In this document: positions 1 to 64,000 of the stretch, piece after piece
Position numbering within the stretch: position 1 is the first letter of the stretch
Layout of the letters: the number at the start of each line of letters is the position of its first letter
NCBI GenBank assembly: GCA_021325515.1
Contig: JAJPHC010000030.1
Location: forward strand, 1 to 64,000
From: Acidobacteriota bacterium
GTDB taxonomy: Bacteria; Acidobacteriota; Thermoanaerobaculia; Gp7-AA8
Direction of reading: 5' to 3'
Length of the DNA stretch: 64,000 bases
Position numbers and translations under genes: made by a program
Notes under the pieces: generated by a model
What the model was told of the DNA's origin: nothing
The model's input: only the letters and a program-made list of their open reading frames with translations
Databases searched by the model: none

Positions 1-1645
1 AGAAGAGGAAGTCGTCGATCTTGCCCGCGGTGCAGGAGCCCGCGTACGCGATGTCGATCGGCACCTCGCCGATCTCCGTGATCAGCGCGCCATTCGTCGG
101 ATCCGACTCCACGCCCTGGCTCGGGTTGCCCGGGTGCGCGACCATCGGCTCGATCGTCGAAAGATCGATGGTGTGCGTGCCGCCCGCGTACTCCGCTCCG
201 GGATCGGGCGAGACGGCGCGCGCACGCAGCCTCTCGATATCCGCCTTGCCGCCGCGCATCTGGGCGATCCATTCGAACGTCCGCTCGTCCGCTTCCACGA
301 TCGCCGTGCGCGCCGAGCACTCCGTCGCCATGTTGGCCAGCGTCGCACGCTCGTCCATCGACAGCGAGCGCAGCCCCGGCCCCGTGAACTCCATGATGCG
401 ATCGAGCGTCAGTTGCGGCTTCGCGTAGTGCTGCAGGATGTAGAGCATCACATCCTTCGCCGTCACGTTCGGCCGCAGCTCGCCAACGATCTCGAAGCGG
501 ATCGACTCCGACACCTCGACCATCGTGAAGCCCGAATGCACGAGGTTCGCGTACTCCGTCGCGCCGACACCCCACGCGAGCGCGTTGTTCACGCCGCCCA
601 TGCAGGTGTGCGAGTCGGTGGCCTGGATGAAATCGCCCGGATCGATGAACTCTTCGCGCGCGACTTCGTGGCAGATCCCCGGCGATACCTTGTTCGTCGC
701 CGAGTAGTCGCGGCAGCCGGTGTGCTGCTGAAACTCCTTCTGCAGTTCGCGCAGGCGGTCGATCTTCGGCAGAAACGGCCGCATCTTCGCCACTTCATCC
801 GCGTAGATCAGATGATCTTCGAAGATCGCGAATTTCTGCGGATTCACGATGCGGTAGTTCGTGCCGTACTCGTCGCCGAGGAAGTAGTGGACCTGGGCGG
901 TGGTGAACTCGTGTGTGTAGCCGCCGTCGACATCGACGACGACGGAGTCGCCCGGCTTCACGAATTCGACAGGCGAGGGCGCCTGCCCCACACCTCGCAG
1001 ATGACGTGCGAGAATCTTCTCCCCCATCGTCATCGGGCGCTCGCGTGTATCGGTTTTCGGCAGCTCGATCTCGCCGCGCTCGAAGGCCTTGGAGAAGGGG
1101 AAGAGTCCTCCCTCCCGCACGATCAACTGCGAGATCGGATCGAGCTTGCGGTAGAACTCCTCGAGCGGAACGCCTTCGCCGGCCTGCAAACGGGCGAGCA
1201 TCTCGTGCGTCCCCATCAGCAGCCCCTGGTTGATGTTGTTCCCGGCATGAATCGGCGCGAACGATGCCGCGATCGCGATCCGGATTCCGCTGAACACTTC
1301 TGCCTGCGTCGCGGTCTCGCGCGAGCTGCCGACGCCTTTGCGGTAGCCGCTGACGATCACTTCGAAATTGCCGTTGCGCAGCGCATCCGGCGGAACGACC
1401 CGCTCGCCGTTCACGATCATGCCGGCGTAGGCGTTGCGCGCGATGTCCTCCGGCTTGTAGTCGAAGCAGACCCACGCCGGTGTCATCACGTCGGTGTTGA
1501 TGTCGTCGAGCAGATCTTCGACGCGCAGATCTTTCATCTGCAGATCGAGCTCACCGCGCAATTGGGCGCGAATCAGCTCGGGATCCTTAGTGAGAAAGAG
1601 AACGCGCTTGCCGGGTGTCAGGGTGACGATTGAAGGCGGCTTCAT
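1..1645 (-). CDS. Aconitase-superfamily hydro-lyase, fused swivel (LeuD-like) and catalytic (LeuC-like) domains; 3' end outside window
   Basis: About 548 codons are open from the ATG at 1645 to the window edge. The N-terminal part carries swivel-domain signatures (DDINTD near residue 37 and GSSRE near residue 94). The C-terminal part carries isopropylmalate-isomerase/aconitase signatures: GICHEV, ATDSHTC, GVGATE and GSCTAGK, the last containing a cluster-ligand cysteine. It therefore looks like a [4Fe-4S] hydro-lyase with both subunits on one chain, small domain first, unlike the usual separate LeuC and LeuD. A role as 3-isopropylmalate dehydratase (leucine synthesis) is likely, but homoaconitase or another 2-hydroxyacid dehydratase is possible. 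It starts 16 nt after the der stop and is probably cotranscribed. An AGGTGATAGG stretch precedes the start. Confidence 0.85.
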   Translation of the reverse strand, partial: MKPPSIVTLTPGKRVLFLTKDPELIRAQLRGELDLQMKDLRVEDLLDDINTDVMTPAWVCFDYKPEDIARNAYAGMIVNGERVVPPDALRNGNFEVIVSGYRKGVGSSRETATQAEVFSGIRIAIAASFAPIHAGNNINQGLLMGTHEMLARLQAGEGVPLEEFYRKLDPISQLIVREGGLFPFSKAFERGEIELPKTDTRERPMTMGEKILARHLRGVGQAPSPVEFVKPGDSVVVDVDGGYTHEFTTAQVHYFLGDEYGTNYRIVNPQKFAIFEDHLIYADEVAKMRPFLPKIDRLRELQKEFQQHTGCRDYSATNKVSPGICHEVAREEFIDPGDFIQATDSHTCMGGVNNALAWGVGATEYANLVHSGFTMVEVSESIRFEIVGELRPNVTAKDVMLYILQHYAKPQLTLDRIMEFTGPGLRSLSMDERATLANMATECSARTAIVEADERTFEWIAQMRGGKADIERLRARAVSPDPGAEYAGGTHTIDLSTIEPMVAHPGNPSQGVESDPTNGALITEIGEVPIDIAYAGSCTAGKIDDFLF

Positions 1646-1661
1646 CGTGAGTTGAAACCTA

Positions 1662-3005
1662 TCACCTTTCGCGTTTCATGCCCTCTCTCGCCCGCACGAC
1701 GAAATGGACAGGGCAGCCAGCCAGCCCCAGCGCTTCCCGGAACTGGTTGTCGAGATAGCGCCGGTAGGAGAAGTGGAGCGGCTCGTCGATGTTCGAGAAG
1801 AGCGCGAACGTCGGCGGGCCCGATTTCAATTGCGTGCAGTAGTAGAAGCGGCGCGGCCGTCCCTTGACGGCAGGCGGCTGATGCCCGCGAATCGCCCGCT
1901 CGAGAATCTGATTCAGCTCCGAGGTCCGGTAGCGCCCGCGATAGGACGCTGCGATCGCGTCGATCTTCGGAAAGATTTTTTCGACGCGCCGCCCGCTCTT
2001 GGCCGAGATGAATTCGAGCGGTGCGTACTGCAGGAACTTGAGGCGGAAGCGCACCATCTCCTCGAACTTCTTCGCGTCGTCCTGCGCATGCTCGCCGACG
2101 TCCCACTTGTTGACGAGGATCAGCGCGGCCTTCCCCGCCTCATCTGCGTAACCGGCCACCGTTGCATCCTGCGCCGTCACTCCGTCGGTCGCATCGATGA
2201 TGACCAGCGCGAGCTCGCAGCGCTCGATCGCCTTGCGCGCGGAGATCACCGCGAGCTTCTCTGCTTCGTCCGTCGTCTTTCCCTTGCGGCGGATGCCAGC
2301 GGTGTCGATGATCAGGTAGCGCTTCCCATTGCGCTCGATCTCGGAGTCGATCGCGTCGCGCGTCGTCCCTGAGATCGGTGAGACCACGGCACGCTCTTCG
2401 TTGAGGAGCCGGTTGAGCAGCGATGACTTTCCGACGTTCGGCCGCCCGATGATCGCGACTCTGAGTGGCGCCAGCGTCTCGTCCTCGCTCTCCTCATCGG
2501 CCGCCGCGGGGATGATCTCCTCGATCGCGTCGTGAAGGTCCTGCATCCCGTCGCCATGTTCTGCGGAAAGCGGAAAGACGCGCTCGAACCCGAGCTCGTA
2601 GAACTCCGGAACGCTCTCTTCCGCATCTTTGCGATCGGTCTTGTTGACGATGAGCACGGTCTTGGCCGCGACCGGCCGCAACTCCTGCGCGATGTCGCGA
2701 TCCTCGGCGAGCAGGCCCGCCGCGCCGTCGACGACGAACAGCACGAAGTCCGCATCTTCCAGCGCGCGCTGCGCCTGCGCCTTGATCTCATCGGCGAAGG
2801 CCGACATCGGCGTCTCGCCATACTCGAGGCCGCCCGTATCCGTCAGCTCGTACTTGCGTCCGTCATCGAGAGTGACGATGTCGCTGAGGCGATCGCGCGT
2901 CATGCCCGGCAGGTCATGCGTCAGCGCGCGGCGCCGTCCGGCAAGGCGGTTGAACAACGTCGACTTTCCGACGTTCGGCCGGCCGACGATCACGATCCGC
3001 TTCAC
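1662..3005 (-). CDS. der: Ribosome-assembly GTPase Der (EngA)
   Basis: 447 residues, the normal family length. Two tandem G domains each carry the P-loop GRPNVGKS (residues 8-15 and 187-194), with DTGG/DTAG G3 motifs and NKTD/NKWD G4 motifs, followed by the C-terminal KH-like domain. Der binds the 50S precursor and is needed for its maturation. The start is a GTG at 3005 that overlaps the stop of the upstream membrane-kinase gene (GTGA, 3002-3005), so the two are translationally coupled. The aconitase-family gene follows 16 nt downstream. Confidence 0.97.
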   Translation of the reverse strand: MKRIVIVGRPNVGKSTLFNRLAGRRRALTHDLPGMTRDRLSDIVTLDDGRKYELTDTGGLEYGETPMSAFADEIKAQAQRALEDADFVLFVVDGAAGLLAEDRDIAQELRPVAAKTVLIVNKTDRKDAEESVPEFYELGFERVFPLSAEHGDGMQDLHDAIEEIIPAAADEESEDETLAPLRVAIIGRPNVGKSSLLNRLLNEERAVVSPISGTTRDAIDSEIERNGKRYLIIDTAGIRRKGKTTDEAEKLAVISARKAIERCELALVIIDATDGVTAQDATVAGYADEAGKAALILVNKWDVGEHAQDDAKKFEEMVRFRLKFLQYAPLEFISAKSGRRVEKIFPKIDAIAASYRGRYRTSELNQILERAIRGHQPPAVKGRPRRFYYCTQLKSGPPTFALFSNIDEPLHFSYRRYLDNQFREALGLAGCPVHFVVRAREGMKRER

Positions 3006-4354
3006 AGTGTGAATCCAAACATCGGAATGAAGTGTGTCGCCACGTAGAAGAACATCGCTCCCATCACTGTATTGAAGAAATTGATCACACCGTTCGGCAC
3101 GACGCTGCCATGCCGCCGGTTCCAGACGCCGGCGAGACTCTCGACGTACGACCCGAGAAACGCGCAGATCGTGAGGACGAGAATGGTGCGGCTCTTGTTG
3201 ATGACGAGACCTCCCAGGAATCCTGGAGCGAGATGATGCGTGATCGCCGACACGCCGGTGAGCGCGACCAGCGCTGCCGCGATGATGCCGGCCAGAGTCC
3301 CTTCGACCGACAGCGCTCCTTCAGTTCCCGGCTCGACACGCCGAAGCGTCGTTGCAAGAAACGCGCGGCGTCCGAAGAGCTGCCCGATCTCGGAGCCGGT
3401 CGTGTCGCAGGCGGCGGTCGCAAGCGAGGCGATGCCCATCATGAGCGGCAGCAGCACGTCGACACCGCGCCACATCGCGATCGCACAGAGTGCGGCAACG
3501 CCCACATTGGCGATTGCGTGCCCCGCGCCGCGTCGCCCGCCCCCTTCCTGCGCCAGACCCGCCGCTGCCTTGCGGCGGAAGCCGAGCTTCGTGCCGAGCG
3601 TGCCGATGATGAAGAACGCGAGCAGCGGCAGATAGAGCGCAGGTCCGCCTCCGATCACGATGATCGAGCCGAGGATCCAGCCGGTCACCATGCCGGAGAG
3701 ATTCACGCCGCGAAGCGCGTAGCCGGCGATTGCGAGCAGGGTATTCGCGGCAATCCATTCCCACGCGATCGGCGGGAGCTCATGGCCGGGCATCGGCCGC
3801 GTGCCGAAGATCGCCAGCGCGGCCGCGGCCGAAAAGAGCACGGTGATGTTGTCGTCGACGCGCAGCGGCAATGACTCGACGATCGCCGCGGCGATGACCG
3901 CGAGGATCGCCGCGACTCCGAAGGGAAACGTGAAGAAACGCGCAGCAGCGAACGCCGCAGCCCCACCGAAGAGCAGAAATGCGAGTGTGCCTCCAAGGCT
4001 CTTGTCGCGATTCCAGGGAAGCGGGGCGATGCGAATGAACCGGCCGGCGAGCCCTGCGGCGCCATCGCCGAATGCCAGCAGCACCCACGGAATCGCGATG
4101 AAGACCGAGGAACGCTGAAACAGCAGAATGAGAATCAGGACGCAGAAGGGATAGAGCACGATGCCCGCGTCCCAGCCGCGCTCATGGCGCGAGACGCCCT
4201 TCCCAACAATTCGATGCAGCATCAGCCAGTTCGAAAACGTCGCGAGCACGGCGATCGCTGCAGCGCCCTGCCAGGTCAGGTACCTGAGCGCGAACGCACC
4301 GAGTCCGGCGAGGATGTGAACGGTCTTCCGAAGCGTCTCGTTGGTCTCGTGCAT
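3002..4354 (-). CDS. Two-domain membrane lipid kinase: phytol/dolichol-kinase-like half fused to DUF92 (VTE6-like) half
   Basis: About 450 residues, almost entirely transmembrane helices. Residues ~1-205 resemble the SEC59/DGK1/VTE5 polyprenol and phytol kinase superfamily (an early HILAG segment, then [10 protein letters not shown] and [12 protein letters not shown]). Residues ~210-450 resemble DUF92/TMEM19, the family of the plant phytyl-phosphate kinase VTE6 (FGVRRK-like [27 protein letters not shown]). Together the halves could carry out two sequential phosphorylations of an isoprenoid alcohol; the substrate is not known from sequence. An ATG at 4375 is possible, but it lies inside a TATGAT -10 box (4371-4376), so the ATG at 4354 is preferred. 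It is divergent from a GT2/ManC pair and coupled to der. Confidence 0.75.
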
Positions 4355-4370
4355 GGGTGGAACGGCGGCG

Positions 4371-4376
4371 ATCATA
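4371..4376 (-). promoter_or_regulatory. Putative -10 box (TATGAT) of the lipid-kinase/der/aconitase operon
   Basis: TATGAT on the minus strand, 16 nt before the preferred start at 4354. No convincing -35 element was seen. It argues against the upstream ATG at 4375, which overlaps the box. Confidence 0.45.
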
Positions 4377-4383
4377 GCCGAGT

Positions 4384-4433
4384 GGAGAGCGTGCGTCTCG
4401 CCCGCAGCGCTGGGGACGAGACGTCCGCTCTCC
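4384..4433. repeat. GGACGAGACGTCC-type hairpin repeat, single copy
   Basis: Outer arms GGAGAGCG (4384-4391) and CGCTCTCC (4426-4433) enclose GGACGAGACGTCC. This is one member of the hairpin family clustered at 32.2, 36.5, 40.4 and 61.0 kb. It fills the divergent intergenic space just upstream of the -10 box of the GT2 gene. Confidence 0.7.
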
Positions 4434-4436
4434 GCC

Positions 4437-4442
4437 TACAAT
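4437..4442 (+). promoter_or_regulatory. Putative -10 box (TACAAT), near-leaderless promoter of the GT2-methyltransferase gene
   Basis: TACAAT ends 9 nt before the GTG at 4452, so a transcript would start within about 2-3 nt of the start codon. There is no Shine-Dalgarno sequence. Confidence 0.55.
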
Positions 4443-4451
4443 ACGCGCGCC

Positions 4452-5861
4452 GTGAGCGAGACCTCCATACCGACCCTCTCCGTCATCGTCCCCTGCTACA
4501 ACGAGCGGGCGACGGTCACGGAATTGCTGCGCCGCGTTCGCGCCGTGAATATCTCCAAGGAAATCATCGTCGTCGATGATCGCTCGACCGACGGTTCGTA
4601 CGACCTCGTCGAGAATCTCGCGAAGGAGTGGCCGGAGATCCGCCACGTGCTGCAGCCCGTCAACCAGGGCAAGGGCGCCGCAATCCGCCGCGGCATCGAG
4701 GAGGCGCGCGGAGACATCGTTCTCATTCAGGACGCCGATCTCGAATACGACCCGGTCGACTATCCGAAGCTCATTCAGCCGATCCTCGACGGTCACGCCG
4801 ACGTCGTGTTCGGCTCGCGCTTCGCCGGCTATCCCCGCCGCGTCATGCTCTACTGGCACCGCCTCGGGAACACGTTCCTGACGTTTCTTTCGAACGCGAC
4901 CACGAACCTCGATCTCACCGACATGGAGACCTGCTACAAGGTCTTCCGCCGCGAAGTCATTCAATCGATCAAGCTGCGCTCGAACCGTTTCGGGATCGAG
5001 CCGGAGATCACGGCGAAGGTCGCGAAGCGGGGCTATCGTATCTACGAGGTGCCGATCTCGTACTACGGCCGCGATTACTGGGAAGGAAAGAAGATCAACT
5101 GGAAGGACGGCTTCAGCGCCCTCTGGACGATCCTCAGGTACGGACTGTTCGACGATCCTGCGACGGAGCCCGCCGGCTACAAGACGCTGCGCCGCCGCGC
5201 TGGACTGGCGCAGTACAACCGGTGGATCTGGGATCGCGTGAAGAAGTACGTCGGCCAGCGCGTGCTCGAGGTCGAGGCGGGAACGGGGGCGATGACGCGC
5301 TTCCTCTACGGACGCGAGCTCGTCGTGGCATCCGACAAGGAGACGCCCTACGTCGACCGCCTGCTCAATGCCTTCCGCCGCCATCCCGGAATCCGCGTCG
5401 AACGATTCGACCTCGAAGAGGATGACGCCCAACGCCTCGCCGAGTACCGCTTCGACACCGTGTTCTGCATCAACGTGCTGGAGCATGCGCGTGACGACGG
5501 CAGGGCGCTGCGCAAGGCTAACGATCTGCTGCACCCGGGCGGCCGCATCATCGTCTTCGTGCCGGCGGATCCGTCGTTGTTCGGAACGCTCGACCAGGGC
5601 ATCGGACACCTCCGCCGCTATACCCGCGAGGAGCTGGAGACGAAGCTGCGCGAAGCAGGATTCGACGTCGAGGAGAGCGGCTACCAGAATCGCGCTTCAC
5701 GCGCTGCGTGGATTCTGAATTCGAAGATCCTTCACCGCAGCGAGCTTCCGCCGGCACAGTCGAAGTTCTTCGATCGTCTCGTGCCGTTGTTTCGCGCGCT
5801 CGACGGCCCGAATCCGTCGAAGGGTCTGAGTCTGATCGCGATTGGGAGAAAACAGGGATGA
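4452..5861 (+). CDS. Bifunctional GT2 glycosyltransferase / class I SAM-dependent methyltransferase
   Basis: 469 residues from the GTG at 4452; the open frame extends upstream but without family similarity. Residues ~8-230 form a GT-A family 2 domain of the dolichyl-phosphate-mannose-synthase/GtrB type ([33 protein letters not shown]). From ~residue 265 a Rossmann methyltransferase follows ([33 protein letters not shown]). The first half would transfer a sugar from a nucleotide sugar, probably to a polyprenyl phosphate; the methyl acceptor is unknown. No membrane anchor is evident. The stop overlaps the manC start (ATGA, 5858-5861), which suggests GDP-mannose as donor. Confidence 0.85.
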
Positions 5862-6685
5862 CACGTGCGGCACTGATCCTCGCCGGCGGCGCGGGAACGC
5901 GTCTCCGTCCGCTGTCGTCGGACGATTGCCCCAAGCAGTTCCTGCGGCTCTGGCACGGGCGCTCGCTCATCGGGATGACCTTCGACCGTCTCGCGCGCGT
6001 GGTGCCGCCTGAGCAGATCTTCATCTCGACGAACGAGCGCTATCGCGATCTCGTCATCGAGCATCTTCCGCGGCTCGATGCCGCGAATGTGATCGCCGAA
6101 CCGGCGCGCCGCAACACCGCCCCTGCGATCGCTCTCTGCACCTTCGCGATCGCCGATCGCCTCGGCGATCCGGCGATCGGCTGCTTCGCCTCCGACCACT
6201 TCATCGCAGATGAGGCGGAGTTCGGACGTATCGCCGATCGCGGGTACCGGTTCGCAGAGACCCACGACGAGCTCGTGGCGATCGGGATCTCTCCCACCGA
6301 GCCGAACACCGGCTTCGGATATCTGGAGCTCGGTGAGGAGCTCGAGCCGGGCGTCATTCGCAACGTGCGGTTCACGGAGAAGCCGTCACCGGTGAAGGCC
6401 GAGGAGTTTCTGCGCGCGGGCAACTACGTCTGGAACGCGGGCATGTTCCTCTGGCGCAGCTCGGTATTTCGCGCAGCGCTTCGCGCGGCGGCGCCGGAGA
6501 TCGCGAGCGTGACGCTCGCAAACTACGAGTCGATGCCGAACATCTCGATCGACTACGCGCTGATGGAAAAAGCTCCGAACGTTGCCACGATTCGCGGCGA
6601 CTTCGGCTGGAGCGACGTCGGCTCGTGGGACGCGCTTCGCGCATCGGGTGCGGAGATCCCGGAACACATCGTCCCCGAGGGCTGA
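5858..6685 (+). CDS. manC: Mannose-1-phosphate guanylyltransferase (GDP-mannose pyrophosphorylase domain)
   Basis: 275 residues: the nucleotidyltransferase domain alone, without the mannose-6-phosphate isomerase domain found in long bifunctional ManC proteins. Motifs are [13 protein letters not shown] with PKQFL (nucleotide binding and catalytic Lys), [16 protein letters not shown] and GWSDVGSW. It makes GDP-mannose from GTP and mannose-1-phosphate. The start lies within the stop of the GT2-methyltransferase gene, so the two are coupled. It converges on the amidohydrolase gene with an 8-nt gap. Confidence 0.92.
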
Positions 6686-6693
6686 GGCGGCGG

Positions 6694-7545
6694 TCAGGCG
6701 CGCAGGTAGCCGAAGAGCCTCTCCGCATTGGCGAGGAGAATCATCTGTTCGATTTCCTCGCCGAGACCGAGCGCGCGGAAGTCCTCGACGTTGCGCTTCG
6801 GTGAGACGACGCCGGGCGACGGCCAGTCCGTTCCCCACAATGCCTTCTCCGCCACGGACGCGAGGCGCGGGATGTACTGCAGCAGCGCCTTGGGCGGAAT
6901 CCCGGAGAGATCGAGGTAGACGTTCTGGTGGCGCCGCGCGAGAAAGAATGCGGTCTCGCCGTACATCGGACGTCCTGCATGCGCGAGGATGATCGGCAGG
7001 CTCGGGAAATCGATCGCGACGTCGTCGATCGGCATCGGATCGGCGAACACGTTCCGCGCCTTCGGGAAGATCGACGTGCCGGTGTGAAACATGACCGGCA
7101 CTCCCCTCGCCTCGCACTCGCGGTAGATCTCGGCGAGCTGCCAGAGATCGCCGCGCTTGTACGCGTTCGGCGAAAAGAGCTGATGCGGCGGATGAATCTT
7201 GATCAGGCGGATGCCGAGATCGAGCACACGGCGGATCTCGTCGCGCACGTTCATCTCGTGCAGCGGATTGACCGAGCCGACAGGCAGCAGGCGATCGCGA
7301 TGCCCGCTGGTGAAGTTCGCGATCCAGTCGTTGACGCTGCGCGTGAACCCCATGACGTCGGGCGACACGTAGTTGATGCAGCAGGCGCGCTCGATGTCGT
7401 TCTCGTCGAGGAAGCGGAGCACGTTGTCGGGAGAGGAAAGCACTTCCTTCGCCCCCGCGTGCGAGGCGTCATCGATCAACGCGAGCACGTCGGGGCTGAC
7501 CATCTCCCATGGCTGAATGTGCAGGTGGACGTCGAAGACTCGCAT
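6694..7545 (-). CDS. Amidohydrolase-2 family metal-dependent hydrolase
   Basis: 283 residues, TIM-barrel amidohydrolase. Metal-site motifs run in order: DVHLH at the N terminus, KIHPPH mid-barrel, FHTG, LAHAG and the C-terminal GTDWPSPG. The family (PF04909) includes decarboxylases and lactonases; the substrate cannot be told from sequence. The ATG at 7545 puts the HxH motif close to the N terminus as is usual. An in-frame ATG at 7557 adds four residues but lies in a duplicated repeat (7555-7611). No Shine-Dalgarno was seen for either. Confidence 0.85.
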   Translation of the reverse strand: MRVFDVHLHIQPWEMVSPDVLALIDDASHAGAKEVLSSPDNVLRFLDENDIERACCINYVSPDVMGFTRSVNDWIANFTSGHRDRLLPVGSVNPLHEMNVRDEIRRVLDLGIRLIKIHPPHQLFSPNAYKRGDLWQLAEIYRECEARGVPVMFHTGTSIFPKARNVFADPMPIDDVAIDFPSLPIILAHAGRPMYGETAFFLARRHQNVYLDLSGIPPKALLQYIPRLASVAEKALWGTDWPSPGVVSPKRNVEDFRALGLGEEIEQMILLANAERLFGYLRA

Positions 7546-7554
7546 AACGATGTT

Positions 7555-7824
7555 CATGCTGAGGAGCGAAGCGACGAAGCATCAACAACGGCGCCGCGCT
7601 GCCCACGCAACATGATCTTATCGCGCTATGGCGGGCCGCGAAGCGCGTATCACACGAGCATCACGAGGCGCATGCAGATCGCGCTGTCGGGGCATCCCCT
7701 TGCCGGCATGCTGAGGAGCGAAGCGACGAAGCATCAACGACGGCGCCGCGCTGCCCACGCAACCTCGAAGCGCGTATCACACGAGCATCACGAGGCGCAT
7801 GCAGATCGCGCTGTCGGGGCATCC
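7555..7824. repeat. Partial tandem duplication (A-B-A-B) of the 3' end of the GNAT gene and flank
   Basis: Block A (57 nt) occurs at 7555-7611 and 7707-7763 with one mismatch. Block B (59 nt) occurs at 7639-7697 and 7766-7824 and appears identical. B2 is the last coding part of the acetyltransferase gene; B1 is its untranslated duplicate. A begins with CTGAGGAGCGAAGCGACGAAG on the plus strand, itself a GAGGAGCGAAGCGACGAAG-type intergenic motif. The A-B junctions differ: 27 nt in the first copy, 2 nt in the second. Confidence 0.9.
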
Positions 7825-8223
7825 GCCCTGGAACTGGGAGGAAGCGAGAATCTGCGGGTGCACTTCATCGCGGTCGATCGTCTTGAATCCCCGCTTGCGG
7901 AAGTACTCCTCGCCGTCGATCGTGAGGAGATAGAACTCGCGCAGGCCGCGCGAGGCGAGACGGTCAAGTAGTTGACGAACGATCCGGCGCCCGATTCCCT
8001 GTTTGCGATATTCCGGATCGACGGCGATCGAGCGCAGAACCGCCGCGAACTGAAACGGCTCGGAGCCGCCGCAGCCGACGACCTTCGTCCCGTCGCGCGC
8101 CACGACGAACATCTTCCACTGCTCGTCGACGCCATCCGTGGCGAGATTTGCCTGGCTCAGCAGGGACTTGATGAACGGAACGTCGGCCTCGCCGGCAGCG
8201 GTGATGCGAATTTCGTTGTCCAT
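7777..8223 (-). CDS. GNAT acetyltransferase, ArsN2-like
   Basis: 148 residues from the ATG at 8223. GNAT fold with the acetyl-CoA loop in RSIAVDPEYRKQGIGRR. The C-terminal pattern (LLTIDGEEYFRKRGF, then CPDSAICM) matches ArsN2-type acetyltransferases linked to arsenic resistance. No ars genes are visible nearby, so the substrate is open. An ATG at 8241 is in frame, but it overlaps a TATGAT box (8237-8242) and the T-tract of the upstream terminator, so the shorter form is preferred. Its last codons lie in a tandemly duplicated segment. Confidence 0.82.
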   Translation of the reverse strand: MDNEIRITAAGEADVPFIKSLLSQANLATDGVDEQWKMFVVARDGTKVVGCGGSEPFQFAAVLRSIAVDPEYRKQGIGRRIVRQLLDRLASRGLREFYLLTIDGEEYFRKRGFKTIDRDEVHPQILASSQFQGGCPDSAICMRLVMLV

Positions 8224-8236
8224 GGAAAACAAAGCG

Positions 8237-8242
8237 ATCATA
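8237..8242 (-). promoter_or_regulatory. Putative -10 box (TATGAT) for the GNAT gene
   Basis: TATGAT on the minus strand, 13 nt before the ATG at 8223. It lies just after the terminator of the upstream gene, consistent with independent transcription. Confidence 0.4.
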
Positions 8243-8248
8243 AACGAA

Positions 8249-8273
8249 AAGGCCGCGCGAATTGCGCGGCCTT
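8249..8273 (-). terminator. Rho-independent terminator downstream of the small disordered-protein gene
   Basis: A perfect 10-bp stem AAGGCCGCGC / GCGCGGCCTT with a 5-nt loop, followed on the minus strand by TTTTCGTTT. It lies 25 nt after the stop of the 102-residue gene at 8299. Confidence 0.85.
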
Positions 8274-8298
8274 CCGTCGTGCGATATCGCGTCTAGCG

Positions 8299-8607
8299 TC
8301 AGTGCTCGTTGCTGCTGTTGCTGCCACCGCGGCGCGAACCGATCTCCTGCTTGCCGAGGTCGCTCTTGCTCGAATCCAGCTGCGAGCGCCCCTGGCTGCC
8401 CTGCATGCCGGACGACGAGTCGACCGAGCCCGAGCGGCGGCTGGGCTCGCTGCCGAGGTTTTCGGAGCGCCCGATGTTCTTGCCGAAGTCCGCCTGGGAC
8501 TCGTTCTTCGATTTGTCGAGGTTGGAGGACGTCGAACGGTTCACATCGCCGGTGCTCGTGCTTCCGACGTTCTTGCTCATCTTGTTGTCTCGATCACGGT
8601 TTTCCAT
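8299..8607 (-). CDS. Small disordered hydrophilic protein, unknown function
   Basis: 102 residues rich in Ser, Asn, Gly, Arg, Asp and Lys, with no hydrophobic core, no Cys and no membrane segment, so probably intrinsically disordered. The family is not recognised. The start is well supported by GGAGGTAA 9 nt upstream, and a strong terminator follows, so it is probably a highly expressed single-gene transcript. The composition resembles small bacterial stress or desiccation proteins, but that comparison is only inference. Confidence 0.75.
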   Translation of the reverse strand: MENRDRDNKMSKNVGSTSTGDVNRSTSSNLDKSKNESQADFGKNIGRSENLGSEPSRRSGSVDSSSGMQGSQGRSQLDSSKSDLGKQEIGSRRGGSNSSNEH

Positions 8608-8708
8608 GTGGGTGTTACCTCCGTTTTGGTTTTGACTACGGGCTTTTCAACCCACCTCCCTAAAGTGCAACGGAGGTGCCCACATGTCGAGCTAAACCAT
8701 TGAAATTG

Positions 8709-9401
8709 CTACCGTAATTCGAAAATCACCGAGACGGAATATGCATTCTCCTGCACCCCCGCCTCGACCGGCACCTGGCTGACTGCCTCGGCTTTTGCGG
8801 CCATGACCATTCCGTAAGGCCGCGGTTGCGGCGGAACGGCAGCGCCTCCTTCCACGATCTGGATCGCGGCGCCCACGGTGCGGCCTGCGGCCTGCGCGAG
8901 CGTCGTCGCCTTTGCTTTCGCATCCTCGAACGCGGCCTTCAATCCGGCGTCGCGTCCGCGCGACGGATCGGACACTTCGAAGGCGAGTCCCGAGGCCTGA
9001 TTCACGCCCGCGCTGATCGCCGCCTGGAGCAGCTTGCTCGCCTCGGCCGGATTCGGCCGGGTGACAGTGATGCTGTTCGAGACGTTGTAGCCGAGGATGC
9101 GCGGCACGTTGCCCTGCGAGTAGTCCTGCTGCGGAAAGATGTTGAAGTTGGATGTCTTGATATCGCGATCGGTCGCGCCTGCCCGCTTCAATGCTGCAAT
9201 CGTCGCGGCCACTTTTGCGTTGTTCTCGTTAACGGCCTGGTCCACTGTCTGGCCGACCGTCTGCACCGCGACATTGAATGTGACACGATCAGGAACGACC
9301 GTGGTCCGGCCCGTGCCGGTGACCGAAATGGTCTGTTGCTGTGCGGCCGCGCTGGCCGCGATGACCAGCACAAGGGGAAAAATGAACAAAGCTCGCTTCA
9401 T
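8709..9401 (-). CDS. Secreted SIMPL-domain protein (DUF541, YggE-like)
   Basis: 230 residues with a signal peptide (Lys-Arg start, hydrophobic core, cleavage near ASAAAQ) and then a SIMPL domain: ISVTGTGRTTVVPDRVTF at the start, GYNVSNSITV in the middle, and the DAKAKATTLAQAAG helix near residue 170. The family includes periplasmic YggE and eukaryotic SIMPL; the biochemical role is not settled. AAAGGAGGTT precedes the ATG by a normal spacing. It is divergent from the ferredoxin gene. Confidence 0.9.
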   Translation of the reverse strand: MKRALFIFPLVLVIAASAAAQQQTISVTGTGRTTVVPDRVTFNVAVQTVGQTVDQAVNENNAKVAATIAALKRAGATDRDIKTSNFNIFPQQDYSQGNVPRILGYNVSNSITVTRPNPAEASKLLQAAISAGVNQASGLAFEVSDPSRGRDAGLKAAFEDAKAKATTLAQAAGRTVGAAIQIVEGGAAVPPQPRPYGMVMAAKAEAVSQVPVEAGVQENAYSVSVIFELR

Positions 9402-9419
9402 GGAACAACCTCCTTTGAA

Positions 9420-9425
9420 TAGAAT
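9420..9425 (+). promoter_or_regulatory. Putative -10 box (TAGAAT) of the ferredoxin gene
   Basis: TAGAAT ends 11 nt before the ATG at 9437, leaving a leader of only a few nt. No Shine-Dalgarno sequence is present. Confidence 0.45.
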
Positions 9426-9436
9426 GCGCCGTTCTC

Positions 9437-9667
9437 ATGCCCGACCCCAACGATAGAGTCCCAGGTCAGCCCGCCGGACGTTACTACGTCGATACGCAGT
9501 GCATCGATTGCGATCTCTGCCGGGAAACCGCCCCCGCCAATTTCATGCGCAACGACGAAGAAGGCTTTTCGTACGTGTACAAACAACCCGAGACCGCGGA
9601 TGAGGAATCGCTCTGCAAAGACGCAATGGACAACTGTCCGGTCGAGGCCATCGGCAATGACGGTTAA
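9437..9667 (+). CDS. Small single-cluster ferredoxin
   Basis: 76 residues. The cluster motif C-x2-C-x2-C (CIDCDLC) near the N terminus pairs with the distal CPVEAIG at the C terminus, giving one [4Fe-4S] site (a [3Fe-4S] site cannot be excluded). The APANF segment after the first motif is typical of Fer4_13/Fer4_15-type ferredoxins. It would be a soluble electron carrier; no redox partner lies beside it. Confidence 0.9.
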   Translation: MPDPNDRVPGQPAGRYYVDTQCIDCDLCRETAPANFMRNDEEGFSYVYKQPETADEESLCKDAMDNCPVEAIGNDG

Positions 9668-9815
9668 GAGAGTGACGAGTGAAGAGTGTTAGTGAAGAGT
9701 GACGAGTGACCAGTGAAGAGTGACCAGTAACTCAGCACTCAGCACTCAGCACTGGTCACTCATCACTCGTCACTCGTCACTAACTCATCACTCATCACTC
9801 CTCACTCGTCACTGC
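9668..9815. repeat. Heptamer array with dyad symmetry (GAGTGAC / GTCACTC units)
   Basis: Degenerate 7-nt units of the form GAGTGAC run along 9668-9730; the reverse complement form (GTCACTC and variants) runs along 9731-9815. The array fills the whole space between the stops of the convergent ferredoxin and receiver genes. Further arrays of the same unit lie at 10841 and 25134. Confidence 0.85.
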
Positions 9816-9818
9816 TCC

Positions 9819-10223
9819 TTAGTGCAGCTTCTTGTCGACGCTCACCTGTTCGTGCCAGTCGTCGGCCAGCAGCACTTCGATCAACTCCTGCAGCTCTTCC
9901 ATGTGAAAGGGCTTCGTGAGTGCCGCGGTCATGTTGTTGCCTTTCGTGATCGTCAGGATGTCGCCCTTTCCCGATGCGACGACGACCGGCGTCTGCTTTC
10001 CCTGCTGCAGGTACCAGGCGATCCACTCCTCGCCGCTCATCCCCGGCAGGTTGAGGTCCAGCAGAATCAGACGCGTATCGGGATTGCTCTGCAGGAGGTT
10101 CATCGCCTCGAGAGCGCCGGACGCTGAGAGCACCTGATAACCCCGCTTCTGCAGATACGACTTGTAGAGGGCGAGGACTTCGGGATCGTCCTCGATTGCG
10201 AGAATCTTCTGGTTGTTCTGCAT
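9819..10223 (-). CDS. Stand-alone response-regulator receiver protein
   Basis: 134 residues, a single CheY-like receiver domain with no output domain. Acidic pocket E11-D12-D13, phospho-acceptor D56 (LLDLNLPGMSG), switch residue S84 and conserved K104 (TKPF) are all present. It could be a phosphorelay intermediate or act by protein contact; no kinase gene is adjacent. GGGAG lies 6 nt before the ATG. Confidence 0.9.
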   Translation of the reverse strand: MQNNQKILAIEDDPEVLALYKSYLQKRGYQVLSASGALEAMNLLQSNPDTRLILLDLNLPGMSGEEWIAWYLQQGKQTPVVVASGKGDILTITKGNNMTAALTKPFHMEELQELIEVLLADDWHEQVSVDKKLH

Positions 10224-10251
10224 TCGATCTCCCTACGGCTGAGCCCAATGC

Positions 10252-10257
10252 GATAAT
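10252..10257 (+). promoter_or_regulatory. Putative -10 box (GATAAT) of the small membrane-protein gene
   Basis: GATAAT ends 8 nt before the ATG at 10266, consistent with a leaderless transcript. Confidence 0.45.
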
Positions 10258-10265
10258 CGGGCCGA

Positions 10266-10532
10266 ATGGGCATCGCACTCTGGCTGACGGCCGCAGGCAC
10301 CGCCGTCGCTCTGGCCCGCCTGATCCCGCTCCTGAAGTTGCGTTTTCGGTGGGAGCTTGCCGGCCTGTTTCCTTACGCCTTCATCCTTGGTGCCATCGCA
10401 AGCGCGCTCGACTTCGGCGGATGGCGCGAGCCCGACTGGCGCGCCGCCCTTTTCGTGCTCACCGGCTCATTCGCTCTGATCGGGATTCAGCGCCTTCTCT
10501 TTTTCCGAGATCCTCGGCCACTCGATGCGTGA
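10266..10532 (+). CDS. Small membrane protein, unknown function
   Basis: 88 residues with about three hydrophobic segments (residues ~3-22, ~33-50, ~60-78) and a short polar tail. The family is not recognised. The -10 box immediately upstream supports the start. Its last 66 nt overlap the 3' end of the convergent DUF309 gene, so the two mRNAs would be mutually antisense there. Confidence 0.6.
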   Translation: MGIALWLTAAGTAVALARLIPLLKLRFRWELAGLFPYAFILGAIASALDFGGWREPDWRAALFVLTGSFALIGIQRLLFFRDPRPLDA

Positions 10533-10847
10533 CCTGTCGCCGCGAGAGCGCGCGGCGATCTTCGGCAGCAGTGCGAGGACCTCGGCGCGGAGGCGCGCAA
10601 GGTCGAACCCGAAGTCGTCGGTCACTTCATCGATCGCGCGAATCCCTTCCTGCAGCCGCTCGATCGCCGCCCGCAACTGATTGCGCTCCACATGATGGAT
10701 GCCGGTCGCGACCTGCATCAACGCGCGAACGAACGCCACTTCCGCACGCACCGCCTCGAAGAAGAGCTCTTCGAACACGTCCGCCGCAAGATCGAAGTCC
10801 CCCGCATTGAAATGCACGATCGCCCCATCCAGCCGGCTGTCACTCAT
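10467..10847 (-). CDS. DUF309-family protein
   Basis: 126 residues from the ATG at 10847. All-helical DUF309 pattern: HFNAGDFDLAADVFEELF at the N terminus, then a QVATGIHH helix and a basic tail. No catalytic function is established for the family. The start codon lies inside a GAGTGAC heptamer array (GAGTG-ATG-AGTGAC), so the repeat appears to supply the initiation region. A GTG directly upstream is also in frame. Confidence 0.75.
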   Translation of the reverse strand: MSDSRLDGAIVHFNAGDFDLAADVFEELFFEAVRAEVAFVRALMQVATGIHHVERNQLRAAIERLQEGIRAIDEVTDDFGFDLARLRAEVLALLPKIAARSRGDRSRIEWPRISEKEKALNPDQSE

Positions 10848-10872
10848 CACTCGTCACTCATCACTCGTCACT
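10841..10872. repeat. Short GTCACTC/GAGTGAC heptamer array
   Basis: About four to five consecutive 7-nt units of the 9668-9815 type, between DUF309 and the acyltransferase. It includes the DUF309 start codon. Confidence 0.8.
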
Positions 10873-10896
10873 TCTCTTCGTGTATTGTCGCTGCTG

Positions 10897-11787
10897 ATGC
10901 TTCGCGGCCTCGCGACGATCGTCCTTCTCTTTTTCAATCTTCTCTTCTGGGGCACCCTCGTCGTCCTCGGAGGACTCGTGAAGCTGTGCATGCCGACCAA
11001 GCCGAGCCGAACCCGCATCGTGCGTCTGCTCGCCTGGCTCGCAGAACACTGGGTCGGCGGCAACGATGCAATCTTCGATCTCCTGCTGCCGACGAAGTGG
11101 GACATCAGCGGCATCGACGACGTCCGCTACGAAGGGCGCTATCTGATCATCAGCAACCACATCTCCTGGGTTGATATCTTCGCGCTCTTCCGGCTCTTTC
11201 ACGATCGCACGGCGTTCATCCGCTTCTTTCTGAAATCGCAGCTCATCTGGTTCCCGATCGCCGGCCAGGCGTGTGCGGCACTCGAGTTTCCCTTCATGCA
11301 CCGCTACACGCCGGAATATCTGGCAAAGCATCCCGAGAAGCGCGGCAAGGATCTCGAGACTTCGCGCCGGCTCTGCCGCCGCTATCGCTTCATCCCCGTC
11401 GCGATACTCAACTTCTGCGAAGGCACCCGCTTCTCGCGCGAGAAGCATGCAGATCAGGCGTCGCCTTATCGCCACCTGCTCCGCCCGCGGGCCGGCGGCG
11501 TTTCCTTCGCGCTCGCATCGCTCGGCGAGAACCTCGACGCGATGTTCGATGTCACCCTCGCCTATCCCGGCCACGACATCACGATGTGGGACTTCGTCTC
11601 GGGCCGCGTCGATCGCATCGTCATTCGCGCAAGGAGGCTCGAGGTGCCCGCACAGTTTCTGAGTGCTGCGGTCACCGAGCCGGGCCCGGTCCGCGAAGAG
11701 TTCAAGACCTGGATCGATCAGGTGTGGCGTGAGAAGGACGAGTTGCTGGACGAGTTGCTGAAGGGAGCGGCTGCAACGAATGGTTAG
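10897..11787 (+). CDS. YihG-like lysophospholipid/1-acylglycerol-phosphate acyltransferase
   Basis: 296 residues from the ATG at 10897. An N-terminal membrane helix (~residues 6-30) is followed by a PlsC-type acyltransferase domain with the catalytic H-x4-D block in SNHISWVD and the acceptor-binding EGTRFSREK. The segment PEKRGKDLETSRR closely follows E. coli YihG. It would acylate a lysophospholipid at the cytoplasmic face of the membrane. The open frame extends upstream into the antisense DUF309 gene; the ATG used here begins the hydrophobic anchor. Confidence 0.9.
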   Translation: MLRGLATIVLLFFNLLFWGTLVVLGGLVKLCMPTKPSRTRIVRLLAWLAEHWVGGNDAIFDLLLPTKWDISGIDDVRYEGRYLIISNHISWVDIFALFRLFHDRTAFIRFFLKSQLIWFPIAGQACAALEFPFMHRYTPEYLAKHPEKRGKDLETSRRLCRRYRFIPVAILNFCEGTRFSREKHADQASPYRHLLRPRAGGVSFALASLGENLDAMFDVTLAYPGHDITMWDFVSGRVDRIVIRARRLEVPAQFLSAAVTEPGPVREEFKTWIDQVWREKDELLDELLKGAAATNG

Positions 11788-11799
11788 GCGCGAGCGCGC

Positions 11800-12801
11800 T
11801 CAATGCCTCGCGGACCGCCTCCGCGACGCCGCGGACGGCTGCCAGCCCAATTGCACGACTTCGAAATCGCTCGCCTTGATCGAGGAGAAGGCCGGGTTCA
11901 GTACGTCATTGTCCCAGCGCGTGTCGTAGGTGCCGCTGACGTACATGTCGCTGCCGTTGTCGGCGACGATCAGCCCATACGTCTTCATCGCCTGAAAGAT
12001 CTTCTGCACATACGGCGCGAAGCGGCTGATGTCGACATTCGCTTTCAGGCGGAGTCGCGCACCCATCGGCAGCGCTCCGCTCGTACTTCCGGCTCGATGC
12101 GAGGCGGGATAGACGTATCCGTTCGTCGAGCGCACCGTGACGCGGAAGGCATGCCGGATCGGATCGGGGCCGAATACCTCGTCGTAGCGGATCAATCCCG
12201 GCAGAATCGCCAGCCCTGCGGCGTCCGCACTCGTCCATCCATCGGGACGCCGCGCATTCGAGTCGAGCGGAAAAATCGCGCCGGATCCTCCTTCCCAACG
12301 CGACGCTGCACCATTCCAGCGCGTCGCGTAGATCTCGAAGAGGAGCCGGTTGTCGCGATCGACGATCAGCATGTGGCGATCGCCATCGGCGTTTGGATCA
12401 TTGCCGGCGAGTCCTCCTTCGATCCACTTCTGCTGCGTCTTCGCTTCCTCCGGAATCGGGTATCCGAGGGGGCGGCCCGGCGCGCCGTAATCGCTCTCAT
12501 CGTCGTAATCGAAGGTCACCGGAACGAGCGGCTGCGAACCTCCCACGACGATGAACGGCATGCCGTAGATCGGCGCCGACGGATCGCCGCTGTCGCCGCC
12601 GAAGTCGGGATGCATGCCGCGCGACGCGCCGATGAAGGCGATGTAGCTCAGGCTCTTCGGATCGACGGGTGCGGCCGAGATGTCCGCGTTCCACCAGTTC
12701 GACAGCGGAAAGAGCGGCAGCGGCCCCGGCAGATCCCCATTGCGCACGGGTTGCGCCGCGGCAGAAAGAGACAGCAGGAGCAGTACGCCCGCAACTCGCA
12801 T
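11800..12801 (-). CDS. Secreted protein of unknown function
   Basis: 333 residues. A signal peptide ends near SAAAQ (residues ~1-17). The mature protein opens with a FPLSNWWN motif and contains GDRHMLIVDRDN, where His is a possible catalytic or ligand residue, and RWEGGSGAIF. No family function is known to me. The ATG at 12801 has GGAG at good spacing; a GTG two codons upstream is too close to it. It is divergent from the 2613-residue protein and converges on the acyltransferase gene. Confidence 0.75.
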   Translation of the reverse strand: MRVAGVLLLLSLSAAAQPVRNGDLPGPLPLFPLSNWWNADISAAPVDPKSLSYIAFIGASRGMHPDFGGDSGDPSAPIYGMPFIVVGGSQPLVPVTFDYDDESDYGAPGRPLGYPIPEEAKTQQKWIEGGLAGNDPNADGDRHMLIVDRDNRLLFEIYATRWNGAASRWEGGSGAIFPLDSNARRPDGWTSADAAGLAILPGLIRYDEVFGPDPIRHAFRVTVRSTNGYVYPASHRAGSTSGALPMGARLRLKANVDISRFAPYVQKIFQAMKTYGLIVADNGSDMYVSGTYDTRWDNDVLNPAFSSIKASDFEVVQLGWQPSAASRRRSARH

Positions 12802-12885
12802 GAACACATTCTCCGCACACTTCGAGCCGAGATTGTGGCTTGCGTCACGGCAGCGTCATTGTTTCGTCGTCAATATGTTTGTGGT

Positions 12886-12891
12886 TACAAT
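12886..12891 (+). promoter_or_regulatory. Putative -10 box (TACAAT) of the giant surface-protein gene
   Basis: TACAAT lies 65 nt before the ATG at 12957. The leader ends with a weak GAGAGG Shine-Dalgarno. Confidence 0.4.
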
Positions 12892-12956
12892 CCTCGCAGA
12901 TCCAAATAACACAATGACTGCGGTAACCAATTTGAGGTGAGAGAGAGGGCGGCTTC

Positions 12957-15900
12957 ATGACTGGAAGCAAAACCGCGGGTGCGCGCCGGTCGCGCATACT
13001 CATGACATCACTCGGCGCCACGACGGCTGCCGCAATCACAGTGCTCGTCGTCCTGATGCTCTCCGGTGCGACGGCGGAGGCGGCGAACACCTGCACCCTC
13101 TCCTCGACTGCAGGCACGTTGAACTGGAATGCGCCGTCGAGCTGGCCCGGCTGCACGAGTCCGGGGGGATATCCGAACAGCGGCGACACTGCGATCGTGA
13201 ACACCGGCCCAACCAACACGCTGGTGGTGAACATCCCGGTCGATGTGATCCTGCAGCTCAACAATCAGGTGACGACCGTCGACGTTCAGAACACCTTGAC
13301 GCTCGAGCCTTCGAGCACGTCGGTCAGCGGCTCGGGCATCACGATCAACAGCGGCGGAACGTACACGATCCCGGCCGGACAAACCGCCGGCAGCAGCATT
13401 CAATCGAACATCACGCTCAACAGCGGCGGCGTCTTCTCGATCCCTGCCGCGAGCACGTACACGTTCGGCGCAAGCTCGAACTTCACCTTCGCCGGCGGCA
13501 CGATTCAAGGGCCGGGCAATCTGATGAATCCCGCGAGCCACGCCATCACGATCAATGGCAGCAGCGGCGCGATGTCGATGTCGAACCTGCTCTTCGACAA
13601 TTCGGGAGTCGTGAACTACACGACCGCGACCAACTCGCTGTCGATCGACAGCGGGACGCAGTTCAACAACCAGAGCGGCGGAATCTTCAACTTTCAGAGC
13701 AGTCCGCCGATCCTGACGAATGGCAGCGGCGCGTTCAACAACCAGTCCGGCGCGACGGTCAACGCCGCCAGCGGCACGAATCCCGAAATCGATGCGCCGG
13801 TCAACAACGACGGCTCGATCCTCCTGCTCGAGACCAGCCTGTCCCAGACCTTCAAGCTGCTCGGCGGCGGCACGCACACCGGAAACTTCGATTCCGGCAA
13901 TCCCGCAACGGGCACGTTCGTCTTCAACGGTCCGCACAACTTCAACGCAGGCTGGACGTGGACTTCCGGACCCTCGAGCGTCTTCGAAGTCGACGGCGGC
14001 GTGACGACGCTCAACACGAGTCTCGTCACCGCGTATCTCACGCAGAACGGCGGCACGATCACAGGGCCGGGGAACATCAGCGTCAGCAGCTTCCTGAAGT
14101 GGAATGCCGGTACGGAATCGGGCACGGGGTTCACCGACATCAGCGGACTGGCGCACCTCGACGGAACGCAGCCGCTGACGCTCGATGGCCGCCTGATGAA
14201 GATCTCGGGCGGCACCTTCAGCTACATCAACGGATTCACCTTCGCGCGGCGCAACGCGCGGCTGGCCAGCAGCGCAATCACCGGATTGAGCATGCTGAAC
14301 AGCGCACAGCTCAACATGAATGGCGGTTCGATCGATCTTCAGGATGATGATCCGATCTCCACCGATGGGACGGCGTCGATCGTGATCTCCAGCGGCTCTC
14401 TCCTCAAGAGCAGCGGAACGAAGATCACGATCCATCCGCCGGTGACCATCGGCGGGTCGCTGATCACCATCCAGCCTTCATCGACCGCGATCCTCGAGTT
14501 TGCCGGCGGCGGCTCGATCGGCGCAGGCACGTCGATCGATACATCCACAGGGTCGTCTCTCGAATTCTCCGGCGCCTCGATGACGGTGAGCAACACGCCG
14601 ACGATCAACTCGGGGAACTTCATCGTCAGCGGCGCGACTCTGGCCGTCAACGCTCCCTTCTCACTCGCGACGCTCACGTTCAGCGCAGGAACGATCAAGG
14701 GCTCGTCGACGCTGACGATCAACACGACGTACAACTGGTCGGGCGGAACACTCGATGGCGATACCGGCGGCACCGGCATTCTCGCGATCGGCGCCGGTGC
14801 AATCGCGAACATCACCGGCTTGTCGCCGGTCAAGGTGATGCACAAGTTCACGCTGCAGAACGCGGGGACCGTCAACTACACGCCGGCCAACGCGCTCGCG
14901 GTCAACACAGGCGGCCAGATCATCAACTCGGGAACGTGGCTGCTGGCGAACGCCGCTGCCGTGACTTCCGACAACACGGCGTATCTGTCGATCGCTCCTG
15001 CGTTTTCCAATTCCAACATCCTGCGAAAGACTGCCGGGGCGATCACCACGTTCGCACCCTATCTGATCAACACCGGCACCATCGACGTACAGTCGACGTT
15101 CATCAGCTTCACCGGCGGCGGGACGATGACGGCGGGCTCGATGCCGGGTTCGACACCCACTGCAGGAGTCGAGTTTGCCAGCGGCACCTACGCGATCAGC
15201 GGAGGAACGCTGAGCGGCGCAGGCGGAATCAAGATCAACGGCGCGACCGTCAGTCTCGACACGATCAATTTCAATGGCCCGAATTCGTTCGCGCTGCTCA
15301 CCGGCAATCTCACGACAGCCGGCGGCGGCAGCCTGACGATGACCTCCGGCACTTCGGCGCAGATCTTTGGCGGCAACATTACAGGCGGCCTTCAGGTCAA
15401 TGCGAACAGTGGCAGCACGTTCACATTCAACACGACCGCACCCGTCGGAATCGACGGCGCCATCATCAATCTGGCCAGTGGTTCAACGGCGAGTTGGAGC
15501 GGCGCGAGCCCGATCACGATGTCCAATGGCGCCCAGATCGGCGTCACCTGCAATTTCACATGGACCGCGACGGCGCCGATTGCCTACACCACCGGCACGA
15601 TGCCGCTGATCAGCGTCAACACCGGCGGCACGCTCTACAAGACGGGCAGCAGCAGTCCGATCGGCGTCGCCGTTCTCCTGCAGAACAACGGCGGCCTGAT
15701 CAAGTCCGACAACGGAGCCTTGCAGCTCAACACGACCGCGGGAAGCATCCACTCCGGCACCTTCAATCCCATCTCCCCCGGCTCGATCGAGTTCACTACG
15801 GGAAGTCACACCTTCAACACGATCACTGAGACCGGCACCGGATTCATGAACTTCCTCAGCGGCACGATGACGTTCAACAATCCGGCGACGCTCGTGAATC

Positions 15901-18900
15901 TCTACATGGGCACCGTGACGCTCGCCGGCGCAGGACCCCTCACCTTCACCGGCACGTTCAACTGGGATGGTGGTGCGCTGAACGTTCCCACGACGAACAG
16001 CGGCGGCACGCTCAACCTCCTCGGCGCTTCGTCGCAGATGGACCTCGGGGCGAATCTCAGCAGCGGCGCGAACTTCTCGTCCGCATCGAGCGCGTTCGCG
16101 ATCGGCAGCGGCGTGACGTTCACCAACACAGGAACGTTCACGATCACCGGCAACGCACCGATCAACAATGCCGGCACGTTCACGAACAACGCCGGAAGCA
16201 CGTTGACGAAGACAGGTGGAACGAGCACGACGATCTTCACCACGTTCAACAACAACGGGACTGTCAACGCGGTCACCGGCGCGCTGAACTTCATGGGCAA
16301 CGGCACGGACACCGGAACGTACAGTTCATCGGCCGGCGCCTCGCTCAACTTCGGCACGTCCACGCGCACACTCACGAGCACCGCCTCCATCGGTCCCAGC
16401 GCGAACGGCGCGACGATCCTCGGTCCCGGCCTCACGTTCGTCGTCAATGGAATCTTCACGCCCACGGGTCCCGTGACGATCAACGGCGGCAGCGCGACCT
16501 TGAACACGACCGGCACCGCGACGATCAGCGCGCTTACGATGAGCAGCGGTTCGCTGGCGGGGACCTCGCCGCTGCAGCTCAGCGGCACATCGAACTGGAG
16601 CGGCGGGACGATCCAGGGATCGGGATCATTCACACTCAACGCAGGCGGCGTGCTGAATCTCAGCGGTGCCTCGACGATCCTCGACGGCCGCACGCTGACG
16701 AACTCCGGAACGATCAACGTCAACAACGCCGGCACGGCTCTCACGATCAACAACAACGGGTCGATCGCGAATCAGGCCTCGGGCCTCATCGCACTGATGA
16801 ATGACGGATCGATCATCTCGATGACCGGCCTCGGTACCTCGAGCATCAACAACGCGGGCATCTTCAGAAAGAGCTGCTGCGCCAGCGGCACGAGCAATGT
16901 CGACGCGACCTTCAGCAACCTGAGCGGTGGCATGCTCGATCTGCAGGCCGGCACGGTCAACTTCACCGGCTTCATGGGACAGAGCGGCGGCACGACGAAG
17001 CTCAATGGAGGAACATTCGCTGCGACGAGCCCCGCGAACTTTACGGGCGGCATTCTCACCGGCAGCGGTTCCTTCAACGCATCACTGCTGAACAACGGCG
17101 CGACGATCAATCCGGACAGCGGCATCGCCGGCGTTCCGGGCACGATCACCATCGGCAGCGCCTGGACGCAGACGGCGGGCAACGTGATCATCGATTTGTT
17201 CGGCAACGGCTCGAACGACCTCGTGACCGTCCCGACGTCGTCGGCTTCGGTCGGCGGGACGCTGACCATCCAACTCGTTTCGCCCTACGTTCCCGTCAGC
17301 GGCCACACCTTCAACGTCCTGCATGCTTCCTCGCTGTCCGACACGACGACGAAGTCCTATCCGGTATACGGCCCCTCGAACACCGGTTCCTTCAACGCGA
17401 CGGCCACGGCCTCCGATCTGACGCTCACCGCGTTCCTGAATCAGGCGGATCTTTCGATCACGAAGTCGGGACCGGCAACTGTCGGCGCGGGAAGCAATGC
17501 GGTCTACACCGTGACCGTGACGAACGGAGGTCCGGTTGCAGCCTCCAGCGTCACGATCACCGATCCCGCCGTTGCGGGCCTGACGTTCGTCAGCGCCAGC
17601 GGCGCGTGCACTGCGTTCCCCTGCAACCTCACCTCACTCGCCGCGAGCAGCTCCGCAGCGATCACTGCGACGTACTCGACTTCGCCGTCCGCATCGACGA
17701 CGGCCACGAACACAGCGACGGTGTCGTCGGCAACCAACGATCCGAACACGACGAACAACTCGGCGAGCATCACCACCGCGATCGTGCCGAGCAGCGACAT
17801 CGCAGTAACCGTGACCGGGCCGTCCACCGCACTGCCAAACTCCAACGTCACGCTGACCGTGAAGGTCTCGAACCTCGGGCCGTCGAACGCGACGGGCGTC
17901 TCGGTCTCCTCGTCGATTCCGTCCGGCATGACGTTCGTCTCCAACAGCGGCGCATGCACGACGAACTATCCGTGCGCGATCGGTGCGCTGAATGCCGGCC
18001 AGTTCGTGACGATCACATCGGTCTACTCGATCGGCAGCAACGGCGGCACGACGCTCAATCCCAGCTTTACCGCTTCATCGGCAACGGCCGATCCGAACAA
18101 CGCGAACAACACTGCCACACGCACGATCATCGCGGCCTGCCCGTCGTCGGCGCCTTCCTCGCTCTCCCCCGGCAACACGCAGACCGGAGTTCCGGTCGGT
18201 GGTGCGCTGTCGTGGAATGACGTCAACGCAGCGAAGTACAACGTCTACCTCGGCCCGATGGGCAGCGGCTGCAACGCGCCGTACGGCACCGTCGTCATGG
18301 GCCCGGCGCGCGTGACACAGCTCAATTACTCAGGCCTCGACGAAGGTGCGACGTACGAATGGGCGGTCGAAGCAGTCACACCGGGCTGCCCCACGCTCAA
18401 GTCGTCGTGCGTGCGCTTCCAGACGCTGACGACCTGCAACGCGACTGCTCCGACACCGCTCACTCCGAACGGATCGATCGTCTCCTCGCCGGTCACGTTC
18501 ACCTGGACTGCATCGGCCGGTGCGACGCTCTACACCGTAAGGAATGCGGCGAACGATGCGGTGATCGGCACGTCGACGACGACATCGCTCTCGAACATCA
18601 CCGTCGACAACGGCCCGATCAGCTGGTACGTCGTGGCCGACGTGCCGGGCTGCGGCGCTCTCCGTTCGGCCACGGTCACATTCAACGCCTGCACTCCTCC
18701 GCTCGCGCCTCTGGCAGGTGCGGTCGCCGAGGCGGCGACGGGACAGACGTTCGCGGTGCAGTGGGATCGGCTGAATCATGTGACCTCGTATTCGCTCGAG
18801 GAAGCGCGCAACGAAGCCTTCGACAATCCGGTGATCACCGTCGTCGCACAACCGGCGGCCGGCGCCGTCACTGTTCCATTCACGAAGCAGACGACTTCCG

Positions 18901-20798
18901 GCGCCGCGACATTCTTCTATCGCGTCCGCGCGAAGTCGGACTGCAACGACAGCTTCGGCCCGTACTCGATTCCGATCCGCGTCGTCGTGCTGCCGCCGCC
19001 TCCTCCCACACAGCACAATCCGAACGTCACGGTGCCGGTCGGCAGCAAGCTCGTCGTCGTGCAGCAGGTGTTCATCCCCGGCATCAACGACGGCATCGTG
19101 CACACGTTCAGCGCGACGGTCGACAAGCCATGGCTGACAGTCATTCCATCGGCAGGCATTCTGCCCGCGGACGGCATCACGCTCGATGTGAAAGCCGATC
19201 CGTCGACGCTGCCGAATGGCACGGCCACCGGCACCGTCATCGTCACGATCTCCAGCGGCACGGGCAAGACGGGCTCGAACGGCTCGTCCACGGTCACGGT
19301 GCCGGTCTCCGTCAACCTCGTCACTCCCGTCATTCCGTCGACGAAGGATCTCCCGCCCGACAACGCATTGATCATTCCGGCGGTCGGACATCTCGACGGT
19401 TTGAGCTCGCACTGGCAATCCGATATCCGCCTGGCGAACACGGGATCGCAGAAGCTTCAGTACGCGCTCAAGTTCACGCCGGCGGATCCTGCGAGCGGCG
19501 TCAAGACCACGACGATCGATGTCGACGGCGGCGCGACGACGGCACTCGATGACATCGTCCGCAACTGGTACGGCATCGGAACGCTGGGTGAGAGCGCGAA
19601 CGGCTCACTCGAGATTCGCCCGATCGTGCCGCAGTCGAAGACGGGCAGCGACGACACACCCTCCATCTCGAAGGTCACCGTCGTCTCCTCGCGCACCTAC
19701 AACGTGAGCGACAACGGCACGCTCGGCCAGTTCATCCCGGCGATTCCGTTCAGCTCGTTCATCGGCAAGGCGGCGCAGAACGCCGCGGCGTCGGTGCTCA
19801 GCCTGCAGCAGATCGCGCAGTCGCAGCAGTACCGCACGAACATCGGCATCGTCGAAGGGGCAGGCGCAGCAGTGAACGTGCTGGTCACGGTGTTCGATGT
19901 CAACGGCAACAAGCTGAAGGACGTGCCGCTCGCGCTCAAGGCCGGCCAGCAGATGCAGGTCAGCAACTTCCTCGCGAGCGTCGGAATCCCGACGCTCAAT
20001 GACGGCCGTGTCGAAGTGAAGGTGACGAGTGGTGAAGGCCGCGTCACCGCCTACGCGTCGGTCGTCGACAATCAGACGTCCGATCCTCTGCTCGTCTCCG
20101 GTGTGAAGCTCGGCGCCGCCAGCGCGAACAGATACGTGCTGCCGGGCGTCGCCGACATCAACACCGGCGCCGCGAACTGGCGCACCGATGTCCGCGTGTT
20201 CAACGGCGGAACGGCGGCGCAGAACGCGACGCTGACGTTGTTCCGCTCAGGAGCCGCGCCGCTGACGCAGCAGCTCGTAATCAACGCCGGCGAGATCCGC
20301 ACACTCGACTCGATCGTCGCGTCGATGTTCGGCGTCACCGGAACGGGCGGCGCGGTGCACGTGTCGACGCCGTCGAGCTCGAACCTGATCGTCAGCGCCC
20401 GTACGTACAACGCGACCTCGTCCGGAACGTACGGACAGTACATTCCCGCGGTCACTGCTGCGGACTCGATCGGCAACAGCGATCGTCCTCTGCAGATCCT
20501 GCAGGTCGAGGACTCGGTGCGCTACCGCACGAACGTCGGTCTCGCCGAAGTGACGGGCAAGCCGGCAGGCGTCGACGTGAGCGTGAATCTCCCCGACTCG
20601 AAAGTCACGCCGGTGTTCCACATCAATCTCGGCGCGAATGACTTCCAGCAGTTCAACGTCTTCCGTGCGCTCGGGTTGGAGAACATCTACAACGCGCGCA
20701 TCTCGATTCGCGTGACGGACGGCGACGGCAAGGTGACCGCGTACGGCTCGGTCGTCGACATGCTGACGCAGGACCCGACGTACGTTCCCGCGCAGTAG
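12957..20798 (+). CDS. Giant secreted repeat protein with DUF11, FN3-like and duplicated C-terminal modules
   Basis: 2613 residues. A signal-type N terminus (Arg-rich, hydrophobic ~16-38, ATAEAANT) leads into ~1450 residues of Gly/Ser/Thr/Asn-rich strand repeats recalling parallel beta-helix or passenger domains. DUF11 domains follow at ~1496-1610 and ~1613-1720 (ADLSITKSGP, SDIAVTVTGP), then FN3-like strand domains to ~2010 and a BACON-like segment at ~2020-2120. Two copies of a ~230-residue module (~2138-2375 and ~2390-2613), each with SARTYN/SSRTYN and YRTN(I/V)G, end the chain. No LPXTG, autotransporter barrel or T9SS-type ending was seen. Probably an adhesin or surface-layer component. 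Confidence 0.85.
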   Translation: MTGSKTAGARRSRILMTSLGATTAAAITVLVVLMLSGATAEAANTCTLSSTAGTLNWNAPSSWPGCTSPGGYPNSGDTAIVNTGPTNTLVVNIPVDVILQLNNQVTTVDVQNTLTLEPSSTSVSGSGITINSGGTYTIPAGQTAGSSIQSNITLNSGGVFSIPAASTYTFGASSNFTFAGGTIQGPGNLMNPASHAITINGSSGAMSMSNLLFDNSGVVNYTTATNSLSIDSGTQFNNQSGGIFNFQSSPPILTNGSGAFNNQSGATVNAASGTNPEIDAPVNNDGSILLLETSLSQTFKLLGGGTHTGNFDSGNPATGTFVFNGPHNFNAGWTWTSGPSSVFEVDGGVTTLNTSLVTAYLTQNGGTITGPGNISVSSFLKWNAGTESGTGFTDISGLAHLDGTQPLTLDGRLMKISGGTFSYINGFTFARRNARLASSAITGLSMLNSAQLNMNGGSIDLQDDDPISTDGTASIVISSGSLLKSSGTKITIHPPVTIGGSLITIQPSSTAILEFAGGGSIGAGTSIDTSTGSSLEFSGASMTVSNTPTINSGNFIVSGATLAVNAPFSLATLTFSAGTIKGSSTLTINTTYNWSGGTLDGDTGGTGILAIGAGAIANITGLSPVKVMHKFTLQNAGTVNYTPANALAVNTGGQIINSGTWLLANAAAVTSDNTAYLSIAPAFSNSNILRKTAGAITTFAPYLINTGTIDVQSTFISFTGGGTMTAGSMPGSTPTAGVEFASGTYAISGGTLSGAGGIKINGATVSLDTINFNGPNSFALLTGNLTTAGGGSLTMTSGTSAQIFGGNITGGLQVNANSGSTFTFNTTAPVGIDGAIINLASGSTASWSGASPITMSNGAQIGVTCNFTWTATAPIAYTTGTMPLISVNTGGTLYKTGSSSPIGVAVLLQNNGGLIKSDNGALQLNTTAGSIHSGTFNPISPGSIEFTTGSHTFNTITETGTGFMNFLSGTMTFNNPATLVNLYMGTVTLAGAGPLTFTGTFNWDGGALNVPTTNSGGTLNLLGASSQMDLGANLSSGANFSSASSAFAIGSGVTFTNTGTFTITGNAPINNAGTFTNNAGSTLTKTGGTSTTIFTTFNNNGTVNAVTGALNFMGNGTDTGTYSSSAGASLNFGTSTRTLTSTASIGPSANGATILGPGLTFVVNGIFTPTGPVTINGGSATLNTTGTATISALTMSSGSLAGTSPLQLSGTSNWSGGTIQGSGSFTLNAGGVLNLSGASTILDGRTLTNSGTINVNNAGTALTINNNGSIANQASGLIALMNDGSIISMTGLGTSSINNAGIFRKSCCASGTSNVDATFSNLSGGMLDLQAGTVNFTGFMGQSGGTTKLNGGTFAATSPANFTGGILTGSGSFNASLLNNGATINPDSGIAGVPGTITIGSAWTQTAGNVIIDLFGNGSNDLVTVPTSSASVGGTLTIQLVSPYVPVSGHTFNVLHASSLSDTTTKSYPVYGPSNTGSFNATATASDLTLTAFLNQADLSITKSGPATVGAGSNAVYTVTVTNGGPVAASSVTITDPAVAGLTFVSASGACTAFPCNLTSLAASSSAAITATYSTSPSASTTATNTATVSSATNDPNTTNNSASITTAIVPSSDIAVTVTGPSTALPNSNVTLTVKVSNLGPSNATGVSVSSSIPSGMTFVSNSGACTTNYPCAIGALNAGQFVTITSVYSIGSNGGTTLNPSFTASSATADPNNANNTATRTIIAACPSSAPSSLSPGNTQTGVPVGGALSWNDVNAAKYNVYLGPMGSGCNAPYGTVVMGPARVTQLNYSGLDEGATYEWAVEAVTPGCPTLKSSCVRFQTLTTCNATAPTPLTPNGSIVSSPVTFTWTASAGATLYTVRNAANDAVIGTSTTTSLSNITVDNGPISWYVVADVPGCGALRSATVTFNACTPPLAPLAGAVAEAATGQTFAVQWDRLNHVTSYSLEEARNEAFDNPVITVVAQPAAGAVTVPFTKQTTSGAATFFYRVRAKSDCNDSFGPYSIPIRVVVLPPPPPTQHNPNVTVPVGSKLVVVQQVFIPGINDGIVHTFSATVDKPWLTVIPSAGILPADGITLDVKADPSTLPNGTATGTVIVTISSGTGKTGSNGSSTVTVPVSVNLVTPVIPSTKDLPPDNALIIPAVGHLDGLSSHWQSDIRLANTGSQKLQYALKFTPADPASGVKTTTIDVDGGATTALDDIVRNWYGIGTLGESANGSLEIRPIVPQSKTGSDDTPSISKVTVVSSRTYNVSDNGTLGQFIPAIPFSSFIGKAAQNAAASVLSLQQIAQSQQYRTNIGIVEGAGAAVNVLVTVFDVNGNKLKDVPLALKAGQQMQVSNFLASVGIPTLNDGRVEVKVTSGEGRVTAYASVVDNQTSDPLLVSGVKLGAASANRYVLPGVADINTGAANWRTDVRVFNGGTAAQNATLTLFRSGAAPLTQQLVINAGEIRTLDSIVASMFGVTGTGGAVHVSTPSSSNLIVSARTYNATSSGTYGQYIPAVTAADSIGNSDRPLQILQVEDSVRYRTNVGLAEVTGKPAGVDVSVNLPDSKVTPVFHINLGANDFQQFNVFRALGLENIYNARISIRVTDGDGKVTAYGSVVDMLTQDPTYVPAQ

Positions 20799-20814
20799 GC
20801 TGCACCGCTCTCAT

Positions 20815-20844
20815 CCCCTCTCCCCGCTTCGGCGGGGCGAGGGG
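20815..20844. repeat. CCCCTC...GAGGGG hairpin between convergent genes
   Basis: 13-bp stem with one T:G position (CCCCTCTCCCCGC / GCGGGGCGAGGGG) and a 4-nt loop. No T-tract follows, so it may act as a bidirectional barrier or simply be a mobile repeat. A near-copy lies at 36362-36389. Confidence 0.75.
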
Positions 20845-20858
20845 AATGCGGGGCGGCG

Positions 20859-21212
20859 CTACTCTCCGCGCGCCGCTTTGATCAGCGCTTCCATGTGATT
20901 GAGGTAGCGCTCGAACGCGCGGCGGCCTGCGGCCGTCAGTGAAAACTCCGTGCGGGGAACTCGCCCTTCGAATCCCTTCCTGCACGACACGTAGTTCGCT
21001 TCCTCGAGCTTGCGCGCATGGACGCTGATGTTTCCATCCGTCGTATTCACGATGTCTTTCAACTCGTTGAAGGTGAGGCTCGAATTGACGGCGAGTGCGC
21101 TGAGAATCGCGAGGCGCGTCTTCTCGTGAATGACGCGATCGAGGTCGCCGACATGCACCGGCCTGACCGCTGGTTCCGCTGCGAATTTCTTTGCTGCCGC
21201 TGACTTAGCCAC
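20859..21212 (-). CDS. Winged-helix transcriptional regulator (HTH_34/ArsR-like)
   Basis: 117 residues, one winged-helix domain: RLAILSALAVNSSLTFNELK, recognition helix NISVHARKLEEANYV, wing KGFEGRVPRTEFSLT. It starts with GTG at 21212, 8 nt before the stop of the upstream membrane-protein gene ends (overlap 21205-21212), so the two are coupled. Regulators of this type commonly pair with multi-TM proteins of unknown role; this one probably controls its own operon. Confidence 0.88.
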   Translation of the reverse strand: MAKSAAAKKFAAEPAVRPVHVGDLDRVIHEKTRLAILSALAVNSSLTFNELKDIVNTTDGNISVHARKLEEANYVSCRKGFEGRVPRTEFSLTAAGRRAFERYLNHMEALIKAARGE

Positions 21213-21783
21213 CGTAACTCCTTGCGATGACGAAACCGAAGATCACGTGCAGCCCGCCGAATCCCACCGTCATGAACAGATTCCCCGCCTCGGGAATCAC
21301 GGCGGCTGCAACTCCGAGAAGCATGTAGAGCAATCCCATCACGGGAATGACTCGAATGGAATGCGCGCCGCTCGTGACGAACGACGCTCCGTACAGAAGC
21401 AGCCAGAGCGCCGGCATCGCGAGGTACTGTTCCGCGCGCCAGAGGACGAAGGTCAGAATCGCGCCGGCGATGAGCGGCGCGAAATAGCTCGCAAAAAAAC
21501 GGCGTGCCGGCGCGGCGGTGAAATCGACTCCGGCGCGCTTGCCCTTGATCGCCATCGTGACGATCGCGATGGCGGCAGCGATCAGAGCTTCGATCAGCCA
21601 GCCGCTGAGCCACGCCTCGCCCGTTCGATTGCGCACGGCGATTCCGGCGCCAACCGCCGTGATTCCGATCGCGAGCCCGCCCCATCCCGGAATCGAGGTG
21701 AACGACCCGGCGCGCTCCATCGTTTCCCGGATGTAGCGCAGGTTGTCGAGCGCATGATCACCAATACGGACGGGCTCGGGCAT
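21205..21783 (-). CDS. Multi-pass membrane protein coupled to a winged-helix regulator
   Basis: 192 residues with a cytoplasmic N-terminal helix (DNLRYIRETMERA) and about five to six membrane segments. No transport or enzyme motif is recognised. It is first in a two-gene operon with the winged-helix regulator, and a TAAAAT -10 box lies 8 nt before its ATG. Confidence 0.8.
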   Translation of the reverse strand: MPEPVRIGDHALDNLRYIRETMERAGSFTSIPGWGGLAIGITAVGAGIAVRNRTGEAWLSGWLIEALIAAAIAIVTMAIKGKRAGVDFTAAPARRFFASYFAPLIAGAILTFVLWRAEQYLAMPALWLLLYGASFVTSGAHSIRVIPVMGLLYMLLGVAAAVIPEAGNLFMTVGFGGLHVIFGFVIARSYGG

Positions 21784-21791
21784 TGGCGCCT

Positions 21792-21797
21792 ATTTTA
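21792..21797 (-). promoter_or_regulatory. Putative -10 box (TAAAAT) of the membrane-protein/regulator operon
   Basis: TAAAAT on the minus strand ends 8 nt before the ATG at 21783, leaving essentially no leader. It lies in the 25-nt gap after pgl. Confidence 0.5.
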
Positions 21798-21808
21798 CGC
21801 CTCCACCG

Positions 21809-22477
21809 CTACGGCGCCGCGGCGCGATCGACGAACCACCACGTCTCCGTCCCGCTGGTCGCCTGCGCGATCGGATAGTCTGCACCGCTCTTCACCTGTG
21901 CGAGGACCTCTCGCTTCGACGCGCCGGCGACGAACACGAACCGCTCCGCCGCCGCGCGGATCTCAGGCTTCGTCAGCGTCACGCGCCACATCGACAACTT
22001 TCCGACGTATGTCGCCGTTGCGATTCCGCTCTCGACACTCAAGGCCGTGGTGCCGGGGAACAGCGACGCCGTATGCCCATCGTCGCCCATCCCGAGAGTG
22101 ATCAGATCGAGATGCTCGAGCCCGAAGGCCTTCCACTCCTCTTCGAATGCCTTCACCGTCGCCTGCGGATCCTCCAGCTCGGTCCGAAAACGGAGAAAGC
22201 GGTGCGCGGGAGGCATTCCGTTCGCGAACAGCGTCGCGTTGATCATCCCTGCGTTCGACTGCGGATCGCTGATCGGCACGTACCGTTCATCCACGACGAC
22301 CCAGGTGATCGGGATCGAGTGCAGCTCCTGGTTAGCCCCGAGGAGGTTGTAGAGCGGTTTGGGAGTCGAGCCGCCGGAGAGGGCGATGCTGCGCGCTCCC
22401 GATTTCACCCGTTGCAGGATCGTTTCGGCCGCGCCGCTGATCAGGTCATCCGGCGTTTCGAAAATGCGGAGATTCAT
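21809..22477 (-). CDS. pgl: 6-phosphogluconolactonase
   Basis: 222 residues, within the DevB/Pgl range. Motifs are ALSGGSTPKPLY, VDERYVP and LGMGDDGHTASLFPG. It hydrolyses 6-phosphogluconolactone, the product of the Zwf enzyme encoded two genes upstream. Its ATG overlaps the opcA stop (ATGA, 22474-22477), so it is the coupled third gene of zwf-opcA-pgl. Confidence 0.95.
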   Translation of the reverse strand: MNLRIFETPDDLISGAAETILQRVKSGARSIALSGGSTPKPLYNLLGANQELHSIPITWVVVDERYVPISDPQSNAGMINATLFANGMPPAHRFLRFRTELEDPQATVKAFEEEWKAFGLEHLDLITLGMGDDGHTASLFPGTTALSVESGIATATYVGKLSMWRVTLTKPEIRAAAERFVFVAGASKREVLAQVKSGADYPIAQATSGTETWWFVDRAAAP

Positions 22478-23511
22478 CGAACCATCCTCGTCGCGATTTG
22501 CGCCGCCGCCGGCAGCGACTTCACCAGCATGCGGTCTGCTTCCGGCTGTTTGAGCTGTCTGGAGATCAATTCATGCGGCCGGTTCAGCAGCGAGCGCGTC
22601 ACCGCTTCCGGAGTCCGCTCCACGCCGTCGATCGCCGAGGTGAGCACCGACCGCTCGCGATCGCGCCGGATCGTGGCCGACGTGCCGTCTTCGAAGGAGA
22701 TCTCGACGAACGCGATCCCTCCGCCGCGCGTATGCAGCCGGCGCTCGAATTGATAGTCGGTCGTAGCGGCCGTCAGCCCTCCCTGCACGGAGAGCCAAGC
22801 CGCAAAATAGAGCGCACCGACGTTCTCGCCGAACGGCGGCGCATCGCTCGATGCCGTGGCGACGATCCGGATCCGGCGGACGGACTGCAGCCGCGGACGC
22901 ATCTCGCGTGCGTCGAAGATCGAGGCGGCTGCAAGACGCCACTCCTCGAGCCGCACCCAATTCAAGTCCGCCGGCGCCGTCGTCGTCTGCTCCGCGATCT
23001 TCGTCAAGAGTGCAAGATCGGCCGGACTGTCGAATGCCGCCGAGTCGATGATCAGCCGGTCCGCGGGATCGAGCATCGCGTGCACATACGCCTCGTCTTC
23101 GTGCGGCAGATCGCCGACCCACCAGACCGCGACGGGCATGTCCGGAATCAGCAGCGAATTCATCAGCGGCGGCACGCGATGCACGAGCTCCCCGCCGGCG
23201 ATGATCGCGATCTCTTCCGAGCAGACCTGCTTGTCGCCGTTGATCGGATGGCAATTCACGCCGATCCACGACGTCAGCTCCGCCTTCGCGCGCGGATCGG
23301 AACGGATGATGACAGTCCGCTGCGGCACCGACGCCGACGCCTCGCAGAGAACCTCGGCGGCGTTCGCATGTTCATCCGAGGTACACGTATGCGCGATCAC
23401 GTTCCACAACGCAGCGCGCGTCACCGCCTCGTCGCGGTTCTGATTGCGCCAGATCTCGGAGAGACTCCGTTCAATCGCCCCGACGTCGACGCGCAGATCC
23501 TCCGACGGCAT
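22474..23511 (-). CDS. opcA: Glucose-6-phosphate dehydrogenase assembly protein OpcA
   Basis: About 345 residues from the ATG at 23511; a GTG at 23559 inside the zwf end is an alternative adding 16 residues. The family is recognised from IERSLSEIWR, RTVIIRSDP, PDMPVAVWWVGDLP and the C-terminal RRDRERSV segment. OpcA is an accessory and allosteric factor of glucose-6-phosphate dehydrogenase, best known in cyanobacteria and actinobacteria. Its position between zwf and pgl agrees with that role. Confidence 0.93.
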   Translation of the reverse strand: MPSEDLRVDVGAIERSLSEIWRNQNRDEAVTRAALWNVIAHTCTSDEHANAAEVLCEASASVPQRTVIIRSDPRAKAELTSWIGVNCHPINGDKQVCSEEIAIIAGGELVHRVPPLMNSLLIPDMPVAVWWVGDLPHEDEAYVHAMLDPADRLIIDSAAFDSPADLALLTKIAEQTTTAPADLNWVRLEEWRLAAASIFDAREMRPRLQSVRRIRIVATASSDAPPFGENVGALYFAAWLSVQGGLTAATTDYQFERRLHTRGGGIAFVEISFEDGTSATIRRDRERSVLTSAIDGVERTPEAVTRSLLNRPHELISRQLKQPEADRMLVKSLPAAAQIATRMVR

Positions 23512-23543
23512 GATGCCTCTGCCGCCTTCTCGGCCGGCTTCGC

Positions 23544-25097
23544 TCACGGCCTCCTCCACCGCCGGCCGTCACGCTCGAGCAGCAGATCCGCTTCCGGCGG
23601 TCCCCACGTGCCGGCCGGATACAGCGCCGGCTCTCCGTCGCCGGCCCACGCAGCGAGCAGCGGATCGAGCCACGCCCAGGCCGCCTCCACTTCGTCGCGG
23701 CGCGCGAACAGCGTCGAGTCGCCGAGCATCGTCTCCAGCAGCAGCCGCTCATACGCCTCGGGCGGCTCTCCGCCAAACGATGTCGCGTAGCGAAATTCCA
23801 TCGTCACCGGAGCGCTCCGAACCGCGGGCCCGGGCACTTTCGAATCGAACTTCAGCGAGATGCCTTCGTCGGGCTGAATGCGGATCGCGAGGATGTTCGG
23901 CTGCACGCGAACACCCGGCACGCGGCGGAAAAGAGGATTCGGCGCGGGGCGGAAGTGAATCGAGATATCGGTCACGCGCTTCGGCATCCGCTTGCCGGCG
24001 CGGATGTAGAACGGCACGTCCGCCCAGCGCCAGTTGTCGACGAACGCCTTGATCGCGACGAATGTTTCGGTGCGCGATTCAGGAGGCACGCTCGGCTCGT
24101 TCCGGTAGCCGACGGCCTTCTCCCCCAGCGCGGAGCCTTCGCCATACTGGCCGCGCACGACGAACTCCGTCTGGCGCTCGACCGGGAGCGATCGGAGCGC
24201 ACGAATGACTTTCACCTTCTCGTCGCGGATCGCATCGGCCTCGAACGCCACCGGCGGTTCCATCGCGACCAACGACACGAGCTGCAGCATGTGGTTCTGG
24301 ACGATGTCGCGGGTGATGCCTGCGCTGTCGAAGTAGCCGCCGCGGCCCTCGACTCCGATCGACTCCGCGACCGTGAACTGCACATGGTCAATGTATTGAC
24401 GATTCCAGAACGGCTCGAAGATTCCGTTCGCGAATCTCAGAACGAGCAGATTCTGAACCGTCTCCTTGCCGAGGTAGTGGTCGATGCGGAAGACCTGGCG
24501 CTCGCGGAAGGTGGTGACCGCGACGCGATTCAACTCCTTCGCCGAGGCGAGATCGTGTCCGAACGGCTTCTCGATGATGACGCGCGTGTAGGGGCCGCCC
24601 TTTTCCGGATCGGTGACCATGCCCTGCGAGCCGAGGATGTCGGAGATCACGGGAAAGAAGGCGGGAGGTACGGCGAGATAGTAGAGGCGGCGCCCTCCGG
24701 TCCCGCGGGTGCGGTCGCACTCTTCGAGCCTCTGCTTCAGCCGGACGTACGACTCCGCTTCGCCGAACTCCCCCTTCACGTAGAAGAGTCCCTTCGCGAA
24801 GTTCTCCCAGATCGCGTCGTCGACGGGCCGCGTGCGCGAGTACTTGTTGCACGCCTCTTTGATCTCGGCGCGGAACGCATCATCCGTGTAGTCGGGACGC
24901 GAGAAGCCGACGATCGTCAGACCGGCGGGCAGCAAGCCATCGTGCGTGAGCGAGTAGAGCGCGGGAAGCAGCTTGCGATGCGTCAGATCGCCCGACGCGC
25001 CAAAGATCACGAGGCACGACGCCTCGGGCACGCGCTCCTGCTCGAGACCCTCGCGCAGAGGATTCACTTCAGGAACGGGGGGAGCAGCAACCGGCAT
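23544..25097 (-). CDS. zwf: Glucose-6-phosphate 1-dehydrogenase
   Basis: 517 residues from the ATG at 25097, which has GGAGGTG at 8-nt spacing; the open frame continues upstream without similarity. NAD(P)-binding GASGDLTHRKLLPALY, substrate site EKPFGHDL, and active-site RIDHYLGKE are present. It oxidises glucose-6-phosphate to the lactone and makes NADPH, heading the zwf-opcA-pgl operon. A TACAAT -10 box lies upstream. Confidence 0.97.
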   Translation of the reverse strand: MPVAAPPVPEVNPLREGLEQERVPEASCLVIFGASGDLTHRKLLPALYSLTHDGLLPAGLTIVGFSRPDYTDDAFRAEIKEACNKYSRTRPVDDAIWENFAKGLFYVKGEFGEAESYVRLKQRLEECDRTRGTGGRRLYYLAVPPAFFPVISDILGSQGMVTDPEKGGPYTRVIIEKPFGHDLASAKELNRVAVTTFRERQVFRIDHYLGKETVQNLLVLRFANGIFEPFWNRQYIDHVQFTVAESIGVEGRGGYFDSAGITRDIVQNHMLQLVSLVAMEPPVAFEADAIRDEKVKVIRALRSLPVERQTEFVVRGQYGEGSALGEKAVGYRNEPSVPPESRTETFVAIKAFVDNWRWADVPFYIRAGKRMPKRVTDISIHFRPAPNPLFRRVPGVRVQPNILAIRIQPDEGISLKFDSKVPGPAVRSAPVTMEFRYATSFGGEPPEAYERLLLETMLGDSTLFARRDEVEAAWAWLDPLLAAWAGDGEPALYPAGTWGPPEADLLLERDGRRWRRP

Positions 25098-25122
25098 GGG
25101 TGGGGCACCTCCGTCAAGCGCG

Positions 25123-25128
25123 ATTGTA
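25123..25128 (-). promoter_or_regulatory. Putative -10 box (TACAAT) of the zwf operon
   Basis: TACAAT on the minus strand, 25 nt before the zwf ATG. This promoter has a short leader containing a Shine-Dalgarno sequence. Confidence 0.5.
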
Positions 25129-25133
25129 GTGCT

Positions 25134-25214
25134 GACGAGTGACGAGTGATGCGGACTCGGTGCCCGTTCTCCCCCACTCCTCACTCGGCACTCATCACTC
25201 GGCACTGGTCAGTG
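25134..25214. repeat. GAGTGAC heptamer array with dyad symmetry
   Basis: GACGAGTGACGAGTGA at 25134-25149 faces a longer run of CACTCxT-type units at 25175-25214. It is the same unit as 9668-9815 and lies between the divergent zwf and thiolase genes. Confidence 0.8.
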
Positions 25215-25241
25215 CTATCCTCCCGCGCCGGAGACGCCTAC

Positions 25242-26534
25242 ATGTGGCAATACACGCCAAGGGTTGCGGTGATTCGCGGTCTGCGCACACCGTTCGCAAA
25301 ATCGGGGACTCACTTCGGTCACCTCTCCGCGCTCGATCTCGGGAAGATCGTCGTCGCCGAGTTGGTCGAGCGCTCGGGGATCAATCCGGATCAGATTGAA
25401 GAAGTCGTATTCGGCAACGTCATTCCTTCTGTGAAGGCGCCCAACATCGCGCGCGAGATCGTTCTCGGCACCGGTCTCCCACGCAGGATCCCCGGCTACA
25501 CCGTCGGCAAGGCGTGCGCCTCTGCGAATCAGGCGATCACGGCGGCCGCGGACATGATCTTCCGCCGCTACGCAGACATCGTCGTCGCCGGCGGAGCAGA
25601 GTCGCTCTCCGACGTGCCCATTCTCTTCTCCAGGAACTTCGCTGATTCGCTGGTGAAAGCGAGCAAGCAGAAGAGCATGGGCGGCAAGCTCGGCTCCTTC
25701 CGCGGACTGAAGATGAAAGACTTCGCGCCGCAGACTCCGGCGATCGCCGAATCGACGACCGGCCTGACGATGGGTGAGTCGGCGGAGAAGATGGCGAAGG
25801 AAAACGGCATCACCCGCGAGGCGCAGGATCGCTTCGCGTACCAGAGCCACACGCGCGCCGCTGCTGCGATTGCGAGCGGACGCTTCAACGACGAAGTGAT
25901 GACCGTCGTCGTTCCTCCGACCTACGAGAACGTCGTCGAGACCGACAACCTCGTGCGCGGCGACACGACGATCGAAGCACTCTCGAAGCTGAAGCCGGTC
26001 TTCGACCGCAAGTTCGGCACGATCACGGCGGGCAATGCATCGTCACTCACCGATGGCGCAGCAGCCGTGCTGCTGATGTCCGAAGACCGGGCGAAGGAAC
26101 TGGGACTGAAGCCGATCGGCTTCATCCGCAGCTACGCCTACGCCGCGACCGATCCATTCGATCAGCTGCTGCAGGGGCCGGTGTTCGCGCTGCCGCTTGC
26201 GCTGGAGCGCGCGAAGGTCAAGCTCGAGGACATCGGCGTGATCGAGATGCATGAGGCATTCGCGGCGCAGGTGCTCTCGAACATTCAGTGGATCGGCTCG
26301 AAGAAGATCGCGCAGGAAAAGCTGAACCGCAGCGAAGCGATCGGCGAGATCGATCCGGAGAAGATCAATCTCACAGGCGGTTCCGTGGCGCTGGGACATC
26401 CGTTCGGCGCGACCGGCGCGCGCATCGTGACGACGGTCTGCAATGAGCTGCAGCGAACCGGCCAGCAGTACGGCCTGGTGACGGTCTGCGCAGCCGGCGG
26501 AATGGGCGTGGCTATGGTGCTGGAACGAGAATAG
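25242..26534 (+). CDS. Acetyl-CoA acyltransferase (thiolase, FadI-like)
   Basis: 430 residues from the ATG at 25242, preceded by GGAGACG. The nucleophilic cysteine is C92 (GKACASANQAI). The other thiolase landmarks are HEAFAAQV (His), GHPFGATGAR and CAAGGMGVA (the second catalytic Cys). It cleaves 3-ketoacyl-CoA in beta-oxidation; the length and the VEELxxRSG start are closer to FadI than to biosynthetic thiolases. No FadJ partner is adjacent. The stop is immediately followed by a 40-bp-arm palindrome. Confidence 0.92.
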   Translation: MWQYTPRVAVIRGLRTPFAKSGTHFGHLSALDLGKIVVAELVERSGINPDQIEEVVFGNVIPSVKAPNIAREIVLGTGLPRRIPGYTVGKACASANQAITAAADMIFRRYADIVVAGGAESLSDVPILFSRNFADSLVKASKQKSMGGKLGSFRGLKMKDFAPQTPAIAESTTGLTMGESAEKMAKENGITREAQDRFAYQSHTRAAAAIASGRFNDEVMTVVVPPTYENVVETDNLVRGDTTIEALSKLKPVFDRKFGTITAGNASSLTDGAAAVLLMSEDRAKELGLKPIGFIRSYAYAATDPFDQLLQGPVFALPLALERAKVKLEDIGVIEMHEAFAAQVLSNIQWIGSKKIAQEKLNRSEAIGEIDPEKINLTGGSVALGHPFGATGARIVTTVCNELQRTGQQYGLVTVCAAGGMGVAMVLERE

Positions 26535-26629
26535 GGATGGGACGTATGGGACCTATAGGACCTATGGGACCTATAGGTGGCTGCCGCCCATAGGTCCCAT
26601 AGGTCCTATAGGTCCCATACGTCCCATCC
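26535..26629. repeat. Long perfect palindrome built of 9-nt units (GGGACCTAT)
   Basis: Arms of 40 nt (26535-26574 and 26590-26629) are perfect reverse complements around a 15-nt spacer. Each arm is a run of 9-nt units of the form GGGACSNAT, alternating with AGGACCTAT. It begins one base after the thiolase stop codon and ends 12 nt before the -10 box of the GGDEF/EAL gene. Confidence 0.95.
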
Positions 26630-26641
26630 TCCCATTGCCCC

Positions 26642-26647
26642 TACAAT
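26642..26647 (+). promoter_or_regulatory. Putative -10 box (TACAAT), leaderless promoter of the GGDEF/EAL gene
   Basis: TACAAT ends 7 nt before the ATG at 26655, putting the expected transcript start on the start codon. No Shine-Dalgarno sequence is present. Confidence 0.6.
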
Positions 26648-26654
26648 CGTCACC

Positions 26655-29132
26655 ATGAGTGACGAGCTCGAGACCGTTTCCGTCCCCGAGCAATTCGCCT
26701 CCATCTTTCTTCGCGCGCAGCAGCACGTCGCCAGCTACTTCGCAAATCGCGTCGAGAATCCGCGTCAGAGCACGATCCTCATCTCCGGCGAGCGCTACAT
26801 CCTCGTGCGCGCCGCATCGATGTCGGTCGAGTTCTTCGATCTCGTCACGCGCCTCTATCGTGAGCGCGGCGACATCGAAGCGCGCAACGTCGCCAGCAAT
26901 CTTCTCTTCGACATCGCGCACGCCATCGGCCGCGCCGACGCGCGCACGTTTCACGCGCGGATGAATGTCAGCGATCCGGTCGAGAAGCTCTCCGCCGGCC
27001 CGATTCACTTCTCGTACTCCGGCTGGGCGTTCGTCAAAATCTTCCCCGAGTCGAATCCTTCGCCCGATGAGAACTACTACCTCATCTACGATCACCCGTT
27101 CTCCTTCGAGTCGGACGCGTGGATGCTGCGGAAGAAGCAGACGGACTTCCCGGTCTGCGTCATGAACGCCGGCTATTCGTCCGGCTGGTGCGAAGAGAGC
27201 TTCGGCCTTCCGCTCGTCGCGGCGGAAGTCGAGTGCCTGGCGGCGGGCGGCGAGCATTGCCGCTTCATCATGGCGCCGCCGTCGCGCATCGAAGCGCACG
27301 TCGAACGTTACGTCCGGGAAAAGGGACTCGATTCGAAGACGATCGTTTCTCCTGCCTCCATCACCGTTCCCGAATTCTTCCAGCGCAAGCGAATGGAAGA
27401 TGAGCTCCGCCGCTCGCGCGATCAGCTCGAAGTGCGCGTGCAGGAACGGACGGAGAGCCTGCGCCTCTTCGAGTCGGCGGTGCAGAACGCGATCGAAGGC
27501 ATCCTCCTCCTGAGTGGTGAGCAGCAGCCGCGTGTGCTCTACGCGAATGCAGGCTTCGAGAGGCTCACCGGCATCGCCGCTGTCGACGCGACCGGCCAGC
27601 CGCTCACCATTCTCCAGATCTCTCCCGAAGAGACCGAGATGCTCGACCGGATGCAACTGCATCTCGCGCGTGAGACACACTTCCAGGGAGAGGCCGCCGC
27701 TTCGCGCAAAGACGGCGTGCGCTATGTGCTCGAAGTTCACATCATGCCGATTCGCGCTCAGGAGCGGCTCACGCACTGGGTCTGCATCCTCCGCGATGTG
27801 AGCGATCGCCGCGCGCATCTCGCAGCGCTCGAGCATCAGGCGCTGCACGACGTGCTCACCGATCTGCCGAATCGCGTGCTGCTGCTCGATCGTCTCGAGC
27901 AGGCGATCCTCGCCTCACAGCGCCAGGGCTATTCACTCGCGCTGGTGATCATGGATCTCGATCGCTTCAAGGAAGTGAACGACACCTTCGGCCACCACAT
28001 CGGCGATCAACTGCTGATGCAGGTCGGACCGCGCCTTCGCAGCCAGATCCGCGTCGCCGACACGATCGCACGCCTCGGCGGCGACGAGTTCGCGATTCTG
28101 CTGCCGATGATCAGCGACATCGAGTCGGCGATCACCACAGGGCGCAAGCTCGTGCGGGCGCTCGAAGAACCGTTCCTCGTCGACGAGCACGCCTTCGAGG
28201 TCGGCGCCAGCGTCGGCATCGCCATCGCTCCCGATCACGGCACCGATGCCGCGACGCTCATGCGGCGCGCCGATGTCGCGATGTACATCGCCAAGCAGTC
28301 GAACAGCGGCTATGCGGTCTACTCCGCGGAGCAGGACAGCAACTCGCCGACGCGGCTGGCGCTGATGAGCGCACTTCGTTATGCGATCGATCACGGACAG
28401 CTCCTGCTGCACTACCAGCCGATCATCGATCTCGGGACTGGAACGTTCAAGCACCTCGAGGCACTCGTCCGCTGGCAGCACCCGCAGCACGGCCTGATGA
28501 CTCCCGATCAGTTCATTCCGCTCGCCGAGCGCACGGGGCTCATCGTGCCGCTGACGTCGTGGGTGCTGAACGAGGCACTCGCGCAATGCCGCGCGTGGCG
28601 CGATGCCGGACTCTCCCTCGGCGTCTCCGTGAACCTCTCCAGCCGCACGCTGCAGGATCCCGCACTCGCCGATCTCATCGCGGACAACCTGCGCCGCTGG
28701 CGCCTCGAGCCATCGGCGCTGAAGCTCGAGCTAACCGAGAGCAGCATCATGTCCGATCCCGATCGCGTCAGCGCGATGCTGGCCCGGCTGCGCGCGATGA
28801 ACCTGCGGTTGTCGATCGACGACTTCGGCACCGGCTACTCATCGCTTTCCCATCTGAGGCTTCTTCCGGTCGATGAGATCAAGATCGACAAGTCCTTCGT
28901 CATCGACATGCTGACGACGCCCTCCGATGAAGCCATCGTCCACTCCACGATTCAGCTCGCACAAAACCTCGGCCGCCGCGTCGTCGCCGAGGGAGTGGAG
29001 AGCAAGCCGATCTACGACCGCCTGCAGCAACTCGGCTGCGACGACGTGCAGGGCTTCTATCTCGCGAAGCCGATGGATGCGGCACACCTGCAGGAGTGGA
29101 TGCCGAAGGTGCCCTGGAAACCGGCAGCATGA
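26655..29132 (+). CDS. V4R-PAS-GGDEF-EAL cyclic-di-GMP regulator
   Basis: 825 residues. N-terminal XylR_N/V4R-type sensor (~1-215; GYSSGWCEESFGLP, then ECLAAGGEHCRF, a possible small-molecule or metal site), a short coiled linker, PAS (~270-390), GGDEF (~395-555) and EAL (~570-815). Both catalytic motifs are intact: GGDEF at 475-479 and EAL at 602-604 with DDFGTGYSS and EGVES. It may thus make or degrade c-di-GMP. No membrane segment is seen. V4R domains usually sense aromatics or lipids in the XylR/DmpR group, so a hydrophobic ligand is a reasonable inference. Palindromes of one 9-nt unit type flank it on both sides. Confidence 0.92.
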   Translation: MSDELETVSVPEQFASIFLRAQQHVASYFANRVENPRQSTILISGERYILVRAASMSVEFFDLVTRLYRERGDIEARNVASNLLFDIAHAIGRADARTFHARMNVSDPVEKLSAGPIHFSYSGWAFVKIFPESNPSPDENYYLIYDHPFSFESDAWMLRKKQTDFPVCVMNAGYSSGWCEESFGLPLVAAEVECLAAGGEHCRFIMAPPSRIEAHVERYVREKGLDSKTIVSPASITVPEFFQRKRMEDELRRSRDQLEVRVQERTESLRLFESAVQNAIEGILLLSGEQQPRVLYANAGFERLTGIAAVDATGQPLTILQISPEETEMLDRMQLHLARETHFQGEAAASRKDGVRYVLEVHIMPIRAQERLTHWVCILRDVSDRRAHLAALEHQALHDVLTDLPNRVLLLDRLEQAILASQRQGYSLALVIMDLDRFKEVNDTFGHHIGDQLLMQVGPRLRSQIRVADTIARLGGDEFAILLPMISDIESAITTGRKLVRALEEPFLVDEHAFEVGASVGIAIAPDHGTDAATLMRRADVAMYIAKQSNSGYAVYSAEQDSNSPTRLALMSALRYAIDHGQLLLHYQPIIDLGTGTFKHLEALVRWQHPQHGLMTPDQFIPLAERTGLIVPLTSWVLNEALAQCRAWRDAGLSLGVSVNLSSRTLQDPALADLIADNLRRWRLEPSALKLELTESSIMSDPDRVSAMLARLRAMNLRLSIDDFGTGYSSLSHLRLLPVDEIKIDKSFVIDMLTTPSDEAIVHSTIQLAQNLGRRVVAEGVESKPIYDRLQQLGCDDVQGFYLAKPMDAAHLQEWMPKVPWKPAA

Positions 29133-29134
29133 TG

Positions 29135-29225
29135 ATGATGGGAGTATGGGACGGATGGGACGGATAGGACGGATGGGACCCGCGGCGCTATCCCATCCGT
29201 CCCATCCGTCCCACACTCCCATCAT
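29135..29225. repeat. Long palindrome of 9-nt units (GGGACGGAT)
   Basis: Arms of 35 nt (29135-29169 and 29191-29225) match as reverse complements with two mismatches. The unit GGGACGGAT has the same frame as the GGGACCTAT unit of the palindrome at 26535. It lies between the GGDEF/EAL stop and the promoter of the TonB-receptor gene. Confidence 0.92.
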
Positions 29226-29231
29226 TCGCAC

Positions 29232-29237
29232 TACAAT
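29232..29237 (+). promoter_or_regulatory. Putative -10 box (TACAAT) of the TonB-receptor gene
   Basis: TACAAT sits 31 nt before the ATG at 29269, leaving a short leader that contains AGGAGGA. Confidence 0.55.
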
Positions 29238-29268
29238 GTCCCCCAATCACCCCAAACAGGAGGAATTC

Positions 29269-32235
29269 ATGCGTCCCATGCTCCGGTCGCTACTCGTTCT
29301 CCTTGCAGTGGGCCTTCTTCTCCCTCTCTCTGCATACGCACAATCGCAGGCAACCACCGGTGTCATTGAAGGAACGGTGATGGATGCCACCGGCGCGGTG
29401 CTGCCGGGCGTCACCGTCTCGCTCAAGAACACCGCCACGAACTACGAGCAGACGCAGGTGACTGACAAGGAGGGGCGCTTCCGCGGTGTGCTGCTGCCTC
29501 TCGGTCCTTATCAGGTCACTGCATCGCTGGAAGGATTCGGCTCGCAGTTGCAGAAAGGGCTGCAGTTGCAGGTCGGCCAGACGCTGACGCTCACCTTCAA
29601 GCTCTCGCAGGCCGCGGTGGCCGAGCAGATCGTCGTCACCGCCGCGGCGCCGCTGATCGAGACCGCGCGCACGGAAGGTGCGACGCGCATCGATGACAAG
29701 TCCGTCGCAGGCTTGCCCAACAACGGCCGCAACTTCCTCGACCTCACGAAGCTCACGCCCGGCGTCAGCATCGTGCAGGGGCCGGATGGCGACGAGCTCT
29801 CGATCAACGGCCAGAAAGGCATTCAGAACAACGTCTCCGTCGACGGCGCCGACTTCAACAATCCCTTCTTCGGCGAGCAGCGCGGCGGCCAGCGTCCGGC
29901 GTTCACGTTCAATCTCGATGCAGTCAAAGAGATGGTCGTCGTCGCGGATGGCGCCAACGCGGAGTTCGGCCGTTCGCAGTCGGGCTTCGTCAACGTCATC
30001 ACGAAGTCCGGCACGAATGAAATGGACGGCACCGCTCACTTCACGCTGAAGGATGATTCGCTCAGCTCACGCGCGAAGGCAGGCGACGGCACGACGGCGC
30101 CGAAGTTCGCCTCGCATCAATATCAGGGCGGATTCACATTCGGCGGCCCGTTCGTGCGCGACAAGCTCTTCTACTTCGGCTCCGTCGACGTGCAGCAGGC
30201 GCGGTCGACGAAGCAGACGGATCCTTCGCGAATCGAGCAGCGCGTCGTCGACGCACTCGCCGCGCTCGGAAGTCCGAATGAAAACGGTCCAATCAGCCGC
30301 ACCAACGACGCGCGCGTTCTGCTCCTGAAGACCGACTGGAACTCGAGCGCGAAGAATCTCTTCACATTCCGCTACAACTACACCTGGGCCGAACAGAAGA
30401 ACGGAACGTTCGACGTCGACTCGTGGGGCCGCAGCGCGAACGCCATCGAGCGCGACTCGTCGCATGCACTGACCGGCGCACTGGTCTCCACGTTCGCCGC
30501 CGACCTTCTGAATGAGTTCCGCTTCCAGACGGCGAAGGAAAACCGTCCGCGTCCCTACAACGGCCCGCAGATCACGGGTCAGGGCCGGCCCCTTCCCGAC
30601 ACCGCATTCGACTTCGTGCACAGCTATCGCTTCGGCGAGCCGTTCTTCATCCCCGTGAAGTACTACGACACGCGCCTCCAGTTCAACGACAACATCTCGT
30701 ATCTGCGCGGAGCGCATTCCTACAAGTTCGGCGTCGAGTACAACAAGGTGAACTCGGTGCAGACCTTCGTCGGATTCGCCAACGGCCGCTGGATCTTCGA
30801 TTCCACCGACGGATTCCTCGAAGATCTGAAGAACCACACGAACAAGCACGTGCTCCTCTTCCTGCAGCAGGCCGGCGTCGGCGGGCTGAGTGTGGAGGAA
30901 GCGGGAACGCAGAGCATCCCGCAGAAAGAGCCGGCGGTATTCGCTCAGGACAGCTGGCAGGCAACGCCGAATCTCAACGTGCAATACGGCCTGCGCTGGG
31001 AAGCGCAGATCGAGCCCGATCCGATCACGCCCGCCGACCAGGTCTTCTACGCGAAGTTCATCGGCACGACGAGCAAGGGACAGGAATTCCCCTCCAACGG
31101 CAAGATTCCTTCCGACCGCAAGATGTGGCAGCCGCGGCTCGGCATGTCGTGGAATCCGAACGGCGACGGCAAGAGCGTGCTGCGCGCGAACGCCGGCATC
31201 TTCTACGGCCGCGTGCCGGGACTCAGTCTCGCCTCGTCACGCTCGACCAACGGCAGCCGCGGTCAGACGATCTTCCGCAACAGCGGTTTCAATCCTGACG
31301 GCTGCCTTCCGATCTATCCGAATCCTCTCGCGGCATCGTGCATCTCGTCGCCGTTCGATCCCGATGTCTTCGTGTTCGACAAGAACTTCGAGAATCCGCG
31401 GACGAAGTCGGCCTCGGTCTCCTGGGAGCAGGAAGCGATCCCCGACTACGCCGTGCTCGTGAAGTACAACTACGCGAAGAGCGATCACATCACGCGCTTC
31501 ATCAATGCCAACGATCCTCTTCTCGGTTCGCCATGGTCCACAGGCCTCGGCGCCGACGGCAAGAACGGCATTGGTACGCTCACGGTGGTCCAGTCCTCCG
31601 CGCGCAGCCTTTACCAGGGCGTCACGCTCGGACTGACCAAGCGTCCGTCGCACAACGTGCAGTTCCAGCTCTACTACACGTATTCGAAGGACAAGTCGGA
31701 TGACGACAACGAGCGCGATCCGTTCTCGTTCCGCTACGCGAAGATCACGAATCTCGGGCCGGAGTACAGCTACTCCGATCGCGATCAGCGTCATCGTGTG
31801 AATGGCTGGCTGCTCTGGAATGCGCCGGCTGGCCTCGACGTGAACTTCCGTTACTCGTATCGCTCGGCGCAGCCGCAGTCACTCTCGTGTGTGGTGAGCG
31901 AGGCGTTCTGCGGAAAGGACGCATTCGGCAACTCGCGCTACAAGCAGGTCGCCGCGTCGCCGTCGGACCGCATCAATCCCGACGGTTCGGTCACGCAGCG
32001 CAATCTCGGCCGCAAGGACAATCAGTATTCGTCGCTCGACTTCCGCATCTCGAAGCCGTTCAAGCTTGCGAGCGGACTCACCGCGGAACCGTCGATCGAC
32101 ATCTTCAACGTGTTCAACAGCAAGAACCTGAAGCACCCCGAGGTGACGAGCCTCGTCTTCAACTTCGACGGCACGGTGCAGAGCGGCCTCGGTGATCCGA
32201 GGCAGGCGCAGCTCGGCGTCCGGTTGATCTGGTAG
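29269..32235 (+). CDS. TonB-dependent receptor, Oar-like with carboxypeptidase-regulatory domain
   Basis: 988 residues from the ATG at 29269 (AGGAGGAATTC upstream). Signal peptide (~1-24, LSAYAQS), CarboxypepD_reg/CnaB-like domain (~28-110: GVIEGTVMDATGAVLPGVTV), plug domain (~120-240: GLPNNGRNFLDLTKLTPG), then a beta-barrel ending in an aromatic residue (VRLIW). This architecture is abundant in Acidobacteriota. It is an outer-membrane, TonB-energised importer; the ligand cannot be deduced. No canonical TonB box was recognised. Confidence 0.93.
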   Translation: MRPMLRSLLVLLAVGLLLPLSAYAQSQATTGVIEGTVMDATGAVLPGVTVSLKNTATNYEQTQVTDKEGRFRGVLLPLGPYQVTASLEGFGSQLQKGLQLQVGQTLTLTFKLSQAAVAEQIVVTAAAPLIETARTEGATRIDDKSVAGLPNNGRNFLDLTKLTPGVSIVQGPDGDELSINGQKGIQNNVSVDGADFNNPFFGEQRGGQRPAFTFNLDAVKEMVVVADGANAEFGRSQSGFVNVITKSGTNEMDGTAHFTLKDDSLSSRAKAGDGTTAPKFASHQYQGGFTFGGPFVRDKLFYFGSVDVQQARSTKQTDPSRIEQRVVDALAALGSPNENGPISRTNDARVLLLKTDWNSSAKNLFTFRYNYTWAEQKNGTFDVDSWGRSANAIERDSSHALTGALVSTFAADLLNEFRFQTAKENRPRPYNGPQITGQGRPLPDTAFDFVHSYRFGEPFFIPVKYYDTRLQFNDNISYLRGAHSYKFGVEYNKVNSVQTFVGFANGRWIFDSTDGFLEDLKNHTNKHVLLFLQQAGVGGLSVEEAGTQSIPQKEPAVFAQDSWQATPNLNVQYGLRWEAQIEPDPITPADQVFYAKFIGTTSKGQEFPSNGKIPSDRKMWQPRLGMSWNPNGDGKSVLRANAGIFYGRVPGLSLASSRSTNGSRGQTIFRNSGFNPDGCLPIYPNPLAASCISSPFDPDVFVFDKNFENPRTKSASVSWEQEAIPDYAVLVKYNYAKSDHITRFINANDPLLGSPWSTGLGADGKNGIGTLTVVQSSARSLYQGVTLGLTKRPSHNVQFQLYYTYSKDKSDDDNERDPFSFRYAKITNLGPEYSYSDRDQRHRVNGWLLWNAPAGLDVNFRYSYRSAQPQSLSCVVSEAFCGKDAFGNSRYKQVAASPSDRINPDGSVTQRNLGRKDNQYSSLDFRISKPFKLASGLTAEPSIDIFNVFNSKNLKHPEVTSLVFNFDGTVQSGLGDPRQAQLGVRLIW

Positions 32236-32239
32236 CAAT

Positions 32240-32575
32240 GTGCTCCTGGCGTGCGGTGGCCAACACCGCACGCCAGTGGAGTGCGGACGCCTCGTCCGCA
32301 CATCGTTCACCCAACAGAGCACCGCTGCCTCCACGGCGCGGACTCCGTGGAGTGCGGACGTCCTCGTCCGCACATCGTTCAACAGAGCACTGCTGCCTCC
32401 ACGGCAGCAGTTCGCGGACGAGGCGTCCGCGCTCCGCACCTTACTCCGTGGGGTGCGGACGTCCTCGTCCGCACATCGTTCCATCCACCAGAACACTGCT
32501 GCCTCGACGGCAGCAGTTCGCGGACGAGACGTCCGCGCCCCACACCTTCTCCGTGGAGGTACGCACATCGTTCCA
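32240..32575. repeat. Cluster of GTGCGGACG...CGTCCGCAC hairpin repeats
   Basis: Several hairpins of the type GTGCGGACGTCCTCGTCCGC alternate with the opposite-sense form CGCGGACGAGGCGTCCGCG. Spacers contain a second inverted motif (CTGCTGCC...GGCAGCAG) and CTCCGTGGA. The unit is roughly 115 nt and recurs about three times with decay. No gene was recognised in 32236-32608; short frames through it are by-products of the repeats. Confidence 0.85.
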
Positions 32576-32608
32576 TGACACCGTACGCGATGCCGCGATC
32601 CTCGGCGA

Positions 32609-32809
32609 TCAGTGAGCGCTCGCCCGCCGGTGAACGGCGGGAGGCTTCACCGGTTGCTCCGCATTTGCGCCGAGAAACGAAAGCAGTTGCGCGTCAGTAA
32701 CAGCGACGGGAGTCGATGAATCGTTGAACTCGTCGCTCATGCCCGCAAGATCATCGGCAGCGGATGGGGCGAAGGGAAGGAACAAGAGGACGAGTGCTGC
32801 GAGTTGCAT
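32609..32809 (-). CDS. Possible small secreted peptide
   Basis: 66 residues from the ATG at 32809. A short hydrophobic signal-like start (MQLAALVLLFLPFAPSAA) precedes a polar stretch with GMSDEFND and a basic C terminus. DEFND resembles the opening of secreted DUF1349/GH16-type domains, so it may be a remnant of a longer exported enzyme. The coding case is weak: no Shine-Dalgarno and no known family. It is divergent from the HAD gene with a 10-nt gap. Confidence 0.35.
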   Translation of the reverse strand: MQLAALVLLFLPFAPSAADDLAGMSDEFNDSSTPVAVTDAQLLSFLGANAEQPVKPPAVHRRASAH

Positions 32810-32819
32810 CGAACACAAT

Positions 32820-33473
32820 ATGGAGACCTCCCGCCGTCTGAGGCAACTCGAAAATCGCCGTGCCGTCATCTTCGATTGGGACGGCACGCTCGCCGACACC
32901 GCGGAGGCGAGCTACCGCTGCTACGTGCGGCTGTTCGAATCCTTCTCGCTGCCCTTCGATCGCGAGACGTATGCACGCACCTACTCGCCGAACTGGTATC
33001 ACACGTTCCGCTGCCTCGACCTGCCTGAAGAGCATTGGAGCGAGGCCGACCGCCGCTGGCTCGCCTTTTTCGCGGAGGAGACGGTCGCGCTGATCGATGG
33101 CGCCGCCGAGGTCATCACGACGCTCGCCGCGCGCGGGATCGCCACGAGTGTGGTGACCAGCGGAAGCCGCGAGCGCGTCGTGCGTGAGATCGATGCGCAT
33201 GGCCTGTCGCAACATCTCCGGCATCCGGTCTTCGGCACGGATGTCGAGAACAAGAAGCCGCATCCCGAAGCGCTGCTGCTCTGCCTCGAACGGTTATCGG
33301 TCAAGCCCGCCGATGCCGTCTACGTCGGCGACAGCGCCGAAGACATCGCAATGGCGCGCGCCGCCGGCGTCTGTTCCGTTGCTGTACCAGGACCCTATCC
33401 CAATCACGATTCGCTGCACGCCGCGAATGCCGATGTGACACTGCGATCACTCAAGGACCTCCTGGCCTCATGA
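32820..33473 (+). CDS. HAD-family hydrolase (phosphoglycolate-phosphatase-like)
   Basis: 217 residues from the ATG at 32820. HAD motif I is FDWDGTLAD (nucleophile D19, general acid D21), motif II SGSR, motif III KKPHPE and motif IV GDSAEDIAMA. The helical cap between motifs I and II marks it as subfamily IA (Gph/beta-phosphoglucomutase type). The substrate is a small phosphate ester of unknown identity. Confidence 0.88.
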   Translation: METSRRLRQLENRRAVIFDWDGTLADTAEASYRCYVRLFESFSLPFDRETYARTYSPNWYHTFRCLDLPEEHWSEADRRWLAFFAEETVALIDGAAEVITTLAARGIATSVVTSGSRERVVREIDAHGLSQHLRHPVFGTDVENKKPHPEALLLCLERLSVKPADAVYVGDSAEDIAMARAAGVCSVAVPGPYPNHDSLHAANADVTLRSLKDLLAS

Positions 33474-33479
33474 CGTTTT

Positions 33480-33500
33480 GGACAACCTGAGAGGTTGTCC
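33480..33500. repeat. Perfect 9-bp hairpin (GGACAACCT/AGGTTGTCC) ahead of the molybdoenzyme promoter
   Basis: 9-bp arms with a GAG loop, ending exactly where the TACACT -10 box starts. It is similar in design to the GACAAGCTCTC hairpin at 58841. It could be an operator or simply a resident repeat. Confidence 0.75.
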
Positions 33501-33506
33501 TACACT
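33501..33506 (+). promoter_or_regulatory. Putative -10 box (TACACT), leaderless promoter of the molybdoenzyme gene
   Basis: TACACT ends 7 nt before the ATG at 33514, so the transcript would start on the start codon. Confidence 0.45.
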
Positions 33507-33513
33507 CCGTCGA

Positions 33514-35559
33514 ATGCCCACCACGATCCGCGCGGTTTGCCCCCACGATTGCCCCGATACCTGCGGCATGCTGGTCACGGTCGAGGATGGCCGCGCGATC
33601 CGCATCGCCGGCGATCCCGATCATCCCGTCACGAACGGTTTCCTCTGCACGAAAGTCTCGAAGTATCTCGAGCGGACGTATCACGACGGGCGCCTGCTGC
33701 ATCCGCAGATCCGCACCGGTGCAAAGGGTGAAGGAACGTTCCGGCAGGCAACGTGGGACGAGGCTCTGTCCCTCATCGCGCAGAAGCTCAACGCGATTCG
33801 TGCGGAGAATCCGCAGTCGATCCTTCCCTACTCCTACGGCGGCACGCTCGGCTCGATCCAGGGCGACTCGCTCTCGATGCGCTTCTTTCATCGCATCGGC
33901 GCGTCGCTGCTCGACCGGACGATCTGCGCCACCGCGGGGATGACGTCCTGGAACGCGGTGTACGGCATCCGCATGGGCACCGACACGGAAACGATCGCGC
34001 AATCGAAGCTCATCATCCTCTGGGGCACGAACACACTCACGTCGAACCCGCACCTCTGGCCGTTCATCCGCAAGGCGAAGGCGAACGGTGCGACGACGAT
34101 CTGCATCGATCCGCTGCGCACGCGCACTGCGGATGCCTGCGACGAGCACATCGCGATTCGTCCCGGCACCGACGCGGCCCTGGCACTGGCCATCGCCCAC
34201 GTGCTCTTTCGCGACGATGCCGTCGATCGTCAATATCTTGACGAGATGACGACGGGGTGGGAGAAGCTGCGCGACCGCGTGCTCGCTGAGTACTCGCCGG
34301 AGCGCGTCTCTGCGATTACGCGCGTCCCCGCGGCCACGATCGAGAGCCTCGCCCATCGCTACGCCGCCACTCGCCCGTCGTTCATCCGCCTCAACTACGG
34401 ATTGCAGCGGCATGGCGGCGGCGGCTCGGCCGTCCGTGCCATCGCGCTGCTGCCGGCGCTCACCGGCGACTGGAATCTTCCCGGCGGCGGCGCGCAGCTC
34501 TCGACCTCGCAGGCATTCGCCCTCGACAGCGCGTATCTCGAACGGCCGGACCTGATTCCTCCCGGCACGCGCACGATCAACATGACGCGTCTCGGTGAGG
34601 CGCTCACCGAAACGGACAATCCTCCCGTGAAGGCGATAATCGTCTACAACTCCAATCCCGCGGCCGTCGCCCCTGATCGCGAGCGCGTGCTCGCCGGCCT
34701 GCGCCGTGACGATCTCTTCACCGTCGTCCTCGAACATTTCCAGACCGACACCGCGGATTACGCCGACGTGCTGCTGCCGGCCACGACCCAGCTCGAGCAT
34801 GAAGACCTGCACAAGGCATACGGCCACATCTATCTCTCCTACAACCGTGCGGCGATCGCGCCGCTCGGCGAGTCGCTGCCGAACACCCAGATCTTCCGCC
34901 GGCTCGCGGCCCGCATGGGACTCGAAGATCCGGAGTTGCAGGAGAGCGACGAGTCGATGATCCGCCATGCGATTGCGCGAGTGCCGGGAATCACGTTCGA
35001 TGATCTGCAGCGCGACGGCTGGATCCGCTTGAAGGTGCCGTCGCCGCATCTGCCCTATCGCAGCGGCACGAAGCTTCCGACTCCCAGCGGACGGATCGAG
35101 ATCGAGTCGTCGCGCTTTGCGGCGGAAGGGCTCGATCCGATTCCGTCGTACGTGCCGCCGCATGAATCGGAGGAGCGCTCGCCGGAGCTCGCGCGGCGTT
35201 ACCCGCTCGCGCTCATCTCGCCTCCCGCGCATTCGTTCCTCAACTCGACCTTCGTGAATGTCGCGACGCTGCGCCGCGCGGCGGGCAAACCGACGCTGGA
35301 GATTCACGCCGGCGATGCCGACCGCCGCGGGATCAAGCCCGGCGATCGCGTACGGATCAGCAACGATCGCGGCTCGTTCACCGCCGAGGCGGTGATCAGC
35401 GATCGCGTGCGCCCCGGCGTCGTCAGCGCGCCATCCGTCTGGTGGCCCAAGATGACCGAAGATCGGACGAATGCGAATCACACGACGTCGCAGGCAGTCA
35501 CCGACATCGGCGGCGGTGCGACGTTCTACGACAATCTCGTCGAGGTGAGCCCCGCGTGA
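33514..35559 (+). CDS. Molybdopterin-dependent oxidoreductase with N-terminal [4Fe-4S] site
   Basis: 681 residues. N-terminal cluster motif C9-x3-C13-x3-C17-x27-C45 (CPHDCPDTC ... GFLCTK), then the MGD-binding domains of the DMSO-reductase superfamily (COG0243; LLLPATTQLEHED, TPSGRIEIES, and a C-terminal cofactor-binding domain with GDRVRISNDRG). No Tat signal was seen at the N terminus, so it is probably cytoplasmic. The substrate is unknown; no electron-transfer subunit gene is adjacent. The stop overlaps the GTG start of the CPBP protease (GTGA). Confidence 0.88.
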   Translation: MPTTIRAVCPHDCPDTCGMLVTVEDGRAIRIAGDPDHPVTNGFLCTKVSKYLERTYHDGRLLHPQIRTGAKGEGTFRQATWDEALSLIAQKLNAIRAENPQSILPYSYGGTLGSIQGDSLSMRFFHRIGASLLDRTICATAGMTSWNAVYGIRMGTDTETIAQSKLIILWGTNTLTSNPHLWPFIRKAKANGATTICIDPLRTRTADACDEHIAIRPGTDAALALAIAHVLFRDDAVDRQYLDEMTTGWEKLRDRVLAEYSPERVSAITRVPAATIESLAHRYAATRPSFIRLNYGLQRHGGGGSAVRAIALLPALTGDWNLPGGGAQLSTSQAFALDSAYLERPDLIPPGTRTINMTRLGEALTETDNPPVKAIIVYNSNPAAVAPDRERVLAGLRRDDLFTVVLEHFQTDTADYADVLLPATTQLEHEDLHKAYGHIYLSYNRAAIAPLGESLPNTQIFRRLAARMGLEDPELQESDESMIRHAIARVPGITFDDLQRDGWIRLKVPSPHLPYRSGTKLPTPSGRIEIESSRFAAEGLDPIPSYVPPHESEERSPELARRYPLALISPPAHSFLNSTFVNVATLRRAAGKPTLEIHAGDADRRGIKPGDRVRISNDRGSFTAEAVISDRVRPGVVSAPSVWWPKMTEDRTNANHTTSQAVTDIGGGATFYDNLVEVSPA

Positions 35560-36338
35560 GTTATCTCCTCGCTGCCGTTTTCACGCTGCTCGTCTCGGCC
35601 GGAATCATCATCGCGAATGAGCGCTTCGGCCTTCTTCGCTGCGACGACTTTGCATCGCGCGCTGCGAAGATCTTCGCCTACCTCTGGCTCACGTTCTTCC
35701 TCGTCCTCCTCGGTCTCGTCACGATGATCTCCGCCGCGCATCCGCCGAGCCCGCAGCAACTGGCGAAGATCCCGTTTCTCCAGCTCTTCCTCCCGCACTT
35801 CGCCTTCATCATCTTCCTCCTCGGATGGTGGCTCGCCACAGGCCGTCCGGCGCTGCGCACATTCCTGAACATCCCGCGCGAGCGAACGGGTGAGGCCGTC
35901 CTCGCCGGCTTCGCACTCGGAATCGCCGGCTGGCTCTTTACGATCTTCATGCTGCTGGCCGTCGTCGCGATCCTGAAGGCGGCCAATCTCTTCCCGGATG
36001 GCATGCAGCCCTCGCCGATGATCGGTTTCTTCGCGCAACTGCCGTGGTGGAAGAAGCTGTTCATCGTCGTCTCCGCGATGACGATCGAAGAAGCGCTGTT
36101 CCGCGGCTTCTTCCAAAAACGGATCGGCCTCATCGCGTCAACGATTCTCTTCGCGCTCGCGCACTACAGCTACGGCCAGCCGATGCTGCTCGTCGGAGTG
36201 ACGATGATCTCGCTCGTGATCGGCGCCGCGTTCTATCGGACGAAGAACCTGATTCCGGGCGTGATCGCCCATGGAGTGTTCGACGCGGTGCAGATCTTCG
36301 TGATCATCCCCGTCGCGCTGAAGCTCGCGGGGATTTGA
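35556..36338 (+). CDS. CPBP-family intramembrane metalloprotease
   Basis: 260 residues with about seven to eight membrane helices. CPBP (Abi/Rce1-like) motifs are in order: EEALFRGFF (E178-E179, R183), FALAHYSYG and GVIAHGVFDA. These are the glutamates and histidines of the membrane metal site. The GTG start overlaps the stop of the molybdoenzyme gene, so the pair is coupled, although no functional link is known. Confidence 0.88.
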   Translation: MSYLLAAVFTLLVSAGIIIANERFGLLRCDDFASRAAKIFAYLWLTFFLVLLGLVTMISAAHPPSPQQLAKIPFLQLFLPHFAFIIFLLGWWLATGRPALRTFLNIPRERTGEAVLAGFALGIAGWLFTIFMLLAVVAILKAANLFPDGMQPSPMIGFFAQLPWWKKLFIVVSAMTIEEALFRGFFQKRIGLIASTILFALAHYSYGQPMLLVGVTMISLVIGAAFYRTKNLIPGVIAHGVFDAVQIFVIIPVALKLAGI

Positions 36339-36361
36339 CGTGATCCCGTTGATCTCCCGTT

Positions 36362-36389
36362 CCCCTCGCCCCGCTTGCGGGGAGAGGGG
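36362..36389. repeat. CCCCTCGCCCCGC/GCGGGGAGAGGGG hairpin after the CPBP gene
   Basis: A 13-bp stem with one non-Watson-Crick position and a 2-nt loop; near-copy of 20815-20844. No T-tract. It lies 23 nt after the CPBP stop. Confidence 0.75.
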
Positions 36390-36464
36390 CCAGGGTTGAG
36401 GGGCTGCGGAGTTTAGACCTTCGGCGTCTTCGCGCCTCAGAGCGTGGGAAGCTTCGAGAACCGA

Positions 36465-36790
36465 GGTGGAGTCCGGACGTCTCGTCCGCACACTGTTCGG
36501 CATCGGCTCGCGGACGAGACGTCCGCGCTTCTCTGATCCTCAAAGCGTGTGAAAAATGCGCTTTTGGTTCCCCTGGTGGAGGGACAGGCGCCTCGCCTGT
36601 CCACCCCGAGCTCGCGGACGAGACGTCCGCGCCCCTCTGATCCTCAGAGCGTGTGAAGAATTCGAAACCGACGTGGGGCGCGGACGTCTCGTCCGCACAC
36701 TGTTCGGCCTCAGAGCACCGCTGCCTCGACGGCATCGGCTCGCGATATGGGGGTCCTTCGCTTCGCTCAGGATGACGGAGGTGGTCGATA
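36465..36790. repeat. Cluster of GCGGACG-type hairpins and mixed intergenic repeats
   Basis: At least four copies of CGGACGTCTCGTCCG or its complement, one GGACAGGCGCCTCGCCTGTCC hairpin, repeats of CTCTGATCCTCA-AGCGTGTGAA, and a CTTCGCTTCGCTCAGGATGACG motif. Together with the hairpin at 36362 it fills the 530-bp gap between CPBP and the TPR-AIM24 gene; no gene was recognised there. Confidence 0.85.
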
Positions 36791-36871
36791 CCCACTGAAA
36801 ACCCGGACCATCCCTTTTCTCTGCCTGCTGCTCCGCTGATCCCTCGCTCCGCTCGGGATAAACGGAAAGCA

Positions 36872-38263
36872 CTACTGTTCCGAGACGACGACGCCGTCGC
36901 CTTCGAAGCGGATCTTGAATCCGGCGTCGTTCTCGTTCTCGATCATCACGTTCTCCAGCGACTGGTCGTCCATGACCTGCGGAATCAGATTGCCGGTCCA
37001 GGCGACGAGGGCATTGGATGAGATCGAGAGCGGATACTCGCGCGTGACGCGCAGCGTGAGCGGCTCGATCGAGGTCGAGATCGCGAGCGAGCCCTTGCCG
37101 AAGATCTTCACCGTGTCGATCTTCCGCTGATACGTGGAGTCATAGATCGGCTCGACGCGATACGTCAGCGTGTCTTCCAGCGCGAGGAGATTGTGGCCCT
37201 CGACGTAGATGAACTCTTCGTTGAGATCGAGCAGGAACGTCTTGCGGCCCTTCTCGTAGACGAAAATCTTCCCCTGGCCGACGGCCTTCACCAGCGTCTG
37301 CGCGGTGGTGCCGACGAGTCCCGACTCGGCGACGAACTTCAGATTGCCGGAGTAGCTCGAGACCGTGCCGCGCTTCACATGCACGCTGCGTCCGAAGTTG
37401 ATCTCGAGGAATCCGTTCTCGTGCAGCGCGAACGTCTTCGACGCCCCCTCGATCTTGTGCGCGAGGTCGAGGCGCTTCTCCTCGATCGTCGGAGTCTCGT
37501 CCACCGCCTCCTGCAGCTTGCGCGCGGCGGTCTGCGCGGCGATCTCCATCGCCGGTTGAACCGGCGGCACGGGCGGTGGTGGTGCAGCCGGTGGTTGGGG
37601 AACAGGAACGGTTCCCGGCTTCGTGCGCGTGTCGGCGGCCGGAGTGATCGGTTCCTGCAGCGCCATGATCTTCGCGGTGTTGACCTTGTCGATCTTCATC
37701 GCGAGCGTCGTGCTCTCCTTCCGCTGCGGAGGCGGCGGCGCTGCGGGAGCCGGCGGAGGCGCAGCAGCAGCGGCAGCCGCAGCGGCGGAAGGCGGATGCT
37801 CGGCCTCTACTTCCTTCACCAGTTTGTCCGCGCCCGCGAACTTCAGATGCTCGAGCGCCTTCGGGAACTTTCTCTTCTGCCGATAGAGCAGCCCGAGATA
37901 GAGATGCGACTTCGCGTAGTTCGGCCGCAGCTCCACCGCGCGCAGCAGGAAATGCTCCGCCTCGTCGAGCTTCCCCTGCTTGAAGAGAATCAGCCCGAGG
38001 TTCGAGTGCAGGATGAAGACGTTGGGATTCTCGTGCGCGAGACGGCGATAGATCACTTCCGCCTCGGGAAACGCATTCGTTTTGAAGTAGACGAGGCCGA
38101 GGAGATTCAGAACGTCGGAGTCGTCGGGACGAAGCTTCTGCGCCCCTTCCAGCTCGCGGCGAGCTTCCGCATACCGTCCTTCCTGAAACGCTTCGCGGCC
38201 CCGGTTGTAATGGAGAAGAAAAACGCCCTGGTCGAACGGGGCTGCAATCACGGGATCAGGCAT
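36872..38263 (-). CDS. TPR-AIM24 fusion protein
   Basis: 463 residues from the ATG at 38263. Residues ~13-150 hold about four tetratricopeptide repeats (e.g. NLLGLVYFKTNAFPEAEVIY). An Ala/Pro-rich linker follows at ~155-245. The C-terminal ~200 residues form an AIM24 (DUF124) domain with GTVSSYSGNLKF and GQGKIFVYEKG. No signal peptide or membrane helix was seen. AIM24 domains are widespread but not functionally defined; the TPR part suggests a protein-binding scaffold. A TACAAT box lies 10 nt upstream of the ATG; an ATG at 38302 lies upstream of the box. Confidence 0.85.
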   Translation of the reverse strand: MPDPVIAAPFDQGVFLLHYNRGREAFQEGRYAEARRELEGAQKLRPDDSDVLNLLGLVYFKTNAFPEAEVIYRRLAHENPNVFILHSNLGLILFKQGKLDEAEHFLLRAVELRPNYAKSHLYLGLLYRQKRKFPKALEHLKFAGADKLVKEVEAEHPPSAAAAAAAAAPPPAPAAPPPPQRKESTTLAMKIDKVNTAKIMALQEPITPAADTRTKPGTVPVPQPPAAPPPPVPPVQPAMEIAAQTAARKLQEAVDETPTIEEKRLDLAHKIEGASKTFALHENGFLEINFGRSVHVKRGTVSSYSGNLKFVAESGLVGTTAQTLVKAVGQGKIFVYEKGRKTFLLDLNEEFIYVEGHNLLALEDTLTYRVEPIYDSTYQRKIDTVKIFGKGSLAISTSIEPLTLRVTREYPLSISSNALVAWTGNLIPQVMDDQSLENVMIENENDAGFKIRFEGDGVVVSEQ

Positions 38264-38273
38264 ACCGTGGGGG

Positions 38274-38279
38274 ATTGTA
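38274..38279 (-). promoter_or_regulatory. Putative -10 box (TACAAT) of the TPR-AIM24 gene
   Basis: TACAAT on the minus strand ends 10 nt before the ATG at 38263. This decides the start against the further-upstream ATG. Confidence 0.5.
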
Positions 38280-38327
38280 GCGGCTGCCGAGGCACTGTGC
38301 ACGTGTGTTGGTCACACACGTGGGAAC

Positions 38328-39002
38328 TTATCGCGTGCCGAGATACCGAAAGCCGGGAATCACAGCGGCCGCAGCAAGCGGTGCGGCAGCCTTGAAGCCG
38401 CCGCGGAGAAGACCCCCGCCGCGGCCGCCGGCGAACGACACCGCTCCGCCGCCGTAGGGTCTGCCGTAGTACACCGTCAACGCGCGCGTGACGTACGTCC
38501 GCGTCTCGCTGTACGGCGGAATGCCGCCGTGCTTCGTGACGGCGCCCTCGCCTGCGTTGTAGGCCGCGAGTGCGCGCGGGAGATCGTACGAGAACATCTC
38601 CAGCAGATCCGACAGGTACGCCACGCCGCCGCGGATGTTCTCCTCAGGATCGAAAATACGCGAGACGCCGTAGCGCTTCGCGGTCTCGGGCATCAGTTGC
38701 ATGAGGCCGCGCGCACCCTTGTTGGAAACGCATGCCGCGTTGAAATTCGACTCGACCTGAATCACGGCGCGCACCAGCACGGGATCGACGTTGTACTGAT
38801 CGGCGTAGCGCTCGATCATCTGGTCGTACGGCGAGCGGCGGTCGCGTTGCTTCGCAAGCCATTTGAGATCCGACGCGCGGCCGTTGCTCGCAGGTCCGAT
38901 GTTCGAGATGACCTTCTTCCCATCGCCCCTGACCACGAGCTGCACCTGCGCAACGGCAGGGACACTGATCGCGACGATGACGACAAGGGATGCAAAGCGC
39001 AT
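38328..39002 (-). CDS. Secreted lytic transglycosylase (SLT/GH23 domain)
   Basis: 224 residues. Signal peptide (~1-18, VPAVAQV), then a soluble lytic transglycosylase domain with catalytic Glu in VIQVESNFN, followed by GARGLMQLMP, GGVAYLSDLL and ALAAYNAG. It cleaves peptidoglycan glycan strands in the periplasm. A Gly-rich stretch and an Ala-rich C-terminal tail are additions to the core domain. Confidence 0.92.
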   Translation of the reverse strand: MRFASLVVIVAISVPAVAQVQLVVRGDGKKVISNIGPASNGRASDLKWLAKQRDRRSPYDQMIERYADQYNVDPVLVRAVIQVESNFNAACVSNKGARGLMQLMPETAKRYGVSRIFDPEENIRGGVAYLSDLLEMFSYDLPRALAAYNAGEGAVTKHGGIPPYSETRTYVTRALTVYYGRPYGGGAVSFAGGRGGGLLRGGFKAAAPLAAAAVIPGFRYLGTR

Positions 39003-39033
39003 TGCGCGAAGATGGTAGCACAGCGTCCGGTGC

Positions 39034-39039
39034 GAGAAT
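39034..39039 (+). promoter_or_regulatory. Putative -10 box (GAGAAT) of the MazG-like gene
   Basis: GAGAAT ends 7 nt before the ATG at 39047. The weak match is supported mainly by the same spacing seen at other genes here. Confidence 0.3.
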
Positions 39040-39046
39040 TGCGGCC

Positions 39047-39355
39047 ATGAGCTTCGAACCGATGCAACAGCAAGTGGACGACTGGATCACGAGCCACACC
39101 CATGGCTACTTTCCGCCGCTGATGATGATGGCGCGCCTCACGGAAGAACTGGGCGAGCTGGCGCGAGCCGTCAGCCACAAACATGGCGACAAGAAACCGA
39201 AGCCCGGCGAAAAAGAAGGAGACGTGGCCGAGGAGCTGGCGGATCTGATCTTCGTCGCGGTGTGCCTCGCGAACTCGGAGGGCATCCGGCTCGATGATGC
39301 CTGGAAGGGATTGATGGAGAAGCTGTATGTGAGAGATGCGAAGAGGTGGAAGTGA
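39047..39355 (+). CDS. MazG-like nucleotide pyrophosphohydrolase
   Basis: 102 residues from the ATG at 39047. All-alpha NTP pyrophosphatase motifs EELGELAR (residues ~29-36) and EELADLIF with 25-30 residues between, the metal-binding pattern of MazG/YpjD-type enzymes. It would hydrolyse (d)NTPs to monophosphates, perhaps a house-cleaning role. It abuts the convergent cNMP-binding gene. Confidence 0.88.
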   Translation: MSFEPMQQQVDDWITSHTHGYFPPLMMMARLTEELGELARAVSHKHGDKKPKPGEKEGDVAEELADLIFVAVCLANSEGIRLDDAWKGLMEKLYVRDAKRWK

Positions 39356-39862
39356 TCACCGGTTGCACATCGCATACGCCTCGCGGAACGTCGGATTCTC
39401 GATCAGCGCGCGATTCACTTCGAAATAGCTCCTGACGACATCGTTGGTCTGCAGCAGGCGGCGGCGCAGGTCGATGGCGATCGCCCGCCAGAACTTCGCA
39501 CCGGCGGCCGGCTGACGGCGCATGAACTGCGCAAGCTCGTGCATCGACACCGACAGCACTTCGGTTTCCGTCACCGCGCGAAGCGACGCGGATGCGACGC
39601 CGTCCTCGATGATCGACAGCTCGCCGAAGGTTTGTCCCTCGATGAGATCGCAGAGGGAAACCTCCCGGTCGTTCACCTTGCGCGAGACGCGAATCCGGCC
39701 GCGCACGACCACGTGCAGCGCGCGATTCGCGTTCCCCTCCTCGAGCACGAGATCGCCCGGAGCGAAGCGGCTCATCTGCATCGAACGCCGGATCTCGTCC
39801 AGCTCCGCCGGCTCGAACTCGGCAAAGAGTGTGACACCACGAAGAAAATTAACGTCGCTCAC
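39356..39862 (-). CDS. Cyclic-nucleotide-binding-domain protein without output domain
   Basis: 168 residues, GTG start with GGAGAG upstream. One Crp-type beta-roll with a phosphate-binding cassette region at GQTFGELSIIEDG and the early GDLVLEEGN. After the roll come helices but no helix-turn-helix, so it is a stand-alone effector domain. The ligand could be cAMP, cGMP or c-di-GMP. Confidence 0.85.
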   Translation of the reverse strand: MSDVNFLRGVTLFAEFEPAELDEIRRSMQMSRFAPGDLVLEEGNANRALHVVVRGRIRVSRKVNDREVSLCDLIEGQTFGELSIIEDGVASASLRAVTETEVLSVSMHELAQFMRRQPAAGAKFWRAIAIDLRRRLLQTNDVVRSYFEVNRALIENPTFREAYAMCNR

Positions 39863-39996
39863 GACTCTCTCCTGTCCGAAATGGGGTTAGAATCCAACTA
39901 CACCTTACAAAACAATTTATGCGCTCGCCGCGCTGCAAGAGTACTGCGGACGGCGGGAGTCGTTCAACGGCCGCTGGCAGGACAGGAGAACCGAGA

Positions 39997-40359
39997 ATGG
40001 ACGGTCTTCTTCGCTCACTGGTCAAGACGGTTCGGCGACGCCTTCGCGATGATGAAGAAGTCAGCGTTGAGGCCGTCACGAAAGAGCTCGGCTACACGCG
40101 GCAATACATCTCGGGGCGCTTTCATCGCGTGACCGGCCGGCTCCTCAGCCATTTTCTGAAAGAGAAGCGCCTGGAGAAAGCTGCGCGGCTGCTCCGAAAC
40201 GGCAACCTCCGCGTCTCGCAGATCTCACGACGATGCGGCTTCGATTCGGAGAATTACTTTCGCCAGCAGTTCCGCGAGCGCTATGGAATGTCCCCCCGCC
40301 AGTTCCGATCGTACAAGCCGGGCAAGGAACTGCGCAGACTGACCACGATCAACGCATAG
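39997..40359 (+). CDS. Small AraC-type DNA-binding protein
   Basis: 120 residues from the ATG at 39997 (AGGAGAA at proper spacing; an ATG at 39919 lacks one). It consists only of the double HTH of AraC/XylS regulators: TRQYISGRFHRVTG as the first recognition region and RRCGFDSENYFRQQF as the second, ending with MSPRQFR. There is no ligand-binding domain. Confidence 0.85.
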   Translation: MDGLLRSLVKTVRRRLRDDEEVSVEAVTKELGYTRQYISGRFHRVTGRLLSHFLKEKRLEKAARLLRNGNLRVSQISRRCGFDSENYFRQQFRERYGMSPRQFRSYKPGKELRRLTTINA

Positions 40360-40361
40360 GA

Positions 40362-40467
40362 GCGCGGGCGTCCCGCCCGCAGTCGTCGGGCGTCCCGCCC
40401 GGCGACTATGGCTCGCGATCGGACGAGACGTCCGATCGCTGCGGACGAGACGTCCGCTCTCCGCTCA
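40362..40467. repeat. GCGGACGAGACGTCCGC and GGGCGTCCCGCCC hairpin cluster
   Basis: Two GCGTCCCGCCCG units are followed by CGGACGAGACGTCCG twice. The right half encodes the last residues of the glycosyltransferase-like gene (stop at 40406). Confidence 0.85.
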
Positions 40468-41098
40468 TGTCGTAGGCGGCTTCGATCCAGAGATAGCGGA
40501 GCGTGCCGCGGTCGAGTGTCTTCGCCGCGAGCGCATAGCGGATGAAGAGCAGCACCCGCCGCAAGCTCGAGTGCGGCACTCCCGTTTTCGCAAGATACTC
40601 GCGGTGCTCCGCCGGCGACGCGAACGTCGTGGCCTGAAACGCACCCGTGAGACGGACGACCGTTCCCTGCACCGCGACCTCGCCCCGCCGAAGAAAATAG
40701 CGGCGGTGAAAGAGCCGCAGCTCGCCATCGTCGCGGCCCACGCGCAGCGGCTTGCCTGCATACAGTGGAACGGTGCGGATGCGAAAGCCTCTCGCCTTTC
40801 CATCACGGATCGCATTCGCAATTTCCACCGCGAGCTCGTCGCCGATCACTTCCCGCTCGCGCACGATCAGAATCCAGTCGCTCGATCCGGCATCGATCGC
40901 GCGATTCAACTCGGCGTGATGATCCGCAAGCACCACGCGCGGATGCACATCGAGCACGAGCTGCTCGAGCTTCGTGAAGTGCGGCGTGAGCGCCGTCAGA
41001 TCCTCGGCATGCACATGACCGAGCGTCACGATCGACAATGTGCCGGCGGAAGCATCCGGACGCACCGCATCGGTGAGACGATCCCACGCCTGCGGCAC
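40406..41098 (-). CDS. Degenerate glycosyltransferase-2-like protein (WaaE/KdtX-like)
   Basis: 230 residues, GTG start 5 nt after the ymdB stop. The middle portion (SSDWILIVREREVIGDELAVE, GFRIRTVPLYAGKPLR, LRLFHRRYF) resembles WaaE/KdtX-type GT2 enzymes, where the equivalent of REREVIGDE is normally DADErv. The nucleotide-binding N-terminal half appears eroded, so activity is doubtful. The last ~16 residues (after YDMSGE) are encoded by hairpin repeats, so the native C terminus has been replaced. Confidence 0.6.
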   Translation of the reverse strand: MPQAWDRLTDAVRPDASAGTLSIVTLGHVHAEDLTALTPHFTKLEQLVLDVHPRVVLADHHAELNRAIDAGSSDWILIVREREVIGDELAVEIANAIRDGKARGFRIRTVPLYAGKPLRVGRDDGELRLFHRRYFLRRGEVAVQGTVVRLTGAFQATTFASPAEHREYLAKTGVPHSSLRRVLLFIRYALAAKTLDRGTLRYLWIEAAYDMSGERTSRPQRSDVSSDREP

Positions 41099-41103
41099 GG
41101 CGC

Positions 41104-41889
41104 CTAATCCTCGACGCGCTCGTGAATGCGCACGATGCGCGACGCGCGTCCGGTCTCTTCGTCGATCTCGATCATCGCGCCGGAGAGGCGGATGTCGCGC
41201 TTCGCAACCTCGAGCTTGCGCGGCGTGTTGTAGAGGAAGCGGTGCAGCGCTTCGTCAGGACGGAATCCGATCACCGAGTCGTAGGCGCCGCTCATGCCGA
41301 CATCGGTCTGATAAGCCGTCCCATTCGGAAGAAGGCGCTCGTCGGCGGTCGGCACATGCGTGTGCGTCCCGAGCACCGCGGAGACACGGCCATCGAGATA
41401 ACGGCCCATGGCCTGCTTCTCCGAGCTCGCCTCGCCGTGGATGTCGACGATGATCACCTTGATCCCCTCGAGCTCTTTCAGCTCGCGGTCCGCGACGTGG
41501 AACGGGTTATCGCACGGCGGCATGAAGACGTTGCCCATCAACTGCAGCACGGCGACGCTGGTGCCGGCCGCGGTCTGGCGGACGACGCGCCCCTTCCCCG
41601 GATTTCCGGCCGGATAGTTCGCCGGCCGCACGACGTGCTCGTAGTGCTCGTAGTTGTCGACGAAGTCCTTCTTGTCCCAGATGTGATTCCCGGACGTGTA
41701 GGCATGGATCGGCAGCTCTGCGAGCTCCTCCATGATCGCCTCGGTCACACCGAAGCCACCCGCGGCGTTCTCGATGTTGACGATCGTGAAGTCGATCTTC
41801 TCGCGATCGACGACCGATTCGAGTTTCTGATGCAACGCGCGCCGCCCCGGCTGGCCGACGACGTCACCGATGTAGAGGACTCTGATCAT
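41104..41889 (-). CDS. ymdB: YmdB-family metallophosphoesterase
   Basis: 261 residues, normal length. Metal-site motifs YIGDVVGQPGR, NIENAAGGFG, SGNHIWDKKD, DIHGEASSEK and GTHTHVPTAD are complete. Bacillus YmdB is a 2',3'-cyclic-nucleotide phosphodiesterase next to rny, and the same order (rny then ymdB) is kept here. The two genes are separated by a short GC-rich palindromic array. Confidence 0.93.
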   Translation of the reverse strand: MIRVLYIGDVVGQPGRRALHQKLESVVDREKIDFTIVNIENAAGGFGVTEAIMEELAELPIHAYTSGNHIWDKKDFVDNYEHYEHVVRPANYPAGNPGKGRVVRQTAAGTSVAVLQLMGNVFMPPCDNPFHVADRELKELEGIKVIIVDIHGEASSEKQAMGRYLDGRVSAVLGTHTHVPTADERLLPNGTAYQTDVGMSGAYDSVIGFRPDEALHRFLYNTPRKLEVAKRDIRLSGAMIEIDEETGRASRIVRIHERVED

Positions 41890-41894
41890 GGGAT

Positions 41895-41957
41895 GCGCGG
41901 ACTCGCGGGCTCGCGGGCTCGTGGTACCTGGTACCCGCGAGCCCGCGTAACCGCGCG
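41895..41957. repeat. CGCGGGCT octamer array with dyad symmetry
   Basis: Units CGCGGGCT run rightward to GTGGTACC and are mirrored by GTACCCGCGAGCCCGCG. Same architecture as the GAGTGAC and GGGACCTAT arrays but with an 8-nt unit; it sits between rny and ymdB. A degenerate partner is at 51634. Confidence 0.75.
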
Positions 41958-41958
41958 A

Positions 41959-43530
41959 CTACTTGGCGAACTCCGTAGCTCTCATTTCGCGAATGACCGT
42001 CACTTTGATCTGACCCGGATACTGCAGCTCCGATTCGATCTTGCGCGCGACGTCCTTCGACAGCCAGATCGACTGTTCGTCGGAGATCTTCTCGCTGTTG
42101 ACGATGATGCGCAGCTCGCGGCCGGCCTGAATCGCGAAGCTCTTCGAGACGCCTTCCATCTGATTCGCGATCGACTCGAGGCGCTCCAGACGATGCACGT
42201 AGTTCTCGAGGATTTCGCGCCGTGCGCCGGGGCGCGCCGCGGAGAGCGCGTCGGCCGCGTTCACGAGGACCGCTTCCACCGTCTGCGGATCGTAATCGCC
42301 GTGGTGGCATTCCATCGCGTGAATGATCTCGCGCTTCTCGCCGTACTTGTCCAGCACCTGGCGTCCGAGCTCGAGATGCGTACCTTCCATCTCGCGGTCG
42401 ATCGCCTTGCCGATGTCGTGCAGCAGACCGCCGCGCTTCGCAATCGTGTCGTTGACGCCGAGCTCAACGGCCATCAACGCCGCGAGCTGTGCGACCTCCA
42501 GCGAGTGAACGAGCACGTTCTGTCCGTAGGACGTGCGGTACCGCAGCCGGCCGAGGAGCTTGAGAACTTCGGGATGGATGTCGGTGATGCCGAGCGAGAA
42601 CGCCGCAGCCTCCCCTTCTTCGAACAGCTTCTGATCGAGCTCCTGGCGAACCTTCTCGACGAGCTCCTCGATGCGCGCCGGATGAATGCGTCCATCCTGC
42701 ATGAGGCGCTCGAGCGAGATGCGGGCGATCTCGCGGCGGATCGGATCGAAGCCGGAGAGAATGACCGCTTCCGGCGTGTCGTCGACGATGAGATCGACGC
42801 CGGTCGCCAGCTCGAGCGCGCGGATGTTACGGCCTTCGCGTCCGATGATGCGGCCCTTCATGTCCTCGCTCGGGAGATCGACGACGGAGACGGTGTTCTC
42901 CGCGACGTAATCCGAAGCCATGCGCTGAATGGCCATGCCGAGGATCTTCTTGGCTTTGAGGTGGCCGAGCTCGTTGGCTTCGGTCTCGATGCGCTTGATG
43001 ATCTGCGCTGCTTCGAGCTTCGCATCGTTCTCGATGCCGCGGATCAGTTCCTTCTTCGCCTCTTCGACAGTGAGGCCGGCGACCTGTTCGAGCTTGTGGC
43101 GCTGGCCTTCGATCAGTTCCTCGAGCTCGTTCTCACGCGATTCGATCTTCTTCTCGCGTTCGTTGAGCGAGCGGTCGCGCTTCTCAACTTCGCCCATGCG
43201 CGAATCGAGCTGTGCCGTCTTCTTGTCGAGATTTTCCTCTTTCTGCTGGAGCCGCTGCTCCGACTTCTTCATTTCGTCGCGGCGTTCCTGCGCCTTGCGA
43301 TCGAAGTCGCTGCGCATCTGCAGCAGTTTTTCTTTCGCCTCGAGGTCAGCTTCCTTGACGCGGGCTTCCGCCTGCTTGCGGGCGTCCTCGACGATGCGAT
43401 CCGCGGACCGGCGGGCCTCTTCGACCTGCGCCTCGCCGCGTTTGCGATAGACAGCGGCCCAGGCCAGGGCGGCTGTAATCGCGCCGGCAATCACGCCGGC
43501 CACGACACCAATCAGAATCGTAGTAATCAC
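41959..43530 (-). CDS. rny: Ribonuclease Y
   Basis: 523 residues, GTG start with GGAGGAGCGA. N-terminal membrane anchor (~1-25), long coiled coil (~30-200), KH domain ([15 protein letters not shown]) and HD domain with LLHDIGKA as metal/catalytic signature. It is a membrane-associated endoribonuclease for mRNA turnover. Upstream lie the probable 6S RNA and zapA; downstream is ymdB. Confidence 0.96.
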
Positions 43531-43572
43531 TCGCTCCTCCCGGTGGGGAGGCCTGCGCAGCGAAGGAAAAAA

Positions 43573-43777
43573 TCGGAGAACCCCGCCTGAGCCGTGTGAG
43601 GATTCTTACTTGAACCTGCCAAGCAGGTGGGCGCTCTACTGGGACCGGTTAGCTACCTTCCATGCCATCACATGAATGGCGAAGGCGTGCACGCGGTTCA
43701 CAGACGCGAGCACCCGAAGTAAGAAAGCATCGGTTCAAGCGTTAGATCATTCATCACGCACTCTGCAGGGACTCCGA
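43573..43777 (-). ncRNA. ssrS: Probable 6S RNA (SsrS)
   Basis: About 205 nt between zapA and rny, the conserved position of 6S RNA in several phyla. The ends pair (TCGGAG at 43777-43772 with CTCCGA at 43578-43573), giving the closing stem, followed by six T on the minus strand (43572-43567). Interior segments can form the long interrupted helix expected, including an ACCTGC/GCAGGT hairpin near the 3' end. A TACAAT -10 box lies just upstream. 6S RNA binds the housekeeping RNA polymerase holoenzyme. The call rests on synteny and ends; no covariance model was run. Confidence 0.7.
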
Positions 43778-43793
43778 AAAACAACTGGACGTC

Positions 43794-43799
43794 ATTGTA
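43794..43799 (-). promoter_or_regulatory. Putative -10 box (TACAAT) of the 6S RNA
   Basis: TACAAT on the minus strand, about 16 nt before the closing stem of the RNA. It places the 5' end near 43786. Confidence 0.5.
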
Positions 43800-43807
43800 C
43801 GTCCGGC

Positions 43808-44095
43808 TCAGCTTATGACCTTGCCGAGCCGCTCCGATATTTCCTCCGTTTTCTCGATCCAGATTCCCTTGGCGCTTTCGCGCTGTTTACGGAATCGAGA
43901 AAACTCGTCGGCGATGTTGAGAGCGGCGAGAATGGCGATCTTCAATGGATCGACTGTGGCCACCTGGCCGGCAACTTCTCGCATCCTCCCATCAACAAAC
44001 CGCGCAAGCTCCGATAAGTACTCCGGGTCTCCTTCCCCACGTACGTTATACGTTTGTCCAAAGATCTCGACGATGGTCGAGTCGTTTTTCTCCAT
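43808..44095 (-). CDS. zapA: Cell-division protein ZapA
   Basis: 95 residues, the usual size. An N-terminal beta region (VEIFGQTYNVRGEGDPEYLSEL) and the signature VDGRMREVA lead into a coiled-coil C-terminal helix. ZapA binds FtsZ and bundles protofilaments at the Z ring. It is followed by the probable 6S RNA and rny. Confidence 0.92.
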   Translation of the reverse strand: MEKNDSTIVEIFGQTYNVRGEGDPEYLSELARFVDGRMREVAGQVATVDPLKIAILAALNIADEFSRFRKQRESAKGIWIEKTEEISERLGKVIS

Positions 44096-44125
44096 CGGAA
44101 AAAATTACCTAAGAGACTGCGACGC

Positions 44126-44131
44126 AGTATA
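44126..44131 (-). promoter_or_regulatory. Putative -10 box (TATACT) of zapA
   Basis: TATACT on the minus strand, 30 nt before the zapA ATG. No clear -35 element. Confidence 0.4.
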
Positions 44132-44202
44132 ACAGACGACTCGCCGCCGGGCATATTTTGACGAACCTCTCACGTTCCGCAGATAAATCCATCACATCTT
44201 TG

Positions 44203-44208
44203 TAAGAT
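44203..44208 (+). promoter_or_regulatory. Weak putative -10 box (TAAGAT) ahead of the C25-protease gene
   Basis: TAAGAT in the divergent region between zapA and the giant protease gene. It would give a leader of ~120 nt containing a GCCGG...CCGGC-rich stem and GAGG before the ATG at 44338. Nothing in the leader was recognised as a riboswitch. Confidence 0.25.
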
Positions 44209-44337
44209 CATGACCCACTGAGAGCTAGTGTTCTCATCGTCCGTAGGTTCGGCTGCCGGAATCTGCCCGGCGGCGATCTCCAGATCGCCGGTGTACTCCA
44301 GCGAACGTGTGCCCGTCAATCCCGTTCGAGGTTCCTT

Positions 44338-47300
44338 ATGAAAAAAATCATTCTGCGCATCCTGCCGTTGATCTCCCTTCTTTACGGTGCCGGCACCCTT
44401 CATGCGCAAGTCACCTTCGACGCCGCATCGAACGCCACACCGGCTACAGCTTCGGCAGCCAATCCGGTCCTCGTTCAGTGGAACCACACGGTCGGCCTGT
44501 CGAAGAAGCCTTATCTGGTCGTCAGCGTCGCCATCGATCGCTCCGGTAGTGCCAACCCGGCCGTCACCGGCGTCATCTGGGGCAACGAGGCTGGCGGACC
44601 GACCCAGAACATGGTGCTGCTCGGCGCGATCAACAACGGGAGTGTGGTTCGCTCCGAGCTTTGGGGGTTGTCCAATCCAACGCCGGGCACCCATCAGATC
44701 CAGGTTTCCGTGAGCAACACCGGGGCGGCTACGATTGCCGTCGTCGCCGGTGCTAAGTCCTTCTTCAACGTGTTCCAGACTGCTGCAGCGAGTACAGCGG
44801 TCACGGCCATCGGTACTTCGCTGACGCCCAGCGTGGCGGTGACGAACGGAGCGTTCGACTACGTTGTCGACTCGGTTGCCTACAACGGAAACTCGGCACT
44901 CACTCCCGGCGGCTCGCAAACGAACGCATACAACGTCCCAAACGCTGCTCCGGCCTTTTCAGGTGCCGGCAGCACCCGGACGGGCGCCAACAACGTCACG
45001 ATGTCGTGGACAGCGACCGGCGCAGCACAGGCGTGGGCGACGGTCGCGGTAGCGCTCAAATCGGCGACTCCTCAGATCGTCTTCGATCGAACCAGCAACA
45101 ACACCTTCAGCGGGAACACGAACGGCTTTACCGGCTCGTGGAATCACACGGTGACGAATGCTGCGAACCGGATCCTCGTCGTCGGTGTTTCTCTCGATCG
45201 CTCGGGCAACGCCAACGTTCAGGTCTCCGGCGTGCGCTACGGAACGGAGGGTGGCGGCCCTAACGTCGCGATGACACTCATTCCGGGAACAGCAGTCAAC
45301 AACGGGACCGCGGTCCGGGTGGAGATGTACTACCTTCTGAACCCGTTACCCGGAAACCATCAGATCACGGTCACCGTTCAGAACACGAGCAACGTCAATG
45401 TAACGGTGATCGCTGGTGGCCAATCCTTCAGCAACATCGATCAGTCCAATCCGTTTGGAACGGTCGCCTCAGCCACGGGCAATTCGGCGACACCAACGGT
45501 AGCGGTCACGAACTCCGCATACGACTACGTCGTCGATGAACTTGCGTTCAACGGGAACACTGCGCAGATCGAAGGAGCGCAGCAGGACCGCCGCTACGCG
45601 AACAACACGAATACGCTGACGAACTTCGCAGGTGCAGGCAGCGGTTCGCGGGGCTATCTCAACACGACCATGAGCTGGTCCAACGCTACGGCAACCTCGC
45701 AGAACTGGGCGCTCGTGGCGGTTCCGCTCCATCAGGTCACAGTCGGTCTGCAGAAGACTGCATCCGCGGACGTCATCAAGCTCGGTGGATCGATCACGTA
45801 CACGATCACCGCGACGAACTACACGAATGCCGCGGTCAACAACGTGACGATCACCGACAACCTGCCGGCAGGCTCGGCCTTCGTCTCGCAAACTGGTTGC
45901 GCTGGTACGGGACCAGTGACCTGCAACATCGGCACGCTGGGAGCCAACGCGGTATCGGCGCCGATCACGATCACCATCACGCCGAATTCCGCCGGCACCA
46001 CTTCGAACAACGCGACGCTGACCTACACAGGTGCGGCAACGGCGATCTCCTCGGAGACCGTCAACACGCTGGTGGAAGGCCGCGTCTGTGCGACGCCCGG
46101 CAAAGACGGCGCGGGTGGCACACTCGCAGGTATCAAGAATGATTACTGGCCGGGAACGTCGAGCCCCGTTGCCGGCGCAACGACGATGACGATCGGCGCG
46201 CGCGTGGGAGGAGGCGGCGGCAATACGATCAGCGCCGGCGATCTCCTCATCCTGATGCAGATGCAGGACGCCGCGTTCGACACGACGAACGACGAGACCT
46301 ACGGCGAAGGCACAGGCTCGACGAAAGCCACGGGTACCGGCAGCGGCGCGGCCACGACGCTCAACAACGCGGGCCGTTGGGAATACGTGATCGCCGCAAA
46401 CAGCGTGGGCGCCGGCGGCGGCACTCTCAACATCAATGGCGGTGGTGCAGGTGGCGGAACGCTCTATGGCTACACGAGCCAATCGTTCGCGACCACGACT
46501 ACTCAGGGACAGCGGACATGGCAGGTCATCCGCGTTCCGCAATACACGACGGCAACGCTCAGCTCGACGCTGATGGCGCTTCCATGGAACGGCTCGACGG
46601 GCGGTGTGCTCGCCATCGACGTGAGCGGCACGCTCTCCCTGGGAGGCGCAACGGTATCCGTCAACGGACTCGGGTTCCGAGGAGGCGCGGGCCGCGTCCT
46701 CGGGGGCGACGCAACAGCGGGCCTTGCGGCCACGGACTTCCGCACCCTTGCGACACTGACGACCAACGGATCGAAGGGCGAAGGCATCACCGGCACTCCG
46801 CGCTACGTCTATCAGAGCGGCGCAAACATCGGAGCTCCGGGCGCCAACAGTGCGCTCGACACAGGTGTCGAAGGATATGTCGGCGGCAGCTATGGCCGCG
46901 GCGCACCGGGAAACTCCGGCGGCGGTTCGACCGATGGTGATCCTCCCGGAAATGATGACAACAGCGGCGGCGGTGGCGGCGGCAATGGCGGCAACGGAGG
47001 CGCCGGTGGTTTCGGATGGAACTGCCGATGTGCATCAGGCGGTCAGGGCGGCGGAAGCATCTCGCCGAGTCTGACGCGCATCAGCATGGGCGGCGGCGGC
47101 GGCTCGGGAACGTCGAACAACGGTTCCGCGGCGGATGCAACCGGCGCAGTCATCGCCGACACAGGCGGTCCGAATGCTGCGGGTGCGAATGGTTACTACA
47201 GCAGCGGCGCGAACGGCGGCGGCGTCATCATCATGCGCGCGCTCCAGGCTACCGGAACGGGAACGCTCACCGCGAATGGCTTCAATGCAGCGAACGTCGG

Positions 47301-50300
47301 CCGCGATGGCGGCGGTGGCGGCGGCGCCGGCGGTGCCGTCCTCTTCACCACGCAGGTCGGCACGCTGACCGGTCTCACCGTGCAGGCCAACGGTGGCAAT
47401 GGCGGCAATGCATGGCTGCAGCAGCCCCCGGGCGGCAACCCCGGCGAGCGTCACGGACCGGGCGGAGGCGGTGGCGGCGGATACGTGCTGCTCTCCAGCA
47501 ACACCGCAGCATCCGTGACCGTCAACCCAGGCACGAACGGTCTTACTGATACAGCGAACGACTCCTATGGTGCGCAGCCGGGAACGACTGGCATCGTGCA
47601 GTTCATCACCGGCAACAACGTGCTGCCGGGCGGCGATGGCGCGAGTTGCGCGATCACCGACCTCGCGGTGACGAACACCGACAGCCCCGATCCTGTGATG
47701 GCTGGCAACAACATCACGTACACGCAGACCGTCACGAACAACGGGCCGAGCGCAGCCGACTCCGTCGTCTACATGGCGCCGATTCCGGCGTACTGCACGT
47801 TCCAGTCGGTGAGCGTTCCGGCAGGATGGACCTGCATCACTCCCGCAGTCGGCGGCACGGGAGTCGTCACCTGTACGACGCCGACGCTTGCCAGCGGCGC
47901 GACTGCGAACTTCTCGTTGGTCGTGACGAACACGGCACAGTCGGGCTATGTGATTCCCGAGACGAATTCCGTCTCCTGCAGCACGCCGGATTCGAACCCG
48001 GCGAACAATCAGGCCACGACGACGACGCTCGTCATCTCGCCGCAGGGTGAATACGCCGACATGGCGGTAACCATCAGCGAGAACACCGCGCTGCCAACGC
48101 CCGGCTCGAACATCAATTACACGCAGACCATCACGAACAACGGCAACTTCACGGCCACGACGCCGAGCTATTCGTTCACGACGCCTCCCAACACGACGTT
48201 CCAATCACTGACGCCGCCTGCAGGCTGGACGTGCATCACGCCGGCTGTCGGCGGCACGGGGACGATCAATTGCAGCGCCGCGTCGATGGCGGCAGGCGCA
48301 TCCGTCAGCATGCCGCTGACGCTCAAGGTCAATGCCGGCACTCCGCCGGGAACCGCGATCACCGCAACGCCAAGCGTCTCCAGCGTGACCACGGACACGT
48401 ATCTGCCGAACAACACGGCGAGCGTGACGGCCACCGTCGTCGCGGCCGGCTCGGGCGACCTCGCGATCACGATCTCCAACAGCCCGTCGCCAGTCGCGCC
48501 CGCAGACACCTACACCTACACGGCGATCGCGACGAACAACGGACCTTCGGCATCGCCGAATGTCACGGTGTCGATACCGATCCCGGCCGGAGTCGGGTTC
48601 CGATCGCTAACTCCCCCGGCCGGCTGGGCGTGCGTCACTCCCGCCGTCGGCGCGAGCGGTACGATCACCTGCACGATCGCTTCGCTCGCATCGGGCGCAA
48701 CCGCGACGTTCTCTCCCGTCGTCCAGGTGAATGCCTCGACGGCGAGCGGCACGACGCTCAACTGCACCGCCACGATCAGCACGACAGGCACGGACAGCAT
48801 CGCCGCGAACAACACCGCGTCATGCTCGAACCTCGTCACCGCCGCGTCGAATGCGGACATCGCCATCGTCAAGACCGATTCGCCGGATCCCGTCCAGCAG
48901 TTGCAATACATCACCTACCGGCTCGCGGTGACCAACAACGGTCCCGCCGTCGCCAACAACGTGACGATCAACGATCCGCTGGATGCGACCACGACGCTCA
49001 TTCGCGTCAACCCCAGCGTCGGCACCTGCGCCGGCACCACGACCATCAACTGTTCCCTCGGCTCGCTGGCCGTCGGAAACACGCAGTACGTCGATCTCGT
49101 GGTTCAGGCCAACAGCGCCGGCACGGTGACCAACACTGCCACGGCGGCGACGTCGACCACCGATCCGATCCCCGCCAACAACACTTCCACGGCTCCAACC
49201 ACGGTCGTCACGATCACGCTGGTCCGCCTCCGGACGACGAGCGCCGTGCAGAACAAGGAGCACGTTCTCATCACCTGGCAGACCTCGTTCGAATCGAACA
49301 ACCTCGGCTTCAACCTCTACCGCGACGTCAACGGCGTACGGACGAAGATCAACAAGAAGATCATCGCCGGCTCGGCCCTCGCCACGAAGAAGAACAATCC
49401 GAGCGCCAGCTACTCGTATCGCTACAACGACAAGGTGCCTGCGAATACCTACCCGCAGTACTGGCTGGAAGACGTCGACATCAACGGCACTCTGACGATG
49501 CACGGCCCGATCGTCCCCTCGGGGGGGACGATTCCCGACGGCGAGGACAGCCCCGCGCTGTCCGGCCTGGGAGCCAGCGGCAGCGTGCTGCAGTCGCCGG
49601 TTGGGATCGGCGTGCTGCAGCCCCTGGTTAGACCCGCGCCAACCGACAAACAGACGAAGACGCAGCTCGATCTCGCCTCCGATACCGCGCTCAAGATCTT
49701 CGTCTCCCAGGAAGGCTGGTACCGCATCTCGACGGCGCAGATGACGGCGGCCGGCTTCGATCCGGGCAAGGACGAAAAGAAGCTCTCGCTCTACACGGGC
49801 GGCACCGAGGTGCCGATCGTGGCCGGAAGCGACGGCATCGAGTTCTACGGGCTTCCGCTGGATACCCCCTCGACCGGCGCACGTACCTACTGGCTGCGCG
49901 CCGGCAAGGGCAACGGCGCACGCCTCGACGTCTCGAACGTCAAAGGCGGCGATCCGGTCAGCGGCTCGCTGCCCTTCGTCTACGACCGGAAGGAGCGCTC
50001 CGTCTTCTTCTCCGCTCTGATCAACAACGGCGACGCGACGAATTTCTTCGGCGCGGTCATCGGCAACTGGGGACCGTCCACCGAGGAGTTGATCACCGGT
50101 GCACTCGACCCGGCGTGGGGCGGCAACGCATCGCTGACCATCACGCTTCAGGGCGGGACCGAGCCGATTCGCCACATGGTGGATCTCTCGATCAACGGCC
50201 ACGACATCGGAATCGCCACCCTCGACGATCAGCAGCAGAAGACCCTCACGCTGAGTTTCCCGCAATCGTTCCTAACCAGCGGCAGCAACACCCTCTCGAT

Positions 50301-51627
50301 GATCGCGCTCAACGGTGACAACGACATCAGCGTCGTCGCCGATGTGCGCCTCACGTATCAGCACCTCCTGACGGCCGACAATGGCCAGCTCGAGATCGCG
50401 GTGCCGGGCGGGCGTGCCGTCAGCGTCAGCGGCTTCACCAGCAGCGCAGTCCGTGCGATCGACGTCACCAATCCGGAAAATCCGGTGGAACTGCAGACCA
50501 CGGTCGCGAACGGCACGGCGACGTTTACACCGGCAGCCTCGGGCTCGCGCAGCGTGCTCGTCTTCGACGCTTCGCGGATCCTTTCGAACGCGGAGCTCGC
50601 GCTCAACCGGCCATCCTCATGGAGCGATGGAAAATCGGGCGCCGATCTGCTCATCATCACCAATCCGCTCTTCAGTTCCGCGGCATCGTCGCTGGTTGCC
50701 GCGAAACAGCGCGAGGGAGTTCGCGCCGCGGTCGTCGATATCGACGACGTCTACGACGAGTCCAACTTCGGCGTCCGCGATCCGCAGGCCATCCGCGCGT
50801 TCCTCCGGAATGCGGCGCAATGGAAGACCCCGCCGCGCTGGGTGCTCCTCCTCGGCGACGCCAGTTTCGATCCGCGCAATTACCTCGAGATGGGAGCGTA
50901 TGACTTCGTTCCCACGATGCTCATGCCGACGGCGTACATGAAGACCGCGTCGGATGACGCGCTCACCGATTTCGACGGCGACGGCATCGCCGACATTCCA
51001 GTCGGCCGCATTCCTGCGCGAACCGCGGCCGATGCATCGCTCGTCGTCAATCGCATCGCGTCGCGCGGCACGCCGAGCGGCCCCTGGGCCAGCAACGCGC
51101 TGTTCATCGCGGAGCCGGCGTCCGACTTCGACTTCCCCGCAGCCGCACGGGCTGCGGCGGGCAAGCTGCCGCCATCGATCGCCAGCCGCGTGATCGGTTC
51201 CAACGTGGCTTCCGCGATGAATGACGGTGCGCTGCTCGTCGATTTCATCGGTCACGGATCTGTCGAGCTCTGGGGCGAGCCGCTGCTCTACACCTCGGCC
51301 GACGCGACTGCATCGACCAACGCCAATCGCCTCCCCTTCGTCGTCGCGATGACGTGCCTCACCGGCTTCTTCCACGATCTCTACACGACGAGCATGGCCG
51401 AAGCGCTGCTGCAGGCACCCAACGGAGGAGCGATCGCCGTCTGGGGCTCGTCGACGCTCACAGAGCCCGATCAGCAGGCGTTGATGAACAACGAGCTGAT
51501 GCGCCAGCTCTTCACACCGGGTGTCACGATCGGAGAGGCTGCACGCCGGGCGAAGATGGCGACCGCCGATCGCGATGTGAGAACGTCGTGGATTCTCTTC
51601 GGAGATCCTTCGATGAAGATCAAGTGA
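44338..51627 (+). CDS. Giant secreted protein with C-terminal gingipain-type (C25) protease domain
   Basis: 2429 residues. Signal peptide (~1-22, YGAGTLHAQV). Two ~220-residue N-terminal repeats start near WNHTV. A DUF11 domain lies near 470-590, a very Gly-rich region at ~620-1100, and further DUF11 repeats at ~1105-1620. A linker (VLITWQTSFESNNLGFNLYR) leads to a caspase-like Peptidase_C25 domain (~2100-2429), with catalytic His 2306 (IGHGS) and Cys 2340 (MTCLTGF) both present. DFDGDGIADIPVGRI resembles the family's calcium-binding segment. No T9SS C-terminal domain is visible, so the export route differs from gingipains. GAGG precedes the ATG. Confidence 0.9.
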   Translation: MKKIILRILPLISLLYGAGTLHAQVTFDAASNATPATASAANPVLVQWNHTVGLSKKPYLVVSVAIDRSGSANPAVTGVIWGNEAGGPTQNMVLLGAINNGSVVRSELWGLSNPTPGTHQIQVSVSNTGAATIAVVAGAKSFFNVFQTAAASTAVTAIGTSLTPSVAVTNGAFDYVVDSVAYNGNSALTPGGSQTNAYNVPNAAPAFSGAGSTRTGANNVTMSWTATGAAQAWATVAVALKSATPQIVFDRTSNNTFSGNTNGFTGSWNHTVTNAANRILVVGVSLDRSGNANVQVSGVRYGTEGGGPNVAMTLIPGTAVNNGTAVRVEMYYLLNPLPGNHQITVTVQNTSNVNVTVIAGGQSFSNIDQSNPFGTVASATGNSATPTVAVTNSAYDYVVDELAFNGNTAQIEGAQQDRRYANNTNTLTNFAGAGSGSRGYLNTTMSWSNATATSQNWALVAVPLHQVTVGLQKTASADVIKLGGSITYTITATNYTNAAVNNVTITDNLPAGSAFVSQTGCAGTGPVTCNIGTLGANAVSAPITITITPNSAGTTSNNATLTYTGAATAISSETVNTLVEGRVCATPGKDGAGGTLAGIKNDYWPGTSSPVAGATTMTIGARVGGGGGNTISAGDLLILMQMQDAAFDTTNDETYGEGTGSTKATGTGSGAATTLNNAGRWEYVIAANSVGAGGGTLNINGGGAGGGTLYGYTSQSFATTTTQGQRTWQVIRVPQYTTATLSSTLMALPWNGSTGGVLAIDVSGTLSLGGATVSVNGLGFRGGAGRVLGGDATAGLAATDFRTLATLTTNGSKGEGITGTPRYVYQSGANIGAPGANSALDTGVEGYVGGSYGRGAPGNSGGGSTDGDPPGNDDNSGGGGGGNGGNGGAGGFGWNCRCASGGQGGGSISPSLTRISMGGGGGSGTSNNGSAADATGAVIADTGGPNAAGANGYYSSGANGGGVIIMRALQATGTGTLTANGFNAANVGRDGGGGGGAGGAVLFTTQVGTLTGLTVQANGGNGGNAWLQQPPGGNPGERHGPGGGGGGGYVLLSSNTAASVTVNPGTNGLTDTANDSYGAQPGTTGIVQFITGNNVLPGGDGASCAITDLAVTNTDSPDPVMAGNNITYTQTVTNNGPSAADSVVYMAPIPAYCTFQSVSVPAGWTCITPAVGGTGVVTCTTPTLASGATANFSLVVTNTAQSGYVIPETNSVSCSTPDSNPANNQATTTTLVISPQGEYADMAVTISENTALPTPGSNINYTQTITNNGNFTATTPSYSFTTPPNTTFQSLTPPAGWTCITPAVGGTGTINCSAASMAAGASVSMPLTLKVNAGTPPGTAITATPSVSSVTTDTYLPNNTASVTATVVAAGSGDLAITISNSPSPVAPADTYTYTAIATNNGPSASPNVTVSIPIPAGVGFRSLTPPAGWACVTPAVGASGTITCTIASLASGATATFSPVVQVNASTASGTTLNCTATISTTGTDSIAANNTASCSNLVTAASNADIAIVKTDSPDPVQQLQYITYRLAVTNNGPAVANNVTINDPLDATTTLIRVNPSVGTCAGTTTINCSLGSLAVGNTQYVDLVVQANSAGTVTNTATAATSTTDPIPANNTSTAPTTVVTITLVRLRTTSAVQNKEHVLITWQTSFESNNLGFNLYRDVNGVRTKINKKIIAGSALATKKNNPSASYSYRYNDKVPANTYPQYWLEDVDINGTLTMHGPIVPSGGTIPDGEDSPALSGLGASGSVLQSPVGIGVLQPLVRPAPTDKQTKTQLDLASDTALKIFVSQEGWYRISTAQMTAAGFDPGKDEKKLSLYTGGTEVPIVAGSDGIEFYGLPLDTPSTGARTYWLRAGKGNGARLDVSNVKGGDPVSGSLPFVYDRKERSVFFSALINNGDATNFFGAVIGNWGPSTEELITGALDPAWGGNASLTITLQGGTEPIRHMVDLSINGHDIGIATLDDQQQKTLTLSFPQSFLTSGSNTLSMIALNGDNDISVVADVRLTYQHLLTADNGQLEIAVPGGRAVSVSGFTSSAVRAIDVTNPENPVELQTTVANGTATFTPAASGSRSVLVFDASRILSNAELALNRPSSWSDGKSGADLLIITNPLFSSAASSLVAAKQREGVRAAVVDIDDVYDESNFGVRDPQAIRAFLRNAAQWKTPPRWVLLLGDASFDPRNYLEMGAYDFVPTMLMPTAYMKTASDDALTDFDGDGIADIPVGRIPARTAADASLVVNRIASRGTPSGPWASNALFIAEPASDFDFPAAARAAAGKLPPSIASRVIGSNVASAMNDGALLVDFIGHGSVELWGEPLLYTSADATASTNANRLPFVVAMTCLTGFFHDLYTTSMAEALLQAPNGGAIAVWGSSTLTEPDQQALMNNELMRQLFTPGVTIGEAARRAKMATADRDVRTSWILFGDPSMKIK

Positions 51628-51633
51628 ATCTCT

Positions 51634-51680
51634 GGTCTCGCGGGCTCGCGGTTTCGCGGGCCCGCGGGGCCGCCGTCCTC
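51634..51680. repeat. TCGCGGGC octamer array
   Basis: Four 8-nt units of the form TCGCGGGC, the last in opposite sense. It lies directly after the C25-protease stop. Related in unit and layout to 41895-41957. Confidence 0.6.
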
Positions 51681-51778
51681 TCGCCATCCCGTAAGAGCTT
51701 TTCCGCAGCCGAGCCGGGCTTTCACCTTGCCTTACGCCTCATTACCGCCTACATTAGTAAGCGCGGAGCGACTCCCCA

Positions 51779-52615
51779 ATGGCTGCGCCAGCTCAACGTC
51801 TCGACACTCAGTTCGCCTTTCTTCTTCCCCAGCCTGAACGCCCGGTCCTACTTCCCGATCTACCACCTGTAGAACCGCTTGCACCAGACGGCATCCGCGA
51901 CGACGTTCGCCGTCTCCGGGAGAGTCTCGAGGTTGCGGTTCGCTCCAAAGTCATGAGTGCGAAGGAGTTACTCCGCGCGCTCGATCGCCGGCGGCGCGAC
52001 GATTTCCTCTCCACCACCCTCGAGCCTCTCGATGCCCTCCTCGGTGGCGGCCTCCCTCGCGGCAGGATGGTCGAGCTCGCAGGCCGCCGCTCCGCAGGCC
52101 GCTTCTCGATCGTCATGGCGACGCTCGCCGCTGCCACCAGCGCCGGCGAAGCCGCCGTCCTCGTCGATCTCGGCGACAACCTCGATCCGCAGATCGCGGC
52201 TGCCAACGGCGTCGATCTCCGGCGGCTCCTCTGGATCCGTCCGAAGACGTTGAAAGATGCCGTGCATGCCGTGGAGATGATCGCCGCCACCGGCTTTCAA
52301 CTCGTGGTGCTCGATACAGGTCTGCCGCCCATCCGCGGCAAGCGAGTGCCCGAAGCGGCGTGGGTCCGGCTGGGGAGGACGGCGGAAGCGCAGAGCTCCG
52401 CGATGCTCATCTCGACGCCGTATCCGATGACCGGCACGGCCTCGGAGATCGTCCTCAATGCCCAGCGCCTGCGGGCGAAATGGAGCGGCCGCGGCAAATC
52501 GCCGCGTGTGCTCGCCGGCCTGACGATCGACGTGGCGGTGACGAAGCATCGCCATCAGAAGGAAGGGTGCAGCGCGCGGTTAGAGTTCCTGACGCTGGAG
52601 TATTCAAATTCATGA
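51779..52615 (+). CDS. imuA: ImuA, RecA-like translesion-synthesis accessory protein
   Basis: 278 residues. RecA-like core (LDALLGGGLPRGRMVELAGR) with a degenerate Walker A (GRRSAGRFS lacks the Lys of GKT), as is typical of ImuA. It partners ImuB and DnaE2 in damage-induced mutagenesis. The stop overlaps the imuB ATG (ATGA, 52612-52615). No certain LexA site was recognised in the 150-bp upstream region. Confidence 0.85.
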   Translation: MAAPAQRLDTQFAFLLPQPERPVLLPDLPPVEPLAPDGIRDDVRRLRESLEVAVRSKVMSAKELLRALDRRRRDDFLSTTLEPLDALLGGGLPRGRMVELAGRRSAGRFSIVMATLAAATSAGEAAVLVDLGDNLDPQIAAANGVDLRRLLWIRPKTLKDAVHAVEMIAATGFQLVVLDTGLPPIRGKRVPEAAWVRLGRTAEAQSSAMLISTPYPMTGTASEIVLNAQRLRAKWSGRGKSPRVLAGLTIDVAVTKHRHQKEGCSARLEFLTLEYSNS

Positions 52616-54078
52616 CCCGCCTCGCCTCTCTTCTCGTTCCGATGTTTCCTCTCGCCGCGCGTTTGCGAAGCGAGCCGGAGCTGCTCGAAGAGGCGCTGGC
52701 CATCGTCGAAGGGAACGGGAACAACGCGCACGTCGTCGCCGCGACGCGACGCGCGCGCCGAAAAGGGATTCACGCCGGCCTCTCGCTCGCACAGGCCCGC
52801 TCGATTCTGCCGAAGCTCATCGCGCGCGGACGCGATACGGAGTGCGAGCGCACCGCACAGGAGGCGCTGCTCGAAGTCGCGGAGACGTTCTCGCCTCGCA
52901 TCGAAGATGCCGGCGAAGGGATCGTCTTCATCGACATCAGCGGCACGGAGCGCCACTTCCCCTCCGAGCGCGAGCTCGCGCTCGCGGCGATTCGCGCATG
53001 CGATGCCGTGGGTTTGCCCGCGCGATGCGGGATCGCTTCGAGCAAGCTCGCCGCGCGCATCGCAGCGGAGCTGCCAAAATCTCCCACCATCGTCGAGCGT
53101 GGCGGCGAAGCGGCGTTTCTCGCGCCTCTGCCGCTCGTGCGTCTGTCGCCGGAGCTCGATGCCGCCGCAACGCTGCAGCGCTGGGGACTGACCTCGATCG
53201 GCGAGCTCGCCCACCTTCCCGAAAGCGAAGTCGCCACACGCCTCGGCGAGCTCGGACGCGAATTGCACTACGCCGCGCGCGGCATCGATCCCCGTCCGCT
53301 GATTCCGCGCGGGCTCCCTCCCGACTTCCGCGAGGGAATGGATCTCGAGTGGCCGCTCGTCGCGCTCGATCCATTTCTCTTCATCGCCAACGCCGCACTC
53401 GATCGCCTGGCGAAGCGCCTCGAGTTCCAGGGCTTCGCCTGCCGTCGTCTCGAGCTGACGCTGACGCTCGATCCCGATGGCTACGACGCGCGCGCCATCG
53501 ATCTTCCCGCGCCGACCCGCGACGTGAAGACGATGCTGACGCTCATCCGCCTCGAGCTGGAGAAGAAAGCGCCCGGAGCGCCGGTCACAGGTTTCTCTTT
53601 CGTCGCGATTCCCGATCGCCCGCGCCGCGCGCAGCTCTCGCTGTTCGGCCCCGCGGCACTCTCGCCGGAGAAACTCGCCACGACGATCGCACGCCTGATC
53701 TCGATGCTCGGCGAAGAGCGCGTCGGCATGCCGCAGACCGTCGACGGCACTCTCCCCGATCGCTACGCAATCGCGCCCTACGATCCGCCGCCGCCACCCG
53801 ACATCGCGCGCCCTCCGCGGAAATCGCGAGGACTGGTCGCAGTGCGCGTGTTCCGCCCGCCGATTCCAGTGGAGGTGATCGTCCGCGATGGACACTTCAT
53901 CGCCTTGAAAGGCGAGATCTCCGGCGATGTCGTGCTCTCCTCCGGCCCCTGGCCCGTGGAAGAAGGATGGTGGAAGGAAACGCCGTCATTTCGCGAGTAC
54001 TGGGACGTGGAGATTCCGAGCGGAGTCTACAGGGTGTATCGGGATGTCGAGTGGATCGTGGATGCGCGGTATGAGTAG
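52612..54078 (+). CDS. imuB: ImuB, Y-family polymerase-like mutagenesis protein
   Basis: 488 residues from the ATG at 52612. Y-family polymerase fold, but the first catalytic acidic motif is missing (LLVPMF where DinB has an acidic pair), the hallmark of ImuB, which acts as a clamp-binding adaptor rather than a polymerase. IVFIDISGTERHF and LGELGRELHYAARGID mark the palm and helix-hairpin-helix regions, and a long C-terminal extension is present. It is coupled to imuA. dnaE2 follows after an inserted element. Confidence 0.87.
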   Translation: MTRLASLLVPMFPLAARLRSEPELLEEALAIVEGNGNNAHVVAATRRARRKGIHAGLSLAQARSILPKLIARGRDTECERTAQEALLEVAETFSPRIEDAGEGIVFIDISGTERHFPSERELALAAIRACDAVGLPARCGIASSKLAARIAAELPKSPTIVERGGEAAFLAPLPLVRLSPELDAAATLQRWGLTSIGELAHLPESEVATRLGELGRELHYAARGIDPRPLIPRGLPPDFREGMDLEWPLVALDPFLFIANAALDRLAKRLEFQGFACRRLELTLTLDPDGYDARAIDLPAPTRDVKTMLTLIRLELEKKAPGAPVTGFSFVAIPDRPRRAQLSLFGPAALSPEKLATTIARLISMLGEERVGMPQTVDGTLPDRYAIAPYDPPPPPDIARPPRKSRGLVAVRVFRPPIPVEVIVRDGHFIALKGEISGDVVLSSGPWPVEEGWWKETPSFREYWDVEIPSGVYRVYRDVEWIVDARYE

Positions 54079-54094
54079 CTACCTATTGTGGATT

Positions 54095-54557
54095 AAAAGC
54101 GAAATGCAGAACGCAGAACGCAGAATGAAGAATTGAGAATGAAAGGCGTGCAAGACATTCACGAACGCGTTTTCGAATTCGCATGCCGCATCGTGCGGCT
54201 GCATCGTGAGTTGATTCACATCCGTGGTACGAACCGCGTCGCCGCAAATCAGCTGCTCCGTTCCGGAACCGGAATCGGATCGAACCTCGAAGAGGCGAAG
54301 GCAGCGCAGAGCAAACCAGATTTCATTGCAAAAACACGAATCTCGCTAAAGGAAGCACGCGAATCAAATTATTGGCTACGCCTGATCGAGGCAACGGAGA
54401 AACTTACGCCCGATCGCATCCACCCACTTGTTCAAGAGTCGCATGAAATCGTGGCAATCCTCACATCGATCGTTAAAAGCGCAAGCACTCCCAGTTCTTA
54501 ATTAATTCTTCATTCTGCGTTCTGCGTTCTGCGTTCTGCGTTCTGCATTTCGCTTTT
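54095..54557 (+). mobile_element. Small element with heptamer-built terminal inverted repeats carrying a four-helix-bundle gene
   Basis: The left end (54095-54134, 40 nt) and the right end (54504-54557, 54 nt) are inverted copies: AAAAGCGAAATGCAGAACGC opens the left and the complement closes the right. The right end has two extra GCAGAAC/GTTCTGC heptamers (five against three). The only gene inside reaches from 5 nt after the left repeat to 2 nt before the right one. No target duplication was identified. It sits between imuB and dnaE2. Confidence 0.75.
54139..54501 (+). CDS. Four-helix-bundle protein (S23/TIGR02436 family)
   Basis: 120 residues from the ATG at 54139. Family pattern: an early VFEFACRIVRLHREL helix, LLRSGTGIGSNLEEAKAAQS, FIAKTRISLKEARESNYWLRL and a final helix. 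The family was first met in intervening sequences of 23S rRNA genes and includes the diversity-generating-retroelement accessory protein Avd; its own function is unknown. Base use is more AT-rich than the flanking imu and dnaE2 genes, consistent with transfer. Inverted heptamer repeats flank it tightly. Confidence 0.88.
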   Translation: MKGVQDIHERVFEFACRIVRLHRELIHIRGTNRVAANQLLRSGTGIGSNLEEAKAAQSKPDFIAKTRISLKEARESNYWLRLIEATEKLTPDRIHPLVQESHEIVAILTSIVKSASTPSS

Positions 54558-54567
54558 CGTCCCCCCC

Positions 54568-57500
54568 ATGCCCTCATTAAAAATCACGTACGGCCCTCCC
54601 CTCTCCGGCGAATACGACGCGCTGAACTACGTCAACTCTGTCCTCAACAAAAAGCCCAAGGAAGAAACCCACAAACGCGTAACGACCACAAAACGCCCCT
54701 ACGCAGAACTGAGAGCGGCCTCCTCCTTCTCCTTCCTCGAGGCCGCCTCTCTTCCCGAGGACCTCATCGAAACGGCGGCGGACAACAGCATTCCGGCGAT
54801 GGCCATCGTCGATCGCAATGGTGTCTATGGCGCGCCGCGCTTCTACACCGCGGCGAAGAAGGCGGGCATCAAGGCGCTGGTCGGCTCGGAGCTCGTCATG
54901 GACGACAACCGCCGCGTCACGCTGCTCGTCGGGAGCCGCGCCGGTTACAAAAATCTCTGCAGGCTCATCACCGCCGGCGCGATGAATCATCCCAAGGGCG
55001 AGGCGCGCTACACGTGGAAGCTCCTCGAAGAGTACGCCGCGGGGCTGCACTGCCTCACGCGCGACGACGAAGCGACGATCGACAAGCTCGCCGGCATCTT
55101 CCAGGGCCGCACGCATGTCGAGCTGCAGCGGCATTTCATCCGCGAGGAAGAGCACCGCAATCAACGGATGATGACTCTCGCGCGCCGCATGCGCCTCCCG
55201 CTCATCGCGACCAACGGCGTCCGCTACGCGCGCCCCGACGAGAAGGAACTGCTCGACGTTCTCACCTGCATCCGTGAAGGTCAACATGTTGACAAAGCCG
55301 GCCGGCTCCTCGGCATCAATCGCCATCGCCACATCAAGAGTGCCGAGGAGATGTGCGCTCTCTTCAGCGATATCCCGGAAGCCATCGATCACGCCTGGGA
55401 GCTTTCGCAGACGCTCGACTTCACCCTCGCCGATCTCGGCTATCAGTTCCCCGACTATCCGCTGCCGCCCGGCGAAACGAACGACTCCTTCCTCCGCAAG
55501 ATGACGTGGAACGCGGCGAAGGTCCGCTTCCGTCCGCTCACCGCGCGCGCGCAGATGCAGATCGAGAAAGAGCTGAACATGATCCAGAAGCTCGATCTCG
55601 CCGGCTACTTCCTGATCGTCTGGGACATCGTGCAGTTCTGCAACCGCGAGAAGATTCTCGTGCAGGGGCGCGGCTCCGCCGCGAACAGCGCCGTCTGTTA
55701 CGCCCTCGGCATCACCGCCGTCGATCCGGTGAAGATGGATCTCCTCTTCGAGCGCTTCCTCTCCGAAGAGCGCGGCGAATGGCCGGACATCGACCTCGAC
55801 CTTCCCTCCGGCGATCAACGCGAGCGCGTCATTCAACACGTCTATCAGCGCTACGGCGTGCATGGCGCGGCGATGACGGCGAATGTGATCACGTATCGCG
55901 ACCGCTCCGCCGCGCGCGAAGTCGGCAAGGCGCTCGGTTACTCGGCCGAACAGGTCGACAAGCTCTCGAAGACGGTCAGCACCTGGAGCTTCGGCGAGAT
56001 CCGCGAAAAGATCGAATCACTCCCGAACGAGCTTGCCGGCAACGGCTTCGATCCCGAGGATCTGCGCGTGCGGCATTTCATGCGGCTGTATCTGCAGATT
56101 CAGAATCTGCCGCGCCATCTCGGCCAGCACTCCGGCGGCATGGTGATGGCCAAAGGACGTCTCGATGAAGTCGTGCCGCTCGAGCCGGCGTCGATGCCCG
56201 GCCGCGTCGTCATCCAGTGGGACAAGGAAGACTGCGCCGATCTCGGCATCATCAAAGTCGATCTCCTCGGCCTCGGCATGCTCGCCGCGATCGAGCAGAT
56301 GATCCCCACGATCCGGACGAACGAGAAAGTCGACGTCGATCTCGCGCACCTGCCGCAGGACGATCCGAAGGTCTACAGGATGCTCAACGATGCCGACACC
56401 ATCGGCACGTTCCAGGTGGAGAGCCGCGCGCAGATGGCCTCGCTGCCGCGCAATGCGCCGAAGACGTTTTACGACATCGTCGTGCAGGTCGCGATCATCC
56501 GTCCCGGCCCGATCGTCGGCGGCATGATCCGGCCGTTCTTCGACCGGCGTCAGGGAAAGATCCCGGTCGAATATCCGCATCCCTGTCTCGAGCCGATCCT
56601 CGAGCGGACGCTCGGCGTGCCGCTCTTCCAGGAGCAACTGCTGCGCATCGCGATGGTCGCGGCAGGCTTCACTGGCGGTGAAGCCGAGGAGTTGCGGCGC
56701 GCGATGGGCTTCAAGCGGTCGATGCAGCGGATGGTTGAGATCGAGAAGCGGTTGCGGGCCGGCATGACCGAGCGAGGCATCGGTGCCGAGGCTCAGGATC
56801 AGATCGTGAAGTCGATCACGTCGTTCGCGCTGTATGGATTCCCGGAGTCCCATGCGGCGAGCTTCGCACTGATCGCGTACGCGAGCTGCTATCTCAAGGC
56901 GCATCATCCGGCGGCGTTCTACATGGCGCTGCTCAATGCCTGGCCAATGGGCTTCTACCATCCGGCGACGCTGGTGAAGGATGCGCAGCGGCACGGCGTG
57001 GGGATGCTGCCGGCCGATGTGAATCACTCGGGGTGGATGTCGCGCTGGGAAAAAGGCGGCGTGCGGATGGGCCTGCGCTTCATCAAGGGACTGCGTGCGA
57101 CGACCGGCGCTGCGATCGAGCAGGCGCAGCCATTCACCTCCGTCGACGATCTCGCGCGACGCTGCAGGCTTCGCGACGATCAGATGACGAAGCTCGCGGA
57201 TGGCGGAGCGCTCGCGTCTCTCGGACTGACGCGGCGCGCGGCGATGTGGCAGGCGGCGCGAGTCGCGAAACCGGCGGGCGATCTGTTCGAACAACCTGGA
57301 GTGCGGACGTCCGCGCCCGCACATGCTTCCCCTCTACCCGAAATGTCCCCCGTCGAGGAAACGCTCGCCGACTATCGCTCGGCCGAGATCACGACCGGTC
57401 CTCACCTGCTCGAGCACTATCGCACGCAATTGACGCGCGACCACGTCCTCGCCGCCGCCGAGCTGCAGCGCGTCCCCAACGGCAGCCGCGTTCTAACTGC

Positions 57501-57756
57501 CGGCGCGGTGATCGTCCGCCAGCGTCCCGGCACCGCAAAGGGATTCGTCTTTCTCACGCTCGAAGACGAGACCGGACTCTCGCAGGCCATCGTCAATCCG
57601 AAGCTCTTCGCCGAATGCCGCTCCACGATCCTCGGCCACTCAGGCCTGATCGTCGAAGGCATCGTGCAGAACGGCGAAGGGCAGGCCTCGGTGCGCGCCG
57701 AGCGCTTCTGGCCCCTCGAGGGATTGCACGACGTTCAGAGCCACGATTTTCATTAA
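54568..57756 (+). CDS. dnaE2: Error-prone DNA polymerase III alpha subunit DnaE2
   Basis: 1062 residues. PHP domain starting at YAELRAASSFSFLEAAS, polymerase core with the catalytic acidic residues D407, D409 and D411 in PDIDLDLPSGD, helix-hairpin-helix and OB regions, ending in the DnaE2-typical SHDFH. It extends primers past lesions together with ImuA/ImuB. The first ~44 residues are not conserved and the ATG follows seven C with no Shine-Dalgarno, just 10 nt after the inserted element, so the native start may have been altered. Residues ~911-921 come from a hairpin repeat. Confidence 0.95.
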   Translation: MPSLKITYGPPLSGEYDALNYVNSVLNKKPKEETHKRVTTTKRPYAELRAASSFSFLEAASLPEDLIETAADNSIPAMAIVDRNGVYGAPRFYTAAKKAGIKALVGSELVMDDNRRVTLLVGSRAGYKNLCRLITAGAMNHPKGEARYTWKLLEEYAAGLHCLTRDDEATIDKLAGIFQGRTHVELQRHFIREEEHRNQRMMTLARRMRLPLIATNGVRYARPDEKELLDVLTCIREGQHVDKAGRLLGINRHRHIKSAEEMCALFSDIPEAIDHAWELSQTLDFTLADLGYQFPDYPLPPGETNDSFLRKMTWNAAKVRFRPLTARAQMQIEKELNMIQKLDLAGYFLIVWDIVQFCNREKILVQGRGSAANSAVCYALGITAVDPVKMDLLFERFLSEERGEWPDIDLDLPSGDQRERVIQHVYQRYGVHGAAMTANVITYRDRSAAREVGKALGYSAEQVDKLSKTVSTWSFGEIREKIESLPNELAGNGFDPEDLRVRHFMRLYLQIQNLPRHLGQHSGGMVMAKGRLDEVVPLEPASMPGRVVIQWDKEDCADLGIIKVDLLGLGMLAAIEQMIPTIRTNEKVDVDLAHLPQDDPKVYRMLNDADTIGTFQVESRAQMASLPRNAPKTFYDIVVQVAIIRPGPIVGGMIRPFFDRRQGKIPVEYPHPCLEPILERTLGVPLFQEQLLRIAMVAAGFTGGEAEELRRAMGFKRSMQRMVEIEKRLRAGMTERGIGAEAQDQIVKSITSFALYGFPESHAASFALIAYASCYLKAHHPAAFYMALLNAWPMGFYHPATLVKDAQRHGVGMLPADVNHSGWMSRWEKGGVRMGLRFIKGLRATTGAAIEQAQPFTSVDDLARRCRLRDDQMTKLADGGALASLGLTRRAAMWQAARVAKPAGDLFEQPGVRTSAPAHASPLPEMSPVEETLADYRSAEITTGPHLLEHYRTQLTRDHVLAAAELQRVPNGSRVLTAGAVIVRQRPGTAKGFVFLTLEDETGLSQAIVNPKLFAECRSTILGHSGLIVEGIVQNGEGQASVRAERFWPLEGLHDVQSHDFH
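57297..57330. repeat. GTGCGGACG hairpin repeat inside dnaE2
   Basis: TGGAGTGCGGACGTCCGC followed by GCCCGCACATGCTTCC matches the intergenic family at 32265 (TGGAGTGCGGACGCCTCGTC, then CGCACATCGTTC). It is in frame and encodes VRTSAPAHAS in the linker before the OB-fold. Confidence 0.75.
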
Positions 57757-57759
57757 CGC

Positions 57760-57765
57760 TACAAT
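57760..57765 (+). promoter_or_regulatory. Putative -10 box (TACAAT), leaderless promoter of the AI-2E permease gene
   Basis: TACAAT ends 7 nt before the ATG at 57773, immediately after the dnaE2 stop. Confidence 0.6.
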
Positions 57766-57772
57766 CATTGCG

Positions 57773-58840
57773 ATGACGTCCAATCCGCTCGTGCCTGTTC
57801 ATGACATCGAGGAGCCTGCCGTGGCATCGCGACCTTCCTACGAAGAGATCGCGGCCTGGCTGCTGATGTCGCTCTTCATCGTCTATGTCATGTTCCGGCA
57901 TCTCGTACCGGGCCTCGTCGCAGGACTGGCGCTCTATCTCATTCTCGATCGCGTCTCGCGATCCTTCGCGAAGCGGATGCCGCACACCGCGGCGCGGCCG
58001 CTGGCGCTCGCACTCGTGACATTGATCGCCGGCGGCGCCGTCGTAGGCCTCGTCGCGCTGTCGATCACGTTCCTTCGCCGCCATGCCGGCAACGTGCCGG
58101 CGATGATGACGAAGATGGCCGAGATTCTTCAGTCGACGCGCGCCTGGCTCGGCGGCTACGGCCATGACTTGATCCCCGAGGTGATGACGGATGCGGAGAC
58201 GCTGAAGCTCGGCATCGTCGCCTGGCTGAAAGAACACGCCGCGACGCTGCAGCTCGCCGGCAGCACATTCAGCATGGGCCTCGTCCACGTGCTGATGGGT
58301 GCGCTGCTGGCCGTGCTCGTCTTCTTCCGCCACGTCACGAAGCACACGCATGAACGCGGCCGTCTCGCGCAGCAACTGACGGCGAAGGTAGAGCGCTTCG
58401 CTGACGCCTTCGCGCGGATCGCCACGGCACAGATCAAGATCTCGCTCGTCAACACGAGCCTCACCGCGATCTATCTCCTGGTCATCCTGCCGCTGTTCGG
58501 CAAGCACATCCCCTTCGCCACGACGATCGTCTTCGTCACGTTCATCTGCGGATTGATCCCCGTGCTCGGCAACCTGATCTCGAACACCGTGATCGTGATC
58601 CTTTCACTCGGCGTGTCGGTCGGCACCGCGGTCGCCTCGCTGGTTTTTCTGATCGTGATTCACAAGCTCGAGTATCTGATCAATTCGCGCATCGTCGGCG
58701 GCGAGACCGACTCACAGGCGTGGGAGATTCTCCTCGCGATCCTCCTCGGCGAAACAGCATTCGGCGTGTCGGGCGTCGTCATGGCTCCGATCGTGTACGC
58801 GTTCCTCAAGCGCGAGCTGCGCGAGCGCGGTCTGGTGTAG
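57773..58840 (+). CDS. AI-2E family (PerM/TqsA-like) membrane transporter
   Basis: 355 residues with about seven to eight membrane helices and a large soluble segment after the third helix. The family is recognised from the C-terminal block GLIPVLGNLISNTVIVILSL and LEYLINSRIVGG, ending with FGVSGVVMAPIV. Members export diverse small molecules or ions; autoinducer-2 is not implied. No linked gene hints at a substrate. Confidence 0.88.
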   Translation: MTSNPLVPVHDIEEPAVASRPSYEEIAAWLLMSLFIVYVMFRHLVPGLVAGLALYLILDRVSRSFAKRMPHTAARPLALALVTLIAGGAVVGLVALSITFLRRHAGNVPAMMTKMAEILQSTRAWLGGYGHDLIPEVMTDAETLKLGIVAWLKEHAATLQLAGSTFSMGLVHVLMGALLAVLVFFRHVTKHTHERGRLAQQLTAKVERFADAFARIATAQIKISLVNTSLTAIYLLVILPLFGKHIPFATTIVFVTFICGLIPVLGNLISNTVIVILSLGVSVGTAVASLVFLIVIHKLEYLINSRIVGGETDSQAWEILLAILLGETAFGVSGVVMAPIVYAFLKRELRERGLV

Positions 58841-58888
58841 GACAAGCTCTCAACTTGTCTCGACCGGTGGACGAGCTGAGAGCTTGTC
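58841..58888. repeat. 19-bp-arm hairpin (GACAAGCTCTC...GAGAGCTTGTC)
   Basis: Arms 58841-58859 and 58870-58888 match with two mismatches. It starts at the AI-2E stop and lies 12 nt before the promoter of the next gene; similar in design to 33480-33500. Confidence 0.8.
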
Positions 58889-58900
58889 CGGCACCTGTCG

Positions 58901-58906
58901 CATAAT
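58901..58906 (+). promoter_or_regulatory. Putative -10 box (CATAAT) of the beta-helix gene
   Basis: CATAAT ends 6 nt before the ATG at 58913; an overlapping TAATAT is an alternative. No Shine-Dalgarno sequence. Confidence 0.45.
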
Positions 58907-58912
58907 ATCGGC

Positions 58913-60946
58913 ATGCTTCGGTCCTTTCTCGCGCCCCTTTGTCTGCTCCTCGTGTGTACTCCGCTGCTCGCTGAAGGCAGCAGCACGATCTCAGGAACGA
59001 TCTATCTCGATCCGCCTGCGCTCGCCGTTCGCGGCCAATTCGTTCCGGCCTCTGCTGTCGTAAAACTGTATCGCGAGGATGGGACGGCCGTTGCGGCGAC
59101 GAGCGCCGCGAGCGATGGGCACTATCGCTTCACGCAGGTCCCGGCAGGAACGTACTGGGTCGCGGTCGACTCGAAGTCGATTCGCGGCACGGCCGCGGCG
59201 ACGGCCCATGTCTGGGCGGAGCAGACCTTCGGCCCTCCGGGTGCGGTTTGCGCGCAGACGAATGGCTCGACGCGCACCAACTTCTTCGAAGGCTCGTGTG
59301 TCGGCGGCCGCTCGCTCGCGTCGGACGACGCATCGGCCTTCGCCACTTCTGAACATGTCGCGCGTGTGACGAGCGGCGCCTCCGATGTCGACTTCGCGTT
59401 CAGCTTCAACATCGTGACGTCGATCGAAGACTCGACCGCCGCGCCGATTCAGGGTTCCCTGCGCCAGTTCATCGAGAATGCAAACTCGATCAGTGGTCCC
59501 AACGCCATGCGCTTCGTCCCGCTGACGCGTGCCGTGCAGGCGCAGCAAGCCCCGGGCCTCGGACTCCCCCAGCGCTGGTGGACGATGACGCTCAAGGGTG
59601 CGCTTCCGGTCATCACCGATGCCGGAACGACAATCGATGGCGAAGCGCACAATATCCTCTCCACCGCGTCGGTCATCGACGTGAACGAAGGACGCATCGA
59701 AGAACCGGCCTATCTCCGTCTCGGCGATCGCCAGAACGATCCACGCGAAGAAAAGCCGGAACTGGAGATCGTCGCCGCCGGCAATGAAGGCTTCGTCTGC
59801 GATGCAGCGTGCGAAGTGCGCGGTCTCGCGATTCATGGCGTTCCGAATGCGATCGTCACACGTGCCGATGCGCGCATCGAGCAGGTCGTCGTCGGCGCGC
59901 ACGCGGACATCGAAGACGGCCCGCGTGCCGGCAACGTCGGCGTGCAGGTCGAGCGCGGAACGACGGCGATGCGTTTCGTCTACATCGTGCAGCAGCAGAC
60001 GGCCGGTGTCGCAGTCGCCGCGAGCGGCGCGCGTGTCGAAGCCGACTATCTGCAGATCATGCGCTGCGGCGCGCCGGCATCGGGTGCCGGCATCGTCGTC
60101 CTATCGGACGGCAGCACGATTCGTCATTCGCGCATTTCCGCCAACTACGGCGCAGGTGTCGTCGTCGGTTCGCCGGAAGGAACGCAGACGGCGAACGGCA
60201 ACGTGATCGAGGACTCGATCATCAGCAACAACCTCGCCGGCATCGTGCTGACGCCGGGATCCTCGCGCAACACGTTCGCGCGCAACCAGATCACCTGGAA
60301 CCGCGTCGGTGGTGTGACGGCATCGCCGTACGGCGCGAATCCGCCGCAGTCCAATCGGATCAGCGCGAACATCTACGATGAAAACGGCGGGCGGCCGATC
60401 GCGCTCAACGCCGAGGAGAAGCGCGACATCCTGGCGACGGCGACCGGAACGTGCGGGCGTATCGACACGATTGCGAACCACGGCATCAACGCGCCGGTCG
60501 TCGCGCGCGCGGAGCGATCGAATGACAAACAGACCGTGACGATCATGGGTAAGGGCTGCCCGGGCCAGACCATCGAGCTTTATCGATCGTACGTCACGTC
60601 CGACATTCGAAAAGCCAAGGACAACTCGCGGCTCATTCGCAAGACGAAGACCGGCGAAACGATCACGATCGACCAGCAGCAGTTGGACTCTTATCCATCC
60701 ATCGGTGAATTCAACTACGTCGCGACGACGGTGGTTGACGCCGACGGCTCATTCGCGGTGACGGTGCCGATCGAGACGGTGGTCCGTACAGGGCGCGCCG
60801 CCACCTCGGACGACGTGATCATCACGAACGAAGAGGCGCTGCGCGGAAACGAGACGGACCGTGCCTACTCTGCGATCGCGATCGATGCCGAGGGAAACAC
60901 CTCGGAGATGAGCGAGCGGAGACGCGTTCACATCTCGGGTCGTTGA
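58913..60946 (+). CDS. Secreted right-handed beta-helix protein with N-terminal CnaB-like domain
   Basis: 677 residues. Signal peptide (~1-20), a CnaB/SdrD-like domain (~24-95; YRFTQVPAGTYWVAVD), then parallel beta-helix repeats (~170-480: e.g. NGNVIEDSIISNNLAGIVLT and SRNTFARNQITWNRVGGV). The C-terminal part (~520-677) carries strand-rich segments with TEGNTSEMS-like ending AEGNTSEMSERRR. The fold suggests polysaccharide binding or lyase-type function, but no catalytic residues are identified. Confidence 0.8.
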   Translation: MLRSFLAPLCLLLVCTPLLAEGSSTISGTIYLDPPALAVRGQFVPASAVVKLYREDGTAVAATSAASDGHYRFTQVPAGTYWVAVDSKSIRGTAAATAHVWAEQTFGPPGAVCAQTNGSTRTNFFEGSCVGGRSLASDDASAFATSEHVARVTSGASDVDFAFSFNIVTSIEDSTAAPIQGSLRQFIENANSISGPNAMRFVPLTRAVQAQQAPGLGLPQRWWTMTLKGALPVITDAGTTIDGEAHNILSTASVIDVNEGRIEEPAYLRLGDRQNDPREEKPELEIVAAGNEGFVCDAACEVRGLAIHGVPNAIVTRADARIEQVVVGAHADIEDGPRAGNVGVQVERGTTAMRFVYIVQQQTAGVAVAASGARVEADYLQIMRCGAPASGAGIVVLSDGSTIRHSRISANYGAGVVVGSPEGTQTANGNVIEDSIISNNLAGIVLTPGSSRNTFARNQITWNRVGGVTASPYGANPPQSNRISANIYDENGGRPIALNAEEKRDILATATGTCGRIDTIANHGINAPVVARAERSNDKQTVTIMGKGCPGQTIELYRSYVTSDIRKAKDNSRLIRKTKTGETITIDQQQLDSYPSIGEFNYVATTVVDADGSFAVTVPIETVVRTGRAATSDDVIITNEEALRGNETDRAYSAIAIDAEGNTSEMSERRRVHISGR

Positions 60947-60951
60947 CGGCC

Positions 60952-61092
60952 GTGGAGCGCGCAAGTCCTCGTCCGCGAGCTGCTGCACTGGGACGACGGC
61001 AAGGTGGAGCGCGGACGCCCTCGTCCGCGAACTGCTGCACTGGGACGACGGCAAGGTGGGGCGCGGACGTCCTCGTCCGCGAGCTGCTGCCG
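60952..61092. repeat. 52-nt tandem repeat containing GCGGACG...CGTCCGCG hairpins
   Basis: Units at 60952-61003, 61004-61055 and a partial third at 61056-61092. Each holds GCGCGGACGxCCTCGTCCGC and CTGCTGCACTGGGACGACGG. It occupies the gap between the beta-helix gene and the peptide-modification cluster, whose last gene ends at 61118. Confidence 0.9.
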
Positions 61093-61117
61093 TCGAGGCA
61101 GCAGGCAACTTCGCTCC

Positions 61118-61504
61118 TCAGGATGAAACGTACTGGCGGCCTGACAATCGCCTGCACGCTCGCAGCAGCGCGAAGATCACAGGCGGCCGGCGGCGCGTCC
61201 GGACGCGGCCGATCAGCGCCGACGCATCGAATGGCTCATCATCTTCCGGCGTGTTGTCGCCGCGCATGACGAAGTGGATTGCTTCCCCCTTCGCGAAGAT
61301 GCGGACGATGCGATGAGCCGTCAGGCCGCGCGACAGACGCGCGAGCACGACGTCGCCGCGGCGGATCGCCGCGGGATTCACGCGCTCGACCTCCAGCAGA
61401 TCGCCGGGGCGGATCGTCGGCAGCATGCTGTCGCCGCTTGCACGGAATCGCGCCGAGGCGCCGGTATCGAGTACATCCTCGATCACGGTTGCCGCGTCGA
61501 TCAT
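61118..61504 (-). CDS. S26-type (signal-peptidase-like) serine peptidase of the peptide-modification cluster
   Basis: 128 residues from the ATG at 61504, which overlaps the kinase stop (ATGA). Catalytic-site pattern: SGDSMLPT with nucleophile S26, RRGDVVLARL, then LTAHRIVRI with H64 in the place used by Ser-His (SipW/ER-type) signal peptidases, and MRGDN. No membrane helix was seen, unlike ordinary signal peptidase I, so it is probably soluble. In this setting it may cleave the leader of the modified precursor. LexA-like S24 is a less likely alternative because no HTH exists. Confidence 0.8.
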   Translation of the reverse strand: MIDAATVIEDVLDTGASARFRASGDSMLPTIRPGDLLEVERVNPAAIRRGDVVLARLSRGLTAHRIVRIFAKGEAIHFVMRGDNTPEDDEPFDASALIGRVRTRRRPPVIFALLRACRRLSGRQYVSS

Positions 61505-62364
61505 GCAGCCTCGCGAACCATGTCGATCGCCGAGCGATCGAGCGTAAAGCGGAACTCGCGCACCGGGACACGCGTCACGATACGGTCGAGCATCGACATC
61601 GTGAACGCGATCGCGCCGGCATCGTGAAAAGGCGGAAACGCGCAGGCGAACAGCCGCGCGATGCCGTCGGCCCTGCTCAATGCACGAAGCTCGTTTTCGG
61701 CGGCCTGCGCCAGGAGATACACGCCCGCGAGCGGCGCGCGCGCCGGCGACGACAGCGACGCCTCGCCGTGCCACGGCGTGCCGTACATCCAGAGCGTTCC
61801 CTCTTCCTCGCGCACGACGACGCGGTCATCGCTCACGATGTCGCGCGCATCGTCGCCCCACAGACGCGCCGTCGTCGACTTCCCCGCCCCCGACTGCCCG
61901 ACGAACAGATGCCCGCGGCCGTGATGATCGACCACACCGCATCCGTGGAGCTCGACGCCGCGCCCGCGCGCGAGCAGATTCGAGAGCAGGACTTCATCCA
62001 GCGGATACGCGAGCGGATCGACCGTGCCGCCGAACACTGCTGCGTCGATGCGGATCGTGCCGCGGGTGAAGTCGTCATTGAAGACCGCGACGTTGTAAGG
62101 GTGATCCGACATCACCTCGGAAAAACAGTCGATGCGGTAGCCGGCCGGATCCTGATAGATGCGCCAGACGCCGCCGGACTCGAAGAGCAGCGGGCCGGCC
62201 GGCGGATCGAAGCGATCGAGATGAAAAATCTCGAGATCGACTTCAGCAGGCGATGAAGGCACGATGAAGCGAGTGACCGGTTCGGAAAACTGACAGGGAA
62301 TCCGCTCGTCGCGGCAGCGGACCGCCAGCGTGATGCCGGCGATCCGCAGGAACGTGTCCGGCAT
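61501..62364 (-). CDS. HprK-like kinase of the peptide-modification cluster
   Basis: 287 residues from the ATG at 62364, 4 nt after the precursor stop. An N-terminal domain (~1-140) precedes an HprK-like kinase core with P-loop GQSGAGKST (156-164), VSDDR (177-181) and GTPWHGEA (~195-202). Such proteins accompany lasso-peptide and PqqD/radical-SAM clusters, and one (the paeninodin kinase) phosphorylates a C-terminal Ser of the precursor. Earlier in-frame ATGs overlap the precursor gene and are less likely. Its stop overlaps the peptidase start. Confidence 0.85.
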   Translation of the reverse strand: MPDTFLRIAGITLAVRCRDERIPCQFSEPVTRFIVPSSPAEVDLEIFHLDRFDPPAGPLLFESGGVWRIYQDPAGYRIDCFSEVMSDHPYNVAVFNDDFTRGTIRIDAAVFGGTVDPLAYPLDEVLLSNLLARGRGVELHGCGVVDHHGRGHLFVGQSGAGKSTTARLWGDDARDIVSDDRVVVREEEGTLWMYGTPWHGEASLSSPARAPLAGVYLLAQAAENELRALSRADGIARLFACAFPPFHDAGAIAFTMSMLDRIVTRVPVREFRFTLDRSAIDMVREAA

Positions 62365-62368
62365 GATT

Positions 62369-62539
62369 CTAGGAACCCGGAGTACTGCAGTTGCCGACAT
62401 TGCGGCACTGCCCGCCGTTCGGCCCGGCGGCAACCGACGACTTGCAGAAACCGAGCACCGCCTCTTCAGGCCGGAGCGGGAAACGCGTCACCGTCGGCTT
62501 CTGATACGTCTTCTTTGCAGCAGGCTTGTTGTTTTCCAT
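62369..62539 (-). CDS. RiPP precursor peptide (56 residues)
   Basis: A small gene between the radical SAM enzyme and the kinase, with GAGGGA just before the ATG, 11 nt after the upstream stop. The basic N-terminal leader carries YQKPTV (12-17), which fits the YxxPx(L/V) motif bound by PqqD-like recognition domains, then PLRPEEAVLG (21-30). The C-terminal part is Gly/Ser/Asn-rich with Cys 32, 45 and 51 and ends in NCSTPGS, the last residue being Ser 56. This leader/core layout, its position and the flanking enzymes support a ribosomally made, modified peptide. The core boundary, after G30, is inferred. Confidence 0.82.
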   Translation of the reverse strand: MENNKPAAKKTYQKPTVTRFPLRPEEAVLGFCKSSVAAGPNGGQCRNVGNCSTPGS

Positions 62540-62550
62540 TGGATCCCTCG

Positions 62551-63816
62551 TCAGCGCGCATGAATGCTACATGCGCCGCAGGTTGAACTTCCACAGGAGG
62601 ATGCATTGACGGCGGGCACCGCATTGCGCGCCGCCTCGAGCGCATCGAAGTTGCGCGAGCGCACCAGCGCCGCGAGCTCGTCGATCACATGCCGCTCGCT
62701 GCTGCCCGGACAATACTCGCAATCGCCATGCTCCGGCACTTCGACGTCGAACATCTCGGCGCGGAGATGCGCGGTCTGGCAGAGAAAATCGACAGGAGTC
62801 TCCGCGTCGCCCGCTTCGAGCTCGCCGTTGGCGGCGCACTGTCCGCACAGCGAGCGCAGCGCGCAGCGCGTGCACTTCGTGATTCGAGATGCCTTCTTCG
62901 CACGGACGCTGCGGAGAAACTTCTCCCACCCTTCGCTGAAGGTCCCGGTCCGCACGTTGTACTCATCGACGTGCGACAACACGCAGATGGTCAGATTTCC
63001 ATAAGGATCGATCGCCCACGAGTTGACGCCGCCGCCGCAGCTGTAGACCTGCGCATCGGCATCGGTCTGCGGCGGAACGGGTGCGCAATCGACGGCGAGC
63101 CGCCGCCACTCCGCGACGCGCTCCGGATCGTCGAGATCGAGCGCGACGATTTCCGCCGGCGAGAGCCGCACTGCGAGCGGGCTGGAGGAGCAGTCGATCC
63201 GCGGATTGATCATCGAATCGAATTTGAACTCGAGTCCCAGCTCCTCGGAGATCGACTTCATCAGCGCGATCTCGTGCACGTTGAGCGAGACGGCAACCGT
63301 CTTCAGCTTCAACGGCAGATTGCGATCGAGCAGCAGCTTGATCCCGCGGAAGCATTTCTCGTACGAGCCGGGGATGCCGGTCAATGCTTCGTAGGTTTCC
63401 TTCGTGCCGCCGTACAGCGTGATCTCGATCGAGAACGGCGGAAGCTCTTTCAGATAGTCCGCGATGCGCTCCGTGATCATCGTGCCGTTCGTGAACAGCG
63501 TGATCAGGAAGCCCTTCTGCTTCGCGTAGGTGTAGATGTCGAGGAAGTCGTGCCGCGCAAAAATCTCGCCGCCGGTGTAGAGCAGCCAGAGGCAACCCAT
63601 GTCCGACAGCTCATCGAGAACGCGCTTGTGATCGTCGAGCGACATCTCGCGCCGGCGCGCGGAGACGTCGTCCATCGGCAGATTGTTGTAGCAATGCGCG
63701 CAATCGAGAGGACAGCGGTCGGTGACTTCGATCGTGCCGTTCACCGGCACGCGCAGCGGGTTCAGCATGTCGTGCAGCGACTTGCTGAATTCTCCGTAGG
63801 TACCACTCTCGATCAT
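62551..63816 (-). CDS. Radical SAM/SPASM peptide maturase
   Basis: 421 residues. The radical SAM cluster motif is C35-x3-C39-x2-C42 (CPLDCAHCY). The SPASM domain has C260 and C278 with G273-x4-C278, then C315-x2-C318-x5-C324-x2-C327 and C346: a full set for auxiliary [4Fe-4S] clusters. After it come CEYC (366-369) and an unusual Cys-rich tail, C408-x4-C413-x2-C416, at the extreme C terminus. It would install a thioether, C-C or epimer-type modification on the precursor encoded next. Its ATG overlaps the stop of the PqqD gene (ATGA). Confidence 0.92.
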   Translation of the reverse strand: MIESGTYGEFSKSLHDMLNPLRVPVNGTIEVTDRCPLDCAHCYNNLPMDDVSARRREMSLDDHKRVLDELSDMGCLWLLYTGGEIFARHDFLDIYTYAKQKGFLITLFTNGTMITERIADYLKELPPFSIEITLYGGTKETYEALTGIPGSYEKCFRGIKLLLDRNLPLKLKTVAVSLNVHEIALMKSISEELGLEFKFDSMINPRIDCSSSPLAVRLSPAEIVALDLDDPERVAEWRRLAVDCAPVPPQTDADAQVYSCGGGVNSWAIDPYGNLTICVLSHVDEYNVRTGTFSEGWEKFLRSVRAKKASRITKCTRCALRSLCGQCAANGELEAGDAETPVDFLCQTAHLRAEMFDVEVPEHGDCEYCPGSSERHVIDELAALVRSRNFDALEAARNAVPAVNASSCGSSTCGACSIHAR

Positions 63817-64000
63817 GACGACACCCGGTTCACGAGCAACGCCTGCTCGAGCTCATCGAGGAGTTGCGTGACATCCGAAGCCGCGGTCTCGCGATCGACT
63901 TCGAATTCTGCGCAGACGGCATCCACGATCGTGTCGACGGCCGCGGGGCCGTCGAGCGTCTGCCAGATGCGGGCGGCAACCGGCGAGAGGACGAAAATCG
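63813..64000 (-). CDS. PqqD-like peptide chaperone (5' part outside window)
   Basis: About 62 C-terminal residues are visible, ending at the stop 63813-63815. The pattern (SPVAARIWQTLDG, TIVDAVCAEFEVD, DVTQLLDELEQALLV) is that of PqqD/RRE domains, which bind the precursor leader and present it to the radical SAM enzyme. The stop overlaps the maturase start by ATGA, so the two are translationally coupled. Confidence 0.85.
   Translation of the reverse strand, partial: IFVLSPVAARIWQTLDGPAAVDTIVDAVCAEFEVDRETAASDVTQLLDELEQALLVNRVSS

Follow-up and report, generated by a model that had tools for sequence, protein, structure and literature searches.

A radical SAM peptide cassette of Acidobacteriota with an HprK-like kinase, predicted to phosphorylate the C-terminal serine of its precursor

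The window analyzed here, 64,000 nucleotides of an Acidobacteriota contig, carries at its right end a compact cassette that is best called an undescribed class of RiPP assembled from known components, namely a radical SAM RiPP joined to a lasso-type C-terminal serine kinase. We consider it probable that the precursor is delivered by PqqD, modified in its core by the radical SAM enzyme, phosphorylated at its C-terminus and released from its leader by an S26-type peptidase, giving an extracellular product tied to a C25 protease. The five open reading frames were all recovered on the minus strand, in the order PqqD, radical SAM, precursor, kinase, peptidase (Table 1). They are separated as closely as an earlier note on this DNA had claimed (ATGA overlaps, or no more than 11 nt between genes): ATGA overlaps join PqqD to the radical SAM gene and the kinase to the peptidase gene, and gaps of 11 nt and 4 nt precede and follow the precursor. 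The ribosome-binding-like site of the precursor is GAGGGA. The cluster does run past the right edge, as had been noted; PqqD crosses position 64000 with only ~35 residues missing, and its contig coordinates are 63813-64106 from an ATG start or 63813-64112 from GTG. Beyond 64000, only this 5' end belongs to the cassette, and neither the window cassette nor the part of the contig read past the edge contains a transporter or regulator. A glutaredoxin/pterin-4a-dehydratase fusion, also on the minus strand, comes next, ~60 nt upstream of PqqD, and is unrelated to the cassette. At the other end, near-identical GC-rich direct repeats (cgtcctcgtccgcgagctgctgc...) occupy 60946-61117, between a converging beta-helix gene and the peptidase gene.

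Table 1. Coordinates of the cassette genes and the C25 protein in the window
Feature	Coordinates	Strand	Basis
PqqD-like leader-binding protein (RRE)	63813..64000 in window, 5' end outside	-	Pfam PqqD
Radical SAM/SPASM peptide maturase, 421 aa	62551..63816	-	Pfam Radical_SAM, cysteine motifs
Precursor peptide, 56 aa	62369..62539	-	conserved family
HprK/PEPCK-fold kinase, 287 aa	61501..62364	-	motifs and AlphaFold2 model
Soluble S26B/S24-type serine peptidase, 128 aa, predicted leader peptidase	61118..61504	-	Pfam Peptidase_S24
Giant secreted DUF11/Peptidase_C25 protein	44338..51627	+	Pfam C25, DUF11; orthologue of cassette-adjacent protein in relatives

PqqD scores above the cut-off of its Pfam family (E 2.2e-17), meeting the criterion of a leader-recognition protein for a radical SAM/SPASM RiPP, and is retained in most cassettes. 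Its counterpart in lasso systems, the PqqD-like B1 protein, is a tight binder of the leader (PMC5067487). The maturase (Radical_SAM, 3.3e-20) has the CxxxCxHC motif and SPASM cysteines; C35, C39, C42, C260, C278, C315, C318, C324, C327 and C346 are invariant in 24 homologues. Its nearest solved structures are the sactipeptide maturase SkfB and PqqE. A Cys-rich C-terminal tail, CGSSTCGACS (CGSxxCGxCS), is common to several homologues, not all. The kinase was taken from the ATG just after the precursor stop; the TTG frame of 310 aa is longer than the likely gene. It keeps the P-loop GQSGAGKS (GxSGxGKS/T), the catalytic H140, and the DDR and GTPWHGE motifs, and its AlphaFold2 model (pLDDT 95.8) matches PEPCK and HPr kinase structures. 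The features of an HprK/PEPCK-fold kinase are thus present (P-loop, catalytic His, Asp pair and fold), and the enzyme is predicted, in the absence of biochemistry, to phosphorylate the C-terminal Ser of the precursor. The peptidase (Peptidase_S24, 2.3e-8) has its Ser, His and Asp positioned as in the SEC11 branch, SEC11 being also the nearest solved structure. It lacks a transmembrane segment (maximum 19-residue hydropathy 0.86) and does not meet the membrane-anchor criterion of S26B. No NCBIfam model reached its cut-off for any cassette protein.

The precursor combines the leader KKxYxKPxxxRxPLRPEEAVLG, which is of the PqqD/lasso (YxxP) type, with a core containing three invariant Cys and a C-terminal Ser. 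The earlier note had read PqqD, a SPASM enzyme and a small Cys-containing peptide as RiPP logic, and the sequence supports this. Six other genomes of the family carry the cassette by tblastn, split over two contigs in one of them, and the small ORF is present in all six. The gene order repeats there and the precursor is conserved as protein, so the cassette is more than a chance assembly. That the 56-residue frame is a real gene was likewise borne out by 23 invariant columns in the alignment of seven family genomes (KK.Y..P...R.PLRP.EAVLGFCK.....G.....C.....C...GS). In an alignment of 37 diverse members P15, C32, C45 and C51 never change and K33 rarely does; the core differs between members in both length and sequence. 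Maturase and kinase are both missing from other near-complete genomes of this family, which makes the cassette an accessory trait.

The refuting condition set by the earlier note, absence of a conserved small ORF from relatives, does not hold: the ORF is conserved at ~56 loci, divided between the phyla Acidobacteriota and Thermodesulfobacteriota. The precursor profile matched 37 of 396 genomes in the former (E 0.01) and 12 of 297 in the latter; a contig scan with the narrow, family-only alignment gave 8 loci only. Around the 36 loci examined, a maturase was present in 35, a kinase in 35, PqqD in 31 and an S26-type peptidase in 25. A second branch of the family consists of W-type precursors (KxWxKPxLxVLxRxRPEEAVLxxCK...; loci L091, L092, L150 and similar), several of which sit in loci with two or more maturases. 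In Thermodesulfobacteriota, 1.5 kb was read to either side of the W-type precursors, and no kinase lay in these flanks. The precursor itself matches no curated NCBIfam model.

Every one of the 42 complete precursors in the first set has a hydroxyl residue at its C-terminus, Ser in 40 and Thr in 2, a regularity that the earlier note does not mention. For comparison, the last residue is Ser in 8.7% and Thr in 2.7% of 947 long open frames from the same sequences, a background that is only rough because these frames include non-coding ones. The ending is also Ser or Thr in 14 of the 15 distinct matches from Thermodesulfobacteriota. Only L153 departs from it, with Pro; that profile match is doubtful and looks spurious. 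Bias of the profile was considered, since its seed sequences all ended in Ser. About 13 precursors whose matches do not reach the final columns of the profile nevertheless have a terminal Ser or Thr, on the unrelated tails RPS, FPS, AKS, ATS and ASS; together with the second phylum, these indicate that the ending is not merely profile bias. We give no p-value, since related genomes do not count as independent observations. In lasso clusters, HprK homologues place a phosphate on the side chain of the C-terminal Ser, and the remainder of the peptide matters little to them; on pseudomycoidin this phosphate is then extended with hexoses by a nucleotidyltransferase (PMC8498205). Four lineages (L066, L069, L078 and kin, L089) have nucleotidyltransferases of the NTP_transf_5 type next to the cassette or not far from it.

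A C-terminal Ser could nonetheless be kept for a reason other than phosphorylation. The kinase might act on another substrate, as HPr kinase and PEPCK relatives do, or serve as a binding or regulatory subunit, leaving the peptide an ordinary ranthipeptide or sactipeptide; loci L064, L071 and L098, in which the precursor occurs with or without a maturase and without a nearby kinase, fit such an arrangement. We regard this as unlikely, though still a serious alternative, given that the Ser/Thr ending is near-universal despite variable tails, that a kinase accompanies nearly every examined locus and that its catalytic residues are intact.

From the gene content and order, conservation, catalytic residues, C-terminal rule and recurrent neighbors observed here, we infer a pathway for which no biochemistry exists at any point, whether for its chemical steps, their order, export or function. 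PqqD would bind the conserved leader and present the precursor to the SPASM enzyme, which is expected to act on the part of the core that surrounds the three invariant cysteines; thioether or C-C cross-links are the most likely outcome. Judging from its lasso counterparts, the HprK-like kinase would phosphorylate the C-terminal Ser, adding a phosphate that may be capped by a nucleotidyltransferase in some lineages. The soluble S26B-type peptidase is presumed to cut off the leader. Leader removal may differ between lineages, since several cassettes have no S26-type gene nearby; nor are the residues of the presumed cleavage site constant. A sharp site matching the signal-peptidase consensus was sought and rejected: VLG/F and VLA/S fit, whereas AVLQ/A and others from loci with an S26-type peptidase do not. 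An extracellular role is probable for the mature peptide, in functional linkage with a giant secreted C25 protease.

The giant protein of the window (Pfam C25 3.6e-74, DUF11 5.8e-73) comprises five DUF11 stretches and a C-terminal, gingipain-like C25 domain with its His and Cys motifs present. Seventeen loci, drawn from nine families, have a secreted giant with a C-terminal Peptidase_C25 domain beside the cassette; of the 396 Acidobacteriota genomes, 136 carry C25 genes. The window orthologue lies 9.5 kb from the peptidase gene, separated from the cassette by imuA/imuB/dnaE2-like mutagenesis genes (51779-57756), a permease and a beta-helix protein, and its C25 domain groups with the cassette-adjacent C25 domains of the family (tree support 100/96). 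A single origin of the cassette-linked C25 domains is unsupported. They are scattered over the C25 tree, forcing at least 6 changes, so the pairing with the cassette arose or was kept repeatedly. In family f30, the S26-type peptidase forms one protein with a Wza-like polysaccharide-export protein, a membrane segment joining the two; such S26/S24-Poly_export/SLBB fusions lie near the cassette at L079:10726-12219 and also in L077, L078, L080, L082 and L084. Exporter-type ABC transporters are close to the cassette in two loci (L065, L067). At L075:750-2321, a cyanobactin-oxidase-like (ThcOx)/nitroreductase protein lies just past the cassette-side C25 gene, which may point to an additional tailoring step there.

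The C25 giants, the export-protein fusion and the ABC exporters favor an extracellular role. They speak against a product that is never secreted and works inside the cell as a cofactor or redox peptide, in the manner of PQQ or mycofactocin, as do the differing lengths and sequences of the core, which are unlike those of a cofactor precursor. Such a product would be consistent with a window cassette that has no transporter, with PqqE among the nearest solved maturases and with the glutaredoxin-type gene upstream; on balance we think it improbable. A more elaborate extracellular product, to which we give little credence, is a cross-linked peptide whose C-terminal phosphoserine links it, through NTP_transf_5, to a sugar or polysaccharide. 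A giant C25 protease dedicated to this surface peptide-glycan conjugate, or else a machine for polysaccharide export, would accompany its export and process it. Consistent with this reading are the S26-transmembrane-SLBB fusion, the NTP_transf_5 neighbors and the C25 giants, none of which demonstrates it.

The nearest named cassette to this kinase-bearing RiPP system is SynChlorMet, which has the same three kinds of protein (ScmC kinase, ScmD PqqD, ScmE/ScmF radical SAM). Similarity is weak, with window scores of 28.9 of 125 for ScmC, 27.7 of 100 for ScmD and 69.4 of 400 for ScmE, and the main type of the present cassette has one maturase, not two, plus an S26-type peptidase. The HPr-rel-A or HprK-related kinase A and B systems of NCBIfam also pair a PqqD-like protein with an HprK-like kinase, but the window proteins reach only 11.6 of 200 bits (kinase) and 22.2 of 35 bits (PqqD). 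HPr-rel-A systems lie near polysaccharide genes, as do some cassettes here; to our knowledge, a radical SAM enzyme and a precursor are not in their definition. Membership in SynChlorMet, GeoRSP, HPr-rel-A or WgkB/C was rejected, all scores being under the curated cut-offs. SPASM maturases of the SkfB, PapB and PqqE types resemble the present enzyme in their radical SAM and SPASM clusters and leader-dependent peptide modification. Unlike sactipeptide, ranthipeptide and PQQ-type systems, this cassette reaches no curated model and adds a kinase and a peptidase, and its bond type is unknown.

Kinase-tailored lasso peptides such as paeninodin and pseudomycoidin are similar in having a PqqD-like protein, an HprK homologue, a C-terminal Ser and sometimes a nucleotidyltransferase (PMC8498205); the present cassette differs from them in its SPASM maturase, S26-type peptidase and three invariant precursor Cys. 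A kinase-bearing lasso cluster, or a degenerate derivative of one, would account for these common parts and the YxxP-type leader, but can practically be dismissed, as the B2 transglutaminase-like leader protease (PF13471) is absent genome-wide, no asparagine-synthetase-like cyclase was noted among the genes listed around the cassettes and a radical SAM enzyme is present instead. Lasso clusters are also the context for HPr kinase in the only paper found to name both HPr kinase and radical SAM (PMC4289311).

The earlier note had proposed an undescribed product class, and this proposal survived: no curated NCBIfam model was reached, and text searches of openly licensed PMC papers, the only literature covered, found no description of this gene combination. 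Its remark that the kinase combination is unusual holds in part; no description was found, but HprK homologues with PqqD-like proteins are known from lasso clusters (PMC8498205), and the named systems SynChlorMet and HPr-rel-A carry related parts.

If the proposed pathway is true, it would define a RiPP class uniting radical SAM chemistry with C-terminal serine phosphorylation. We know of no description of the latter outside lasso peptides. The precursor profile occurs in about one in 11 of the sampled Acidobacteriota genomes, from organisms with few characterized natural products. The C-terminal Ser rule provides a sharp and cheap biochemical handle, and the repeated pairing with the C25 protease suggests a function to look for.
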